Assembly: GCA_015065645.1 (NCBI GenBank)
Contig: SVPW01000014.1
Location: forward strand, 1 to 48,888
Source: Oscillospiraceae bacterium
GTDB taxonomy: Bacteria > Bacillota > Clostridia > Oscillospirales > Acutalibacteraceae
DNA length: 48,888 bases
Direction: 5' to 3'
Part shown: positions 1-48,888 of the stretch, piece after piece
Position numbering within the stretch: position 1 is the stretch's first letter
Layout of the letters: the number at the start of each line of letters is the position of its first letter
Program-made: the position numbers and the translations under genes
Notes under the pieces: generated by a model
The model's database searches: none
What the model was told of the DNA's origin: nothing
Seen by the model: the letters and a program-made list of their open reading frames with translations, nothing else

Positions 1-38
1 GTACCCTTAGCGAATTTTTTGGTTTGAAGTAAATCTTG

Positions 39-103
39 AAATCCAAACTTCTATTTTAAATTTGATTGATTGAATAACAGTTTTTATATAGAAGTTTGGA
101 TTT
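39..103. repeat. Perfect 16-bp inverted repeat flanking a promoter
   Basis: Positions 39-54 (AAATCCAAACTTCTAT) are the exact reverse complement of 88-103, with 33 nt between them. The intervening DNA holds a plausible -35 box, and the right arm overlaps the -10 box, so the repeat brackets the promoter of the YolD-like gene. It could be a two-half operator for a repressor, a leader hairpin, or the terminator of an unseen upstream gene, since TTTT closes the right arm. The symmetry is seen directly; the role is inference. Confidence 0.8.
62..90 (+). promoter_or_regulatory. Putative sigma-A promoter of YolD-like gene
   Basis: A -35 box TTGATT (62-67) and a -10 box TATATA (85-90) are 17 bp apart. 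The -10 overlaps the right arm of the inverted repeat at 88-103. The start point would fall near 97, giving a short leader before the GGAGGG at 111-116. Confidence 0.5.
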
Positions 104-130
104 TACAAAAGGAGGGATTTCATAAAGCAA

Positions 131-463
131 ATGGATAAAAGGGTAAGAATGCCAAAAAGCCAAAGGGCAAAGCAGTTTGCACCCTTTGATGCGGTAGTTG
201 GGCTTAGAAGAGCTCTTAAAGAAAAGGAGAAAATATGTATTTCCCGTAAAGAGGTTTCTGAAGATTTGGCTGTGGAAATAGACAGGAGGCTTAAAAGCTT
301 TGAAACTGGGGATATTATCACAGCGGTATATTATGATGATTTAGAGGAAAATTATTTACAGATTACGGGTGAATTGAAGAAAATTAACACCCAAAAAAGA
401 ATTATACAAGTATGTAATGATACAATATGTATTGAAAATATTTATTTTATTGAGAAAAAATAA
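131..463 (+). CDS. YolD-like protein
   Basis: This 110-residue basic, soluble protein opens with the segment 'MPKSQRAKQFAPFDAVVG', typical of the YolD-like family in Firmicutes. In that family the gene often sits beside a Y-family (DinB/UmuC-like) polymerase and is linked to the SOS or mobile-element context. The rest is a small beta-rich domain ending 'ICIENIYFIEKK'. There is no signal peptide or membrane segment. The partner polymerase would have to lie to the left of the window and is not visible. The ATG at 131 is the only sensible start; its GGAGGG is rather far away (about 14 nt). Its molecular role is unknown. The family call is fairly firm; a DNA-damage link is inference. Confidence 0.7.
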   Translation: MDKRVRMPKSQRAKQFAPFDAVVGLRRALKEKEKICISRKEVSEDLAVEIDRRLKSFETGDIITAVYYDDLEENYLQITGELKKINTQKRIIQVCNDTICIENIYFIEKK

Positions 464-497
464 GAAGCTACCTCATTTTTTAGTGAGGTAGCTTCTT
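462..497. terminator. Rho-independent terminator, probably bidirectional
   Basis: A perfect 14-bp stem (462-475 with 484-497) has an 8-nt T-rich loop. It is followed by TTT on the plus strand and preceded by an A run that becomes T on the minus strand. It begins within the stop codon of the YolD-like gene and lies about 50 bp beyond the end of the convergent AraC gene, so it can serve both. Confidence 0.85.
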
Positions 498-544
498 TAA
501 ATTAGTCTGTTTAAGTGTAGAACAAATAACCCATCAGATATGGA

Positions 545-1453
545 TTAGAAGTTTCTGTTGTTATTGCTTTTTCTGAATTCTTTTGGTGTAACACCATATT
601 TTCTTTTGAAGAGTCGGTCAAAATAATATTGGTTTGGAAAGCCTATTTTATTTGAAATTTCTCCGATTGTATGGTTAGAGGAAATCAAATACTCGCAAGC
701 AGCGGTAAGCCTTAGATCATTTATATAATCAACGGTTCCTTTTCCTAAAAAATTGCGGAAAAGCTTTGTGATATATGATGTGGAAAAACCAAAGGTTTCG
801 GCAATTGAGGTGAGGGTTAATGGTTCGGTATAGTGATTATTGATATAATGCAAAATTTTCTGCAGGGTATTATTTGACGTTTGTTGTGTTGTAAGCTCGG
901 TTGAAATAAGTATCAGCAACTCACGGGTTATATTATCAAGTAGCAGTTTTTCATAGTGATTGCGCCAAATATTAAGCTTTGTTGCACGCTCAAAAACATT
1001 TTGTAAAGGATAGTATGATTTAAAGCTGTTCTGTTTAAAATGAATAGGAAGGCTGATAATTGAACTATAAGCTTTTCCGTAATAATTGTATGCATATCCG
1101 TTTTGATTATCTGCAATGCCCTGGAATCTGAGCAGAGATTGATCTATATTGGATGGTAGTGTGTTCTCAAGCGTGGTTGCAGAAAAATGTACAAAATAAT
1201 AGGAGCATCCATCCGACTCTCTGGGCTGATATTTTGTTTTCGAAGGGATAATAACTACATCTCCCTCGGAAACACTGTAAATATTGTCTCCGATTCGTAT
1301 ATTAAAGGCACCTCTTGTAACATATAAAAGCAGATTTGAAGAAATAGATTGTAGTTTCTGGTTTTGGTCTTTTTGATCGTGCCAAAAGCCCTTTGGCTGA
1401 GTTACTTTTCCAAACATTTTAACATTAACAGGTTTGTCAAGATCTAAAACCAT
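545..1453 (-). CDS. AraC-family transcriptional regulator
   Basis: This 302-residue protein has an N-terminal cupin-like sensing domain (about 30-120; 'GDNIYSVSEGDVVIIPS') and a C-terminal AraC double helix-turn-helix (about 200-298). The second HTH carries the family signature 'IGFPNQYYFDRLFKRKYGVTPKEFR'-like pattern (G-F-x3-YF-x2-FK-x2-GxTPxxFR). Such proteins usually bind a sugar and activate a neighbouring catabolic operon. It is divergent from the GH28 gene and the long polysaccharide locus, so it is the obvious candidate regulator. The ATG at 1453-1451 is preferred over an in-frame GTG at 1462, because that GTG lies inside the AGAGGTGA ribosome binding site. The ligand cannot be told from sequence. 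Confidence 0.9.
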   Translation of the reverse strand: MVLDLDKPVNVKMFGKVTQPKGFWHDQKDQNQKLQSISSNLLLYVTRGAFNIRIGDNIYSVSEGDVVIIPSKTKYQPRESDGCSYYFVHFSATTLENTLPSNIDQSLLRFQGIADNQNGYAYNYYGKAYSSIISLPIHFKQNSFKSYYPLQNVFERATKLNIWRNHYEKLLLDNITRELLILISTELTTQQTSNNTLQKILHYINNHYTEPLTLTSIAETFGFSTSYITKLFRNFLGKGTVDYINDLRLTAACEYLISSNHTIGEISNKIGFPNQYYFDRLFKRKYGVTPKEFRKSNNNRNF

Positions 1454-1473
1454 GTATATCACCTCTTGGTTGT

Positions 1474-1502
1474 ATTATATCAGTTGTAAAAATAAATTTC
1501 AA
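1474..1502 (-). promoter_or_regulatory. Sigma-A promoter of the araC-type gene
   Basis: On the minus strand, -35 TTGAAA (1497-1502) and -10 TATAAT (1474-1479) are 17 bp apart. The predicted start near 1467 gives a leader of only about 14 nt, just enough for the ribosome binding site. Confidence 0.7.
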
Positions 1503-1554
1503 CATCAATAACATTATCAGTGCGATATTGTATTAAAATAAATTGCGTAGTGCA

Positions 1555-1583
1555 TTGAATGGTTTTTGTAAATAGTGTACAAT
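1555..1583 (+). promoter_or_regulatory. Sigma-A promoter of the GH28 gene
   Basis: A -35 TTGAAT (1555-1560) and a -10 TACAAT (1578-1583) are separated by exactly 17 bp, about 27 bp before the GH28 start codon. Two AGTGC direct repeats (1519-1523 and 1549-1553) lie upstream, the second touching the -35. They are candidate activator half-sites. Confidence 0.6.
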
Positions 1584-1609
1584 TATGATAGTGAGTAGAG
1601 GTGTATTTT

Positions 1610-2848
1610 ATGGATTTTAATATTATTGATTACGGTGCCTCCGCTATAGAGGGAAAAAATAATACGGTTGCTATACAGTCCGCAATAGATGCTTGCGCTA
1701 ATGCCGGAGGCGGCAGGGTAATAATCAGAGACGGTGTATATATGTCCGGCACTATAATTCTTAAAAGTAATGTTAATTTGCATATTGAAGAAAGCGGAGT
1801 GCTATTAGGCTCACCGGATTGTGATGATTATCCTGAAATAAGTAATGTTAAACACTTCAAAAGTGAATTATTACCTCGTAATAGAAATTCTTGCTTTATC
1901 TTTGCAGAAGAAGAGATAAATATATCAATAACAGGTATGGGAAAAATTGATTGTAACGGTCTTGCTTTTGTAAAAGAGGTTGAGGATTATAAGGCGGGAT
2001 GGCGTTATAAAAGAATTGATGCACCAACCCCTCCACGTGTTGTTTTCTTTGCAGGCTGTAAAAATATAAATATAAAAGATATAACTATGGTAAATCAGCC
2101 GGCAGGCTGGAGCTATTGGATTCATGATTGCGATTATGTTACATGTGATCGGCTTAAAATAAATGCCGATGTGCAGTATCCGAATAATGATGGAATACAT
2201 ATTAACTCAAGTAGAAATGTAACGGTTTCTAATTGTTCAATTACTTGCGGTGATGATTGCATAGTTGTAAGAGCAAATAATGTTTCTCTTGCTGAAAATA
2301 AGGTTTGTGAAAAGGTTGTTGTTACAAACTGTAATTTAACAAGCTATGCTTGCGGGATAAGAATCGGTTGGCTTAATGATGGTGTGATTAAGAATTGCAC
2401 ATTTTCCAATATAGTGATGACCGATACAAATGTTGGAATAGGAATAAGATTACCTGGTCATGCGGTTGATGAAAAATGGGCAGATGAGGGAAGAGAGGCC
2501 ACATTAATTGAAAACCTGTCTTTCAGCAATATTATTATGGATGAAATATATTGCACACCTATAAATTGTGTTATAGACCCTTCATCTGTTGTAATGTGCA
2601 ATGCCATAAGGAAAATTCATTTTAACAATATTCATGCAAGCGGTTTAGAGTTTCCAAGACTTTACGGTAGGGCAAGTAACCGTATTTCTGATATTACATT
2701 TAATAATTGCAGCTTTACTAAGGTTGAGGAAAGCAAGCTAAAGGATTACAAGTTTCACGGTGCTTATTGGGGAAGACCGCAAAATAATAAAATATTTTCG
2801 TATGTTGAAAATATTGTTTTAAACGGCACTTCTTTCACTGCGCAATAA
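1610..2848 (+). CDS. GH28-family glycosidase (polygalacturonase-like)
   Basis: This 412-residue protein has the right-handed beta-helix pattern of GH28. It opens with a pectate-lyase-superfamily type start (FNIIDYGA, then 'NNTVAIQSAIDACANAGGG'). The catalytic motifs are NNDGIHI (Asp about 194) and GDDC (Asp 215-216). The family's usual Gly-His-Gly is not visible: the aligned stretch reads YACGIRIG. The RIK motif appears as GIRLPG, so the enzyme is either divergent or altered in specificity. There is no signal peptide, so it should act in the cytoplasm on imported oligogalacturonides or related sugars. The ATG at 1610 has AGAGG about 8 nt before it and is preferred over the GTG at 1601. It is the first gene divergent from the AraC regulator and may be co-regulated with the locus. 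Confidence 0.85.
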   Translation: MDFNIIDYGASAIEGKNNTVAIQSAIDACANAGGGRVIIRDGVYMSGTIILKSNVNLHIEESGVLLGSPDCDDYPEISNVKHFKSELLPRNRNSCFIFAEEEINISITGMGKIDCNGLAFVKEVEDYKAGWRYKRIDAPTPPRVVFFAGCKNINIKDITMVNQPAGWSYWIHDCDYVTCDRLKINADVQYPNNDGIHINSSRNVTVSNCSITCGDDCIVVRANNVSLAENKVCEKVVVTNCNLTSYACGIRIGWLNDGVIKNCTFSNIVMTDTNVGIGIRLPGHAVDEKWADEGREATLIENLSFSNIIMDEIYCTPINCVIDPSSVVMCNAIRKIHFNNIHASGLEFPRLYGRASNRISDITFNNCSFTKVEESKLKDYKFHGAYWGRPQNNKIFSYVENIVLNGTSFTAQ

Positions 2849-2879
2849 CAGTATTTACCAATAAAAATCTATTAAAAAT

Positions 2880-2909
2880 TTGATATAATTATTTTGAAAA
2901 CTGTATAAA
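2880..2909 (+). promoter_or_regulatory. Possible promoter(s) of the transport operon
   Basis: TTGATA (2880-2885) and TATAAA (2904-2909) are 18 bp apart. A perfect TATAAT at 2884-2889 is also present but lacks a convincing -35. No terminator is visible after the GH28 gene, so read-through from its promoter is also possible. Confidence 0.4.
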
Positions 2910-2934
2910 ACAAATTAGTTTTGAGGTGCACAAA

Positions 2935-5661
2935 ATGAAATTTGCAAAAACAATTTTATCCGTTTTTATAGCGATGATAATGATTTTATCGGCAGTAAAT
3001 GTTGTTGCTTTTACAGACAATGCTGATAACGGGTACAAAGCGGATGTTAATAAGATATTAAACACCGATGAGCGTATTGGGTGTGAAATTGAAGTTGAAG
3101 CAGATGGCGAATATGAATTACATATTACATTCAATACTGTAAGTGAATCAACACAGAGAATAGAATACGCCGTTAAGATTGACGGTGAATATCCTTTTGA
3201 CGGAGCCGAGCTTTTAGAAGCACCCGTGATATATGAAGATGACGGTGATGTAAGGAAATTATCTAACGGTGACCAAACAGCACCTCGTCAAAGGAAGGTA
3301 GAGGGTTATATAACCTCTGCAGCTTATGATAAAACAGGTGTAAGACTCACACCCTATACAGTAAATCTTACAGCAGGTGAGCATACCGTTGAAATCGAGA
3401 ATATAGGTGATGATTTTGAACTTGCTGCAATAGTATTTTCAAAACCTGAAACCGTTAAACCGTATAGCGAGGTTTCAAAGGAATATTCAAAATATGATAA
3501 GTATGAGGGAGATAAAATAATAATAGAAGCGGAAGATGTGCTTTACAGAAATGATTATTCTCTTACCGCTAAGTCTGATACAGGCAGTGCAGATATTACA
3601 CCTAAGAGTGCCACAAATTCAATTATTAATTATATAGGCGGCTCTAACTGGTCAAGTCCTTTTAAAGAGCTCACATGGCAAATAGATGTTCCCAAAACCG
3701 CACTGTATAAATTAGGCTTTAATTTTAAACAGAACTCTATAATAAACGGTAACGCATATCGCTGGCTTAAAATTGACGGCAAAACTCCGTTTAAGGAAGC
3801 TGCAAAGTTGGGATTTTCATATAAAACGGCTTGGCAGTATAAGGATATTGAAAATGCCGATGGAGAGGATTATTTATTCTATTTAACTGAGGGTAAACAC
3901 ACCCTTTCACTTGATGTAACCCTTGCGGGTATTGCAGATATTTACGATAAATTAAATGATATAACCGCAGATGTTGGTGAGCTTTATTTGGATATCGTAA
4001 TGATAACAGGTGAAACTCCCGATGCAAACAGAGATTATGAGCTCTATAAGCAAATACCTGATTTTGAAGAAAAGTTAAAGGTATTTTATAATGACCTTAC
4101 CAAAATTTCAAATGAGCTTAACAGTAAAAAGGATATAAACGGTGAGCTTGACGGTGCGGTAAAAAATGTTGCACGAATTTCAAAGCTTATGAGCGAAAAC
4201 CGTTATGAATCACACCTTTATTTAGATACATATTTTTCCTATTATCAAACCCTTTCATCATGGTTGTTTGATATAAAGAATATGGCACTTTCGCTTGATA
4301 AAATAATCATTTCCGCACCCGAAAGGGAAGTTGAGGATATTGAGGCAGGATTTTTTGAAAGCTTTGCTTTTGGTTTCAAGCGCTTTTTGCTTTCGTTTTT
4401 AGGAGATTATTCAAATGAATCTTTAAAGGGTGGAAGTAATAAGAATATAAAAATTTGGGTTAACTGGGGCAGAGATCAGGTTAAGGTTTTAAACACCTTG
4501 ATTCAAGAGGATTTTTCTCCCGGTTCAAAAATAAATGTAAAGGTTGAACAGGTTAATGCATCTGTAGTTCAGGGTATTATATCAAATAATTCTCCTGACC
4601 TTTATCTGCATATGGCAAGAACAGAGCCTATAAACCTTGCAATGCGTGGAGTTCTTCATGATTTATCTTCCTTTAGTGATTATGAAGAGGTTTTAAATAA
4701 CTTCCAAAAGGGTGCCGAAAAGCCTTATATATATAAAGGCAAGACCTATGCACTACCTGATGTTCAAGGCTTTAGTGTTATGTTTGTAAGAACCGATATA
4801 TTTAACGAATTGGGACTTGAAATTCCGCAAACCTGGGATGATTACCTTTCGGCAACATCGGTTATACAAAGAAAAAATATGAATACATATTTGCCGCATA
4901 TAAAAATAGTTTCTGCAACAACGGTTAATACCGGTGCAGGCGGATTGAGCATTTTCCCAACACTTCTAATGCAGAATGGCGAAAGTATGTATAACAGTGA
5001 GCTGAATGCAACTAATTTGGCATCGCCAATATCGGTAAAGGCATTTAAGTTCTGGACTGATTTCTATACAAGATATAAGTTAAATCCCGATGCTAATTTC
5101 TATCAAAGATTCAGAGTGGGTACCATACCGCTTGGTATTGCATCATATACCCAGTATTTAACCTTTGCGGTTGCAGCACCTGAAATTGAGGGTAAATGGG
5201 CAATTTATGAGCTGCCCGGAGTTAAAAGGGAGGATGGAACAATAGACCGTTCTTGTGCAGGCTCCGGAACAGGCTGTGCAATAATGAAATCAAGCAAGGA
5301 TAAGAAATCTGCTTGGGAATTCTTAAAGTGGTGGGTTTCCCCCGAAACACAGTATAACTATTCCTTTAATTGTGAGGCGGTTCTTGGACAGTCCGGCAGA
5401 ACGGCTACTGCTACTGTTGAGGCACTTAAAAAGCTTTCATGGGATAAGGAAAGCTTAGCTGTGATTTTAAAACAATGGCAAAATGTAAAAGAGATTGAAG
5501 AGGTTCCCGGAAGCTATTATGTATCTCGTTCAATCGACCAAGCTTTTTGGGCAGTTTATAACGGCGAAGCAACCGAAAAGGAAGCTATAACCGAATGGAG
5601 CAGAATTTCAAATAGTGAGATTGAGCGTAAGATATCAGAATATAAAGATAGGGTTTATTAA
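2935..5661 (+). CDS. Large sugar ABC transporter substrate-binding protein with N-terminal binding modules
   Basis: This protein of about 908 residues is roughly twice the usual length for a family 1 solute-binding protein. After a signal peptide (about 1-28, ending near VVAFTDN) come two beta-sandwich modules (about 40-165 and 195-345). The second starts 'IIIEAEDVLYRNDYSL', as in CBM6/CBM35-type modules. A helical region (about 355-500) follows, then a solute-binding domain (about 503-908, from 'KIWVNWGRDQVKVLN', with 'GKTYALPDVQGFSVMFVRTD' and a C-terminal 'AWEFLKWWVSPETQ'). I see no lipobox Cys, so anchoring is unclear. It starts the first importer set, 12 nt before its permease. The ATG at 2935 is chosen over the GTG at 2926, which lies in the Shine-Dalgarno. 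The ligand is unknown, likely an oligosaccharide. Confidence 0.85.
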   Translation: MKFAKTILSVFIAMIMILSAVNVVAFTDNADNGYKADVNKILNTDERIGCEIEVEADGEYELHITFNTVSESTQRIEYAVKIDGEYPFDGAELLEAPVIYEDDGDVRKLSNGDQTAPRQRKVEGYITSAAYDKTGVRLTPYTVNLTAGEHTVEIENIGDDFELAAIVFSKPETVKPYSEVSKEYSKYDKYEGDKIIIEAEDVLYRNDYSLTAKSDTGSADITPKSATNSIINYIGGSNWSSPFKELTWQIDVPKTALYKLGFNFKQNSIINGNAYRWLKIDGKTPFKEAAKLGFSYKTAWQYKDIENADGEDYLFYLTEGKHTLSLDVTLAGIADIYDKLNDITADVGELYLDIVMITGETPDANRDYELYKQIPDFEEKLKVFYNDLTKISNELNSKKDINGELDGAVKNVARISKLMSENRYESHLYLDTYFSYYQTLSSWLFDIKNMALSLDKIIISAPEREVEDIEAGFFESFAFGFKRFLLSFLGDYSNESLKGGSNKNIKIWVNWGRDQVKVLNTLIQEDFSPGSKINVKVEQVNASVVQGIISNNSPDLYLHMARTEPINLAMRGVLHDLSSFSDYEEVLNNFQKGAEKPYIYKGKTYALPDVQGFSVMFVRTDIFNELGLEIPQTWDDYLSATSVIQRKNMNTYLPHIKIVSATTVNTGAGGLSIFPTLLMQNGESMYNSELNATNLASPISVKAFKFWTDFYTRYKLNPDANFYQRFRVGTIPLGIASYTQYLTFAVAAPEIEGKWAIYELPGVKREDGTIDRSCAGSGTGCAIMKSSKDKKSAWEFLKWWVSPETQYNYSFNCEAVLGQSGRTATATVEALKKLSWDKESLAVILKQWQNVKEIEEVPGSYYVSRSIDQAFWAVYNGEATEKEAITEWSRISNSEIERKISEYKDRVY

Positions 5662-5673
5662 GGAGGAAGACAA

Positions 5674-6576
5674 ATGACTAAAAAAACAAAAAAGTCACTT
5701 TTTAGCAGTAGCCGTTGGCAACTGTATGTATTGCTTGCTCCTTTTTTAACATTTTTTACATTGATGATAGTGTTACCTGTACTTTCCTCAATGGTACTGA
5801 GCTTTTTTAATTTCGATATGGTATCTATGCCACGCTTTGCGGGTTTAGATAATTATATCCGTATGTTTTTACATGACGATATTTTTCCAATAGTTTTAAA
5901 GAATACGATTCTTTTGGCAATACTTACAGGCCCCACAGGTTTTTTACTTTCATTTGTGCTTGCGTGGTTTATTAATGAATTCGGCAGGGGACCAAGAACA
6001 TTATTCTCATTTATGTTCTATGCTCCTTCACTTGCAGGTCACGCTGTTTATATTTGGCAAATACTTTTTGCAAGTGATTCTTACGGATATATAAACAGCT
6101 TTTTGCTTTCTCTCGGACTCACTACCGATCCAATAGCTTGGCTTTCAAATGCAGATTATATAGTACCGATTGTTGTAGTGGTTCAGCTTTGGTCAAGCCT
6201 TGGTATTTCATTCCTTTCAAACCTCTCAGGTTTGCAAAATATCAATGCAGAGCTTTATGAAGCAGGTGCTATTGATGGTATAAGAAACCGTTGGCAAGAA
6301 TTATGGTATATAACATTACCCGGTATGAAGCATATGCTGTTGTTTAGTGCTGTTATGCAGATAGCTTCGGCATTCTCAATCAGCAATATAATAACTCAGC
6401 TTGCAGGTTATCCAACCGTAGGTCATGCGGCAGATACAATAGTATCGTATTTAGGTGATGTGGGTACTGTAAAATATGAAATGGGCTATGCGTCTGCATT
6501 ATCTGTTGTGCTGTTCTTCCTTATGGTTGGAACAAGATGGTTGACCAATAAATTGATTAATAAAACGGGAAGGTGA
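5674..6576 (+). CDS. Sugar ABC transporter permease (MalF/UgpA type), importer 1
   Basis: This is a 300-residue inner-membrane permease with six predicted helices. Its cytoplasmic EAA loop reads 'EAGAIDGIRNRWQELWYITLPG', which contacts the ATPase. It pairs with the next gene to form the membrane pore of a CUT1-type carbohydrate importer fed by the large binding protein upstream. The ATG follows AAGGAGG by 7 nt. No ATPase gene is in this cluster; the closest is the MsmX-type gene at 47335. Confidence 0.9.
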   Translation: MTKKTKKSLFSSSRWQLYVLLAPFLTFFTLMIVLPVLSSMVLSFFNFDMVSMPRFAGLDNYIRMFLHDDIFPIVLKNTILLAILTGPTGFLLSFVLAWFINEFGRGPRTLFSFMFYAPSLAGHAVYIWQILFASDSYGYINSFLLSLGLTTDPIAWLSNADYIVPIVVVVQLWSSLGISFLSNLSGLQNINAELYEAGAIDGIRNRWQELWYITLPGMKHMLLFSAVMQIASAFSISNIITQLAGYPTVGHAADTIVSYLGDVGTVKYEMGYASALSVVLFFLMVGTRWLTNKLINKTGR

Positions 6577-6581
6577 TAAAT

Positions 6582-7475
6582 ATGAAAAGTTTAAGAAAAA
6601 TATTACACCTTCCACGAGTAAATGAGGCAAAAAGATACACACGAAGCAAAGCAGGAAATTTCTTTTATTTCCTTTTCTTGTTTGCCGCAGGCTTTTTCTC
6701 ATTGCTTCCAATGATATACTGTGTAGTTACATCTTTTAAGCCTTTGGATGAATTGCTTGTCTTTCCGCCGACATTGTTTACGGTTAAAAGGCCTACAATA
6801 GCAAACTTCACAGCATTGCCAGACCTTATTTCAAGCCTTTCTGTGCCACTTTCAAGATATGTATTTAACAGTGTCTTTGTTGCGGTAGTGGGAACAGTGT
6901 TTTGTGTGCTTTTTGCTGCAATGGCTGCATTTGTACTTTCAAAAACTGATATAAAGTTCAAAGCACTTATTTTTACAATTATTCAGTTTGCGTTATTGTT
7001 TAATACATATACTTTGGCAATTCCGCAATACATAATATATTCCACATTAGGGGCAATAAACACATACTTTGTATACCTTTTGCCAACCTTGGCATCTTCT
7101 ATGGGAGTATTCCTTATGAAGCAGTATATGGATGGCTATGTACCTGATGCACTTATAGAAGCGGCTCATATAGACGGTGCAGATTGGTTTAGAATTTTCA
7201 GTAAAATAATATTGCCTATAATAAAACCCTGTATATTAACACTTACACTTTTCACATTTTTGGGACTTTGGAATGTTGGCTCTGCAGGAACGATATTCAG
7301 TGAACAGTTAAAAACATTACCTACAGTAATGGGAACTATAGCTACCGGCGGTCTTGCAAGAACAGGTAGCGCAATGGCAGTTTCGGTAATTATGATGATA
7401 CCGCCTATTGTAGTTTATTTAATATCTCAAGGAAGTATTAAAGAAACAATGGGTAGTGCAGGTATAAAGGGGTAG
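6582..7475 (+). CDS. Sugar ABC transporter permease (MalG/AraQ type), importer 1
   Basis: This 297-residue second pore subunit has a long N-terminal basic tail, six helices and the EAA loop 'EAAHIDGADWFRIFSKIILP'. The upstream permease gene ends at 6576. GGAAGGTG at 6568-6575 is the ribosome binding site for the ATG at 6582, so the in-frame GTG at 6573 is not the start. It forms a heterodimer with the preceding permease. Confidence 0.9.
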   Translation: MKSLRKILHLPRVNEAKRYTRSKAGNFFYFLFLFAAGFFSLLPMIYCVVTSFKPLDELLVFPPTLFTVKRPTIANFTALPDLISSLSVPLSRYVFNSVFVAVVGTVFCVLFAAMAAFVLSKTDIKFKALIFTIIQFALLFNTYTLAIPQYIIYSTLGAINTYFVYLLPTLASSMGVFLMKQYMDGYVPDALIEAAHIDGADWFRIFSKIILPIIKPCILTLTLFTFLGLWNVGSAGTIFSEQLKTLPTVMGTIATGGLARTGSAMAVSVIMMIPPIVVYLISQGSIKETMGSAGIKG

Positions 7476-7486
7476 GGGGAAAAGAA

Positions 7487-9619
7487 ATGAAAAAAATTCT
7501 TAAAACTTTTATCTCTGTAATTACTGTTTTGTCTCTTGGATTTACAATTTCCGTTTCTGCTGTACAACAAGAAACAGGCTCTACTCAAACAGGCGAAGTA
7601 CCGTATCAAAGTTATACCTATTGGGTTGATTATAATTCAAGTGAAAAAACACCGGTTTATTCTAAACCGATGTATGAAGTTAAAAATATAGTTTCGGCTG
7701 AATTGCTTGGCGCAGATGAAAACAGCCGATTAAACGATGTTACAACCGATGAGTATGGAAATGTATATATACTTGACAGTGGCAATTCAAAAATATTTGT
7801 TTTAGATTCAAACTATAATTTAATCTATACTTTGCAAGATATTATTTATAATGACAGCAAGCTTGTATTTACCGATGCTCAGGGCATTTTTGTTGATAAA
7901 AACGGTGTTATATATATAGCCGATACAGAAAACCAAAGGGTTGTATGTATGGATAAAAACGGAAATGTCAGCAGGCTTTTGTTGTTACCCGAATCTGAGC
8001 TTATCCCAACCGATTTTAAATACAGACCCGTTAAGGTTGCGGTTGATTCAAAGGGCTATACATATATTGCAAGTGATGGTAGCTATAACGGTGCTATTCT
8101 TTATTCTCCGCAGATGGAATTTTTGGGCTTTTTCGGTGCAAATACCGTTAAAGCTACGGCAAGCGATGTAATAAAGAAATTGTGGGATAGACTCACATCT
8201 AACGATATTAAGCGTGCGGCTGATGAAATTTCTCTTCCTTTTGCTTTTACCGATATTGTGGTAGGACCTGATGATTTTATATACACAACTACCGGTAAGG
8301 GCGGAAAATCAGTTATTCAAACCGGGCAAATTTGTGTGCTTAACCCAGGTGGTAAGGATGTACTTGGTGATGGGGATAAAAACTTTGCAGATAGTAAGGT
8401 TGGAACCTATTTATTCGCAACACTTTCACAAAGCCTTAATAACATTGATGTTGATAAAGATGGTTTTGTTTATGTGCTTGATACCACCTATGGCAGAATT
8501 TTCTGGTATGACAGCAAGAGTAATTTGTTTTCTGTGTTTGGCGGAAGTGCAGGTATTGGTGAACAAAAAGGTACATTTTCACTTCCTTCTGCAATAGCTG
8601 TTAATAACGGCGATGTTATGGTAACAGATGCAAAGAAGAACACACTTACAGTTTTTGGAATGACTAAATTCGGTAAAAATGTTTCGGATGCACAGAAAAT
8701 TACCTTATCGGGAGATTTTGCTTCATCTCTTGAAATTTGGGAATCGGTTATAACCGAGGATTCAAACTGTCAGTTGGCATATAGAGGTATTGCCAAGGCT
8801 TATTATGATTTGGGCGATAACATCAATGCAATGGAATATGCAAGGCTTGGTGTTGATCGTGAAACCTATGCAGATGCTTTTGAATTAAGGCGTACTGAGC
8901 TTATTGAGGAAAACTTCTATTTTGTTGTTTTGGTAATAGTGATTTTAATAGTAGCAGTTTCTTTGCTTGTTTATTTTAAGCGTAAAAAAGGAATTATTCT
9001 GATTAAAAACACTAAAATAAAGACCGTCCTTTCAAGTGTATCGCATCCTGTGGAGGCGTTTAGACTTGTGAAGGAAAAGGGCGAAGGTTCTTTAATTATT
9101 TCAACCGTATTATTAATACTTTTTTATGTGATTACGGTTTTGAATGATACTGCAGGTGGCTTTGCATTCACTATTTTTGATAGTGAAAATTATAATGCGG
9201 TATATGTATTTTTAAGCACGGTTGGTTTGGTTCTGCTTTGGTCATTATCAAACTGGCTTGTATGTACTTTGGCTGGCGGTATAGGAAAGCTCAGGGAAAT
9301 ATATATTGTTACATGCTATAGCTTGTTGCCGATGATTGCAGCTCGTTTATGCAATCTTGTACTAACGCATATACTTGTTCCCGATGAAGGGGCATTCTTG
9401 GGAATTATGCTTACAATATGTACTATTTATTCCTTATTTATGCTGATAATCGGAATTATGCGTATTCACGATTATGAGTTTGGAAAATTTATCGGTACAA
9501 CAATTTTCAGTGTTATCGGTATGTTAATAATTGTATTCCTGCTTTTCCTCGTATTTATGCTCATTCAGCAGGTTCTAACATGGGTGAGTACGGTATTTAT
9601 TGAAATCAGATATAGGTAA
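7487..9619 (+). CDS. NHL-repeat protein with TPR-like segment and C-terminal Yip1 membrane domain
   Basis: This protein has 710 residues. After a signal peptide (about 1-26) the outside part contains NHL/beta-propeller repeats (about 70-390), with blades such as 'DVTTDEYGNVYILDSGNSKI' and 'NIDVDKDGFVYVLDTTYGRI'. A short TPR-like helical pair follows (about 410-465, 'AYRGIAKAYYDLGDNINAME'), then a first membrane helix (about 478-498). The rest (about 515-700) is a multi-helix Yip1-like domain. It sits between two sugar-importer cassettes, 11 nt after one and 13 nt before the DUF5696 gene, so co-expression is clear. A role as a surface sensor or as a scaffold for the importers is inference; no enzyme motif is seen. 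Confidence 0.75.
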   Translation: MKKILKTFISVITVLSLGFTISVSAVQQETGSTQTGEVPYQSYTYWVDYNSSEKTPVYSKPMYEVKNIVSAELLGADENSRLNDVTTDEYGNVYILDSGNSKIFVLDSNYNLIYTLQDIIYNDSKLVFTDAQGIFVDKNGVIYIADTENQRVVCMDKNGNVSRLLLLPESELIPTDFKYRPVKVAVDSKGYTYIASDGSYNGAILYSPQMEFLGFFGANTVKATASDVIKKLWDRLTSNDIKRAADEISLPFAFTDIVVGPDDFIYTTTGKGGKSVIQTGQICVLNPGGKDVLGDGDKNFADSKVGTYLFATLSQSLNNIDVDKDGFVYVLDTTYGRIFWYDSKSNLFSVFGGSAGIGEQKGTFSLPSAIAVNNGDVMVTDAKKNTLTVFGMTKFGKNVSDAQKITLSGDFASSLEIWESVITEDSNCQLAYRGIAKAYYDLGDNINAMEYARLGVDRETYADAFELRRTELIEENFYFVVLVIVILIVAVSLLVYFKRKKGIILIKNTKIKTVLSSVSHPVEAFRLVKEKGEGSLIISTVLLILFYVITVLNDTAGGFAFTIFDSENYNAVYVFLSTVGLVLLWSLSNWLVCTLAGGIGKLREIYIVTCYSLLPMIAARLCNLVLTHILVPDEGAFLGIMLTICTIYSLFMLIIGIMRIHDYEFGKFIGTTIFSVIGMLIIVFLLFLVFMLIQQVLTWVSTVFIEIRYR

Positions 9620-9632
9620 AGGGGGATATATA

Positions 9633-11894
9633 ATGAAAAAAGTTTTAAGAACGCTTAGTATTCTTTTAAGCATTGTAATTATAGTATCCCTGTTTACCGG
9701 TTGTTCGGATAGCGGAAGCAAAAAGGCTTCTTTAGTAAAAACAAAGCCTTATAAGGAGCTAAAGCAGGGCAATGAGATACCGAGTGAAGGTGTTATAACC
9801 GAAAACGACCGTTTTTCAATGAGCTGGAATAGTTTTTATAGCCAGGTGGTTATCACAGATAAGAAAAACGGTGCAGTTTACAGCACAATGCCGATAGATG
9901 CAATGGAAATTAAGTACGATGCAGATGGCTATGAGATTATGAATAATATTCAGATAGAATCTCCGCTCATTGTTAATTATTACAACCCTGAAACCCTTTC
10001 GGAAGAAAAGCTGTATGCGGCATCAGATGCTATAAGAGATGGCAAGATTTTTTCTGAAAAAATTGAGAACGGTATTAAGATAACCTATGTTTTTTCATTG
10101 CAAAAAATTTCTGTGCCGGTTGAATATAGATTGAAGAGCGATAGCTTCCAAATATCGGTTAATCCAAAGGAAATTCACGATGACGGAGAATCCTTTGTAA
10201 CAGGTGTTGCAATAGCACCATTCTTATGTTCGCTCAGCAATAACAGCACTGACAGTTATTTTTTAATTCCTGATGGCAGCGGTGCTGTTATAAATCCACA
10301 AACGATTGACCATATCGGTCGTCAGGGTGGAAAAAGGGTTTACGGTGAGGATATTACCGTAAACGAATTTACACTAACCTCATTTGAGGAAAAAATGAAT
10401 ATGCCTGTCTTTGGTCAAAAGCGTGGTGATAACGGTGTATTGGCAATTATCACATCATCTGCCGAAAGGGCATATATAAATTGGGATATCGGCTCAAATG
10501 CTAAAAAGTATTCTTCTGTTTATCCCTTCTTTAAAATTAGAGGGTATAACATCATAAAGCGTCCTTCAGGATTTATGATGAGCCTTGCACAAATACCGAT
10601 TTTTGATGACTACATTGTTGAAGAACCGCTTACCGTCGAGTACCATACTTTAGGAAAAGAAAATGCTTCATACAGCGGTATGGCAAGTGTTTACAGAGAT
10701 TATCTTTTAAAGAGTAATAAACTCAAAAAGCAAGAAGAATCTGATGTTACGGGTGTTTTCAGATTACTTGGTGCTACTGAGCAAAAAACTTTTAATTTCG
10801 GAGTTCCGTCAACCAAGCTTGCAAAGCTTACCACTATTGAGGAAGCTGAGGAAATTTCCAAATATTTATCTGAAAATATTGAAGGTGAAATATTAATTGA
10901 ACTTTTGGGATTTGGCGAAAGCGGAATTGATGTTGGCAAAATAGGTGGCGGATTTACGATTGCTGATGAGCTTGGTGATGAAGATGATATAAGCAGTTTG
11001 GCAAGGTTTTGTAAAGATAACAAAATCAAACTGTTTATGAATTTTGATATTTTGGGCTTTGATGAAAGCGGAAATGGCTTTTCACCATCAGATGATTCGG
11101 CAAAATCGTATGACGGACAAACGGTATATCTTAACTTTTACAGTAACATAAGCCGTGTTACAGAGGGAAAAGAAAAATATGTACTGCTCTCAAGAGATAA
11201 GCTTGTTTCGGCTGCTGTAAAGTCCGGTGAAACCACAAATAAATACGGTTTTGATGGTGTTTCGTTAAGCTCGGCGGCACATGTTTCTTACTCTGATTAC
11301 AGCACAAAGGGCTGTGGTGTTTCCGGTCTTGTTTCGGATTATGTTACAAAGGCATATAAAACACTTGCAAAGAACACAGCGGTTATTTCAAATAAAGCCA
11401 ATGTATATTCCGCAGGTCTTTCAAGCTTTATAACCGATACACCGATAGTTTCATCACAATACGATATTGCTCTTTACGATGTGCCGTTTTATCAGATGGT
11501 ATTTAAGGGATATATACCGATGAGTGGTATGTCGGTTAATCTTATGGCGGATTATGATATCGCTGTTCTTAAATGTATTGAGGCAGGTATATCGCCAACC
11601 TTTACTTTATCAAATAATTATGATAACAGCTTAGCTCAAACTAAACATTCCGCTATTCCTGTTTCAAGATTTGACGGATTAAAGGAAAGAATAGTTCAAA
11701 CGGTTAAGGAAACTTCTATTGTTACACAAAAGGTTAAAGGTGCTGTTATAAAAAATCATACTGTGTCAGAAAATGGGCTTAGAATAAGCGAATTTGATAA
11801 CGGTGTTAAGATTGCAGTTAATTATACACAGCAGGATTTAACCATAGAGGAAAAATTAGTTCCTGCCGGTAAATACATTGTATTGGAGGGATAA
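9633..11894 (+). CDS. DUF5696-type lipoprotein
   Basis: This 753-residue predicted lipoprotein has a signal peptide ending in LFTGC, with Cys about 24 as the lipid site. The body reads like the DUF5696 family found beside sugar importers in Firmicutes. Fold impression: an N-terminal beta-supersandwich (about 55-370), a TIM-barrel-like middle (about 395-690, with 'GEILIELLGFGESG' and 'KYGFDGVSLSSAAHVSY'), and a C-terminal beta-sandwich ('NGVKIAVNYTQQ...PAGKYIVLEG'). This order resembles large glycosidases, but I cannot assign catalytic acids. It is expressed between the Yip1/NHL gene and the second permease pair. The TTG at 9600 is rejected; the ATG at 9633 follows GGGGGA by 6 nt. The activity is unknown. 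Confidence 0.75.
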   Translation: MKKVLRTLSILLSIVIIVSLFTGCSDSGSKKASLVKTKPYKELKQGNEIPSEGVITENDRFSMSWNSFYSQVVITDKKNGAVYSTMPIDAMEIKYDADGYEIMNNIQIESPLIVNYYNPETLSEEKLYAASDAIRDGKIFSEKIENGIKITYVFSLQKISVPVEYRLKSDSFQISVNPKEIHDDGESFVTGVAIAPFLCSLSNNSTDSYFLIPDGSGAVINPQTIDHIGRQGGKRVYGEDITVNEFTLTSFEEKMNMPVFGQKRGDNGVLAIITSSAERAYINWDIGSNAKKYSSVYPFFKIRGYNIIKRPSGFMMSLAQIPIFDDYIVEEPLTVEYHTLGKENASYSGMASVYRDYLLKSNKLKKQEESDVTGVFRLLGATEQKTFNFGVPSTKLAKLTTIEEAEEISKYLSENIEGEILIELLGFGESGIDVGKIGGGFTIADELGDEDDISSLARFCKDNKIKLFMNFDILGFDESGNGFSPSDDSAKSYDGQTVYLNFYSNISRVTEGKEKYVLLSRDKLVSAAVKSGETTNKYGFDGVSLSSAAHVSYSDYSTKGCGVSGLVSDYVTKAYKTLAKNTAVISNKANVYSAGLSSFITDTPIVSSQYDIALYDVPFYQMVFKGYIPMSGMSVNLMADYDIAVLKCIEAGISPTFTLSNNYDNSLAQTKHSAIPVSRFDGLKERIVQTVKETSIVTQKVKGAVIKNHTVSENGLRISEFDNGVKIAVNYTQQDLTIEEKLVPAGKYIVLEG

Positions 11895-11896
11895 AT

Positions 11897-12805
11897 ATGA
11901 GTTCTAAAAGAAAACACAACAGTATTAAAGAGCTCAAAGCACGTTACGGGCTAATGTTTATTTCTCCATGGATTATCGGAATGATTTTGTTTTTTATTTA
12001 CCCGATTTTTCATTCCATTTGGTTGAGCTTTTCTAATTTATCACTTGGGGCGGATGGAATTATAACTGAGTTTGTTAAGGGCTCAAATTACTATAAAATT
12101 CTTGTTACTGATCCTAAGTATCTTAACAATGTTTTAGATACAATCAAAGGAATGTTGATTTCGGTTCCTTTTATACTTGTTGTAAGTATGGTTTTAGCAC
12201 TGCTTTTGAATGGTGAATATAAAGGCAGAATATTTTTCAGAGGATTATATTTTATGCCGGTTATTATTGCCACCGGTGTGGTATTGCAGTTGTTTTTGAA
12301 AGCTGCTTCCACCAATGCCACTGAGGCTGCAGTATCTGATGCTGCAGGGTTTGATATGATTGACTTTAATGCCGTTTTAAGTGGTTTGAATTTACCTGAA
12401 TCCATAGAAACATATCTATCATCTGTTTTAAGTGATATATTTATGCTTGTTTGGCAAAGCGGTATTCAAACGGTACTTATAATTGCGGGTCTTCAATCTA
12501 TTCCTGAGCTTCATTATGAGGTTGCTCGTGTAGAGGGTGCAAATTCATGGGAAACTTTCTGGTTTGTAACCTTCCCACAGCTTATCAGAACTATGATTTT
12601 GGTAATTATATTTACCATTATCGAATACTGCTCACTAAATACAAATACCATAATATCAACTGCTTATGCTAAGTTTAATGACCTTGAATATGGTGTTGGC
12701 TCAGCAATGCTTTGGTTCTATTATATGTTTGTTGCAGTTATTATGCTGGTAATATTCTTCCTCTATAATAAGTTTTTTGCTAAGAAATGGGGTGAGAGCG
12801 CATGA
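11897..12805 (+). CDS. Sugar ABC transporter permease (MalF type), importer 2
   Basis: This 302-residue inner-membrane permease carries an EAA loop 'EVARVEGANSWETFWFVTFP'. A longer extracellular insertion (about 135-165, rich in Ala/Asp) separates the second and third segments and is unlike its importer 1 counterpart, which suggests a different binding-protein contact. Its start lies 2 nt after the DUF5696 stop, with the ribosome binding site GGAGGG inside that gene, so the two are translationally coupled. Confidence 0.9.
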   Translation: MSSKRKHNSIKELKARYGLMFISPWIIGMILFFIYPIFHSIWLSFSNLSLGADGIITEFVKGSNYYKILVTDPKYLNNVLDTIKGMLISVPFILVVSMVLALLLNGEYKGRIFFRGLYFMPVIIATGVVLQLFLKAASTNATEAAVSDAAGFDMIDFNAVLSGLNLPESIETYLSSVLSDIFMLVWQSGIQTVLIIAGLQSIPELHYEVARVEGANSWETFWFVTFPQLIRTMILVIIFTIIEYCSLNTNTIISTAYAKFNDLEYGVGSAMLWFYYMFVAVIMLVIFFLYNKFFAKKWGESA

Positions 12806-13755
12806 TGAACTCACCCACAAAATTAAAGAAAAAATCTGTATCAATATTAGTATCTGCCTTCAGGTATTTAATGCTTACAATAATCGGATATATAGTTTTA
12901 TACCCGTTGCTTTATATGATAAGCGGCTCTCTTAAAGAAATGAAGGCGCTTTTGGATGTAAGATACATTTGGATTCCAAGATATATTTCGTTTGATACTT
13001 TTAAAACAGCGTTTGATTATCTTGATTTTATACCATCACTTACAAAAACTCTCTCTTTGCAAATAGTATCTGCTTTAATTGAGATTTTTGTATGCTCGTT
13101 TATAGCATACGGATTTGCAAGATTTGATTTTAAAATCAAAAAAATTGCAACAGCATTTTTAATGTTATCATTGATGGTACCGCTTCCAATGTATAGTCTT
13201 TCACTTTCGGTTAACTTTCGTGAACTTGATTTTCTTGGCATATTAGGGTTGCTTGATAAGTTTACCGGTATTGATTTAAGACTTAATCTTTTTGATACAA
13301 ACTGGGTATATTGGTTGCCGTCTATTTTCGGTGTTGGAATACGTGCAGGTATACTGATTTACATATATATTCAGTTTTTTAAGGGCTTACCGGGAGAACT
13401 TGAAGATGCCGCTTATGTTGACGGTGCAGGCCCGATACGAACATTTTTACAAATAGCTTTGCCGTCATCAAGCGTGGTAATAGTTACGGTTTCGGTATTG
13501 TCTATTGTATGGCATTGGAATGAAAGCTATTTGGCTTCACTTTGTTTCACCAATGAAACAAAACCCCTTTCTGTTATGCTATCCCTTATCGAAATACCGC
13601 TTCACCAGGATGGCTTATGGCTTGGCACACAGCCTATAGCAAATACTATAGTATTTGCTTCGTGTATAGCGTTTATCATTATACCTCTTATACTCTATTT
13701 AATATTACAAAGAAAATTTGTAAAGAGCATTGACCGTGTTGGTATTACCGGTTAA
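12802..13755 (+). CDS. Sugar ABC transporter permease (MalG type), importer 2
   Basis: This 317-residue permease overlaps the previous gene by 4 nt at an ATGATG, where coupled reinitiation is likely. It has six helices and the EAA loop 'EDAAYVDGAGPIRTFLQIALP', and ends 'LILYLILQRKFVKSIDRVGITG', a typical CUT1 permease tail. It should pair with the 11897 permease and the 13791 lipoprotein. Confidence 0.9.
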   Translation: MMNSPTKLKKKSVSILVSAFRYLMLTIIGYIVLYPLLYMISGSLKEMKALLDVRYIWIPRYISFDTFKTAFDYLDFIPSLTKTLSLQIVSALIEIFVCSFIAYGFARFDFKIKKIATAFLMLSLMVPLPMYSLSLSVNFRELDFLGILGLLDKFTGIDLRLNLFDTNWVYWLPSIFGVGIRAGILIYIYIQFFKGLPGELEDAAYVDGAGPIRTFLQIALPSSSVVIVTVSVLSIVWHWNESYLASLCFTNETKPLSVMLSLIEIPLHQDGLWLGTQPIANTIVFASCIAFIIIPLILYLILQRKFVKSIDRVGITG

Positions 13756-13790
13756 ATGTTTAATATAAAAATTTAAAAGGAGTAAAAAAT

Positions 13791-15206
13791 ATGAAAAAAC
13801 AATTAGTTAGAATTATTTCCCTTTGCTTAAGTCTTGCAATAATGTTATTAACATTTGCTGCTTGCGGTTCGGATTCTTCATCCGAAAACGAAGTGCTTGA
13901 TTTTGAAGATGAGCAGGGAGAGGGATTAACTCAGGATGAATCACCAGATGCAGGTGATGCAACAGGTGATAGTATTTCAGGTGACGGAACAACCGTAACC
14001 GATAAGGTTGAGTTTGACTCCAAAGATCCTTTTGCAAATATTCCCAAAAGACTTCGTGGTTCCACAGTTACCTTTGCGTGCTGGGGTGACGAGGGTCATG
14101 ACAAGTATAAAAAGGTTTATAAGGCATTTACACAAAAAACGGGTATCAATGTTAAGGTTCAAAACATTGACCAAAAGGGTTACGAATCAACCGTAATGCA
14201 GCGTATTGCGGCAGGAAACGCACCCGATGTTCTTGTTGACTGCTATAATTTTGCAAATATGTTAGAGGTTTTGCAGCCTCTTGAAAATTTGGTTGATATT
14301 AACGATAAGTTCTGGGATCAGGATATTATTAAGATTTCAACCGTAAACGGTCATACCTATGGTTTGAGCTCACTCAAGAGCAACTGGAGTGGTCATAAAT
14401 TTATTGTTTACAATAAGAAATTATTTGAAGTTAACTCTATTATGTCTCCCGGTGACTATTATAAGCGTGGTCAGTGGACCTATGAAAACGCACTTAAATG
14501 TATGCGTGATATAACAAAGGTAAGCGGTAACTATGGCGGTCTTATTTCTCCATTCCTTTTGGCTGCTTCTTTAGGAACACCTGTTGTTTCTTATGATCCT
14601 GCAAACCAAACATTTATAAATAATATCAAATCTCCGGATGTTCTTGCTGCATATCAATACTATGCAACAATTAAGGAAGAGCATTTATGGGAAACCGGTA
14701 TGTGGTATAACCACTTTAATAACGGAAATGTAGGAATTTATGATTCGGATGTTTGGTCCATTAAGTTTAACGGTCGATTTGCAAGCTTTGATGATAACTC
14801 ATTGGCAGCTGTGCCAATGCCAACATCTTACCAAGGCAAGCCTGCTAAACAGGTTGGTGTTTACCGTGCATACTGTATTGCTAAGAATGCTAAAAATCCT
14901 GAGGGTGGCGCATATTTCCTCAGATGGTTCCTTGATTATCAGAACTATAAGGATGCCGGTGTAAAGGTTTACAAAAACGAAAAGCTTGAAGATTTCTACT
15001 ATAACACATATATTCCGCTTATAGAAAAAGAGGGCATAAACTATAGCTTCTATGAAACTACAATGGCTTATATGGGTCAGGATGTTAATACCTATATCCA
15101 GGCTGATGAAAGCGGTAAGGCACAGATTAACGGTCTTTTAAGCTCAAAGAGCAACGAAGTTGATGCTGCTGTTAATGCTTTAAATGAAAAAATTAAAAAG
15201 CGCTAA
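13791..15206 (+). CDS. Sugar ABC transporter substrate-binding lipoprotein, importer 2
   Basis: This 471-residue family 1 solute-binding lipoprotein has the lipobox TFAAC, giving a lipid-modified Cys at about residue 25. An acidic Ser/Asp/Gly-rich linker (about 27-75) lifts the binding domain off the membrane. The binding domain begins near 'RGSTVTFACWGDEGHDKYKK' and contains 'MQRIAAGNAPDVLVDC'. It delivers sugar to the 11897/12802 permeases. The codon pattern looks more biased than in neighbouring permeases, as often seen for abundant binding proteins. A stem-loop follows the gene. Confidence 0.92.
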   Translation: MKKQLVRIISLCLSLAIMLLTFAACGSDSSSENEVLDFEDEQGEGLTQDESPDAGDATGDSISGDGTTVTDKVEFDSKDPFANIPKRLRGSTVTFACWGDEGHDKYKKVYKAFTQKTGINVKVQNIDQKGYESTVMQRIAAGNAPDVLVDCYNFANMLEVLQPLENLVDINDKFWDQDIIKISTVNGHTYGLSSLKSNWSGHKFIVYNKKLFEVNSIMSPGDYYKRGQWTYENALKCMRDITKVSGNYGGLISPFLLAASLGTPVVSYDPANQTFINNIKSPDVLAAYQYYATIKEEHLWETGMWYNHFNNGNVGIYDSDVWSIKFNGRFASFDDNSLAAVPMPTSYQGKPAKQVGVYRAYCIAKNAKNPEGGAYFLRWFLDYQNYKDAGVKVYKNEKLEDFYYNTYIPLIEKEGINYSFYETTMAYMGQDVNTYIQADESGKAQINGLLSSKSNEVDAAVNALNEKIKKR

Positions 15207-15218
15207 TTAGATTTAATT

Positions 15219-15244
15219 CCTATGCAGTGCTGTCACTGCATAGG
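15219..15244 (+). other. Intercistronic stem-loop after the binding-protein gene
   Basis: A perfect 11-bp stem (15219-15229 with 15234-15244) has the 4-nt loop CTGT. It is followed by AAAACAAAATAA rather than a T run, so it is not a standard terminator. Such a hairpin 3' of a binding-protein gene can protect that part of the message from decay or reduce read-through. Confidence 0.7.
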
Positions 15245-15277
15245 AAAACAAAATAATTATAAGGAGGAATGGGCGGA

Positions 15278-18200
15278 TTGAAGAGAGTTTTAGCTTCCTT
15301 TCTGGTGATAATAATTACCTTATCGGTAGTGTGTTCCGTTCCGTCTTTATTTTCAAATGTAATTGCTGAAGCATCATTGGTAATAAATAATACCTATGAT
15401 GAAAGCGGTTATGAAAATAAGGATACAAATTTTGACACCAAAAGTACTCTTCCAATAGTTAAGGTTGTTGCTGAGGGAAGAACGGGGAATGCGTTACAGT
15501 TTATGCGTGTTTATGGTTCAGGCAGATGCAGCACATTACCTTATACCAATATATATGATTCAAATAAATCAGACTATAGCTTTTTCAAGCCGACTGTAGG
15601 AGATACTTATAATTTAACTTTCTGGTATAACCCAAAAGATAATACCAGAAATACAGCTTTTGAGTTATACGGTGTAAAATCTGCAGATTTAAGCGATGGT
15701 GTTAAATTGGCAGATATATGCGAAGTACCCAAAAACACATCTAAAGAATGGCATAAAGTATCTGTTAGTTTTACTGTTAAAGAAGAATTTAATTCTTTAG
15801 CTATAGCTAATAATTCTTTCAGAACCGATTCTCGTGCAGATAAATATTATACGCTTATAGATGATATTAAGCTTGAAAGAATACCATTGGGTAATACAAC
15901 ACTTGTTATTCACCACGATGTTGACGGTTCTGATGAACAATTAACCGTGCCTAATAATGCAGTTGTAAATGAAATCGTATCGAACAAGAGGGTAAATGGC
16001 AAAAGAGTAGTTGGCTTTTATTCTGATGATACCTATACTACAATAGCTGATGGAATGATTTACGGAAAAACTGAATTGTGGGCAAAGTGGGTAGATGTTC
16101 CTTCAAAGGTTGAAAACACCTATGATGAAACAGGTCTTGCCAAGGGTTTGCTTAACGGAAATAATATCTTCCATTTTGGCACAAAATCTGCGGCTACTCC
16201 TAATACTACTAAAGTAGTTCAGTTTTATCCGATAGCAGGTCAAGTTAATATTTCTGAAGGTAAATTCACCTATATCGAAATATATGACCCTAATTCTGAT
16301 TTTAATAGTTTTATAACAGAGCCTGATGCCGATTATAAAATTAATTTTGATTTTAAGGTTAAAGCCGGTACATACGGTGATATTAGTTTTAATATTCGTG
16401 AGGTAGTAAATGGCAAAATCGGCAATGTAATAGGCACTGCTGCTGTTGTGACTAAGGCTGACCCCAATTTCAGTGATTATACTTGGGGTAAAGCAGAAAC
16501 TGTAATTGCCGTAACAAAGCCTAATACCGTACTTGCAATTTCTATTGAAACCTCTATAAATGATAACGGAATATTGTATCCTTATCTTGATAATATAGTA
16601 GTTGAAAAGATTGCAGATAGAAAAACGGTTGAATTAACCGTTAATAATTATAAAAATAACGGTTCATCTAAGAAAATTATAATTTCTAAAAATGCTTTAT
16701 TCACACAGATTGAGCTTGATGCAATAAACGGTGTTAATTTTATCGGATTATATACCGATAAAGATTACAAAAATGCCGTAAAAGGCAGAATTGGCGAATG
16801 TACTGCTGTTTGGGCAAAATGGCGTGGAGCAAATGTTTTTGATAATACCTATGAAGAAGCCGGTATCACAAAAGAAAAGCTTAAAGGAAAAGATATAACC
16901 TTCTTAGGTACACGTGCAAGCACCGGTCATGAAGGAAAGGTGCTGCAGTTTAATAAGATTGCGGGACAAAATTCAATTACACAGAGTGCCGAAAATATTA
17001 CCAGAGTAGAAATATATGATCCCACTTCTTCTGAGTTCAATAGTTTTGTTCCTGAGGTTAATGCAACCTATTTTATAACCTTTGATTATATGCAAAAATC
17101 TACGAAGAGTGATATAAGGTTTAATATTCGTGAGATTAACGGCGATAAAGTAGGAGAAATACTTTCAAATGCTGCTGTAATTAAAGGAAATGATCCTAAA
17201 TTTACAACGGCTGTTTGGGCAAGGGCAGAAGCTGTCGTTACCGTAACAAAGCCAAATACTACTCTTGCAATAACAATTGAATATACAGGTGCATCTGATG
17301 GTGCATTGTGGCCTTATCTTGATAATGTTGTAATTGATAAGATTCCTTCTCCGGCAGATAATAAGGAATTAATTATTCATAATTACAATGGTGCAAACGA
17401 TGAAAAGAAAACACTGCCTAATACAACACTGTTTTCAAGCATTGAAATACCTGATATACATGGTAAAAAGTATGAAGGTATGTATTTTGATGAGGAATGT
17501 ACAAATCCTGTTGAGGGTATAGTTTATTATCATAATGAGGTATGGGTAAAGTGGCGTACTTTAGCTGATGCTGATAAATTAGTAAACAATTATGATGATA
17601 AAGGTGTTTATTATAAAGAAGAATTAAATTTAGATAGCTTTGATGCAAACTTTAATTTAACCGATTCGGAAGAGAAAAAGGCAAATAACTATATCACAAG
17701 ATATAGTGACAGCGGTTTGAAAAATGCTATTGATTTTGATTTTAAGTATCAAAATTTTGCTATAGGTAGTTTGGTTGATGGCAGAAACGGAAAAGCAATT
17801 CAGCTTAACAGTGCATCTATTGCATCAACTACTAAGCCACCGCTTGTTAAAATTTATGACAATCGTGACGGAAATAAGAAGATTTATAAGCCGAGACCCA
17901 ATACGCTTTATAGGATTGAATTTTATGTAAAATCAACACAGTTGCTTTCAAAGGATATACATATAGCTATAAAGGGTTACAGCGATCAGGCAAATCAATT
18001 TGGTGCAGGAGATTTCTTAAAATATTGTTACACAATAAAGGACGGAACTGTTGTTAAGGATTGGGTAAAGGTTGAAGCATATTTTACCGTTCCTGATGCC
18101 CAATATGATTTCTTGGGTATTTCGCTTATGGCTTCGGGTACAGCCGTTATAAATGGTAAAAATACCGAAACCGATACATATAATGTTCAGGTTAGTATTG

Positions 18201-20194
18201 ATGATATTTCGCTTGCCGAAATGTTTGATAATTACTATGTAATGGCTGAGCCAAATAACGGTGATAAATCTTTTAATGTACCGTTTATGGCAGGCGAACT
18301 GCTTGATACTATTCCGGCAGTCAAAAAGAGCGGTTCGGTATTTGCAGGTTGGTATATTGATGAGGCATTTACAACACCGTTTACATACGGAAAAATGCCT
18401 GCTAAAAATATTAATATTTACGGAAAATGGGAAGAACTTGCTGATTCGGCATATAACTTCAGTACAGGCTTTGAAAACGGTGATTATAATATAAGCTATC
18501 CTTATGTTAATACCGATAATAACAAGCTGTATTCAAACAATATGTCATCTGCGGTTACTGTTGTAACAGATCCTGATGATGTGCATGATGAGGGAGAAAA
18601 GTATTTGCACTTTGAAATTGATCCTGCATCAAGCAAACAGACTATGGATATGGCCGCAGTTGCATTACTTAATCCTGATGGAACAGCATTTCAGGTGGTA
18701 AAGGGAAATCGCTATTCTATTGATTTTTCCCTTCGTTGTGATACAGACTGTTACATAGTGCCTGTGGTTTCGGATCAAACTCCTACAGGTAGACTTAATC
18801 TTGCAAATTCTACCGAGATTAACAGAACTTGGTTCAGACCCTATTGGTATCATAACAAGGAAGAATGGGGAACCATGAAGAATGTGTTTGTTCCAAACAC
18901 TTCCGGCAGAATTTATTTGCTTGTATATTATGGTTCAACCTATGTTGATATTGATAATGTTGTTATAAAATGTGCAACCTCAAAGGAAGTTGTTCAGGTT
19001 AAGTTCTACAACGAAAAGGGTACAGGTGTAAGCAAGACTATTACCGGTAGAGTGGGAGATTGGATGTTCCCTCCGGTACCTGCAGCTAAGGAAGGCTATG
19101 TATTTGATGGCTGGTATGATGCACTTGATGAAAGCGGAAAGGTTTATGCAAAATCTGTGCTTCCAAGCGATGATATGAAGCTTTACCCAAGATACCGTAA
19201 AGCAACACCTGTAGGTGATAATCCCACTACCGTAAAGGAAACGGGCATTAAAATTGATTTTGAGGGTGATAATGCAAGAAAACTTGCATTTTATCAGAGT
19301 AATAATGATTGCTGGATCACTAATAACGATGTCCTTTTTGTAGCGGATGATCCTGATGGTGCTCATAGCGGAAGTAATTACTTCAAATTTAACAATGCCG
19401 GTCAATGGACTGCAAGTTTGTACAGACGCTTTAGATTTTATAATGAAAATACTTCTGATAATCGTGTTTATTTGGATCCTCTTTCGGTTTATAAGATAGG
19501 ATTCTGGATGAAGGTTGACAGAACCTGGTCCGCAAGTATGCGTATTGTTGCGTTTGATACAACCGATAAGATGGATGTAATAAGCAATCAGCAAATTGTT
19601 GCGATTAACGAGGTTGAAACTGAGGATGATTACGGAAAGTGGATTTATTATGAGGGTGAATTAACCACCGGTTCGGATATTTGTACGGCAGGTATTATGA
19701 TTTCGGGCGGATTTTTAACAGCCTCAATTGATGATGTTACCATTCGTAAAATGAAGAAAATGGTAGTATCCTTTGATTCACTTGGCGGAACTTCGGTTAG
19801 AAGTCTTGAAACATTTGAAAATCAAAATGTTGTAGCTCCTATAGAGCCCGAAAAAGAAGGATATTATTTCGGCGGTTGGTATACTGATAAGAGCTTTAAA
19901 GATTTGTTTGATTTCAATAATACTCCGATTATTAATAATATCACCTTGTACGCAAAGTGGATACCGATTAGGTATAAGGATGTAACTACATACGAAACAG
20001 AAGAAATTATAAATCCTTTGCCTGTTGAGAATCCTGAGCTTGATGATCAGTTAAAGCTTTCGGTTGCTAAAAATGATGAATTAAAAACATCTTTCCCGAT
20101 TATTTGGATAATATCAGGGGTTGCGGCTTTGGTTGTGATTTTGGGCGGTATACTTACCATTATCCTTATTAAAAGGCATAAGAAAAAGAGATAG
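15278..20194 (+). CDS. Giant multi-module surface protein with InlB-type repeats and C-terminal membrane anchor
   Basis: This protein of about 1638 residues has an N-terminal signal peptide (KRVLASFLVIIITLSVV), six tandem units and a C-terminal helix (about 1608-1631) ending KRHKKKR. No LPXTG is seen. The units begin near residues 36, 278, 521, 768, 1058 and 1325. Each is a carbohydrate-binding-like beta-sandwich (CBM4/9-like; conserved 'NTYDE', 'YLDNIVVEKI') followed by an InlB/Flg_new-type repeat ending 'LWAKW' or 'LYAKW'. Units 2 and 3 are closest to each other. No catalytic domain is recognised, so it is probably a glycan-binding surface protein. A TTG at 15278 is preferred, because AAGGAGG is 10 nt before it and only 1 nt before the ATG at 15269. 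The next gene, a GH16 lipoprotein, follows by 16 nt. Confidence 0.8.
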   Translation: MKRVLASFLVIIITLSVVCSVPSLFSNVIAEASLVINNTYDESGYENKDTNFDTKSTLPIVKVVAEGRTGNALQFMRVYGSGRCSTLPYTNIYDSNKSDYSFFKPTVGDTYNLTFWYNPKDNTRNTAFELYGVKSADLSDGVKLADICEVPKNTSKEWHKVSVSFTVKEEFNSLAIANNSFRTDSRADKYYTLIDDIKLERIPLGNTTLVIHHDVDGSDEQLTVPNNAVVNEIVSNKRVNGKRVVGFYSDDTYTTIADGMIYGKTELWAKWVDVPSKVENTYDETGLAKGLLNGNNIFHFGTKSAATPNTTKVVQFYPIAGQVNISEGKFTYIEIYDPNSDFNSFITEPDADYKINFDFKVKAGTYGDISFNIREVVNGKIGNVIGTAAVVTKADPNFSDYTWGKAETVIAVTKPNTVLAISIETSINDNGILYPYLDNIVVEKIADRKTVELTVNNYKNNGSSKKIIISKNALFTQIELDAINGVNFIGLYTDKDYKNAVKGRIGECTAVWAKWRGANVFDNTYEEAGITKEKLKGKDITFLGTRASTGHEGKVLQFNKIAGQNSITQSAENITRVEIYDPTSSEFNSFVPEVNATYFITFDYMQKSTKSDIRFNIREINGDKVGEILSNAAVIKGNDPKFTTAVWARAEAVVTVTKPNTTLAITIEYTGASDGALWPYLDNVVIDKIPSPADNKELIIHNYNGANDEKKTLPNTTLFSSIEIPDIHGKKYEGMYFDEECTNPVEGIVYYHNEVWVKWRTLADADKLVNNYDDKGVYYKEELNLDSFDANFNLTDSEEKKANNYITRYSDSGLKNAIDFDFKYQNFAIGSLVDGRNGKAIQLNSASIASTTKPPLVKIYDNRDGNKKIYKPRPNTLYRIEFYVKSTQLLSKDIHIAIKGYSDQANQFGAGDFLKYCYTIKDGTVVKDWVKVEAYFTVPDAQYDFLGISLMASGTAVINGKNTETDTYNVQVSIDDISLAEMFDNYYVMAEPNNGDKSFNVPFMAGELLDTIPAVKKSGSVFAGWYIDEAFTTPFTYGKMPAKNINIYGKWEELADSAYNFSTGFENGDYNISYPYVNTDNNKLYSNNMSSAVTVVTDPDDVHDEGEKYLHFEIDPASSKQTMDMAAVALLNPDGTAFQVVKGNRYSIDFSLRCDTDCYIVPVVSDQTPTGRLNLANSTEINRTWFRPYWYHNKEEWGTMKNVFVPNTSGRIYLLVYYGSTYVDIDNVVIKCATSKEVVQVKFYNEKGTGVSKTITGRVGDWMFPPVPAAKEGYVFDGWYDALDESGKVYAKSVLPSDDMKLYPRYRKATPVGDNPTTVKETGIKIDFEGDNARKLAFYQSNNDCWITNNDVLFVADDPDGAHSGSNYFKFNNAGQWTASLYRRFRFYNENTSDNRVYLDPLSVYKIGFWMKVDRTWSASMRIVAFDTTDKMDVISNQQIVAINEVETEDDYGKWIYYEGELTTGSDICTAGIMISGGFLTASIDDVTIRKMKKMVVSFDSLGGTSVRSLETFENQNVVAPIEPEKEGYYFGGWYTDKSFKDLFDFNNTPIINNITLYAKWIPIRYKDVTTYETEEIINPLPVENPELDDQLKLSVAKNDELKTSFPIIWIISGVAALVVILGGILTIILIKRHKKKR

Positions 20195-20210
20195 GAGGGG
20201 GGAATTATAT

Positions 20211-22637
20211 ATGAAAAGAATAATTGCTGTTTTACTTGCGGTAATAATGACGGTTTTAATTTTTTGCTCCTGTTCAGGCAGTAAAAAGAAAAACGAACAA
20301 TATGTAATTGCCCTTAATCCTTCCGTAATGTTTGAGGATGGTAAGGTTAATAGTCTACGCAATACAGTGGCTTCAGCTATACAAAAGGATGTAAACAAAA
20401 ACAAGACTTCACTTTATGAGAGTTCAAATTGGAAGTGGGTTTCTCGTGAAAATGATGAAGAGAATAAATGGTATATCAGGCAGATAACAGACCTTTCTAC
20501 ATGGTCAAACTCTTCTGATGATACAGTATCTTCTGCTCCGTATTCCTATCAATTTGGTAATAACAGTGCAAATTCGCTTGGCGTTTATGATGTTGGAAAA
20601 ATGAAAATTAATTCTCCAAAGGGCGCAAAACTTAACAAAAACGGAGTTATTTTTTCCTTCACTGGTACCGGCGAAGAAGGACTTTGTTACATAGCAGATA
20701 AAGATTGTTTTATAGAGTTTGCTGACCGTAATGACGGCACTGTTTCTATTGTTGAAAATATTGCGGGAATGAATGCTTCTTACTTAAAGAATGATTCTGC
20801 AAAAAAGTATATTCTGTTAAGAATTTATAAAAACAATCGTATATATTGGCAGGAGGTATTAGCTGCTGATTCACTTTCGGTTGAATTTCCGAATTTTACA
20901 AATCTTGAGCTTAAAGCAGGAGATTCTGTAATGATCACCGCTAAAGCTGTAAAGTCGGTTAAGGGAATTGTAAGAGGTAACTGTGATATTGAACAAAAGT
21001 TTGAAACTATCACTTTAGAGCATCCTATTACCGAAAAAGTTCAGATTGAACTTGAAGAAGGCAATCCTAACGAAATCCCGATAGTTAAGGATAGTATGAG
21101 TAATTTCAAATTCGTATATCCTAAAAATGCAGATGAAAACACTAAAATATATCTTAATAATCTCATAAAGTATATGGAAAATAATCTCGCTATTTATCCT
21201 GAGTCTATAAGCGATGATGAAGCAGAGCTTTATGATGATGAAAACTATATACTTATTGGTGAAACAAAGTTTGAGCAGTCTAAAAAAGCTATAGCCGAAA
21301 TCAAAAAAGCAAGAAATGCTAATGCAGGCGATTTTATTATCAGACAGCAGGATAATACAGTAGTTATTGCCGCACTTAACAGCTATTCAATTAACTATGC
21401 AATAGAATTTTTTAAGCAAAATTATTGCAATGATAAAAAGGCTGTTATAAGAAAAGGGCTTAACTATGTTTCAAGTAAGTTTAATGCTATAAAAAGCATT
21501 AAACTCAGCGGTTCGTCTATAACTGATTATACTATTGTGCTTTCTCAATACAGTTCGTTTATGGAAACCGCTGCTGCAGATTATCTTGTTGATAATATCG
21601 TAAATCTTACAGGTATTATTCTTCCGATTAAAAATGATAAATCGGCAGTGACTAATAATGAAATTTTAATCGGTAATACAAACCGCACATCTGCTAATTA
21701 CAGCGTTTTAGCCGATAATCAAACAGGTGAAGAGTTTGAAATTAAGGTTGAAAACGGAAAATGTTCGGTGCTTAGCAGAAGTAATTCCGCAGTTAATGCA
21801 GGTGTTATTCAGCTTGTTGAAAAGCTTAAAGGCGGAAATGTTGCCAATGGAAGTTATAAGGGAGCTTATGACGGCACATATTCTTTAACAAACGGTTATA
21901 AGCTTTCTTGGTCTGAGGATTTTTATGGTGATAAGCTGAGCAAAACCTGGACTAAGAAGGGTGCCGGAGGTTACGAAACTACCCGTGGTGGTACAACCTA
22001 CTCCGATATGGCAAATGCTTCTGTTAAGGATGGTGCCTATATTGCAAAATCGCAGGTTATAGGTAATGATAGCTACGGTGTGGATATCACAGCCGCAGGT
22101 TCTAAACCTATGTACTTTAAATACGGTTTTGTTGAGGGCAGAATTAAGATGTCTGAAATTATAGGTTATCTATCAGGTCTTTGGGTTGTTACCTATACCG
22201 GTGGTGGAACAGGTACAGGTGAATTCGATATTTACGAAAATGCAGGTAAAACCAATGAGTTTAAGCCCAATCTTCATATCTGGGGTACCGAACATAAGGA
22301 GCTTTTACAGAACGAAGCCAACAGAAGAGAAGGAACAGCACCAAAGGTTGTTATTGATGAAAGATTTGGTGATAATTATCATCATTTCGGTATGGAGTGG
22401 ACCAATGATTTTATAGCCTTCTATATTGACGGTGTACGCTATTATACGTTTGATTGTACTGCTTCGGATTCATACGATGTATTTGATCAGTATGCAACGG
22501 TGGTTTACGGTGCTTTCTGTGATCGTGGCTATACAAATCTTCCTGTTCCTGAGGAACATAAAACATCCTATAACTATGTTGACTGGATCAGAATATGGCA
22601 AAAAGATGAAGATGGCTATGGAATTAAAATTAAGTAA
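20211..22637 (+). CDS. GH16-family endo-beta-glycanase lipoprotein
   Basis: This 808-residue predicted lipoprotein has a signal peptide with lipobox IFCSC. Residues about 30-270 are an unrecognised beta-rich region. About 280-555 hold two alpha/beta domains resembling the domain found before the barrel in GH20/GH67-type enzymes ('YILIGETKFEQS' and 'EILIGNTNRTSA'). About 560-808 are GH16, with 'KLSWSEDFYG' and the catalytic GEFDIYEN (Glu671, Asp673, Glu676). The enzyme should retain the anomeric configuration and cut internal beta-1,3/1,4-type bonds outside the cell; the exact glycan is not clear. It shares the three-domain tail with the protein at 25085. The ATG follows GGAGGGGGG by 8 nt. Confidence 0.88.
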   Translation: MKRIIAVLLAVIMTVLIFCSCSGSKKKNEQYVIALNPSVMFEDGKVNSLRNTVASAIQKDVNKNKTSLYESSNWKWVSRENDEENKWYIRQITDLSTWSNSSDDTVSSAPYSYQFGNNSANSLGVYDVGKMKINSPKGAKLNKNGVIFSFTGTGEEGLCYIADKDCFIEFADRNDGTVSIVENIAGMNASYLKNDSAKKYILLRIYKNNRIYWQEVLAADSLSVEFPNFTNLELKAGDSVMITAKAVKSVKGIVRGNCDIEQKFETITLEHPITEKVQIELEEGNPNEIPIVKDSMSNFKFVYPKNADENTKIYLNNLIKYMENNLAIYPESISDDEAELYDDENYILIGETKFEQSKKAIAEIKKARNANAGDFIIRQQDNTVVIAALNSYSINYAIEFFKQNYCNDKKAVIRKGLNYVSSKFNAIKSIKLSGSSITDYTIVLSQYSSFMETAAADYLVDNIVNLTGIILPIKNDKSAVTNNEILIGNTNRTSANYSVLADNQTGEEFEIKVENGKCSVLSRSNSAVNAGVIQLVEKLKGGNVANGSYKGAYDGTYSLTNGYKLSWSEDFYGDKLSKTWTKKGAGGYETTRGGTTYSDMANASVKDGAYIAKSQVIGNDSYGVDITAAGSKPMYFKYGFVEGRIKMSEIIGYLSGLWVVTYTGGGTGTGEFDIYENAGKTNEFKPNLHIWGTEHKELLQNEANRREGTAPKVVIDERFGDNYHHFGMEWTNDFIAFYIDGVRYYTFDCTASDSYDVFDQYATVVYGAFCDRGYTNLPVPEEHKTSYNYVDWIRIWQKDEDGYGIKIK

Positions 22638-22675
22638 TTAATATTTTTTGTAGCTTAGATTAATAGTTAAAGAAC

Positions 22676-22708
22676 GGTGATGTGCAGCATCTAAAGCCGC
22701 ACATCACC
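22676..22708 (+). other. Intercistronic stem-loop before GH3
   Basis: A perfect 10-bp stem (22676-22685 with 22699-22708, GGTGATGTGC and its complement) has a 13-nt loop and no T tract after it. It lies in the gap where the GH3 gene has no clear Shine-Dalgarno sequence. It may partly insulate the GH16 message or affect GH3 translation. Confidence 0.65.
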
Positions 22709-22729
22709 AAAGATAACAATTTTAAAATT

Positions 22730-24970
22730 ATGAAAACTAATAAATATTACACAAAAGCATTGGAAATTCTCCAAAAAATGACGCTAAAGGAAAAAATCGG
22801 TCAGGTATCACAAACCGTGGGCGGTTATAAGTGCTTTGAGCGTAATGGTGAGGATTTCACATTTACCGATTCATTAAAGGATTTTATTAAAGAATATGGC
22901 TCAATCGGTGCAGTGAGCAATATTTTGCGTGCCGATGGTTTCACAAATCATAATTATTCAAACGGTGTTGAAGCACGGCACAGGGTTAAAATAGCAAATG
23001 CATTTCAAAAATATATTATTGATAATACAAGACTGAAAATTCCTGCATTTATTGAGGTTGAGGCAAATCACGGCTTGCAGGCTCTTGATAGCGTTATGTT
23101 TCCAACCAATATAGGTATGGGCTGTACTTTTAATCCGCAACTTTATAATAAGGTTATGGAATCGGTGGGAAAGGAAATTAAGCTTTCGGGTAATCACATA
23201 GGTTTTGTTACTATGTTTGATATGGCTCGTGATCCACGCTGGGGAAGGGTTGAAGAATTTTTTTCAGAGGACCCTTACCTTACAAGCAGATTTTCCGAAA
23301 GCGGTGTTAAGGGTATAAAAAAAGGCGGTGCACTTGCCTGTTGCAAGCATTACTGTGCTACAGGTGATGGTATGGGTGGCATCAATACCGCTGAGGTTAA
23401 TATCGGTGAACGTGAGTTGCATGATATTCATCTTCCTGCTGTTAAAACTGCAGTTGATGCAGGTGCAGATGTTGTAATGGCGGCATATAACACTATTGAC
23501 GGAATACCGTGTCATGTAAACAGTCATTTACTTCGTGATGTGCTTCGTGATGAGCTTGGATTTAAAGGTATCGTTTTATCAGACGGTTTTGGAGTTGGCA
23601 GAGTAATCTCTCAAATGGGTTACGATAAGGTAACGGGAAGTGCGGATGTTTTAAAAGCGGGTATTGATTTAAGCCTTGCAGATGGCGGATGGTTCTTAAA
23701 TCTTTATGATGCAATAAATGATGGCTTTGTTGAAGAACGGCTACTTGATGAAGCGGTACTTCGTATACTTATTAAAAAGTTTGAAATGGGGCTTTTTGAT
23801 AATCCGTATATTGCTGATGAAGATGGTTTCTGCCGCTATTTAGATTCAGGTGAGCAGTTAGAGCTTGCATATATTTCGGCGGCGGAGTCTATGGTACTTC
23901 TTAAAAATAATGGGGTTTTACCAATTAAAAGGGGAAGTAAAATAGCTCTTTTTGGTGAGCATGCGGATAATATTTATCATCTATTGGGTGATTATACCGC
24001 ATATCAAAACGAAAGTGTACATAAAACCTTAAAGCAGGTGTTTGAAGAATATTTTGATAAGTTTTATTTTGATAATGGCTGGAGTTTTGACGGCAATTAT
24101 GATTTTAATGAAGCCCTTAAAAATGCTAAAAATTGCGATATTGCTATTGTAACAGTGGGCGGCACATCTGCCAGAGCTATAACCAAAACCATTTTTGATC
24201 AGAATAATGGTGCCGCAAGAGAAATTAACGGTTTTCTTGATTGCGGTGAGGCATGTGATGTGGCAAGCCTTAAATTGCCGGGAAATCAAATGGAACTTAT
24301 CCGTGCGTTAAAAGCAATAGGTAAAACGGTTGTTGCCATTCTTATAGGTGGCAGACCCTATGAATTAACCGAACTTAATGATATTGCCGATGGTATTATC
24401 GTTGCATGGTATCCCGGAATAAAGGGTGCAGAGGCTTTGCGTGATGTGATAATAGGCAAGGTAAACCCATCGGGTAAGCTTTCGGTTTCTTTCCCTGTTT
24501 CTGCCGATGTTCTTCCCGTTTATTATAACAGCTTTTTACCGCCTCCCGCTAATGCATACGATTCAAACAGTTATATTAACGCAAGAAAGCGTGTGCTTTA
24601 TCCTTTTGGTTATGGATTATCTTATTCAAAATTTCAATATAACGATATTTCGGTTATAGAAACTCAAAAGAACAATTTTGAAGTAACTGTAACAGTTGAG
24701 AATGTTTCGGATATTGATGGCTTTGAAACGGTTCAGCTTTATATTCACGGTAAAGGCAACAGTGTAAGGCGCAGATACCGTGAGTTAAAGGGATTTGAAA
24801 AGGTATTCTTAACGGCACATTCAAAAAAAGAAGTTAAATTCTCATTAGGTTACGAGGAATTGAAGGTTTGGTCTGTGAACAAATGCTTTGAGCTTGAAAA
24901 CGGAGTTGTTGAGTTGTTCGTGGGCTCTAATCCTGATCTTCCTTTAAAAAGTACAATAAAAATTAGTTAA
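22730..24970 (+). CDS. GH3-family beta-glycosidase (cytoplasmic)
   Basis: This protein of about 746 residues has the normal GH3 order: a TIM barrel (about 20-360), an alpha/beta sandwich (about 385-600) and a C-terminal fibronectin III-like domain (about 640-745). The nucleophile motif is GIVLSDGFG (Asp285). The substrate-binding region has 'DPRWGRVEEFFSEDPYL' and KHY. There is no signal peptide, so it should trim imported beta-linked oligosaccharides from their non-reducing ends. The ATG at 22730 has no recognisable ribosome binding site. A GTG at 22682 would add 16 odd residues and lies in a hairpin, so I reject it. It is most like beta-glucosidases; beta-xylosidase is possible. Confidence 0.9.
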   Translation: MKTNKYYTKALEILQKMTLKEKIGQVSQTVGGYKCFERNGEDFTFTDSLKDFIKEYGSIGAVSNILRADGFTNHNYSNGVEARHRVKIANAFQKYIIDNTRLKIPAFIEVEANHGLQALDSVMFPTNIGMGCTFNPQLYNKVMESVGKEIKLSGNHIGFVTMFDMARDPRWGRVEEFFSEDPYLTSRFSESGVKGIKKGGALACCKHYCATGDGMGGINTAEVNIGERELHDIHLPAVKTAVDAGADVVMAAYNTIDGIPCHVNSHLLRDVLRDELGFKGIVLSDGFGVGRVISQMGYDKVTGSADVLKAGIDLSLADGGWFLNLYDAINDGFVEERLLDEAVLRILIKKFEMGLFDNPYIADEDGFCRYLDSGEQLELAYISAAESMVLLKNNGVLPIKRGSKIALFGEHADNIYHLLGDYTAYQNESVHKTLKQVFEEYFDKFYFDNGWSFDGNYDFNEALKNAKNCDIAIVTVGGTSARAITKTIFDQNNGAAREINGFLDCGEACDVASLKLPGNQMELIRALKAIGKTVVAILIGGRPYELTELNDIADGIIVAWYPGIKGAEALRDVIIGKVNPSGKLSVSFPVSADVLPVYYNSFLPPPANAYDSNSYINARKRVLYPFGYGLSYSKFQYNDISVIETQKNNFEVTVTVENVSDIDGFETVQLYIHGKGNSVRRRYRELKGFEKVFLTAHSKKEVKFSLGYEELKVWSVNKCFELENGVVELFVGSNPDLPLKSTIKIS

Positions 24971-24982
24971 TCAAAATCTAAT

Positions 24983-25011
24983 TTGGAATAAAAGAAGGGG
25001 AGTGCTATAGA
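24983..25011 (+). promoter_or_regulatory. Putative internal promoter before the dockerin/GH16 giant gene
   Basis: A -35 TTGGAA (24983-24988), a 17-bp spacer and an extended -10 TGC-TATAGA (25006-25011) lie in the 114-bp gap after GH3. This would let the giant gene and those after it be transcribed apart from the transport genes. A short inverted repeat (GATATG/CATATC, 25047-25065) follows in the leader. Confidence 0.5.
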
Positions 25012-25084
25012 ATAATTATATTTTTCTACATGGCAAAATTTTAAAAGATATGTATTATGCATATCAGAAAGAAAGGTGCAAAAA

Positions 25085-28000
25085 ATGAAAAAGATTTGTT
25101 CTCTTTTGCTATCGGTTGCATTGATTGTAACCATGGTATTTTGTCCTGCAGCAGGAATTTTTGCTTCTGCTGAAACCGACAATACAACACAAGAAAATGT
25201 TGTAATTGAAAACACATTTGATGAAGCAGATTGGAATCCTCAACCAAATTCAAATTTGCTCAAAGAAGAGATAAGTGATGGTTCTAACGGTAATGCGCTT
25301 AGATTTAATATGATAACAAGCAGTTCCGCTACAACCGGTAATGCTATTCGTCATTACAAAATTTTTGATCCTAAAAAGATTGATGGTGGTTATATTGATT
25401 ATAAACCATCTTCCAATACAACATATAAGCTGACATTCCGTTATCGTACAAGAAGCCTTACATCCAATAATATATTTATAAGTGTAAGAAGCGTTGCAAA
25501 CGGTACTGTAGGCGATGTTTTGAGCAGAGCAGTTACAATTAAAAAGTCATTAAAGTTAACAACAAATAGTGATTATAAATGGGATACAGCAATAGCTTAC
25601 TTTACAACTCCCGAAACTGCTTTGCAGGCTTTGGCAATTTCTGTAGAGTGGAACGGCGCTGCAGACAGTACAGGTGCATTTAACGTTGCTCTTGATGATG
25701 TAAAGCTTGAAACAGCTCCTGCAAACTTTGTTTTGGTGAATACCTTTGAAGAAGACGATGTTAATGTTGATACAATCAACTTAGGAACTGATACTACAGT
25801 TTATAAGAATGATAGTATAGATTTAACCCAGAGTCTTTATAACAATACTTCTGTTGTAAATGCAAGTACTTTAAGAACCAACAGCGCATTGGGATTCAGA
25901 GCAACAAGGGTAAGCTCAAATACCAAAAAAGTACATTTTGAAATTTATGATTATGCTAAGGGCAAGGATGATAACGGCAAACTTCAGAGTTTTGTTCCGG
26001 AGGTTGGCTCTAATTACAAAATAACATTTGACTATAAAGTTGCAAGGTCAACAAGTACTAATATTTCTTATACTGTAAGACCGGTTACCGTTGCGGAAGA
26101 TGGCACAAGAACCTTAGGCGATGCCATTGCAACTGCAGTTAGTGTTCCTAAAAATGATACATATCATCCCACACCGGCTATCTGGCAAAGTGCATCAGTT
26201 AATGTTTCTGTTACAACCGCTTGTGACGGTTTGGCAATAACGGCAGAATCCGGTTCTAATGTTGGAACATATACATTTTTTGATAATGTTGTGGTTCATA
26301 AATATGATGAAAATGTAATCATAAACGATTATGAAGAAACAATCCTTGGAAGAGGTAAAAACGCAGACACAATGGCATCTACCAAAATTACAGGTGCTAA
26401 CCTTTTCCATTTGGGAACGAAGTCCGGTGCTACACCTAATACTACCCGTATATTGCAGTTTGAAAGAATTACCGGTCAAACCGCTATAGCAGAGGGCAAT
26501 TACACCTATGCCGAAATTTATAATCCTTATGATGTTAATTTTGCAGGCTTCACTCCTAAGGCGGATACATACTATAAGTTAAGCTTTGATTATAAAGTAA
26601 AGCGCAATTCAAGCGGAGCTATTAACTTTAATGTAAGAGGTAAAACCGATAGCGGTTTGGGTGATATTATTGCTACTGCCGCTACTGTAGCATCTGACGA
26701 TGCTGCTTTTGCTGATTACGCATGGGGTTATGCTTCCATACTTATTAACACCGCAGGAAAGAATTATGATACTTTTGCAATAAGCATAGAGACTGAGGCG
26801 GCAAATAACGCAGCATTATATCCCTATCTCGATAATATTATGCTTGAAGAGTTGTCAGCCGAAGGCGAAGTATCTTTTAATATTCACCATTCAACAGGCG
26901 AAACAGAAAAGTATACAGCAACAAATCTTACCGATTTATCAACAATTACTCTTGCTAAATTAGGTTATTTCTTTAAAGGTTTGTATTTAGATGCTGAATA
27001 TACAGTTCCCGCAGTTGGTATAGCTTATGGTGTTACCGATGTATATGCATTGTGGGAAGATGTAAGAATAACCGAAAATACCTATGAAGAAGCAGGTATT
27101 ACAAAGGATAGACTTCAGGCAAATAATGTTTTCCATTTTGGAACTAAAACTAATGCAACCCCCAATACTTCCACAATAGTTCAGTTTTATCCTATTGCGG
27201 GTCAGAACTATATAGCAGAAAACAATTACACATATATTGAAATATATGATCCGAGAGCTCATGATTTTGCAACTGCTGAAAAAATCCCAAGCTTTAAGCC
27301 TATTACCGATTCGCACTATAAGATAACCTTTGATTATAAGGTTGTAAAAACACAATACGGTGATATATTCTTTAATATCCGTGGCAGAGAAGGTGAAGCT
27401 TTAGGTGATGTTATTGCAACAGCCGCAACAATAGCAAGAAATAATTCATCCTTTGATGAATACACTTGGGGTAAAGCTGCTGCTTATATTAATACCGAAG
27501 GCAAAAATTATGATGCTTTGGCAATAAGCATTGAAGCTACAACCAATGATATTACAAAAGGATATCCTTATATTGATAATATCAAGGTTGAAAAGGTTGA
27601 GGATACCGAAGGCACAACAAGATTTGCCGTTCATCATAACAGCGCAATTTATGATAAATCAAGAGATATTCTAACCCTTAATAATCTTGCTTTATTCTCT
27701 GAAATCACCTTTGCTGATACCCAAACAGCACAGTTTGAAGGTTTGTATTTCGATAGTGATTATACATCCCCTGCAACAGGTATTGTTTACGGTGTTACCG
27801 ATGTATATGCAAAATGGAAGGATATAAGCAAATTTGTAAACTCATACGATATGTATGGCATAACATCTAAGGACCAATTAACAGGTGAAGGAATTACATT
27901 CTGGGGTAAAAGAGAAAACGAGCTTGCTCCAAACCAAACAAATGTAATTCAGTTTAATAATGTTTATGGTCAAAACAATATTAATAAAGACTCAATCGTT

Positions 28001-30850
28001 CATGTTGAGATATATAATCCTAACGATAGAAACTTTGTTGCAGGCGAAAAGCTTTCAAGCTTTAAACCTTTAATAAATTCTGTTTATAAGATTGATTTTG
28101 ACTTTAGAGTAAAAGCCTCCACAAACAGCAATATATCCTTTAATATAAGAGGTAAAAAGGATGGCAAGTTCAGTGATATTTTAGGCACTGCTGTTGTTTT
28201 GGAAAGCGGTGACCCCAATTACAGCAGTTATGTATGGGATAATGCACAGGTTTATGTTTATACCCAAGGTGTAGAATATGATGCTTTAGCTTTAACCATA
28301 GAATCCGATGGTAACAGCAATGCAAATCTTTGGCCTTATATCGATAATATCAATGTTGAGCTTGTTGATGATTATAGCAGCGGTGTAATTAACAGCATTG
28401 CTCCTGCTACCAACAATAAGAATGGTATAATGGCTATTAAAAATGGTAAATGGTTTGAGATTGCCGAAAACGATTATGCTAAGGTGAAATTTAATCTTAA
28501 TACTGCTACTGCTATAGAAGGCAGCCGTGTGGTTGCAAATATTATCGGCGATAACGGTAAGGCTTCTGAGGTAACATTATTTGATTTCTCAAATGAGTCC
28601 GGAGAGAGAACCTATACCACAACTTTTAAGGCGCCTATAACTGGTAAGGTTGTAATCTCAATTTTCAAAAATGATGATATAACAGTTAATCAAGAGGTTG
28701 TTGTTTCTGATATAATCATTGATGAACATACTCCTTCTATTTTGAAGGGTGATGCAAATCTTGACGGTAAGATTAATGTTAAAGATTTGGTAGCATTAAA
28801 GAAATCGATTGCATATAACTATGCTGTTGGTGGAGATTATCTTATAAATGCTGATTTGAATAAAGATGGAACTATTGGTGCAGATGACACTATAGTTAAC
28901 CGCAAGCAGATTTTAGGTATCATTGAAGAAACTTCGGAGTTATTGATTGATGCAAATTACACCTTTGCTAATGATGTAGCAGGTTCTGCTGAGGGAACAA
29001 TAACTCTTACATCTTCCGAAACAACCGATAATCTTGTTGAAATTTATTGGGGTGCAAACGATAAGTCACTTGATACTTATTATTTTATAGGTTCGGCCGT
29101 GATTAAAGCAGGTCAAAGTGTTGATTTTGCAATGGCTTCACATCTTGCAATACCTGAGGGTGCAACACAGATTATCATAAATGACGGTATTGCAACAAAA
29201 TCATTTGATTTTGATAAGCGTTACAGCGCTTCCTTTGTTCCTGATAAAATCGGACTTGTTAAGGATTATACAGTAAACCAAAATGTTGCAAATGTTAAGG
29301 TTGTTTATCCGTCATCTTTGATAAGCTCGGTTTATGTTAAAGGTATTTCTGAAACTTATGATATGATTTGCGAGTTCAGAAATGCGCTTTCTGATGTTTT
29401 GGGCGCAGATGTAGAATTAGTTAGCGATGCATACAGCTTGGATGGAAATCAGAATTACATCGTAGTAGGCAACACAAAATTTGCTGAATCTACAACAATT
29501 CTGGATAGCATAAAGAATGCAAGAACCGATTATTATGGCGATTTTGCTATCAAAGCCACAGGCAGACAAATTTATATCAATGCAGATAATAATTATGCTT
29601 TACAATTTGCGTTTGATTATTTCTTAAATACCTACTGTGCAAACGGTGTTACAGATATTGCTAATGATATAAACTATTTATCATCTAACACCCTTAAAAC
29701 TATTACACTTGCTGATGTAGATATTAACGAATACAGAATCGTATATCCCGAAACTGCTACTGTTTTAGAGGTTGATGCTGCAGAATATCTTGCTGCTAAT
29801 ATCGTTAAAGCAACAGGAAAAGCTCCCATGACTATCGTTAACGATTCTTCTGCTTCAGAAGGCTATGAAATTTTAATTGGTCATACAAACCGTACTGATG
29901 GAGCTGATTATGCAGCTACCGCAGAAGCAACAGTAGATAACAGCTATACAATAACTGTAGAGGAAAACAGAACTATCATTACAGGCGGAACAAACTCTGC
30001 AATTAATGCCGGTGTTATTGATTTCACAGGTAAGCTTTTAACAGGTTCATGCGCTGTAGGTACATACGAAGGTGTATATGACGGAAGCTTTTCTCTTACA
30101 AACGGTTTCAAGCTTACTTGGTCTGATGAATTTAACAGTACAGCTTTAAGCGCCACATGGAAATTATTGGAATTGAATTACGAAACCGCAGCCGGTGGTA
30201 AAGTTGTATGGGATAATAGTGCTGCTGTAGTTGAAAATGGTGCATTAAAGGCTACTGTTAGTAAAATTGGCGGAACAAATGATTGTACAGGTATTTCTCT
30301 TGATACCGCAAGCAATAAGCTTATAAAATATGGATATTTTGAAGCAAGAATTAAATCATTTGATGAAGCCGGTTATATGAACGGTTTCTGGGGAAGCACC
30401 ATAGGCGAAAAGGCTAACTTTATAGATGGCAAAGCCGGTACATATTACGGTGAGTTTGATATTCTTGAAATGTATTCAACTCCTAATGAGATAAGACCTA
30501 ATCTGCATAACCATTGTGTGGGTGAGGCAACTTCTAAAAATTATCTCCAGGGAGAAGATTCGATAACATTAATCAAACCGTATACCACAGTTAAAGATAT
30601 GGGCTCTAAGTTCCACAACTTTGCTATGGAATGGACGGATGATTATATCTATTTCTATCTTGATGGTGTTAAATACTATTCATTTGATTGCACAGCGCTT
30701 TCAGAATATGAAGTATTTGATATGGTAACAAGAATCAGATTAACATTCAGCGCCGGAAAATATGTTACACCTACTGCAGATTCCGATGAGGCATTTGTTG
30801 ACTGGGTAAGAGTATGGCAAAAAGATGAAGCAGGATATGTTGTTAAATAA
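25085..30850 (+). CDS. Giant secreted GH16 enzyme with binding modules and internal dockerin
   Basis: This protein of about 1921 residues has a signal peptide ending GIFASA. Five beta-sandwich binding modules begin near 39, 216, 411, 661 and 916. The third and fourth are followed by InlB-like repeats that include 'VTDVYAKW'. A further beta-sandwich (about 1100-1220) precedes a type I dockerin (about 1221-1281) with two intact calcium loops, DANLDGKINVKD and DLNKDGTIGADD. Next come an Ig-like domain, two alpha/beta domains (about 1403-1670) and GH16 (about 1670-1921), with GEFDILEM (Glu1790, Asp1792, Glu1795). It should bind a beta-glucan-like polymer and cut it outside the cell. The dockerin implies docking to a cohesin not seen here. 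It has no C-terminal anchor. The ATG at 25085 has AAAGGTG 6 nt upstream; the GTG at 25076 is part of that site. Confidence 0.88.
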   Translation: MKKICSLLLSVALIVTMVFCPAAGIFASAETDNTTQENVVIENTFDEADWNPQPNSNLLKEEISDGSNGNALRFNMITSSSATTGNAIRHYKIFDPKKIDGGYIDYKPSSNTTYKLTFRYRTRSLTSNNIFISVRSVANGTVGDVLSRAVTIKKSLKLTTNSDYKWDTAIAYFTTPETALQALAISVEWNGAADSTGAFNVALDDVKLETAPANFVLVNTFEEDDVNVDTINLGTDTTVYKNDSIDLTQSLYNNTSVVNASTLRTNSALGFRATRVSSNTKKVHFEIYDYAKGKDDNGKLQSFVPEVGSNYKITFDYKVARSTSTNISYTVRPVTVAEDGTRTLGDAIATAVSVPKNDTYHPTPAIWQSASVNVSVTTACDGLAITAESGSNVGTYTFFDNVVVHKYDENVIINDYEETILGRGKNADTMASTKITGANLFHLGTKSGATPNTTRILQFERITGQTAIAEGNYTYAEIYNPYDVNFAGFTPKADTYYKLSFDYKVKRNSSGAINFNVRGKTDSGLGDIIATAATVASDDAAFADYAWGYASILINTAGKNYDTFAISIETEAANNAALYPYLDNIMLEELSAEGEVSFNIHHSTGETEKYTATNLTDLSTITLAKLGYFFKGLYLDAEYTVPAVGIAYGVTDVYALWEDVRITENTYEEAGITKDRLQANNVFHFGTKTNATPNTSTIVQFYPIAGQNYIAENNYTYIEIYDPRAHDFATAEKIPSFKPITDSHYKITFDYKVVKTQYGDIFFNIRGREGEALGDVIATAATIARNNSSFDEYTWGKAAAYINTEGKNYDALAISIEATTNDITKGYPYIDNIKVEKVEDTEGTTRFAVHHNSAIYDKSRDILTLNNLALFSEITFADTQTAQFEGLYFDSDYTSPATGIVYGVTDVYAKWKDISKFVNSYDMYGITSKDQLTGEGITFWGKRENELAPNQTNVIQFNNVYGQNNINKDSIVHVEIYNPNDRNFVAGEKLSSFKPLINSVYKIDFDFRVKASTNSNISFNIRGKKDGKFSDILGTAVVLESGDPNYSSYVWDNAQVYVYTQGVEYDALALTIESDGNSNANLWPYIDNINVELVDDYSSGVINSIAPATNNKNGIMAIKNGKWFEIAENDYAKVKFNLNTATAIEGSRVVANIIGDNGKASEVTLFDFSNESGERTYTTTFKAPITGKVVISIFKNDDITVNQEVVVSDIIIDEHTPSILKGDANLDGKINVKDLVALKKSIAYNYAVGGDYLINADLNKDGTIGADDTIVNRKQILGIIEETSELLIDANYTFANDVAGSAEGTITLTSSETTDNLVEIYWGANDKSLDTYYFIGSAVIKAGQSVDFAMASHLAIPEGATQIIINDGIATKSFDFDKRYSASFVPDKIGLVKDYTVNQNVANVKVVYPSSLISSVYVKGISETYDMICEFRNALSDVLGADVELVSDAYSLDGNQNYIVVGNTKFAESTTILDSIKNARTDYYGDFAIKATGRQIYINADNNYALQFAFDYFLNTYCANGVTDIANDINYLSSNTLKTITLADVDINEYRIVYPETATVLEVDAAEYLAANIVKATGKAPMTIVNDSSASEGYEILIGHTNRTDGADYAATAEATVDNSYTITVEENRTIITGGTNSAINAGVIDFTGKLLTGSCAVGTYEGVYDGSFSLTNGFKLTWSDEFNSTALSATWKLLELNYETAAGGKVVWDNSAAVVENGALKATVSKIGGTNDCTGISLDTASNKLIKYGYFEARIKSFDEAGYMNGFWGSTIGEKANFIDGKAGTYYGEFDILEMYSTPNEIRPNLHNHCVGEATSKNYLQGEDSITLIKPYTTVKDMGSKFHNFAMEWTDDYIYFYLDGVKYYSFDCTALSEYEVFDMVTRIRLTFSAGKYVTPTADSDEAFVDWVRVWQKDEAGYVVK

Positions 30851-30888
30851 TTAATTCTGCAATATGAAAATGTTATAAATTAAGTCTA

Positions 30889-30960
30889 CCAAGGCGGTGG
30901 GAAACTGCCGTCTTGGCAGATTATCCAAGTCAATAAGTTTATTGTTGGTTTGGATAATCT
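30889..30960 (+). other. Two consecutive stem-loops before GH13
   Basis: Hairpin 1 pairs 30889-30897 with 30908-30916 (9 bp with one G-U, 10-nt loop). Hairpin 2 pairs 30918-30928 (AGATTATCCAA) with 30950-30960, 11 bp perfect, 21-nt loop. They are one base apart, and the sequence after them is TAAATTATAAAA, not a T run. They lie between the giant GH16 gene and GH13, so they could limit read-through or be a site of message processing; hairpin 2 could equally be a DNA operator. Confidence 0.6.
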
Positions 30961-30985
30961 TAAATTATAAAAAAGAGGTTATAAA

Positions 30986-32584
30986 ATGTTTGGCAAAAAG
31001 TACAATGATTTTTTAAAACTTGTGGTTTACCAGGTATATCCAAGAAGCTTTAAGGATACTAATTCAGACGGTATAGGTGATTTGCGAGGAATCATTGAAA
31101 AGCTTGACTATTTAAAAGAGCTTGGTATTAATGCAATTTGGATATGTCCATGCTTCAAAAGCCCTCAGGTTGATAACGGATATGATATTTCGGATTATTG
31201 TGATATTCAGCCTGAACTTGGCAATATGGATGATATTAAGGAGCTTATTGAAAAGGCTCATAAACTTGGAATTAAGATTTTAATGGATTTGGTAGCTAAT
31301 CATACCTCAAGTGAGCATAAATGGTTTAAGGAGTCTAAAAAATCAAAGGACAATCCATATAGCGATTACTATTATTGGTTTGATGAGCCACAGGCCACCT
31401 ATGGTTCTATTTGGGGCGGAAGCGCATGGGAATTTTGTGAAGAAAGACAACAGTATTATTTGCACCGCTATCATACTACAATGCCTGACCTCAACTGGAC
31501 AAATCCAAAGGTAAGAAAAGAAATTTATGATGTTGTTGATTTTTGGTCTGGGCTTGGTGTAGACGGCTTTAGATGTGATGTTATAACCGAAATCTCAAAA
31601 GATTTTTCAAAAAATCAAATGGGAATGGGTCCGCATATCCATGAGTATATAAATGGGCTTTTCGGCAGACCCGAGGCAGAGCATTTATTTACTGTTGGTG
31701 AATGTTGGGTATGGAGCAAGGAAGAATACTGTAAGCTTACCAAAGAGGAAAGAAAAGAGCTTTCTACAATGTTCCAGTTTGAGCATATATTATTCGGTAA
31801 GAAAAAGGGTGGATATATGCCTGAGCCTCAAAGCCTGACTGCTCTTAGGGATATTTTAATCCGCTGGCAAGAGGTTTCGTATGAAAATGATTTGCTTTAT
31901 CCTTTGTTTACAGATAATCATGATCAGCCTAGTTTTATCTCACGTGTTGGCGATTATAAAAATAAACGCTATGAGTTAGCAACCTGTATTGCCACTATGT
32001 TCTATACATTAAGGGGAATTCCGTTTCTCTTTCAGGGTCAGGAATTTGGCACAATTTCACCCCATTATGACAGTATAGATGATTTTAGAGATGTATCTGC
32101 CATAAATTATTATAATTATAATAAGGATGAATTAGGTGAAAAAACAATTTTAGAGCATCTCAATTTCGGTAGCCGTGATAATGCAAGGCGTCCCGTTGCA
32201 TGGGATGACAGTGAGTTTAATGGTTTTTCAGATGTTGCTCCTTGGATTCCGCTTAACAGTAATTATAAAGAAATTAACCTTAAAAAAGACCGTGAGAGCA
32301 AAAAATCAATATTTGAGTTTTATAAATCACTTTTAAAACTGCGTAAGGAAAATGATGAAATTATCTATGGTGAGTTAAAGGTATTATCACAGCCTGAGGA
32401 TGGATATTGGTTGTTTGAGCGTGAGCTTGGTGATAAAAAGATTGTTGTTTGTTGCAATTTTGAGAATGAAAACAAGATAACACTTCCTTATAATAGCGCC
32501 AATCTTTTGATTACAAATAATTTGGAGAGAAAAGATGCTTCTTGCGATTATTCTGCATACGAGGTAGCAATTTACAGAATATAA
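30986..32584 (+). CDS. GH13 alpha-glucosidase / oligo-1,6-glucosidase
   Basis: This 532-residue cytoplasmic enzyme opens with 'VVYQVYPRSFKDTNSDGIGDL', the standard start of the GH13 oligo-1,6-glucosidase group. Catalytic residues are Asp198 (GFRCDVI), Glu239 (VGECW) and Asp313 (TDNHDQ); region I is DLVANHTS. The residue after the nucleophile is Val, which in this family goes with alpha-1,6 rather than alpha-1,4 specificity (Thr), so isomaltose-type substrates are favoured. It leads a compact gene set; GH3 follows by 15 nt. Its presence next to beta-glycosidases suggests that the imported glycan carries alpha-linked glucose, or that the locus serves more than one polymer. Confidence 0.92.
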   Translation: MFGKKYNDFLKLVVYQVYPRSFKDTNSDGIGDLRGIIEKLDYLKELGINAIWICPCFKSPQVDNGYDISDYCDIQPELGNMDDIKELIEKAHKLGIKILMDLVANHTSSEHKWFKESKKSKDNPYSDYYYWFDEPQATYGSIWGGSAWEFCEERQQYYLHRYHTTMPDLNWTNPKVRKEIYDVVDFWSGLGVDGFRCDVITEISKDFSKNQMGMGPHIHEYINGLFGRPEAEHLFTVGECWVWSKEEYCKLTKEERKELSTMFQFEHILFGKKKGGYMPEPQSLTALRDILIRWQEVSYENDLLYPLFTDNHDQPSFISRVGDYKNKRYELATCIATMFYTLRGIPFLFQGQEFGTISPHYDSIDDFRDVSAINYYNYNKDELGEKTILEHLNFGSRDNARRPVAWDDSEFNGFSDVAPWIPLNSNYKEINLKKDRESKKSIFEFYKSLLKLRKENDEIIYGELKVLSQPEDGYWLFERELGDKKIVVCCNFENENKITLPYNSANLLITNNLERKDASCDYSAYEVAIYRI

Positions 32585-32599
32585 AGGAGAAAGGCAGTT

Positions 32600-35320
32600 A
32601 TGATTGTTGATAAAAGTACAGTAATACAGGGTAAAAAGCTTTGGGAAACGCCTGCGGGACCATTAAAAGAATTAAAGCCTATCTGTCGTAAGCTTGCGGC
32701 AGAGGGTAGCGTTATGCTGAAAAATGATGGTGTATTACCTTTGGGTAAAGGTCAAAAGGTAGCTGTTTTCGGCAGAACACAGGAAACCTATATAAAAAGC
32801 GGAACAGGTTCAGGTGGTTTGGTAAGGGTTGAAAAAGTGCCTTGTATCTTGGATTCATTGCGTGAAAACGGTGTGTTCGAAATTGATGAGGAATTAGTTA
32901 AGGTTTATAAAGATTGGATAGAAAAAAATCCTTATGATAACGGTCATGGTTGGGCAACCGAGCCTTGGTCACAGGTTGAAATGCCGCTAAGTGAAGAGCT
33001 TGTAAAATCCGCAAAGGAACGTTCCGATGCAGCTTTAATTATAATCGGAAGAACTGCCGGTGAGGATAAGGATAATTCCTATACGGAAGGAGCTTATTGC
33101 CTTTCTGCTGCTGAAACCGATATGATTAAAAAGGTTACGGCAGAATTTAAACATACTGTGGTAGTGCTGAATGTGGGCAATATTATTGATTTATCTTTTA
33201 TGGATACTTGCAATGTTTCGGCTCTTCTTTATGTTTGGCAGGGCGGTGAAGAGGGCGCAAATGCTCTTGCTGATATTTTGGGCGGTAAGATTAGCCCATG
33301 CGGCAAGCTTCCTGATACACAGGCCAAAAACGCTGATGATTATCCGTATTTTAATAATTTCGGGGATAAGAATGAAAGTGTTTATGTAGAAGATATTTAT
33401 GTTGGTTACAGATATTTTGAAACCTTTGCAAAAGAAAAGGTGCGTTATCCGTTTGGTTTTGGTCTTACGTATACTAAGTTCCAAACCGAATATAAAGCGG
33501 TAGAAGAAAATAATCAAATTAAAGTTACTGCTAAGGTTAAGAATATAGGAAACTTTGCTTCCCGTGAAGTAGTACAGGTTTATTTTGGTGCGCCCTGCGG
33601 AAAGTTAGGCACTCCTTCAAAACAGCTTGTTGCTTACAAGAAAACAAAGGTATTAAATCCAAATGAAACGCAAATTTTAGAAATTGCTTTTGATATTAAG
33701 TCAATGGCTTCTTATGATGATAGCGGTGCTACAGGTAATGAATTTTGCTATGTTTTAGAGTGTGGAGACTATAAGGTATATTGCGGTACTGATATTAGAA
33801 GCAGTGAATGTGTATTTACATATAACATCAAAGAAACTATTGTTATACAAAAGCTTGAGCAAATAATGCCTCCTGAAAAAGAGTTTGAACGATTTAAAGC
33901 TTCTTTGGATGTTGATGGTAACAGGGTATTAACCAAAGCATTGGCTCCTATTCGGAAATTTGATCTTGATAAGCGTATAGCAGAGCGTAGACCCGCTGAA
34001 ATCCCATATACAGGTGATAAAGGAATTAAACTTATAGATGTTGCAGATGGTAAAAATACTCTAAAAGAATTTATTGCTCAGTTGAGTGATAATGATTTGG
34101 CGGCTATTGTTAATGGCGAAGGCATGAACAGCCCAAAAGTAACCGTTGGCACAGGAGGCGCATTTGGCGGTGTTACCGAACCACTCTTAGATTTCGGAAT
34201 ACCGGTTTGCTGTGTTACCGATGGTCCATCAGGTATCAGAATAGGCGGGGATTTAAAGAGTACATCTCTTCCTAATGGTTATGTTTTTGCATCAAGCTTT
34301 GATGATGAGCTTGCAGAGTTGATTTTTGAGCTTGAGGGAATTGAGCTTTTTGCATACAATATTGATGCACTTTTGGGACCCGGTATGAATATACACAGGC
34401 ATCCTTTATGCGGCAGAAATTTTGAATATTTTTCAGAAGATCCGCTTCTTTCGGGTAAAATAGCAGCCGCCCAAAGCCGTGGTATTGCAAAATCGGGTTG
34501 CACAACAACAATAAAACATTTTAGTTGTAATAATCAGGAATTTGGAAGAACATCATGTAATGCAGTGGTATCGGAAAGAGCACTTAGAGAAATATATCTT
34601 AAAGGCTATGAAATAGCGGTGAAAGAGGGCAATGCAACAGCTATTATGACCTCTTACAATCCTATAAATAATTATTGGAGTGCATCGAACTATGACCTCA
34701 CAACAACTGTGCTTAGAGGTGAGTGGGGATATAAAGGCTTTGTTATGACCGATTGGTGGGCATTGTGTAACTGCAAAGACCAACCCGGAACAAAAGAAAA
34801 TCTTAAAGCTATGGTAAGAGCCCATAATGATATTTATATGGTTTGGGGTAATGTTGAAGAAAAGCCTCATAATCTTTTCAAAGGTATTGAGGAAGGATAT
34901 GTTACAAGAGGTGACCTGCAGTTCTGTGCGGAAAATTTACTTACATATATTCTTAAATCTCCAACCTTTAAAAAGTTTGTTCTCGGTGGTTGTAAAAAAC
35001 CTGATTTTGCAACTATTGATGAATCAAGTTTGGAAACGGTATCGGTTCTCGAAAATATAGTTTCGGGTAATGAATATGAATTAAATTATAACCCTGATAA
35101 AAAATGCACCTTCGTATTTGAAACAGAGGGTACATCTAACACACTTGCTCAGTATCCCGTTACCATGATAGTTGCAAATTATCCATGTATTTCATTATCG
35201 GTCAGCGGTAGCGATTCCGGTAGATTTATCAGGCAGTTCAAGCTTAGCGGAAGAAGTTATGTTTTCCGTTTTGAATTTCCCGAAAATGTTAAGGTTAAGA
35301 AATTTATTATTAAGCAGTAA
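32600..35320 (+). CDS. Domain-permuted GH3 beta-glucosidase
   Basis: This 906-residue protein has the order of GH3 domains reversed. The alpha/beta sandwich comes first (about 25-260, 'AAEGSVMLKNDGVLPLGKGQ'), then the fibronectin III-like part (about 290-410). The TIM barrel comes last (about 490-850), with 'NFEYFSEDPLLSG', IKHF and the nucleophile motif GFVMTDWWA (Asp718). The same arrangement is known for rumen beta-glucosidases from Ruminococcus albus and Butyrivibrio fibrisolvens. There is no signal peptide, so it acts on imported oligosaccharides alongside the normal-order GH3 at 22730. AAAGGAGAAAGG precedes the ATG. Confidence 0.9.
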   Translation: MIVDKSTVIQGKKLWETPAGPLKELKPICRKLAAEGSVMLKNDGVLPLGKGQKVAVFGRTQETYIKSGTGSGGLVRVEKVPCILDSLRENGVFEIDEELVKVYKDWIEKNPYDNGHGWATEPWSQVEMPLSEELVKSAKERSDAALIIIGRTAGEDKDNSYTEGAYCLSAAETDMIKKVTAEFKHTVVVLNVGNIIDLSFMDTCNVSALLYVWQGGEEGANALADILGGKISPCGKLPDTQAKNADDYPYFNNFGDKNESVYVEDIYVGYRYFETFAKEKVRYPFGFGLTYTKFQTEYKAVEENNQIKVTAKVKNIGNFASREVVQVYFGAPCGKLGTPSKQLVAYKKTKVLNPNETQILEIAFDIKSMASYDDSGATGNEFCYVLECGDYKVYCGTDIRSSECVFTYNIKETIVIQKLEQIMPPEKEFERFKASLDVDGNRVLTKALAPIRKFDLDKRIAERRPAEIPYTGDKGIKLIDVADGKNTLKEFIAQLSDNDLAAIVNGEGMNSPKVTVGTGGAFGGVTEPLLDFGIPVCCVTDGPSGIRIGGDLKSTSLPNGYVFASSFDDELAELIFELEGIELFAYNIDALLGPGMNIHRHPLCGRNFEYFSEDPLLSGKIAAAQSRGIAKSGCTTTIKHFSCNNQEFGRTSCNAVVSERALREIYLKGYEIAVKEGNATAIMTSYNPINNYWSASNYDLTTTVLRGEWGYKGFVMTDWWALCNCKDQPGTKENLKAMVRAHNDIYMVWGNVEEKPHNLFKGIEEGYVTRGDLQFCAENLLTYILKSPTFKKFVLGGCKKPDFATIDESSLETVSVLENIVSGNEYELNYNPDKKCTFVFETEGTSNTLAQYPVTMIVANYPCISLSVSGSDSGRFIRQFKLSGRSYVFRFEFPENVKVKKFIIKQ

Positions 35321-35345
35321 GTTTTTTACGGTATAGGAGTTATTT

Positions 35346-37781
35346 ATGGAATATAATCGTTTTAAATGGAAAACAAACAGTAAGGCAAATAGTGAAAATA
35401 TTTTGGTTTCGGAAAATGCAAGATTTACCATTTTAACCGATAGGCTTATCAGATTGGAATATGATTTGTCCGGGGAGTTTAATGATAAGCCATCTCAGTT
35501 TGCTTTTAATAGAAATTTCCCTAAAACCGAATATTCTGTTTTAAAAAATGATTTTTTGATTATTGAAACTGAATTTTTAAAACTCAAATATGTGCCTGAT
35601 AGTATTTTCAATGAAGATACTATCTCCATTGAGCTTAAAAAATACGGTAATGAGTGGAAATGGGGAACTACCACAGAGCAACTCAAAGGCACAGCTTGCA
35701 CCTTAGATAAAGCTAACGGTGAAATTGAGCTTGAAGATGGTGTTTGTTCAAGAAACGGATATACCGTTGTTGATGATAGTAAAAGCTATCTTTTAACGGA
35801 AAATGGATGGTTCGAAAAAAGAAAAGACGATGTAATTGATTTTTACTTTTTTGGTTATGGACATGATTATCTTACCTGCATTAAAGATTTTTATCGTTTA
35901 ACAGGTGAACCTCCAATGCTTCCCGATTATGCTTTTGGTAACTGGTGGAGTAGATATTATACCTATACTCAAGAGGAATACTGCAATTTAATGGAAAAAT
36001 TCAAAGATGAGAATATTCCTTTTTCTGTGGCTGTTATTGATATGGATTGGCATACCGTTCAAACACCCCCGGAAAGCCGCATTGAAGATCCTCGCTTCTG
36101 GAATGGTTGGACAGGATATTCATGGAATAAAGAATTATTTCCGGATTATAAAGCGTTTTTGGCTTATTTGAGAAAAAGAGGTCTAAAAACATCCCTTAAT
36201 TTGCATCCTTCAAACGGAGTAGGCTTCCAAGAGGATATGTATGAAGAAATGGCAAAGGCTTGCGGAATAGACCCTAAAAGCCGTAAGCTCATTAAATTAG
36301 ATTTGCTAAATCCTGATTTTATGGAAAAGTATTTCGATATTCTGCATCATCCCTATGAAGATGATGGTGTTGATTTTTGGTGGATGGATTGGCAACAGGG
36401 TGATGATTATTGGTGGGTACATGATGAAGAACATCCCAAATCTAATTTAGAGGGGATTACTCCTCTTTGGATATTAAATCATTTGCATATTCTTGATATA
36501 ATGCGCAACGGTAAAAGACCTATGTTCTTTTCGCGTTATGCCGGTATGGGCTCACACCGTTATCCTGTCGGTTTTTCAGGAGATACAGTAACAACCTGGG
36601 AATCCTTGGATTTTCAGCCCTATTTTACAGCTAATGCCTCAAATGCGGGTTATTGTTGGTGGAGTCATGATATAGGCGGTCATATGTTGGGCTACCGTGA
36701 CGATGAATTACAAATAAGATGGCTTCAATTAGGCGTTTTCTCGCCTATAAACCGTCTTCATTCAACCAAGGATATTTTTGCAGGAAAAGAACCTTGGAAT
36801 TTAAGGAAAGACTGTGAATTAATATATAAAGATTGGCTTCGTTTCAGGCATAAGCTGTTCCCGTATTTATATACAATGAACTATTGCACATATAATGAGC
36901 TTAGACCGTTGGTACTGCCTATGTACTATTATTATCCCGAATGTGATAATGCCTATAAGTTCAGAAATCAGTATTTCTTTGGAAGTGAGTTTTTCGTAGC
37001 TCCGATAACATCACCTAACGATAAAAATTCGGCACTTGGAAGTGTTGATGTCTGGTTCCCGAAAGGCAAATGGTTTGATTTCTTCAGCGGATTATGCTAT
37101 AGCGGAAATCAAACCTTAAAGGTACATAGAAATCTTGAAGAATACCCTGTATTTGCTAAAGCAGGCGCTATAATTCCTACTGCAAGTATGGTAGATGATA
37201 ACAGGCTTGGTAATAAAGAGGATATGACCGTTTATGTTTTTGCAGGGGCAGATAATACCTTTAATCTTTACGAAGATGATGGAGACGGAAATGCATTCAA
37301 AAACGGAGAATTTGTTACAACCGAATTTAACCTTGTTTGGGGCGAAAAAGCGATATTTACCATAAACTCTGCAAATGGAAACACTGCTATAATACCTTCA
37401 AAAAGAAATTGGAATATCAAGCTTCGTGGATTTGCAAAAGAAATTGAAGTTAAGGTTAAAATCCAAGGTGAAGAGGTGCCTTGCACAACAGTTTACGATT
37501 TAAAATCCAATACAACATCCTTGATTTTAAACAATATATCTGTGAAAAGTGAAATATCCGTTGAAGTTACAGGTGAAAAAATCATAACCGATAACGCAAA
37601 CGCAATGGATAGATTGTACGATATACTTCTTCATTCACAGATGGATTATAATACTAAATCGGGATTGTGGTATGCTTTTAAAGGAGAAAATAATCTCCTT
37701 TATAAAGCTTGCCCGCAAAAAGAATATAGCGTAATTCTTAGCGCAGCAGAGGAAATGAGAAAGCTTTTAAGTTTTATGTAA
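35346..37781 (+). CDS. GH31-family glycosidase
   Basis: This 811-residue cytoplasmic enzyme has an N-terminal beta-sandwich (about 1-200), a (beta/alpha)8 barrel and C-terminal beta domains (about 580-740). The nucleophile is Asp348 in WWMDWQQG and the acid/base is Asp413 in GFSGDTVTTW. The WMDWQQG form is not the WxDMNE of classical alpha-glucosidases, so alpha-glucosidase, alpha-xylosidase and alpha-galactosidase remain open. It lies 25 nt after GH3 and 15 nt before the oxidoreductase, as part of one transcript. A Tyr/Trp-rich active-site face ('NWWSRYYTYTQEEY') is visible at about 198-212. Confidence 0.9.
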   Translation: MEYNRFKWKTNSKANSENILVSENARFTILTDRLIRLEYDLSGEFNDKPSQFAFNRNFPKTEYSVLKNDFLIIETEFLKLKYVPDSIFNEDTISIELKKYGNEWKWGTTTEQLKGTACTLDKANGEIELEDGVCSRNGYTVVDDSKSYLLTENGWFEKRKDDVIDFYFFGYGHDYLTCIKDFYRLTGEPPMLPDYAFGNWWSRYYTYTQEEYCNLMEKFKDENIPFSVAVIDMDWHTVQTPPESRIEDPRFWNGWTGYSWNKELFPDYKAFLAYLRKRGLKTSLNLHPSNGVGFQEDMYEEMAKACGIDPKSRKLIKLDLLNPDFMEKYFDILHHPYEDDGVDFWWMDWQQGDDYWWVHDEEHPKSNLEGITPLWILNHLHILDIMRNGKRPMFFSRYAGMGSHRYPVGFSGDTVTTWESLDFQPYFTANASNAGYCWWSHDIGGHMLGYRDDELQIRWLQLGVFSPINRLHSTKDIFAGKEPWNLRKDCELIYKDWLRFRHKLFPYLYTMNYCTYNELRPLVLPMYYYYPECDNAYKFRNQYFFGSEFFVAPITSPNDKNSALGSVDVWFPKGKWFDFFSGLCYSGNQTLKVHRNLEEYPVFAKAGAIIPTASMVDDNRLGNKEDMTVYVFAGADNTFNLYEDDGDGNAFKNGEFVTTEFNLVWGEKAIFTINSANGNTAIIPSKRNWNIKLRGFAKEIEVKVKIQGEEVPCTTVYDLKSNTTSLILNNISVKSEISVEVTGEKIITDNANAMDRLYDILLHSQMDYNTKSGLWYAFKGENNLLYKACPQKEYSVILSAAEEMRKLLSFM

Positions 37782-37796
37782 AAGGATTGACTTGAA

Positions 37797-38804
37797 ATGA
37801 TTAAAATAGGTCAAATAGGCATTGGTCATAATCACGGTGAAGCAAAAATGCTCTCGGTTAGAAAATTTCCGGAATTATTTGAGGTTGTAGGCTTTGCCGA
37901 AGAAAACGAAGAATGGATAAAAAAGCGTGGTAATTTAAGAGGTTATGAGGGACTAAAACGGTATTCGGTAGATGAGCTGATTGATAAATGCGATGCTTTG
38001 CTTATTGAAACCGATGTATGGGATTTAACAAAAATCGCACAAAAATGTGTTGATGCCGGTAAACACGTACATATCGATAAACCGGGTAGCGGTAGTTTAG
38101 CGGAGTATAAAACAATGCTTGATACCGCAAAGGATAAAAATCTTATCGTTCAGCTTGCATATATGTACCGTTATAATCCCGCCATTCAAAAAACATTTGA
38201 GCTTATAAAGAACGGTGACCTTGGTGAAATTTATTCAATTAATGCTGAAATGAGTACATTTCATTCGCCTAAATACAGAAAATGGCTTACCAATTTTGGT
38301 GGAGGAATAATGTATATTTTAGGCTGTCACCTTATTGATCTTATTGTTTATATGATGGGCAAGCCTCAAAAAATACATAGCTTCTTAAAGCATACAAAGC
38401 TTGACGGTATAGAGGTTGATGATAATAACTTAGCTGTTATGGAATATGAAAAGGCACTCGCTCGGGTTTTTGTTTCGTCGGTTGAGGTTAATGGCTTTGG
38501 CAGACGGCAGTTTATGGTTTCCGGCAGTAAAGGTACCGTTAATATTTGCCCCATAGAGCGTCCGCTCACTATGACCTATTCTGATACTAAAATAGCAGAT
38601 ACCGCTTATGAGGATAGAAAGATATTTATTCCATTTGAAGATAACACGGCATCAGGTCGATATGACGAAATGATAAAGGATTTTTACAGCTATATTGCGG
38701 GTGAAAAAGAAAATCCTTTTACATACGAACATGAATATAATGTTCAATCAGTTTTGGATGAGGTTGTAGGCGGTGTGAAATTCTATGGCAAAAATATTGA
38801 TTAA
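37797..38804 (+). CDS. Gfo/Idh/MocA-family oxidoreductase
   Basis: This 335-residue NAD(P)-dependent sugar dehydrogenase has an N-terminal Rossmann fold (GQIGIGHNHG) and a conserved HIDKPG in place of the common EKP motif, with the Lys kept. The C-terminal alpha/beta domain has 'GGGIMYILGCHLIDLIVYMMG', with the family's catalytic-type His. The exact substrate (inositol, glucose, an amino or keto sugar) cannot be read. Its 3' end overlaps the amidohydrolase gene by 20 nt, so the two products are expected to work in the same pathway. Confidence 0.85.
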   Translation: MIKIGQIGIGHNHGEAKMLSVRKFPELFEVVGFAEENEEWIKKRGNLRGYEGLKRYSVDELIDKCDALLIETDVWDLTKIAQKCVDAGKHVHIDKPGSGSLAEYKTMLDTAKDKNLIVQLAYMYRYNPAIQKTFELIKNGDLGEIYSINAEMSTFHSPKYRKWLTNFGGGIMYILGCHLIDLIVYMMGKPQKIHSFLKHTKLDGIEVDDNNLAVMEYEKALARVFVSSVEVNGFGRRQFMVSGSKGTVNICPIERPLTMTYSDTKIADTAYEDRKIFIPFEDNTASGRYDEMIKDFYSYIAGEKENPFTYEHEYNVQSVLDEVVGGVKFYGKNID

Positions 38805-39849
38805 AAATGGTCGTGTTTGGGATGGTGAAAGCTTTTTCTTTGCAGATGTTTTAACAAACGATAGGCTAATTGAAAAAATCACACCAAATATAACTGATAG
38901 TGCTGATTACATTTTTGATGCTAAGGGAAAAATTGTATCAGCAGGACTGGTGGATATTCATGTTCATCTGAAAGGTTTAGCGTCTCCGATTTTTGGTGTT
39001 GGAGCTGAAATTTCAAGCTTCCCGTTTGGTGTAACGGCTGTTAACGATGCCGGTAGTACACGGGGAGATCGTGCTTTGCTTGATTATTTATCGGTTAAGA
39101 ATACGGTTTTTGTTTGCGCCGGTATAAAACAAAATCACGCAAATTTTGAGGCTGCCGAAACGGGTCTTGCAAAATATGGTGATAAGGCAATCGGAATAAA
39201 GGTTTATTTTGATAAAAGTGAAAATGTGTGCGATATAATTCCGATTAAAGAAATTTGTGCTTTTGCTAAAAATAAGAATTTAAAGGTTATGGTGCATTGT
39301 ACTTTATCTCCCACTACAATGGTGGATATTGTTAATGCTTTGTCTGAAGGCGATATTTTAACCCATGTTTTTCACGGAGGAGATAATTCCTGCTTGGATA
39401 ACAATTTTGAGGCATTAAAGATTGCTAAAGATAAAGGTGTTATTTTGGATTTGGGGTTAGCAGGCAATGTACATACAGACTTTTTAAATTTCAAAAAATC
39501 GATTGAAGCGGGATTTTTGCCTGATGTTATTAGTACCGATATTACCTGCAAAAGCGCTTTTATACGAGGCGGCAGATATGGTATGACAATGTGTATGAGT
39601 ATTGCAAAGCACCTCGGAATGAGTGATGAAGAAATATTTAAAAGGGTAACCTCCTTGGCGGCCAAAGCATTGGATAAAGGTTCAGAATGGGGTTATTTAA
39701 AGGTTGGAAGGACGGCTGATTTGGCGGTGTTTGATTATACAAATGAGCCGTTTGATTTAACCGATAAAGCAGGAAATCAAGTTAAAAATAACTTGGGGTA
39801 TAAATGTATTTTAACCGTTTCAGACGGTCAAATAATATATAAAAATTAA
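38785..39849 (+). CDS. Metal-dependent amidohydrolase/deacetylase (EF_0837-like)
   Basis: This 354-residue enzyme of the amidohydrolase superfamily carries the metal-binding His59-x-His61 (DIHVHLKG), a Lys in GIKVYFD that could be carboxylated, His in MVHCT and HVFHG, and a catalytic Asp in STDIT. This order matches the EF_0837/AHA_3915-type deacetylase/dihydroorotase-like group. It starts 20 nt inside the preceding oxidoreductase gene. In context it may deacetylate or ring-open a modified sugar acid or amino acid; the substrate is unknown. Confidence 0.8.
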   Translation: MAKILIKNGRVWDGESFFFADVLTNDRLIEKITPNITDSADYIFDAKGKIVSAGLVDIHVHLKGLASPIFGVGAEISSFPFGVTAVNDAGSTRGDRALLDYLSVKNTVFVCAGIKQNHANFEAAETGLAKYGDKAIGIKVYFDKSENVCDIIPIKEICAFAKNKNLKVMVHCTLSPTTMVDIVNALSEGDILTHVFHGGDNSCLDNNFEALKIAKDKGVILDLGLAGNVHTDFLNFKKSIEAGFLPDVISTDITCKSAFIRGGRYGMTMCMSIAKHLGMSDEEIFKRVTSLAAKALDKGSEWGYLKVGRTADLAVFDYTNEPFDLTDKAGNQVKNNLGYKCILTVSDGQIIYKN

Positions 39850-39862
39850 AGGAGAAATTGAT

Positions 39863-40627
39863 ATGAGTAAAGTTGCATTTATTACAGGAGCCGGCGGATA
39901 TATTGGAAGTGAAACTGCCCTTACACTTGCAAAACAGGGGATAAAGGTTGCAGTTTGTGATATAAATTCCGAATCTACCGAAAGAACCGTTAAAAGAATT
40001 GAAGAAATTGGCGGAGAAGCTAAAGGTTATGTTTTTGATATAACCGATTCTAAAGATGTTGACAGAGTGGTAGATGAGATTGTAAAAGATTTTGGCAGAC
40101 TTGATATTATGGTGCATATTGCAGGCGGAAGTGCCAGAATTGCGGGTCCAAAAGCTAAGTATGTTCCGCTTGTAGAGCAGGAAGATTATGTAATTGATAG
40201 TGTTTTAAAGGTTAATTTGTATGGCGCTCTTTGGGCAAGCCGTGCCGCTGCAAGAGTTATGATTAAGCAGGGCGAGGGTGGCAAAATCATTAACTTCTCT
40301 TCGGCGGTAGCATTTAACGGTCTTGTGGGTTCGGTTGATTATGCCGCATCTAAGGGCGGTGTTATATCGCTCACAAAGGCTCTAGCAAAAGAACTTGGAC
40401 CTTATAAAATCAATGTAAACAGTGTAGCTCCCGGAATTGTTATGCGTCCTGAAGAATCAGGTGGAAGCGATAGAGCAGTTAATACAAATTATCTTGGAAT
40501 TAAATGCGTGCCGCAAGACCTTGCAAATATGGTTGAATTTTTAGTATCAGATAAATCTAATTTCATTACAGGTCAAACCTATGTTGTAGATGGCGGAAGA
40601 GGTTTGGGAATGAAAGGAAGCAATTAA
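39863..40627 (+). CDS. Short-chain dehydrogenase/reductase
   Basis: This 254-residue classical SDR has a cofactor motif TGAGGYIG, NAG-equivalent 'HIAGGSAR', Ser in NFSSA and the catalytic Tyr160-x3-Lys164 (YAASK). It ends with 'FITGQTYVVDGGRG', the usual SDR tail. It resembles sugar or 3-oxoacyl reductases of the FabG group. It follows the amidohydrolase by 13 nt with AAAGGAG before the ATG, and is separated from the MDR gene by 2 nt. It is probably a second redox step in the same pathway. Confidence 0.88.
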   Translation: MSKVAFITGAGGYIGSETALTLAKQGIKVAVCDINSESTERTVKRIEEIGGEAKGYVFDITDSKDVDRVVDEIVKDFGRLDIMVHIAGGSARIAGPKAKYVPLVEQEDYVIDSVLKVNLYGALWASRAAARVMIKQGEGGKIINFSSAVAFNGLVGSVDYAASKGGVISLTKALAKELGPYKINVNSVAPGIVMRPEESGGSDRAVNTNYLGIKCVPQDLANMVEFLVSDKSNFITGQTYVVDGGRGLGMKGSN

Positions 40628-40629
40628 TT

Positions 40630-41604
40630 ATGAAAGCAATGCTTGTAGATGAAAACAAAAATCTTGTTTGGTCTGATGTGGATGACCCTATAATTAAAGT
40701 CGATGAAGTTTTAGTTAAAATTCATGCAGCGGCTCTTAATCGTGCCGATTTACTTCAAAGACAGGGTAAATATCCATCACCTGCAGGCTGTCCTGAATGG
40801 ATGGGTCTTGAAATTGCAGGTGAGATTGTAGAAATCGGTAAAGATGTAACCGATTGGGAAATAGGAGATAAGGTTTGTGCCCTCTTGGGTGGCGGAGGCT
40901 ATGCCGAATATGTAGCAGTTAAGTATGATATGCTTATGCCCATTCCAAAAGGACTTTCAATGGAAGAAGCATCTGCTTTGCCTGAGGCTTATGCAACATC
41001 TTATCTTAATTTGTTCATTGAAGGTCATCTGAAAGAGGGACAAACCGCATTTATTCCTGCCGGGGCAAGTGGTTTGGCAAGCGTTGCAATACCTATGGCA
41101 AAGGCATTTGGCGCAAAAGTTATAACCTCTGTACTTTCTGATGAAATAGCAGAAAAAATAAAACCTCTTGGTGCTGATGTAATTATTAATTCTACTACAC
41201 AGTCGGTTGAGGATATTCTTAAAGCAGAGGAAGAAAACGGCACACCCGTAAGCGTTTCTATGGATTGCCTTTGCGGTGAAACATTAGGCAAAAGCTTACC
41301 GTTTATGTCGAGAGGTGGTTATTGGATAGTTATTTCCACCCTTGCAGGTATTGAAACCACCGTACAACTTCGTCCTTTGCTTACAAAAGGCTTACATTTA
41401 GTGGGTTCAATGCTCAGAAACCGCACACCCCAATTTAAGGCATATATTTTATCTGAGCTTGTTGAAAAGGTTTGGCCTAAAATAGAAAGCGGTGCAATAA
41501 AGCCATCTATATATAAGGTTTTACCTATGGCTCAGGCAGAAGATGCTCACGCAATTTTAGAGCGTGGGGAGAATGTAGGTAAAGTGGTATTGAAGGTAGT
41601 ATAA
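40630..41604 (+). CDS. Quinone-reductase-like MDR oxidoreductase
   Basis: This 324-residue zinc-free medium-chain dehydrogenase belongs to the PIG3/quinone oxidoreductase group, seen from 'NRADLLQRQGKYPSPAGCPE' and 'GLEIAGEIVEIG'. The cofactor site is AGASGLASVAI. Structural-zinc cysteines are absent. It probably reduces an enone or quinone using NADPH. Here it may act on an unsaturated sugar intermediate, although these enzymes are often general. It overlaps the next gene by one base (TAATG). Confidence 0.87.
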   Translation: MKAMLVDENKNLVWSDVDDPIIKVDEVLVKIHAAALNRADLLQRQGKYPSPAGCPEWMGLEIAGEIVEIGKDVTDWEIGDKVCALLGGGGYAEYVAVKYDMLMPIPKGLSMEEASALPEAYATSYLNLFIEGHLKEGQTAFIPAGASGLASVAIPMAKAFGAKVITSVLSDEIAEKIKPLGADVIINSTTQSVEDILKAEEENGTPVSVSMDCLCGETLGKSLPFMSRGGYWIVISTLAGIETTVQLRPLLTKGLHLVGSMLRNRTPQFKAYILSELVEKVWPKIESGAIKPSIYKVLPMAQAEDAHAILERGENVGKVVLKVV

Positions 41605-42518
41605 TGAAAAACAGCACAAAAACAATACTTTTATCCTTGCTTGTAATGGCACTTTGGGGCTCGCTTTTCCCAATGGTGAAATTGGGCTATAAGGCTTTTG
41701 AAATAAGCTCAAAATCTGTTCCGGATATTTTAATGTTTGCAAGCTATAGATTTATTATAAGCGGTCTTGTGGTATCGGCGTTTTGTCTTATAAAAAAGGA
41801 AAAAATTGCAACACCAAAAGCTAAGAGTATATTAAATATAGTAATAATGGGACTTTTTTCTATTGTATTGCATTATGCCTGTACATACATAGGTCTCAGC
41901 ACAACTGATAGCTCCAAAACTGCATTAATAAAGCAGTTGGGTGCGCTTATATATGTTTGTTTTGCTTTTCTTTTCTTTAAAAATGAAAAATTCAGCATAT
42001 TAAAAATAGTTGGCGCAATTATAGGCTTTGGTGGAATAGTTGCGATAAATTACAATCCAAACGGTATAATCTTTGCAATAGGTGATATTCTTATAATAGG
42101 TGCGTCTGTTTGTACCGTTGTGGCAAATGTTATAAGTAAAAAATCGGTGCAGGGAAGCTCGCCATATTGGATAACGGGTATATCACAGTTTTTTGGCGGT
42201 ATAGTGCTGTTTGTTGCAGCTGTTATTATGGGTGGAAAATTCCTCGAATTCAACCTTACTGCAGCATTGATTTTTACTTATATTTGTATTGCTTCTATCT
42301 GCTCATATACATTGTGGTATTATGTTCTTAAAAACAATAGCCTTTCAAAAATGTTTATAATTAAGTTCGCAGAGCCTTTGTTTGCTTGCGTTTTTGGAGC
42401 GCTTATTTTAGGAGAAAATATTTTTAAATGGCAGTATTTCATAGCCTTTTTACTAATATCCTTTGGTATTGTTTTGGGGAATAAAAGCGATAAAATCAAA
42501 GCAGATAAAGATAGCTGA
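41604..42518 (+). CDS. EamA/DMT-family transporter
   Basis: This 304-residue membrane protein has ten predicted helices in two EamA repeats, with 'MALWGSLFPMVKLGYKAFE' in the first and 'FAEPLFACVFGALILGENI' in the second. Such proteins export or import small metabolites. It is the last gene of the catabolic set (one-base overlap with the MDR gene), and could remove a pathway by-product. A long hairpin follows. The substrate is unknown. Confidence 0.88.
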   Translation: MKNSTKTILLSLLVMALWGSLFPMVKLGYKAFEISSKSVPDILMFASYRFIISGLVVSAFCLIKKEKIATPKAKSILNIVIMGLFSIVLHYACTYIGLSTTDSSKTALIKQLGALIYVCFAFLFFKNEKFSILKIVGAIIGFGGIVAINYNPNGIIFAIGDILIIGASVCTVVANVISKKSVQGSSPYWITGISQFFGGIVLFVAAVIMGGKFLEFNLTAALIFTYICIASICSYTLWYYVLKNNSLSKMFIIKFAEPLFACVFGALILGENIFKWQYFIAFLLISFGIVLGNKSDKIKADKDS

Positions 42519-42531
42519 TATTTATATCTTA

Positions 42532-42567
42532 AAGAGCCTGACTTACTTTTTGGTAGGTCAGGCTCTT
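42532..42567 (+). terminator. Terminator-like hairpin after the EamA gene
   Basis: A 15-bp stem with one G-U pair (42532-42546 with 42553-42567) has a T-rich 6-nt loop, ending CTCTT and then GCAGG. The T tract is weak, but the stem is strong and lies just after the stop codon. Confidence 0.6.
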
Positions 42568-42571
42568 GCAG

Positions 42572-42664
42572 GTTACATATAAGGCAGGACTTCCACGTGC
42601 TATTATTGCTGATACCCAGGTTCTCGCAAATGCTCCCATTGATATGATTAAGGCAGGTCTTTGA
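42572..42664 (+). pseudogene. Remnant of a glycerol-1-phosphate dehydrogenase (AraM/EgsA-like) gene
   Basis: Plus-strand translation of 42584-42661 reads 'AGLPRAIIADTQ' and 'VLANAPIDMIKAGL', then a TGA stop. This matches the core of the AraM/EgsA iron-alcohol-dehydrogenase-like family, where the same order (PxAIxADxxxLxxAPxxMxxAG) precedes a GD motif in the active site. There is no start codon or ribosome binding site, the left end runs into the terminator, and the right end stops at a short tandem repeat. Only about 30 codons remain. It is therefore a deletion relic rather than a gene. The family match is from memory. Confidence 0.65.
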
Positions 42665-42683
42665 AATTACGACTTTGAAATTA
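42659..42683. repeat. 11-bp direct repeat at the end of the gene remnant
   Basis: CTTTGAAATTA occurs at 42659-42669 and again at 42673-42683, with a period of 14 bp. The first copy supplies the stop codon that ends the dehydrogenase remnant. It may mark a deletion or slippage junction. Nothing else is seen between here and the tRNA terminator. Confidence 0.7.
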
Positions 42684-42702
42684 GTTAATATTTTGAGTTG
42701 TT

Positions 42703-42750
42703 GTCAAAAATAAAAAGCGCAAACCCTGTATAAATACAGGGTTTGCGCTT
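42703..42750 (-). terminator. Rho-independent terminator of tRNA-Lys
   Basis: On the minus strand a perfect 16-bp stem (42750-42735 with 42730-42715, loop of 4) is followed by TTTTATTTTTG. It starts at the last base of the tRNA's encoded CCA, so transcription ends right after the mature 3' end. Confidence 0.9.
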
Positions 42751-42825
42751 GGTGACCCATCGGGGATTCGAACCCCGGACACCTTGATTAAAAGTCAAGT
42801 GCTCTACCGTCTGAGCTAATGGATC
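42750..42825 (-). tRNA. tRNA-Lys (anticodon UUU)
   Basis: This is a 76-nt tRNA with CCA encoded. The acceptor stem GATCCAT pairs with ATGGGTC (one G-U). The D arm contains AGCTCAGACGGTAGAGC, the anticodon loop is CTTTTAA giving UUU, and the T arm is CGGGG-TTCGAAT-CCCCG. It reads lysine codons AAA/AAG. It is transcribed alone from a consensus promoter and closed by a terminator. Confidence 0.97.
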
Positions 42826-42844
42826 AAAATTAAACAGCTTAATT

Positions 42845-42873
42845 ATTATACCAACGACTTCCTCTATTGTCAA
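42845..42873 (-). promoter_or_regulatory. Perfect consensus promoter of tRNA-Lys
   Basis: On the minus strand, TTGACA (42868-42873) and TATAAT (42845-42850) are 17 bp apart, an exact sigma-A consensus. The predicted start lies about 13 nt before the mature tRNA end. Confidence 0.92.
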
Positions 42874-42988
42874 GCAAAACCTTGATTTTTATTCAAAAAA
42901 ATTTAATTTTGTTCTTTATTGGAAAATTTACTCAATATAATAGGTAATATTTGTGCAAAAAACTATATATTGGGGTAAATAGAAATAT

Positions 42989-43009
42989 TTATCACTTAAT
43001 TTGTGATAA
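42989..43009. repeat. Inverted repeat next to the efp promoter
   Basis: TTATCAC (42989-42995) and GTGATAA (43003-43009) form a 7-bp inverted repeat with a 7-bp spacer, ending 4 bp before the -35 of efp. It may be an operator for an unknown regulator. Confidence 0.55.
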
Positions 43010-43013
43010 AATC

Positions 43014-43042
43014 TTGACAAAATATAAAAAAAGCTATATAAT
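43014..43042 (+). promoter_or_regulatory. Perfect consensus promoter of efp
   Basis: TTGACA (43014-43019) and TATAAT (43037-43042) are 17 bp apart, an exact sigma-A consensus, facing away from the equally perfect tRNA-Lys promoter. The leader is about 50 nt. Confidence 0.92.
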
Positions 43043-43098
43043 CATTTAGACGAATTATGTTTAAAAACATAAGATTTATATTTTTGGAGGAAATTAAT

Positions 43099-43656
43099 AT
43101 GATTAGTGCCGGCGATTTCAGAAATGGTGTCACCTTTGAAGAGGATGGAAACGTTCTTCAGGTTGTAGAGTTTCAGCATGTTAAACCCGGTAAAGGTGCT
43201 GCATTTGTAAGAACCAAGGTTAGAAATGTTATTACCGGTTCTGTTGTTGAAAAGAGCTATAACCCAACTGCAAAGTTCCCAACAGCTTATGTTGAGCGTA
43301 AGGATATGGAGTATTCTTACAGTGATGGTGATCTCTATTACTTTATGGATCAGGAAACTTATGAGCTTGTTCCGATCAACGCAAGTGAGCTTGATGATAA
43401 CTTCAAGTTTGTTAAGGAAAATATGATTTGTAAGATTTTGTCTTACAAGGGTAATGTTTTTGGTGTTGAACCCCCAACATTTGTTGAGCTTCAGGTTACT
43501 CAAACCGATCCCGGTTTTGCAGGTAACACTGCTACAAATGCTACCAAGCCTGCAACTTTGGAAACCGGTTGCGAAATTCGTGTTCCGCTTTTCATTAATG
43601 AAGGCGATATGATTCGTATCGATACCCGCACAGGCGAGTATATGGAACGTGCATAA
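43099..43656 (+). CDS. efp: Translation elongation factor P
   Basis: This 185-residue EF-P helps the ribosome join consecutive prolines. The tip of the first domain has [10 protein letters not shown] with Lys32 at the position that is modified in many bacteria. Domains II and III contain '[14 protein letters not shown]' and '[21 protein letters not shown]'. The ATG at 43099 has GGAGG 8 nt upstream and matches the family start; a longer upstream ATG-like extension is rejected. It has its own consensus promoter. The CD1247-type gene follows by 20 nt. Confidence 0.97.
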
Positions 43657-43676
43657 TTTTTAGGAGGTATTTTACA

Positions 43677-44108
43677 ATGAATATTGCTGAAAAGGTTGCT
43701 TATATTAAAGGTCTTGCTGAAGGTCTTGGTCTTGAAGATGCTACAAAAGAAGGAAAAATCCTTGCAGCTATCATTGATGTTCTTGATGATATAGCTGCTG
43801 AGATTGATGATGTTGAAGATGTTGTTGCAGATATGGCTGATCAGGTTGATGCTGTAGATGAGGATCTTGCTTCTATTGAAGAGCTTATTTATGACGATGA
43901 AGATGATTGCGATTGTTGTGATTGCGACTGCGATGATGACGATGTTTATGAGGTTGAATGTCCTTCTTGTAACGATGTAATTTATCTTGATGCTGATATG
44001 CTTGCAGAGGGTGGAATTGCTTGTCCTAATTGCGGTGAAAATCTTGAATTTGATTTTGACTGCTGTGATGATGATTGCTGCTGCGGCTGCGAAGACCACG
44101 AAGATTAA
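43677..44108 (+). CDS. CD1247-type acidic zinc-ribbon protein
   Basis: This 143-residue very acidic protein has an N-terminal domain ('NIAEKVAYIKGLAEGLGLED') known from the Clostridia CD1247 family. A helical, heptad-like acidic stretch follows (about 35-75). A run of Cys and Asp (CDCCDCDCDDDD) comes next, then a zinc ribbon with CPSC and CPNC. The C-terminus is again Cys/Asp-rich (CCDDDCCCGCEDHED). It is cytoplasmic with no membrane segment. It follows efp, as is common in Clostridia, which suggests a translation- or ribosome-linked role, but no function is established. AGGAGG lies 8 nt before the ATG. Confidence 0.82.
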   Translation: MNIAEKVAYIKGLAEGLGLEDATKEGKILAAIIDVLDDIAAEIDDVEDVVADMADQVDAVDEDLASIEELIYDDEDDCDCCDCDCDDDDVYEVECPSCNDVIYLDADMLAEGGIACPNCGENLEFDFDCCDDDCCCGCEDHED

Positions 44109-44120
44109 TATTTAAAATAT

Positions 44121-44180
44121 GGCGGGTGCGTTCCCGTCACACAAGGTCGCACCTGCCTTTTGGTTGTGTGTGACCTTTTT
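44121..44180 (+). terminator. Double hairpin with possible pseudoknot and T tract
   Basis: Stem A pairs 44121-44130 (GGCGGGTGCG) with 44148-44157 (10 bp, one G-U) and is followed by TTTTGGTT. Stem B pairs 44136-44143 (GTCACACA) with 44167-44174 (8 bp) and is followed by CTTTTTT. The 5' arm of B lies in the loop of A and its 3' arm lies beyond A, which is an H-type pseudoknot layout. The simplest reading is a terminator for the CD1247-type gene. Confidence 0.65.
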
Positions 44181-44203
44181 TGATTTTTGAAAGGCTTTTT
44201 ATA

Positions 44204-44830
44204 ATGAAAAAGAAACTTTTTATAATTATACTACTGCTTGCAATATTTGCGGTGGGTGTGTATTTTGCTGTAACGGATGCATATATAAAATATGAAAGTG
44301 TAATATTTGATATACTTAATCCTGAAAATAAAAGTAATGGATTTATGAAGTTTATGACCGATGCAGGTGAAGCATCTTCAATTATTACAATAATAATTGT
44401 TTTGCTTGCGATTCCGCAAACAAGGCTTAAAGTTGGTCTTCCTTCAGGACTTATTGCTTTGTTTTCAAGAATAGTTAACACTGTTATAAAGTCAATAATT
44501 GCTCGCCAACGTCCTGTTGATAAGCTTCTTATTGTGGGTGAGTATAGCTTCCCAAGTGGTCATTCTATGAATGGTGCTGCATTTTTTATTGGATTAATGT
44601 TGCTTATTTTGCGGCTTTGCAAAACAAAACAAGAAAAAATTATTATTTGCATTTTATTTATTTCAATAACATTTATTATTGGGGTTTCCCGTTTGTATTT
44701 TAAGGTTCATTATATAAGTGATGTTATTAGTGGTTGGTGCTTGGGTACCGTAATTGCTATATTGGGAAATGAAATTTATGGTTTTTTATTAAACAGAGGT
44801 AAAAATGGAACAGGTAAAATTGGAGTTTAA
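44204..44830 (+). CDS. PAP2-family membrane phosphatase
   Basis: This 208-residue membrane protein has about five to six helices and all three phosphatase motifs: KSIIARQRP, PSGH and SRLYFKVHYISD. It could be an undecaprenyl-diphosphate or phosphatidylglycerol-phosphate phosphatase acting at the outer face of the membrane. The ATG at 44204 has GAAAGG 9 nt upstream; an upstream TTG at 44180 lies in the hairpin region and is rejected. It overlaps ispD by 26 nt. Confidence 0.87.
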   Translation: MKKKLFIIILLLAIFAVGVYFAVTDAYIKYESVIFDILNPENKSNGFMKFMTDAGEASSIITIIIVLLAIPQTRLKVGLPSGLIALFSRIVNTVIKSIIARQRPVDKLLIVGEYSFPSGHSMNGAAFFIGLMLLILRLCKTKQEKIIICILFISITFIIGVSRLYFKVHYISDVISGWCLGTVIAILGNEIYGFLLNRGKNGTGKIGV

Positions 44831-45536
44831 GTATGAATTTTGTGATAGTGTAACTGCGTTCCCTGTAATTATTGTTGCGGCAGGATCTTCTACAAGAATG
44901 AAGGGGATTAATAAACAACTTTTTAGTTTGTGCGGTATGCCTGTAATAGTTCGTACATTGATGCAGTTTGACGATTCACCTTTTGTATCACGGATAATTT
45001 TGGTTGTTAGAAAAGAGGATGTTCTTTCTATGCAACAGCTGATATCTGAATACAAAATTGATAAATTAACAGATATTGTTGAAGGCGGAGCTGATAGGCA
45101 CGCTTCCGTAATCAATGGAATATCACGTTTAAAGTCTGAAGAAGAAAAGGTTATGATTCATGATGGTGCCCGTCCTCTTGTTGATAATTTTGTAATCGGT
45201 AATGTTGCATTAGCTTTGGAATCTTGCGATGCAGTTATTTGCGGAACAAAAATTGTTGACACGGTTAAAAGAGCCGATGAAAATGGCAATATTATTGAAA
45301 CGGTAGATCGCAATGGTTTGTTTTCTGTCCAAACTCCTCAGGGTATAAATGTTAAAGAGTATTTAAAGATATGTGATACTCTTTCGGATTTATCTCTTTT
45401 TACCGATGATGCAGGTATTTTTGAAGCGGCTTCAATGCCGGTAAAAATTGTTACGGGAAGCCCTAAAAATGTTAAAATAACCACTCCGGATGATATTCGT
45501 TTGGCTGAACTGTATTTAAAGGGGGAAGAGCTTTGA
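44805..45536 (+). CDS. ispD: 2-C-methyl-D-erythritol 4-phosphate cytidylyltransferase
   Basis: This 243-residue enzyme joins CTP to methylerythritol phosphate in the MEP isoprenoid pathway. Visible motifs are '[14 protein letters not shown]', HDGARPL and 'FSVQTPQ'. The N-terminus carries about 18 residues ahead of the core, because the gene starts inside the PAP2 gene; AGAGG is about 8 nt upstream. It is coupled to ispF by a 4-nt overlap. Confidence 0.95.
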
Positions 45537-46003
45537 GAATAGGTCATGGTTATGATGTACATCGTCTTGTAAAGGAGCGAAAGCTTATACTTGGCGGTGT
45601 TGAAATTCCTTATGAATTAGGTCTTTTGGGTCATTCTGATGCTGATGTTTTATTGCATGCTATATGTGATAGTTTGCTTGGTGCAGCAGCTTTAGGTGAT
45701 ATAGGAAAGCATTTTCCTGATAACGATAATAACTATAAAGGGATTGATAGTCGTATATTATTGCGTAAAACTGCCGAATTAATATCTGCAAAAGGTTTTA
45801 AGATTTCCAATATAGATGTAACTGTTATAGCTCAAAAACCTAAGCTTGCCACTTTTATCGAACAAATGCGTAAAAATATATCAAATGACCTTGGTTTAGA
45901 TTGTGGAATGGTAAATGTAAAGGCAACTACCGAAGAAAAACTTGGGTTTACAGGTTCGGGTGAGGGGATAGCCTGTCACGCTGTTTGTTTGCTGGATGAA
46001 TAA
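45533..46003 (+). CDS. ispF: 2-C-methyl-D-erythritol 2,4-cyclodiphosphate synthase
   Basis: This 156-residue MEP-pathway enzyme makes the cyclic diphosphate. The metal ligands Asp8, His10 and His42 are present (GYDVH and LLH), as is the '[17 protein letters not shown]' tail. It begins with a TTG at 45533 that overlaps the ispD stop, with GGGGGAAG just before it, so it is translated by coupling. Isoprenoids in this organism therefore come from the MEP route. Confidence 0.96.
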
Positions 46004-46045
46004 TTTTAATACAAGCATCATATTCATTCTTTAAGGAGGTATGTT

Positions 46046-46489
46046 ATGAGCTTGTATTTCACCTTGACTCGGCGTAAAATATGTTTTATTTCACTAACCT
46101 TTATTATTATATGTATGGTTTCAGCAGAATTTTTTCATATTTATGCTTATGAGATTGACGGTTCTTCGGCAGAAGCAAGAGCTGATTTTGCTAAAGAAAT
46201 TGGTTGTGATATAAACGATAAGAAAAATTATTCTTCTCGTACTATAACAATACCGCAAGAGTTCTCAAAGTTATATGATGGATATAATAAATTACAGCTT
46301 GAAGCAGGTTTTGATTTATCATCATACAAAGGATGTGAAGTTTTGGTTTACACATATCCTTCGGTAAAATATGACGGCTTGAATGGGGAAACACAGCTTA
46401 ATTTATTGGTATATCGTGGAAGAGTTATCGGAGGTGATATTTCCGAAACCTCAATTGGCGGAAAAATGCTTCCGTTGTATTTTGAATAA
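46046..46489 (+). CDS. DUF4830-type membrane-tethered protein
   Basis: This 147-residue protein has an N-terminal membrane helix (about 11-30) and an outside domain of the DUF4830 kind, seen in 'SRTITIPQEFSKLYDGYNKL' and 'LLVYRGRVIGGDISE'. The function is unknown. AAGGAGGT places the start at the second ATG (46046), not the ATG at 46041. It lies 42 nt after ispF and 12 nt before the pseudouridine synthase. Confidence 0.75.
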   Translation: MSLYFTLTRRKICFISLTFIIICMVSAEFFHIYAYEIDGSSAEARADFAKEIGCDINDKKNYSSRTITIPQEFSKLYDGYNKLQLEAGFDLSSYKGCEVLVYTYPSVKYDGLNGETQLNLLVYRGRVIGGDISETSIGGKMLPLYFE

Positions 46490-46501
46490 AACGGAGTAAA
46501 A

Positions 46502-47227
46502 ATGGAAAAACAAAGATTAGATAAATTTATTTCTTCTCAACTTAATATGACAAGAAGCGAAGCTCGTTCAGCAATCAGAACCGGTAAAGTAACTGTTAAT
46601 GGCCTATATTGCCGTGATTCAGGACTTGCAGTAAATACTCAAGCTGATATTATTTGTTTTGAAGGAACGGAAATTGAATATAAAAAGTATATATATATAA
46701 TGATTAATAAACCAAAGGGTGTTCTTTCTGCATCTAATGATAAAACCCGTCAAACGGTTGTTGATTTAGTTCCTGATGATCTTAAAAGGAATGGATTATT
46801 TCCTGTAGGTAGATTAGACCGTGATACAACAGGACTTTTAATAATTACGGATGATGGTGCTTTTGCGCATGATATAATCTCACCTAAAAAGTTTATACCC
46901 AAATCCTATATAGCTACCCTTGATGGTACTGTTACTAAAGATATGGTTGAGATTTTTCGCAAAGGTGTAATTTTGGCAGATGGTACAAAATGCAAACCTG
47001 CAATTCTTGAGCCCATTGAAGAAAATCGGGCAAGACTTATATTATTTGAAGGAAAGTATCACGAGGTTAAAAGAATGTTTGGTACGGTTAATCTTGGGGT
47101 TAATGAATTACACCGTGAATCAATCGGTGAATTACATCTTCCGGAAGATCTTGGGAGCGGGGAATGTGTCGAAATGAACAAAAAATTGCTTATTTTAGCG
47201 CAAAAATCGACTGCTTATACATTTTAA
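46502..47227 (+). CDS. RsuA/RluB-family rRNA pseudouridine synthase
   Basis: This 241-residue enzyme has an N-terminal S4 RNA-binding domain (about 1-60) and a catalytic core with GRLDRDTTGLL, whose second Asp is the catalytic one, and the 'EGKYHEVKRMFG' motif. It isomerises a uridine in rRNA; whether 16S or 23S cannot be told with confidence, though the length suits RsuA. It starts with an ATG 12 nt after the DUF4830 gene. Confidence 0.92.
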   Translation: MEKQRLDKFISSQLNMTRSEARSAIRTGKVTVNGLYCRDSGLAVNTQADIICFEGTEIEYKKYIYIMINKPKGVLSASNDKTRQTVVDLVPDDLKRNGLFPVGRLDRDTTGLLIITDDGAFAHDIISPKKFIPKSYIATLDGTVTKDMVEIFRKGVILADGTKCKPAILEPIEENRARLILFEGKYHEVKRMFGTVNLGVNELHRESIGELHLPEDLGSGECVEMNKKLLILAQKSTAYTF

Positions 47228-47283
47228 CCAAAATGATTTTCATAACATTGGATAAATTAATTATAGTATTTTTCAAAAAGTTC

Positions 47284-47292
47284 TGTTATAAT
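47284..47292 (+). promoter_or_regulatory. Extended -10 promoter of the ABC ATPase gene
   Basis: TGT-TATAAT (47284-47292) is an extended -10 element. There is no good -35 at 17 bp, which suits this promoter type. It separates the ATPase gene from the pseudouridine synthase. Confidence 0.6.
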
Positions 47293-47334
47293 ATATGGGA
47301 AATGTGATTGTTTCAATTTAGGAGGTTTCATAGT

Positions 47335-48477
47335 ATGGCAAGCTTATCACTTCGCAATGTTTACAAAAGATATCCGGGCGGCGTAACAGCTGTTTCTGAT
47401 TTCAATCTTGAAATCGCGGATAAGGAATTTATCATTCTTGTTGGACCTTCCGGTTGCGGTAAGTCCACAACACTAAGAATGGTTGCCGGTTTGGAAGAAA
47501 TTTCTGATGGTGAAATTTACATCGGCGATCGTCTCGTTAACGATGTTGCTCCTAAGGATCGTGACATCGCAATGGTTTTCCAGAACTACGCACTTTATCC
47601 TCATATGACCGTGTTTGATAATATGGCGTTCGGTCTTAAATTGAGAAAGACTCCAAAGGACGAAATCAAGCGTCGTGTTGAAGAGGCTGCTCGCATCCTC
47701 GATATTTCTCACTTGCTTGAGCGTAAGCCTAAGGCTTTGTCCGGTGGTCAGCGTCAGCGTGTTGCTCTCGGTCGTGCAATCGTTCGTGAGCCTAAGGTAT
47801 TCCTTCTTGACGAGCCGCTTTCTAACTTGGATGCTAAGCTTCGTGCACAGATGCGTACTGAGATTTCTAAGCTTCATCAGCGTTTGGGTACAACCTTTAT
47901 TTACGTTACTCATGACCAGACTGAGGCTATGACAATGGGTACTCGTATCGTTGTTATGAAGAGTGGTCTTGTTCAGCAGGTTGATACACCTAACAATTTG
48001 TATCTCTATCCTTGCAATCTTTTTGTTGCCGGATTTATTGGTTCTCCTCAGATGAACTTTATCGATGCAAAGCTTCTTAAGGTTGGAGAAGATTTCGTTG
48101 TTGAGTTTGGTTCTGAAGATACCAAGACCCGTGCAGGCGTTAAGTATCAGATTAAATTACCCGCAAGCAAGAACGCTGATGGCGCTCTTAATGACTATGT
48201 TGGTAAGGAACTCATTATGGGTATTCGTCCGGAGAATGTTCATAACGAAGCTGATCTTATTGCCGCTAACCCCGACGGTATTGTTGAGGCAGACGTTGAA
48301 GTAACTGAGCTTATGGGTGCTGAGACCTATCTTTACATGAACTGTGAAGGTCAGGCAATCAACGCACGTGTTGCTCCTACCAATACTGCACGTCCCGGTG
48401 ACAAGATTACAATTGCATTTGAGACAGCTAAGATTCATCTTTTCGATAAGGATACTGAGCTTACCATTTGCAATTAA
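47335..48477 (+). CDS. Multi-sugar ABC transporter ATPase (MsmX/MsmK/UgpC type)
   Basis: This 380-residue ATPase has Walker [10 protein letters not shown] (residues 37-45), the signature [14 protein letters not shown], Walker B '[16 protein letters not shown]' and the switch His in YVTHDQ. The C-terminal TOBE-type regulatory domain runs from about 240. In Gram-positives such enzymes serve many sugar importers that lack their own ATPase. It is the only ATPase gene in the window, so it could drive both importers at 2935-15206. Codons are more biased here (many CGT, AAG, CTT), pointing to high expression. AGGAGG is 9 nt before the ATG at 47335. Confidence 0.94.
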
Positions 48478-48502
48478 TATTTAAAAAATTAAAAGAGCTA
48501 TT

Positions 48503-48533
48503 AAAGACCGTATCTTTCGATACGGTCTTTTTT
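48503..48533 (+). terminator. Rho-independent terminator after the ATPase gene
   Basis: A perfect 12-bp stem AAAGACCGTATC (48503-48514) pairs with 48519-48530, with loop TTTC, followed by TTTATTCTCTT. It lies 25 nt after the stop codon. The next 75 bp hold only a small AGAGT-CGT-ACTCT palindrome (48572-48584). Confidence 0.9.
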
Positions 48534-48608
48534 ATTCTCTTGGATATAGAAAATAAAAAAGCATCTTCATAAGAGTCGTACTCTAAAGGATAGTAAAACA
48601 AATTACGA

Positions 48609-48640
48609 AACACCCATAGTTTTTTAAAACTGCGGGTGTT
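48609..48640. terminator. Imperfect hairpin, possible terminator
   Basis: AACACCC...GGGTGTT closes a hairpin (48609-48640) whose inner GTTTT/AAAAC also pairs, with one mismatch and one G-U between. It is followed by TTAAATATTC, so its terminator strength is doubtful on either strand. Confidence 0.45.
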
Positions 48641-48652
48641 TTAAATATTCTC

Positions 48653-48681
48653 TTTGTTTTTTGGTCAAGTTATGGTATAAT
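48653..48681 (+). promoter_or_regulatory. Promoter of the XRE-type regulator gene
   Basis: An extended -10 TGG-TATAAT (hexamer 48676-48681) has TTTGTT (48653-48658) 17 bp upstream. The start near 48688 leaves a leader of about 120 nt. Confidence 0.6.
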
Positions 48682-48745
48682 ACAACTAACCGATAAATAA
48701 GAATTTGTCTACAAAAAGCCTATCAATAAGCGGATGTTAATATGC

Positions 48746-48785
48746 GTTGCTTGTGGCAACGGCTCTTTTGATATAGAATAGAGCC
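48746..48785 (+). other. Two adjacent hairpins in the regulator leader
   Basis: GTTGC/GCAAC (48746-48750 with 48756-48760) is followed directly by GGCTCT/AGAGCC (48761-48766 with 48780-48785). They end about 10 nt before the AAGGAGG ribosome binding site. A control role is possible but unproven. Confidence 0.45.
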
Positions 48786-48809
48786 ATCATAAACAAGGAG
48801 GCACAGATT

Positions 48810-48888
48810 ATGCTAAATGAAAATATCAAAAGAATTAGAAAGTCAAAAGGTCTATCGCAAGAAGAACTTGCAATTAAACTGAACGTAG
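48810..48888 (+). CDS. XRE-type HTH transcriptional regulator (cut by the window edge)
   Basis: Only the first 26 codons are present. They read 'NIKRIRKSKGLSQEELAIKL', the first helices of a Cro/C1-type helix-turn-helix. AAGGAGG lies 8 nt before the ATG. The rest of the protein, its length and any extra domain are outside the window. Confidence 0.85.
   Translation, partial: MLNENIKRIRKSKGLSQEELAIKLNV

Follow-up and report, generated by a model that had tools for sequence, protein, structure and literature searches.

NHL-Yip1 and DUF5696 proteins as probable accessory components of a CUT1 importer subclass in gut Clostridia and Paenibacillus

Introduction

The usual picture of a CUT1 importer is that of a permease pair together with a binding protein and an ATPase. 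In the pectin operons of B. subtilis, small DUF624 membrane proteins of unknown role (YesL, YteU) lie beside a CUT1 importer. SusCD-type uptake in Bacteroidota couples surface glycan capture to import, and eukaryotic Yip1 proteins act in membrane traffic. The locus analyzed here belongs to an Oscillospiraceae bacterium (contig SVPW01000014.1), and the whole stretch of 48,888 nucleotides is referred to as the window. It possesses two CUT1 permease pairs with two further genes between them, which probably encode a membrane scaffold and a glycosidase without catalytic residues as extra parts of a glycan-uptake machine. What sets the locus apart is a subclass of CUT1 importers to which two nearly constant genes are added; no description of it was found. 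Among the 5.39 million papers covered none names DUF5696, and no relevant publication turned up that links YIP1 or NHL to transporter terms. The main texts of PMC4765114 and PMC12827396 do not mention Yip1, and that of PMC4765114 does not mention NHL either.

Gene organization of the locus

The features of the window are as follows.

545..1462, minus strand: AraC-type regulator, divergent
1601..2848, plus strand: GH28-family enzyme, at the head of the probable operon
2926..5661, plus strand: SBP1, solute-binding protein of 911 aa
5674..6576, plus strand: perm1A, MalF-like CUT1 permease with EAA loop EAGAIDGIRNRW
6573..7475, plus strand: perm1B, MalG-like CUT1 permease
7487..9619, plus strand: gene A (710 aa), NHL propeller - TPR - TM - Yip1 membrane protein, assigned by Pfam, AF2, Foldseek and hydropathy scan
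9633..11894, plus strand: gene B (753 aa), DUF5696 lipoprotein, predicted pseudoglycosidase of GH129 fold
11897..12805, plus strand: perm2A, MalF-like CUT1 permease of a distinct clade, with EAA-loop variant EVARVEGANSWE
12802..13755, plus strand: perm2B, MalG-like CUT1 permease with EAA loop
13791..15206, plus strand: SBP2, solute-binding lipoprotein (SBP_bac_8)
20211..24970, plus strand: first entry of the GH16/GH3 set
25076-30850: second GH16
30986-32584: GH13
32600-35320: GH3
35346-37781: GH31
47308..48477, plus strand: MalK/MsmX-type ATPase (OB_MalK match)

The original prediction placed genes A and B between two importer cassettes with gaps of 2-13 nt. The gaps found are 11 nt from perm1B to gene A (7475 to 7487), 13 nt from gene A to gene B (9619 to 9633) and 2 nt from gene B to perm2A (11894 to 11897). 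The best start of gene B is the ATG at 9633, while a 764-aa ORF starting from the TTG at 9600 runs into gene A. A scan for promoter-like sites found 59 where 55.9 were expected, and one for terminator-like sites 10 where 8.6 were expected; these numbers are uninformative. All four permeases show BPD_transp_1 matches, those of perm1A and perm2A being slightly below the cut-off when taken alone, and in NCBIfam it is the UgpA/UgpE-type sugar permeases that match best. The EAA loop is kept in all four, as observed in 75-84 copies of each. The GH16/GH3 set suggests beta-glucan as the glycan of the window cassette. A protein of 1641 aa with three List_Bact repeats and a CBM4/9 match is encoded after the cassette (15269-20194), and large ORFs are frequent at this position.

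Cassettes of the source genome

In the source genome each of the nine full-length DUF5696 genes is immediately preceded by a Yip1 match, and no further Yip1 match was found there. The association is far beyond chance, and the predicted importer-associated unit is strongly supported. Around each of the other eight cassettes 19-20 kb was examined, and SBP1, perm1A, perm1B, NHL-Yip1, DUF5696, perm2A and perm2B were found in all nine, which together hold 36 of the 44 BPD-permease matches of the genome. The cassettes of the window and of L054 are followed by an SBP2-like gene, that of L051 weakly so. L053 has separate NHL and Yip1 genes, and its perm2 pair is situated upstream of SBP1. A 2235-aa ORF separates perm2A from perm2B in L057 (1004-7711). 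Similarly, L132 has a 2008-aa ORF between the two permease genes, and L144 a 1611-aa ORF after perm2A.

The neighbouring enzymes vary from cassette to cassette (GH16/GH3, GH31, GH38, GH42, GH2), which makes the scaffold look general; the choice of glycan probably lies with the binding proteins and enzymes. It is solely the neighbouring GH genes that point to oligosaccharides as the transported substrate. The ATPase at 47308-48477, encoded outside the cassette, was the sole OB_MalK match detected in the genome and is presumably the shared energiser of all nine cassettes; the genome is 85.7% complete, so a second MalK-type ATPase may be missing from it.

Conservation in other genomes

The set of named genomes comprised the best 80 of 314 relatives, mostly MAGs of gut Clostridia and Paenibacillus; it therefore leans to close relatives and was supplemented by phylum samples. 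From it 79 loci were usable (L160 was dropped, its DUF5696 being cut), which together with the nine own loci gave 88. NHL-Yip1 is directly upstream of DUF5696 in all 87 loci with upstream sequence, the 88th being cut by the contig end. Directly downstream, perm2A was found in 84 of 86 loci with downstream sequence, two more being cut. The two without it are L053 and L130, which possesses a 459-aa perm2B-scored ORF at this place. The order SBP1-1A-1B-NHLYIP-DUF5696-2A-2B was observed in 57/88 loci, and an SBP2-like gene within six genes in 41/88. Among the matches listed, DUF5696 exceeds the cut-off in 73 of 99 related genomes, including the own genome, and in 26 of 299 genomes of the phylum-wide sample. 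The series NHLYIP-DUF5696-perm2A is kept in 30/30 loci from related genomes (one of them own), and NHLYIP-DUF5696-perm2A-perm2B in 24/24 newly fetched phylum-level loci.

SBP1 and perm1 are less constant. Within the flanks examined (1.6-5.1 kb upstream), 12 of 30 wide loci keep NHLYIP and DUF5696 without SBP1/perm1, with perm2 kept where the contig reaches. These loci, one of ten in L173-L182 and 11 of 20 in the second wide set, represent two bacterial families. One genus (L180, L203) has the order NHLYIP-DUF5696-perm2A-perm2B-SBP1-perm1A-perm1B.

A count of co-occurrence was named in the original prediction as the check, with families mostly found apart as the outcome that would speak against it. 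Pairing by Pfam only in 15 genomes gave the opposite picture. With thresholds of at least 100 bits for DUF5696 and at least 28.6 bits for Yip1, weaker matches being left out, 93 of 103 DUF5696 matches are preceded by Yip1 at no more than 5.5 kb, and DUF5696 follows 92 of 99 Yip1 matches. Among the ten unpaired DUF5696 matches, seven are contig-end cuts or cases where the gene is present: L169 contains an NHL-Yip1 gene missed by the Pfam Yip1 search, in L170 and L172 the contig ends just upstream of DUF5696, and G179:C81:478, G138:C3:19, G179:C46:12 and G179:C36:4 lie near a contig start. One more is a short match (G179:C108) and another a solitary paralogue (G000:C43:39385). The true exception is L171 (G179:C250), where DUF5696 and perm2A are present and an unrelated 263-aa ORF occupies the place expected for NHL-Yip1. 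Around the unpaired Yip1 matches L183, L184 and L185 no cassette members were seen. The other four are in G031:C33 and in C151, C71 and C244 of G179; in C151 and C71 the contig starts within 0.9 kb of the Yip1, in the direction in which DUF5696 is expected.

DUF5696 lipoprotein

Gene B matches Pfam DUF5696 with E=2.2e-126. It has the lipobox LFTGC, and its Cys24 is invariant in 32/32 aligned relatives. The predicted structure follows the GH129 fold along the whole length, with three domains including a TIM barrel, in line with the surface lipoprotein of glycosidase-like layout originally proposed. According to PMC5698469, the catalytic nucleophile of the GH129 enzyme NagBb is Asp435. In the window protein this position corresponds to Ser546/Ser547 and that of the acid/base Glu to Asn587, the columns being assigned by sequence alignment and not by superposition of side chains. 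An earlier assignment of NagBb D330, which aligns with window D433, as nucleophile was dropped in favour of Asp435, as given in the same paper. Residues were counted in 126 distinct cassette copies (145 rows minus 19 duplicates). Asp at 546/547 together with Glu at 586-588 was found in none of them; the loss is not uniform, Asp being kept in 39 and Glu in 19. The PDGSGA and VYGxD loops are conserved. The missing Asp-Glu pair disfavours processing of the glycan by DUF5696. Of the suggested roles to sense, tether or process, processing hence loses ground, which leaves tethering or docking as the preferred one.

A solitary DUF5696/DUF6259 protein of 569 aa is encoded on the minus strand of G000:C43 (L058:8370-10079), with a GH101 match below the cut-off. 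It carries both predicted catalytic acids and, judged by its sequence, is likely an active uncharacterised glycosidase, an enzymatic cousin of the cassette pseudoenzyme. Sub-cut-off DUF5696 matches were rejected as other enzymes, namely DUF6259 in L084 and GH13 in the C16 match (L059). In a custom scan L086 and L087 matched only the GH13 of the window. The proteins L084:580-2568 and L085:901-2892 are related to each other (662-663 aa) and weakly to DUF5696, with YID and IMEG as candidate catalytic motifs; no relative of L084 with a solved structure was found by sequence. The profile PF11308 (Glyco_hydro_129) gave no match in 199 phylum genomes, and the control genomes gave none either, which leaves this absence without weight.

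After the residue check, an active GH129 was not the first choice for DUF5696 and is retained as a rival. DUF5696 would then be an exo-glycosidase at the surface whose catalytic residues are altered or relocated and which trims the glycan before uptake, NHL-Yip1 being a mere anchor. Besides the whole-length fold, the Asp555 (YSDY motif) shared by 118/126 cassette copies fits such an enzyme, as do the 15 copies with Asp or Glu at both sites and the three of 77 database relatives, of unknown genomic context, which have both catalytic residues (P0187, P0233, P0234). PMC5698469 also describes ZGAL_3152 as active though just one of the two NagBb catalytic residues is conserved. However, Asp555 is present in the stand-alone paralogue too and so is not a cassette-specific replacement. 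That paralogue has the pair which every cassette copy lacks, 52 of the 126 copies have no acid at either site, and DUF5696 adjoins enzymes for different glycans. An active enzyme is therefore considered unlikely.

NHL-Yip1 protein and the binding proteins

The predicted make-up of gene A, a propeller joined to a TPR-like part and a Yip1 domain, was confirmed. In Pfam it matches NHL (E=1.6e-15, 56.7 bits, cut-off 20) and Yip1 (PF04893; E=1.8e-14, 54.4 bits, cut-off 28.6), which places its helical membrane domain among the bacterial Yip1-domain proteins. The AF2 model (pLDDT 81.3) is composed of propeller strands at about 42-392, TPR-like helices at 394-475, a TM helix at 477-501 and Yip1 helices at 536-709. 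The top Foldseek matches are NHL propellers, with TMt of about 0.75-0.80 against solved single-domain entries, and profile comparison matched residues 411-459 with consensus TPR proteins. By prediction the propeller and TPR arm lie outside the cytoplasm, anchored by six TM helices. Separate adjacent NHL and Yip1 genes were found in Paenibacillus, namely P. montaniterrae J40TS1 (L159) and P. humicus NBRC 102415 (L166), and in L153, L157, L163 and L053. In the five split loci whose ORFs were examined, a TM helix with a basic tail forms the C-terminus of the NHL protein, and about 30-55 residues of the Yip1 protein stand ahead of its first TM helix. Proteins that are fused in the window and are two membrane proteins elsewhere classically point to physical partners.

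SBP1 contains an SBP domain at 525-809, and its N-terminal half has a CBM35-like match below the cut-off. It has a signal peptide and no cysteine in the N-terminal region for a lipid anchor. A lipobox was recognised in 5/74 SBP1, 34/43 SBP2 and 62/88 DUF5696 proteins by a rough motif pattern applied to guessed starts, which missed 26 of the 88 DUF5696. Since SBP1 is mostly without a recognisable lipobox, it may need a surface partner. In partial distance correlations over 63 cassettes, NHL-SBP1 gave 0.41 and DUF5696-SBP1 0.33, followed by DUF5696-perm2B, Yip1-perm2A and Yip1-SBP1 (0.23 each) and DUF5696-perm2A (0.20). The expected pairs gave 0.50 (perm1A-perm1B) and 0.27 (perm2A-perm2B). The values hint at a chain SBP1 - propeller/DUF5696 - perm2; domains of one polypeptide score 0.01-0.10, so this measure does not read physical contact.

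Instead of being a subunit of the transporter, NHL-Yip1 might serve the importer, or the exported enzymes of the locus, as assembly factor or membrane chaperone. The membrane-traffic role of eukaryotic Yip1 proteins, the separability of NHL from Yip1 in some genomes and the cassette-like locus L171 without NHL-Yip1 are consistent with this. Against it, each cassette has its own diverged copy, and nine copies would be superfluous for a general chaperone. The distances also track extracellular partners, SBP1 above all, which argues weakly in the same direction. We regard such a factor as rather improbable.

A glycan sensor signalling the substrate to the cell or the permease was part of the original prediction, and nothing was found that supports this role in particular. 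A propeller predicted outside with a membrane domain inside would suit a sensor, and an AraC-type gene, the sole regulator type profiled, is near some cassettes. That gene occurs in part of the loci only, however, and no cytoplasmic signalling domain was seen in gene A, just short loops and Yip1 helices. NHL-Yip1 and DUF5696 are quite improbable as a sensor.

Association with the perm2A clade

In perm2A the EAA loop has Glu for the usual Asp before Gly in 82/84 copies and Trp in 81/84, a variant usable as clade marker. A perm2A profile applied to eight genomes, with 150 of 228 candidates scored in G164 and 150 of 198 in G120, gave 26 genes of at least 286 bits, all others listed reaching at most 163. 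Among the matches listed, these 26 share cassettes with the full-length DUF5696 genes of those genomes, also 26 in number. In 25 of 26 the two genes directly adjoin, the remaining one having the L053 arrangement. This full co-occurrence means that the NHL-Yip1/DUF5696 pair belongs above all to the perm2A clade. Genes of glycan loci generally travel together, but an ordinary operon neighbourhood linked by nothing beyond shared regulation is very improbable, as the enzymes change while the core order is constant across several families of the phylum and named Paenibacillus, and DUF5696 accompanies one permease clade in 26/26 cases.

Proposed model

NHL-Yip1 and DUF5696 are, on balance, rather to be seen as near-obligate accessory subunits of an undescribed CUT1 importer subclass. 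The pair originally proposed as a two-gene unit is real, but that unit is too narrow, since the core also holds the downstream perm2A/perm2B pair. The core would consist of the NHL-TPR-Yip1 protein, the DUF5696 lipoprotein, perm2A and perm2B, with an SBP2-like protein as a common member, and perm1A/1B with the giant SBP1 would form a common yet optional second permease pair. By predicted topology, the Yip1 helices would lie in the membrane, where they may contact the permeases, chiefly perm2A, and would hold the propeller and TPR arm outside the cell. The lipid-anchored DUF5696, whose fold and residue loss are computed, may bind glycan or dock SBP1 without cutting. Propeller and DUF5696 could together keep SBP1, in which no anchor is visible, and its glycan at the surface and pass oligosaccharides to the permeases. 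SBP1/perm1 are absent from 12/30 wide loci, so docking of SBP1 cannot be the only role of these two. One shared MalK-type ATPase, the sole one detected, would power the cassettes. Each copy may serve a different glycan according to its neighbouring enzymes, the kind of scaffold being constant.

A bolder and more doubtful extension is a supercomplex of Bacillota-type bacteria with a role like that of SusCD. Here the NHL-TPR-Yip1 scaffold would yoke two CUT1 translocators and two binding proteins, the pseudoglycosidase would have given up catalysis and turned into the surface glycan receptor, and the whole would have been copied and retuned many times in a genome for different polysaccharides, with one shared ATPase driving it.

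Comparison with known systems

The subclass is of interest in that the perm2A clade, among the genes listed, never occurs without DUF5696 in the eight genomes checked, and nearly always has NHL-Yip1 too. If confirmed, accessory subunits of this kind would complete a list of the components for polysaccharide uptake in Paenibacillus and uncultured gut Clostridia. Two families still without a name, DUF5696 and NHL-Yip1, would gain a role, and a glycosidase would have become a transport subunit. The model is directly testable in cultured Paenibacillus.

DUF5696 shares its fold with the GH129 enzyme NagBb, an alpha-N-acetylgalactosaminidase (5WZN/5WZR), and with the 3,6-anhydro-D-galactosidase ZGAL_3152 (5OPQ). 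Unlike these, it is a lipoprotein without the Asp-Glu pair and with PDGSGA and VYGxD loops. Gene A differs from other bacterial Yip1 proteins in that its Yip1 domain is fused to, or in the split form encoded beside, a secreted NHL propeller with a TPR arm. YesL and YteU belong to another domain family and have neither propeller nor pseudoglycosidase. With SusCD the cassette would share surface capture and import, if the model holds; here the importer is a Bacillota-type ABC importer, and homology is not claimed. With the CUT1/MalEFGK type it shares the two EAA-loop permeases per pair, the solute-binding proteins and the MsmX/MalK-type ATPase outside the cassette. Unlike that type, the cassettes add two genes in nearly every copy and usually contain two permease pairs and two binding proteins, one of them giant.
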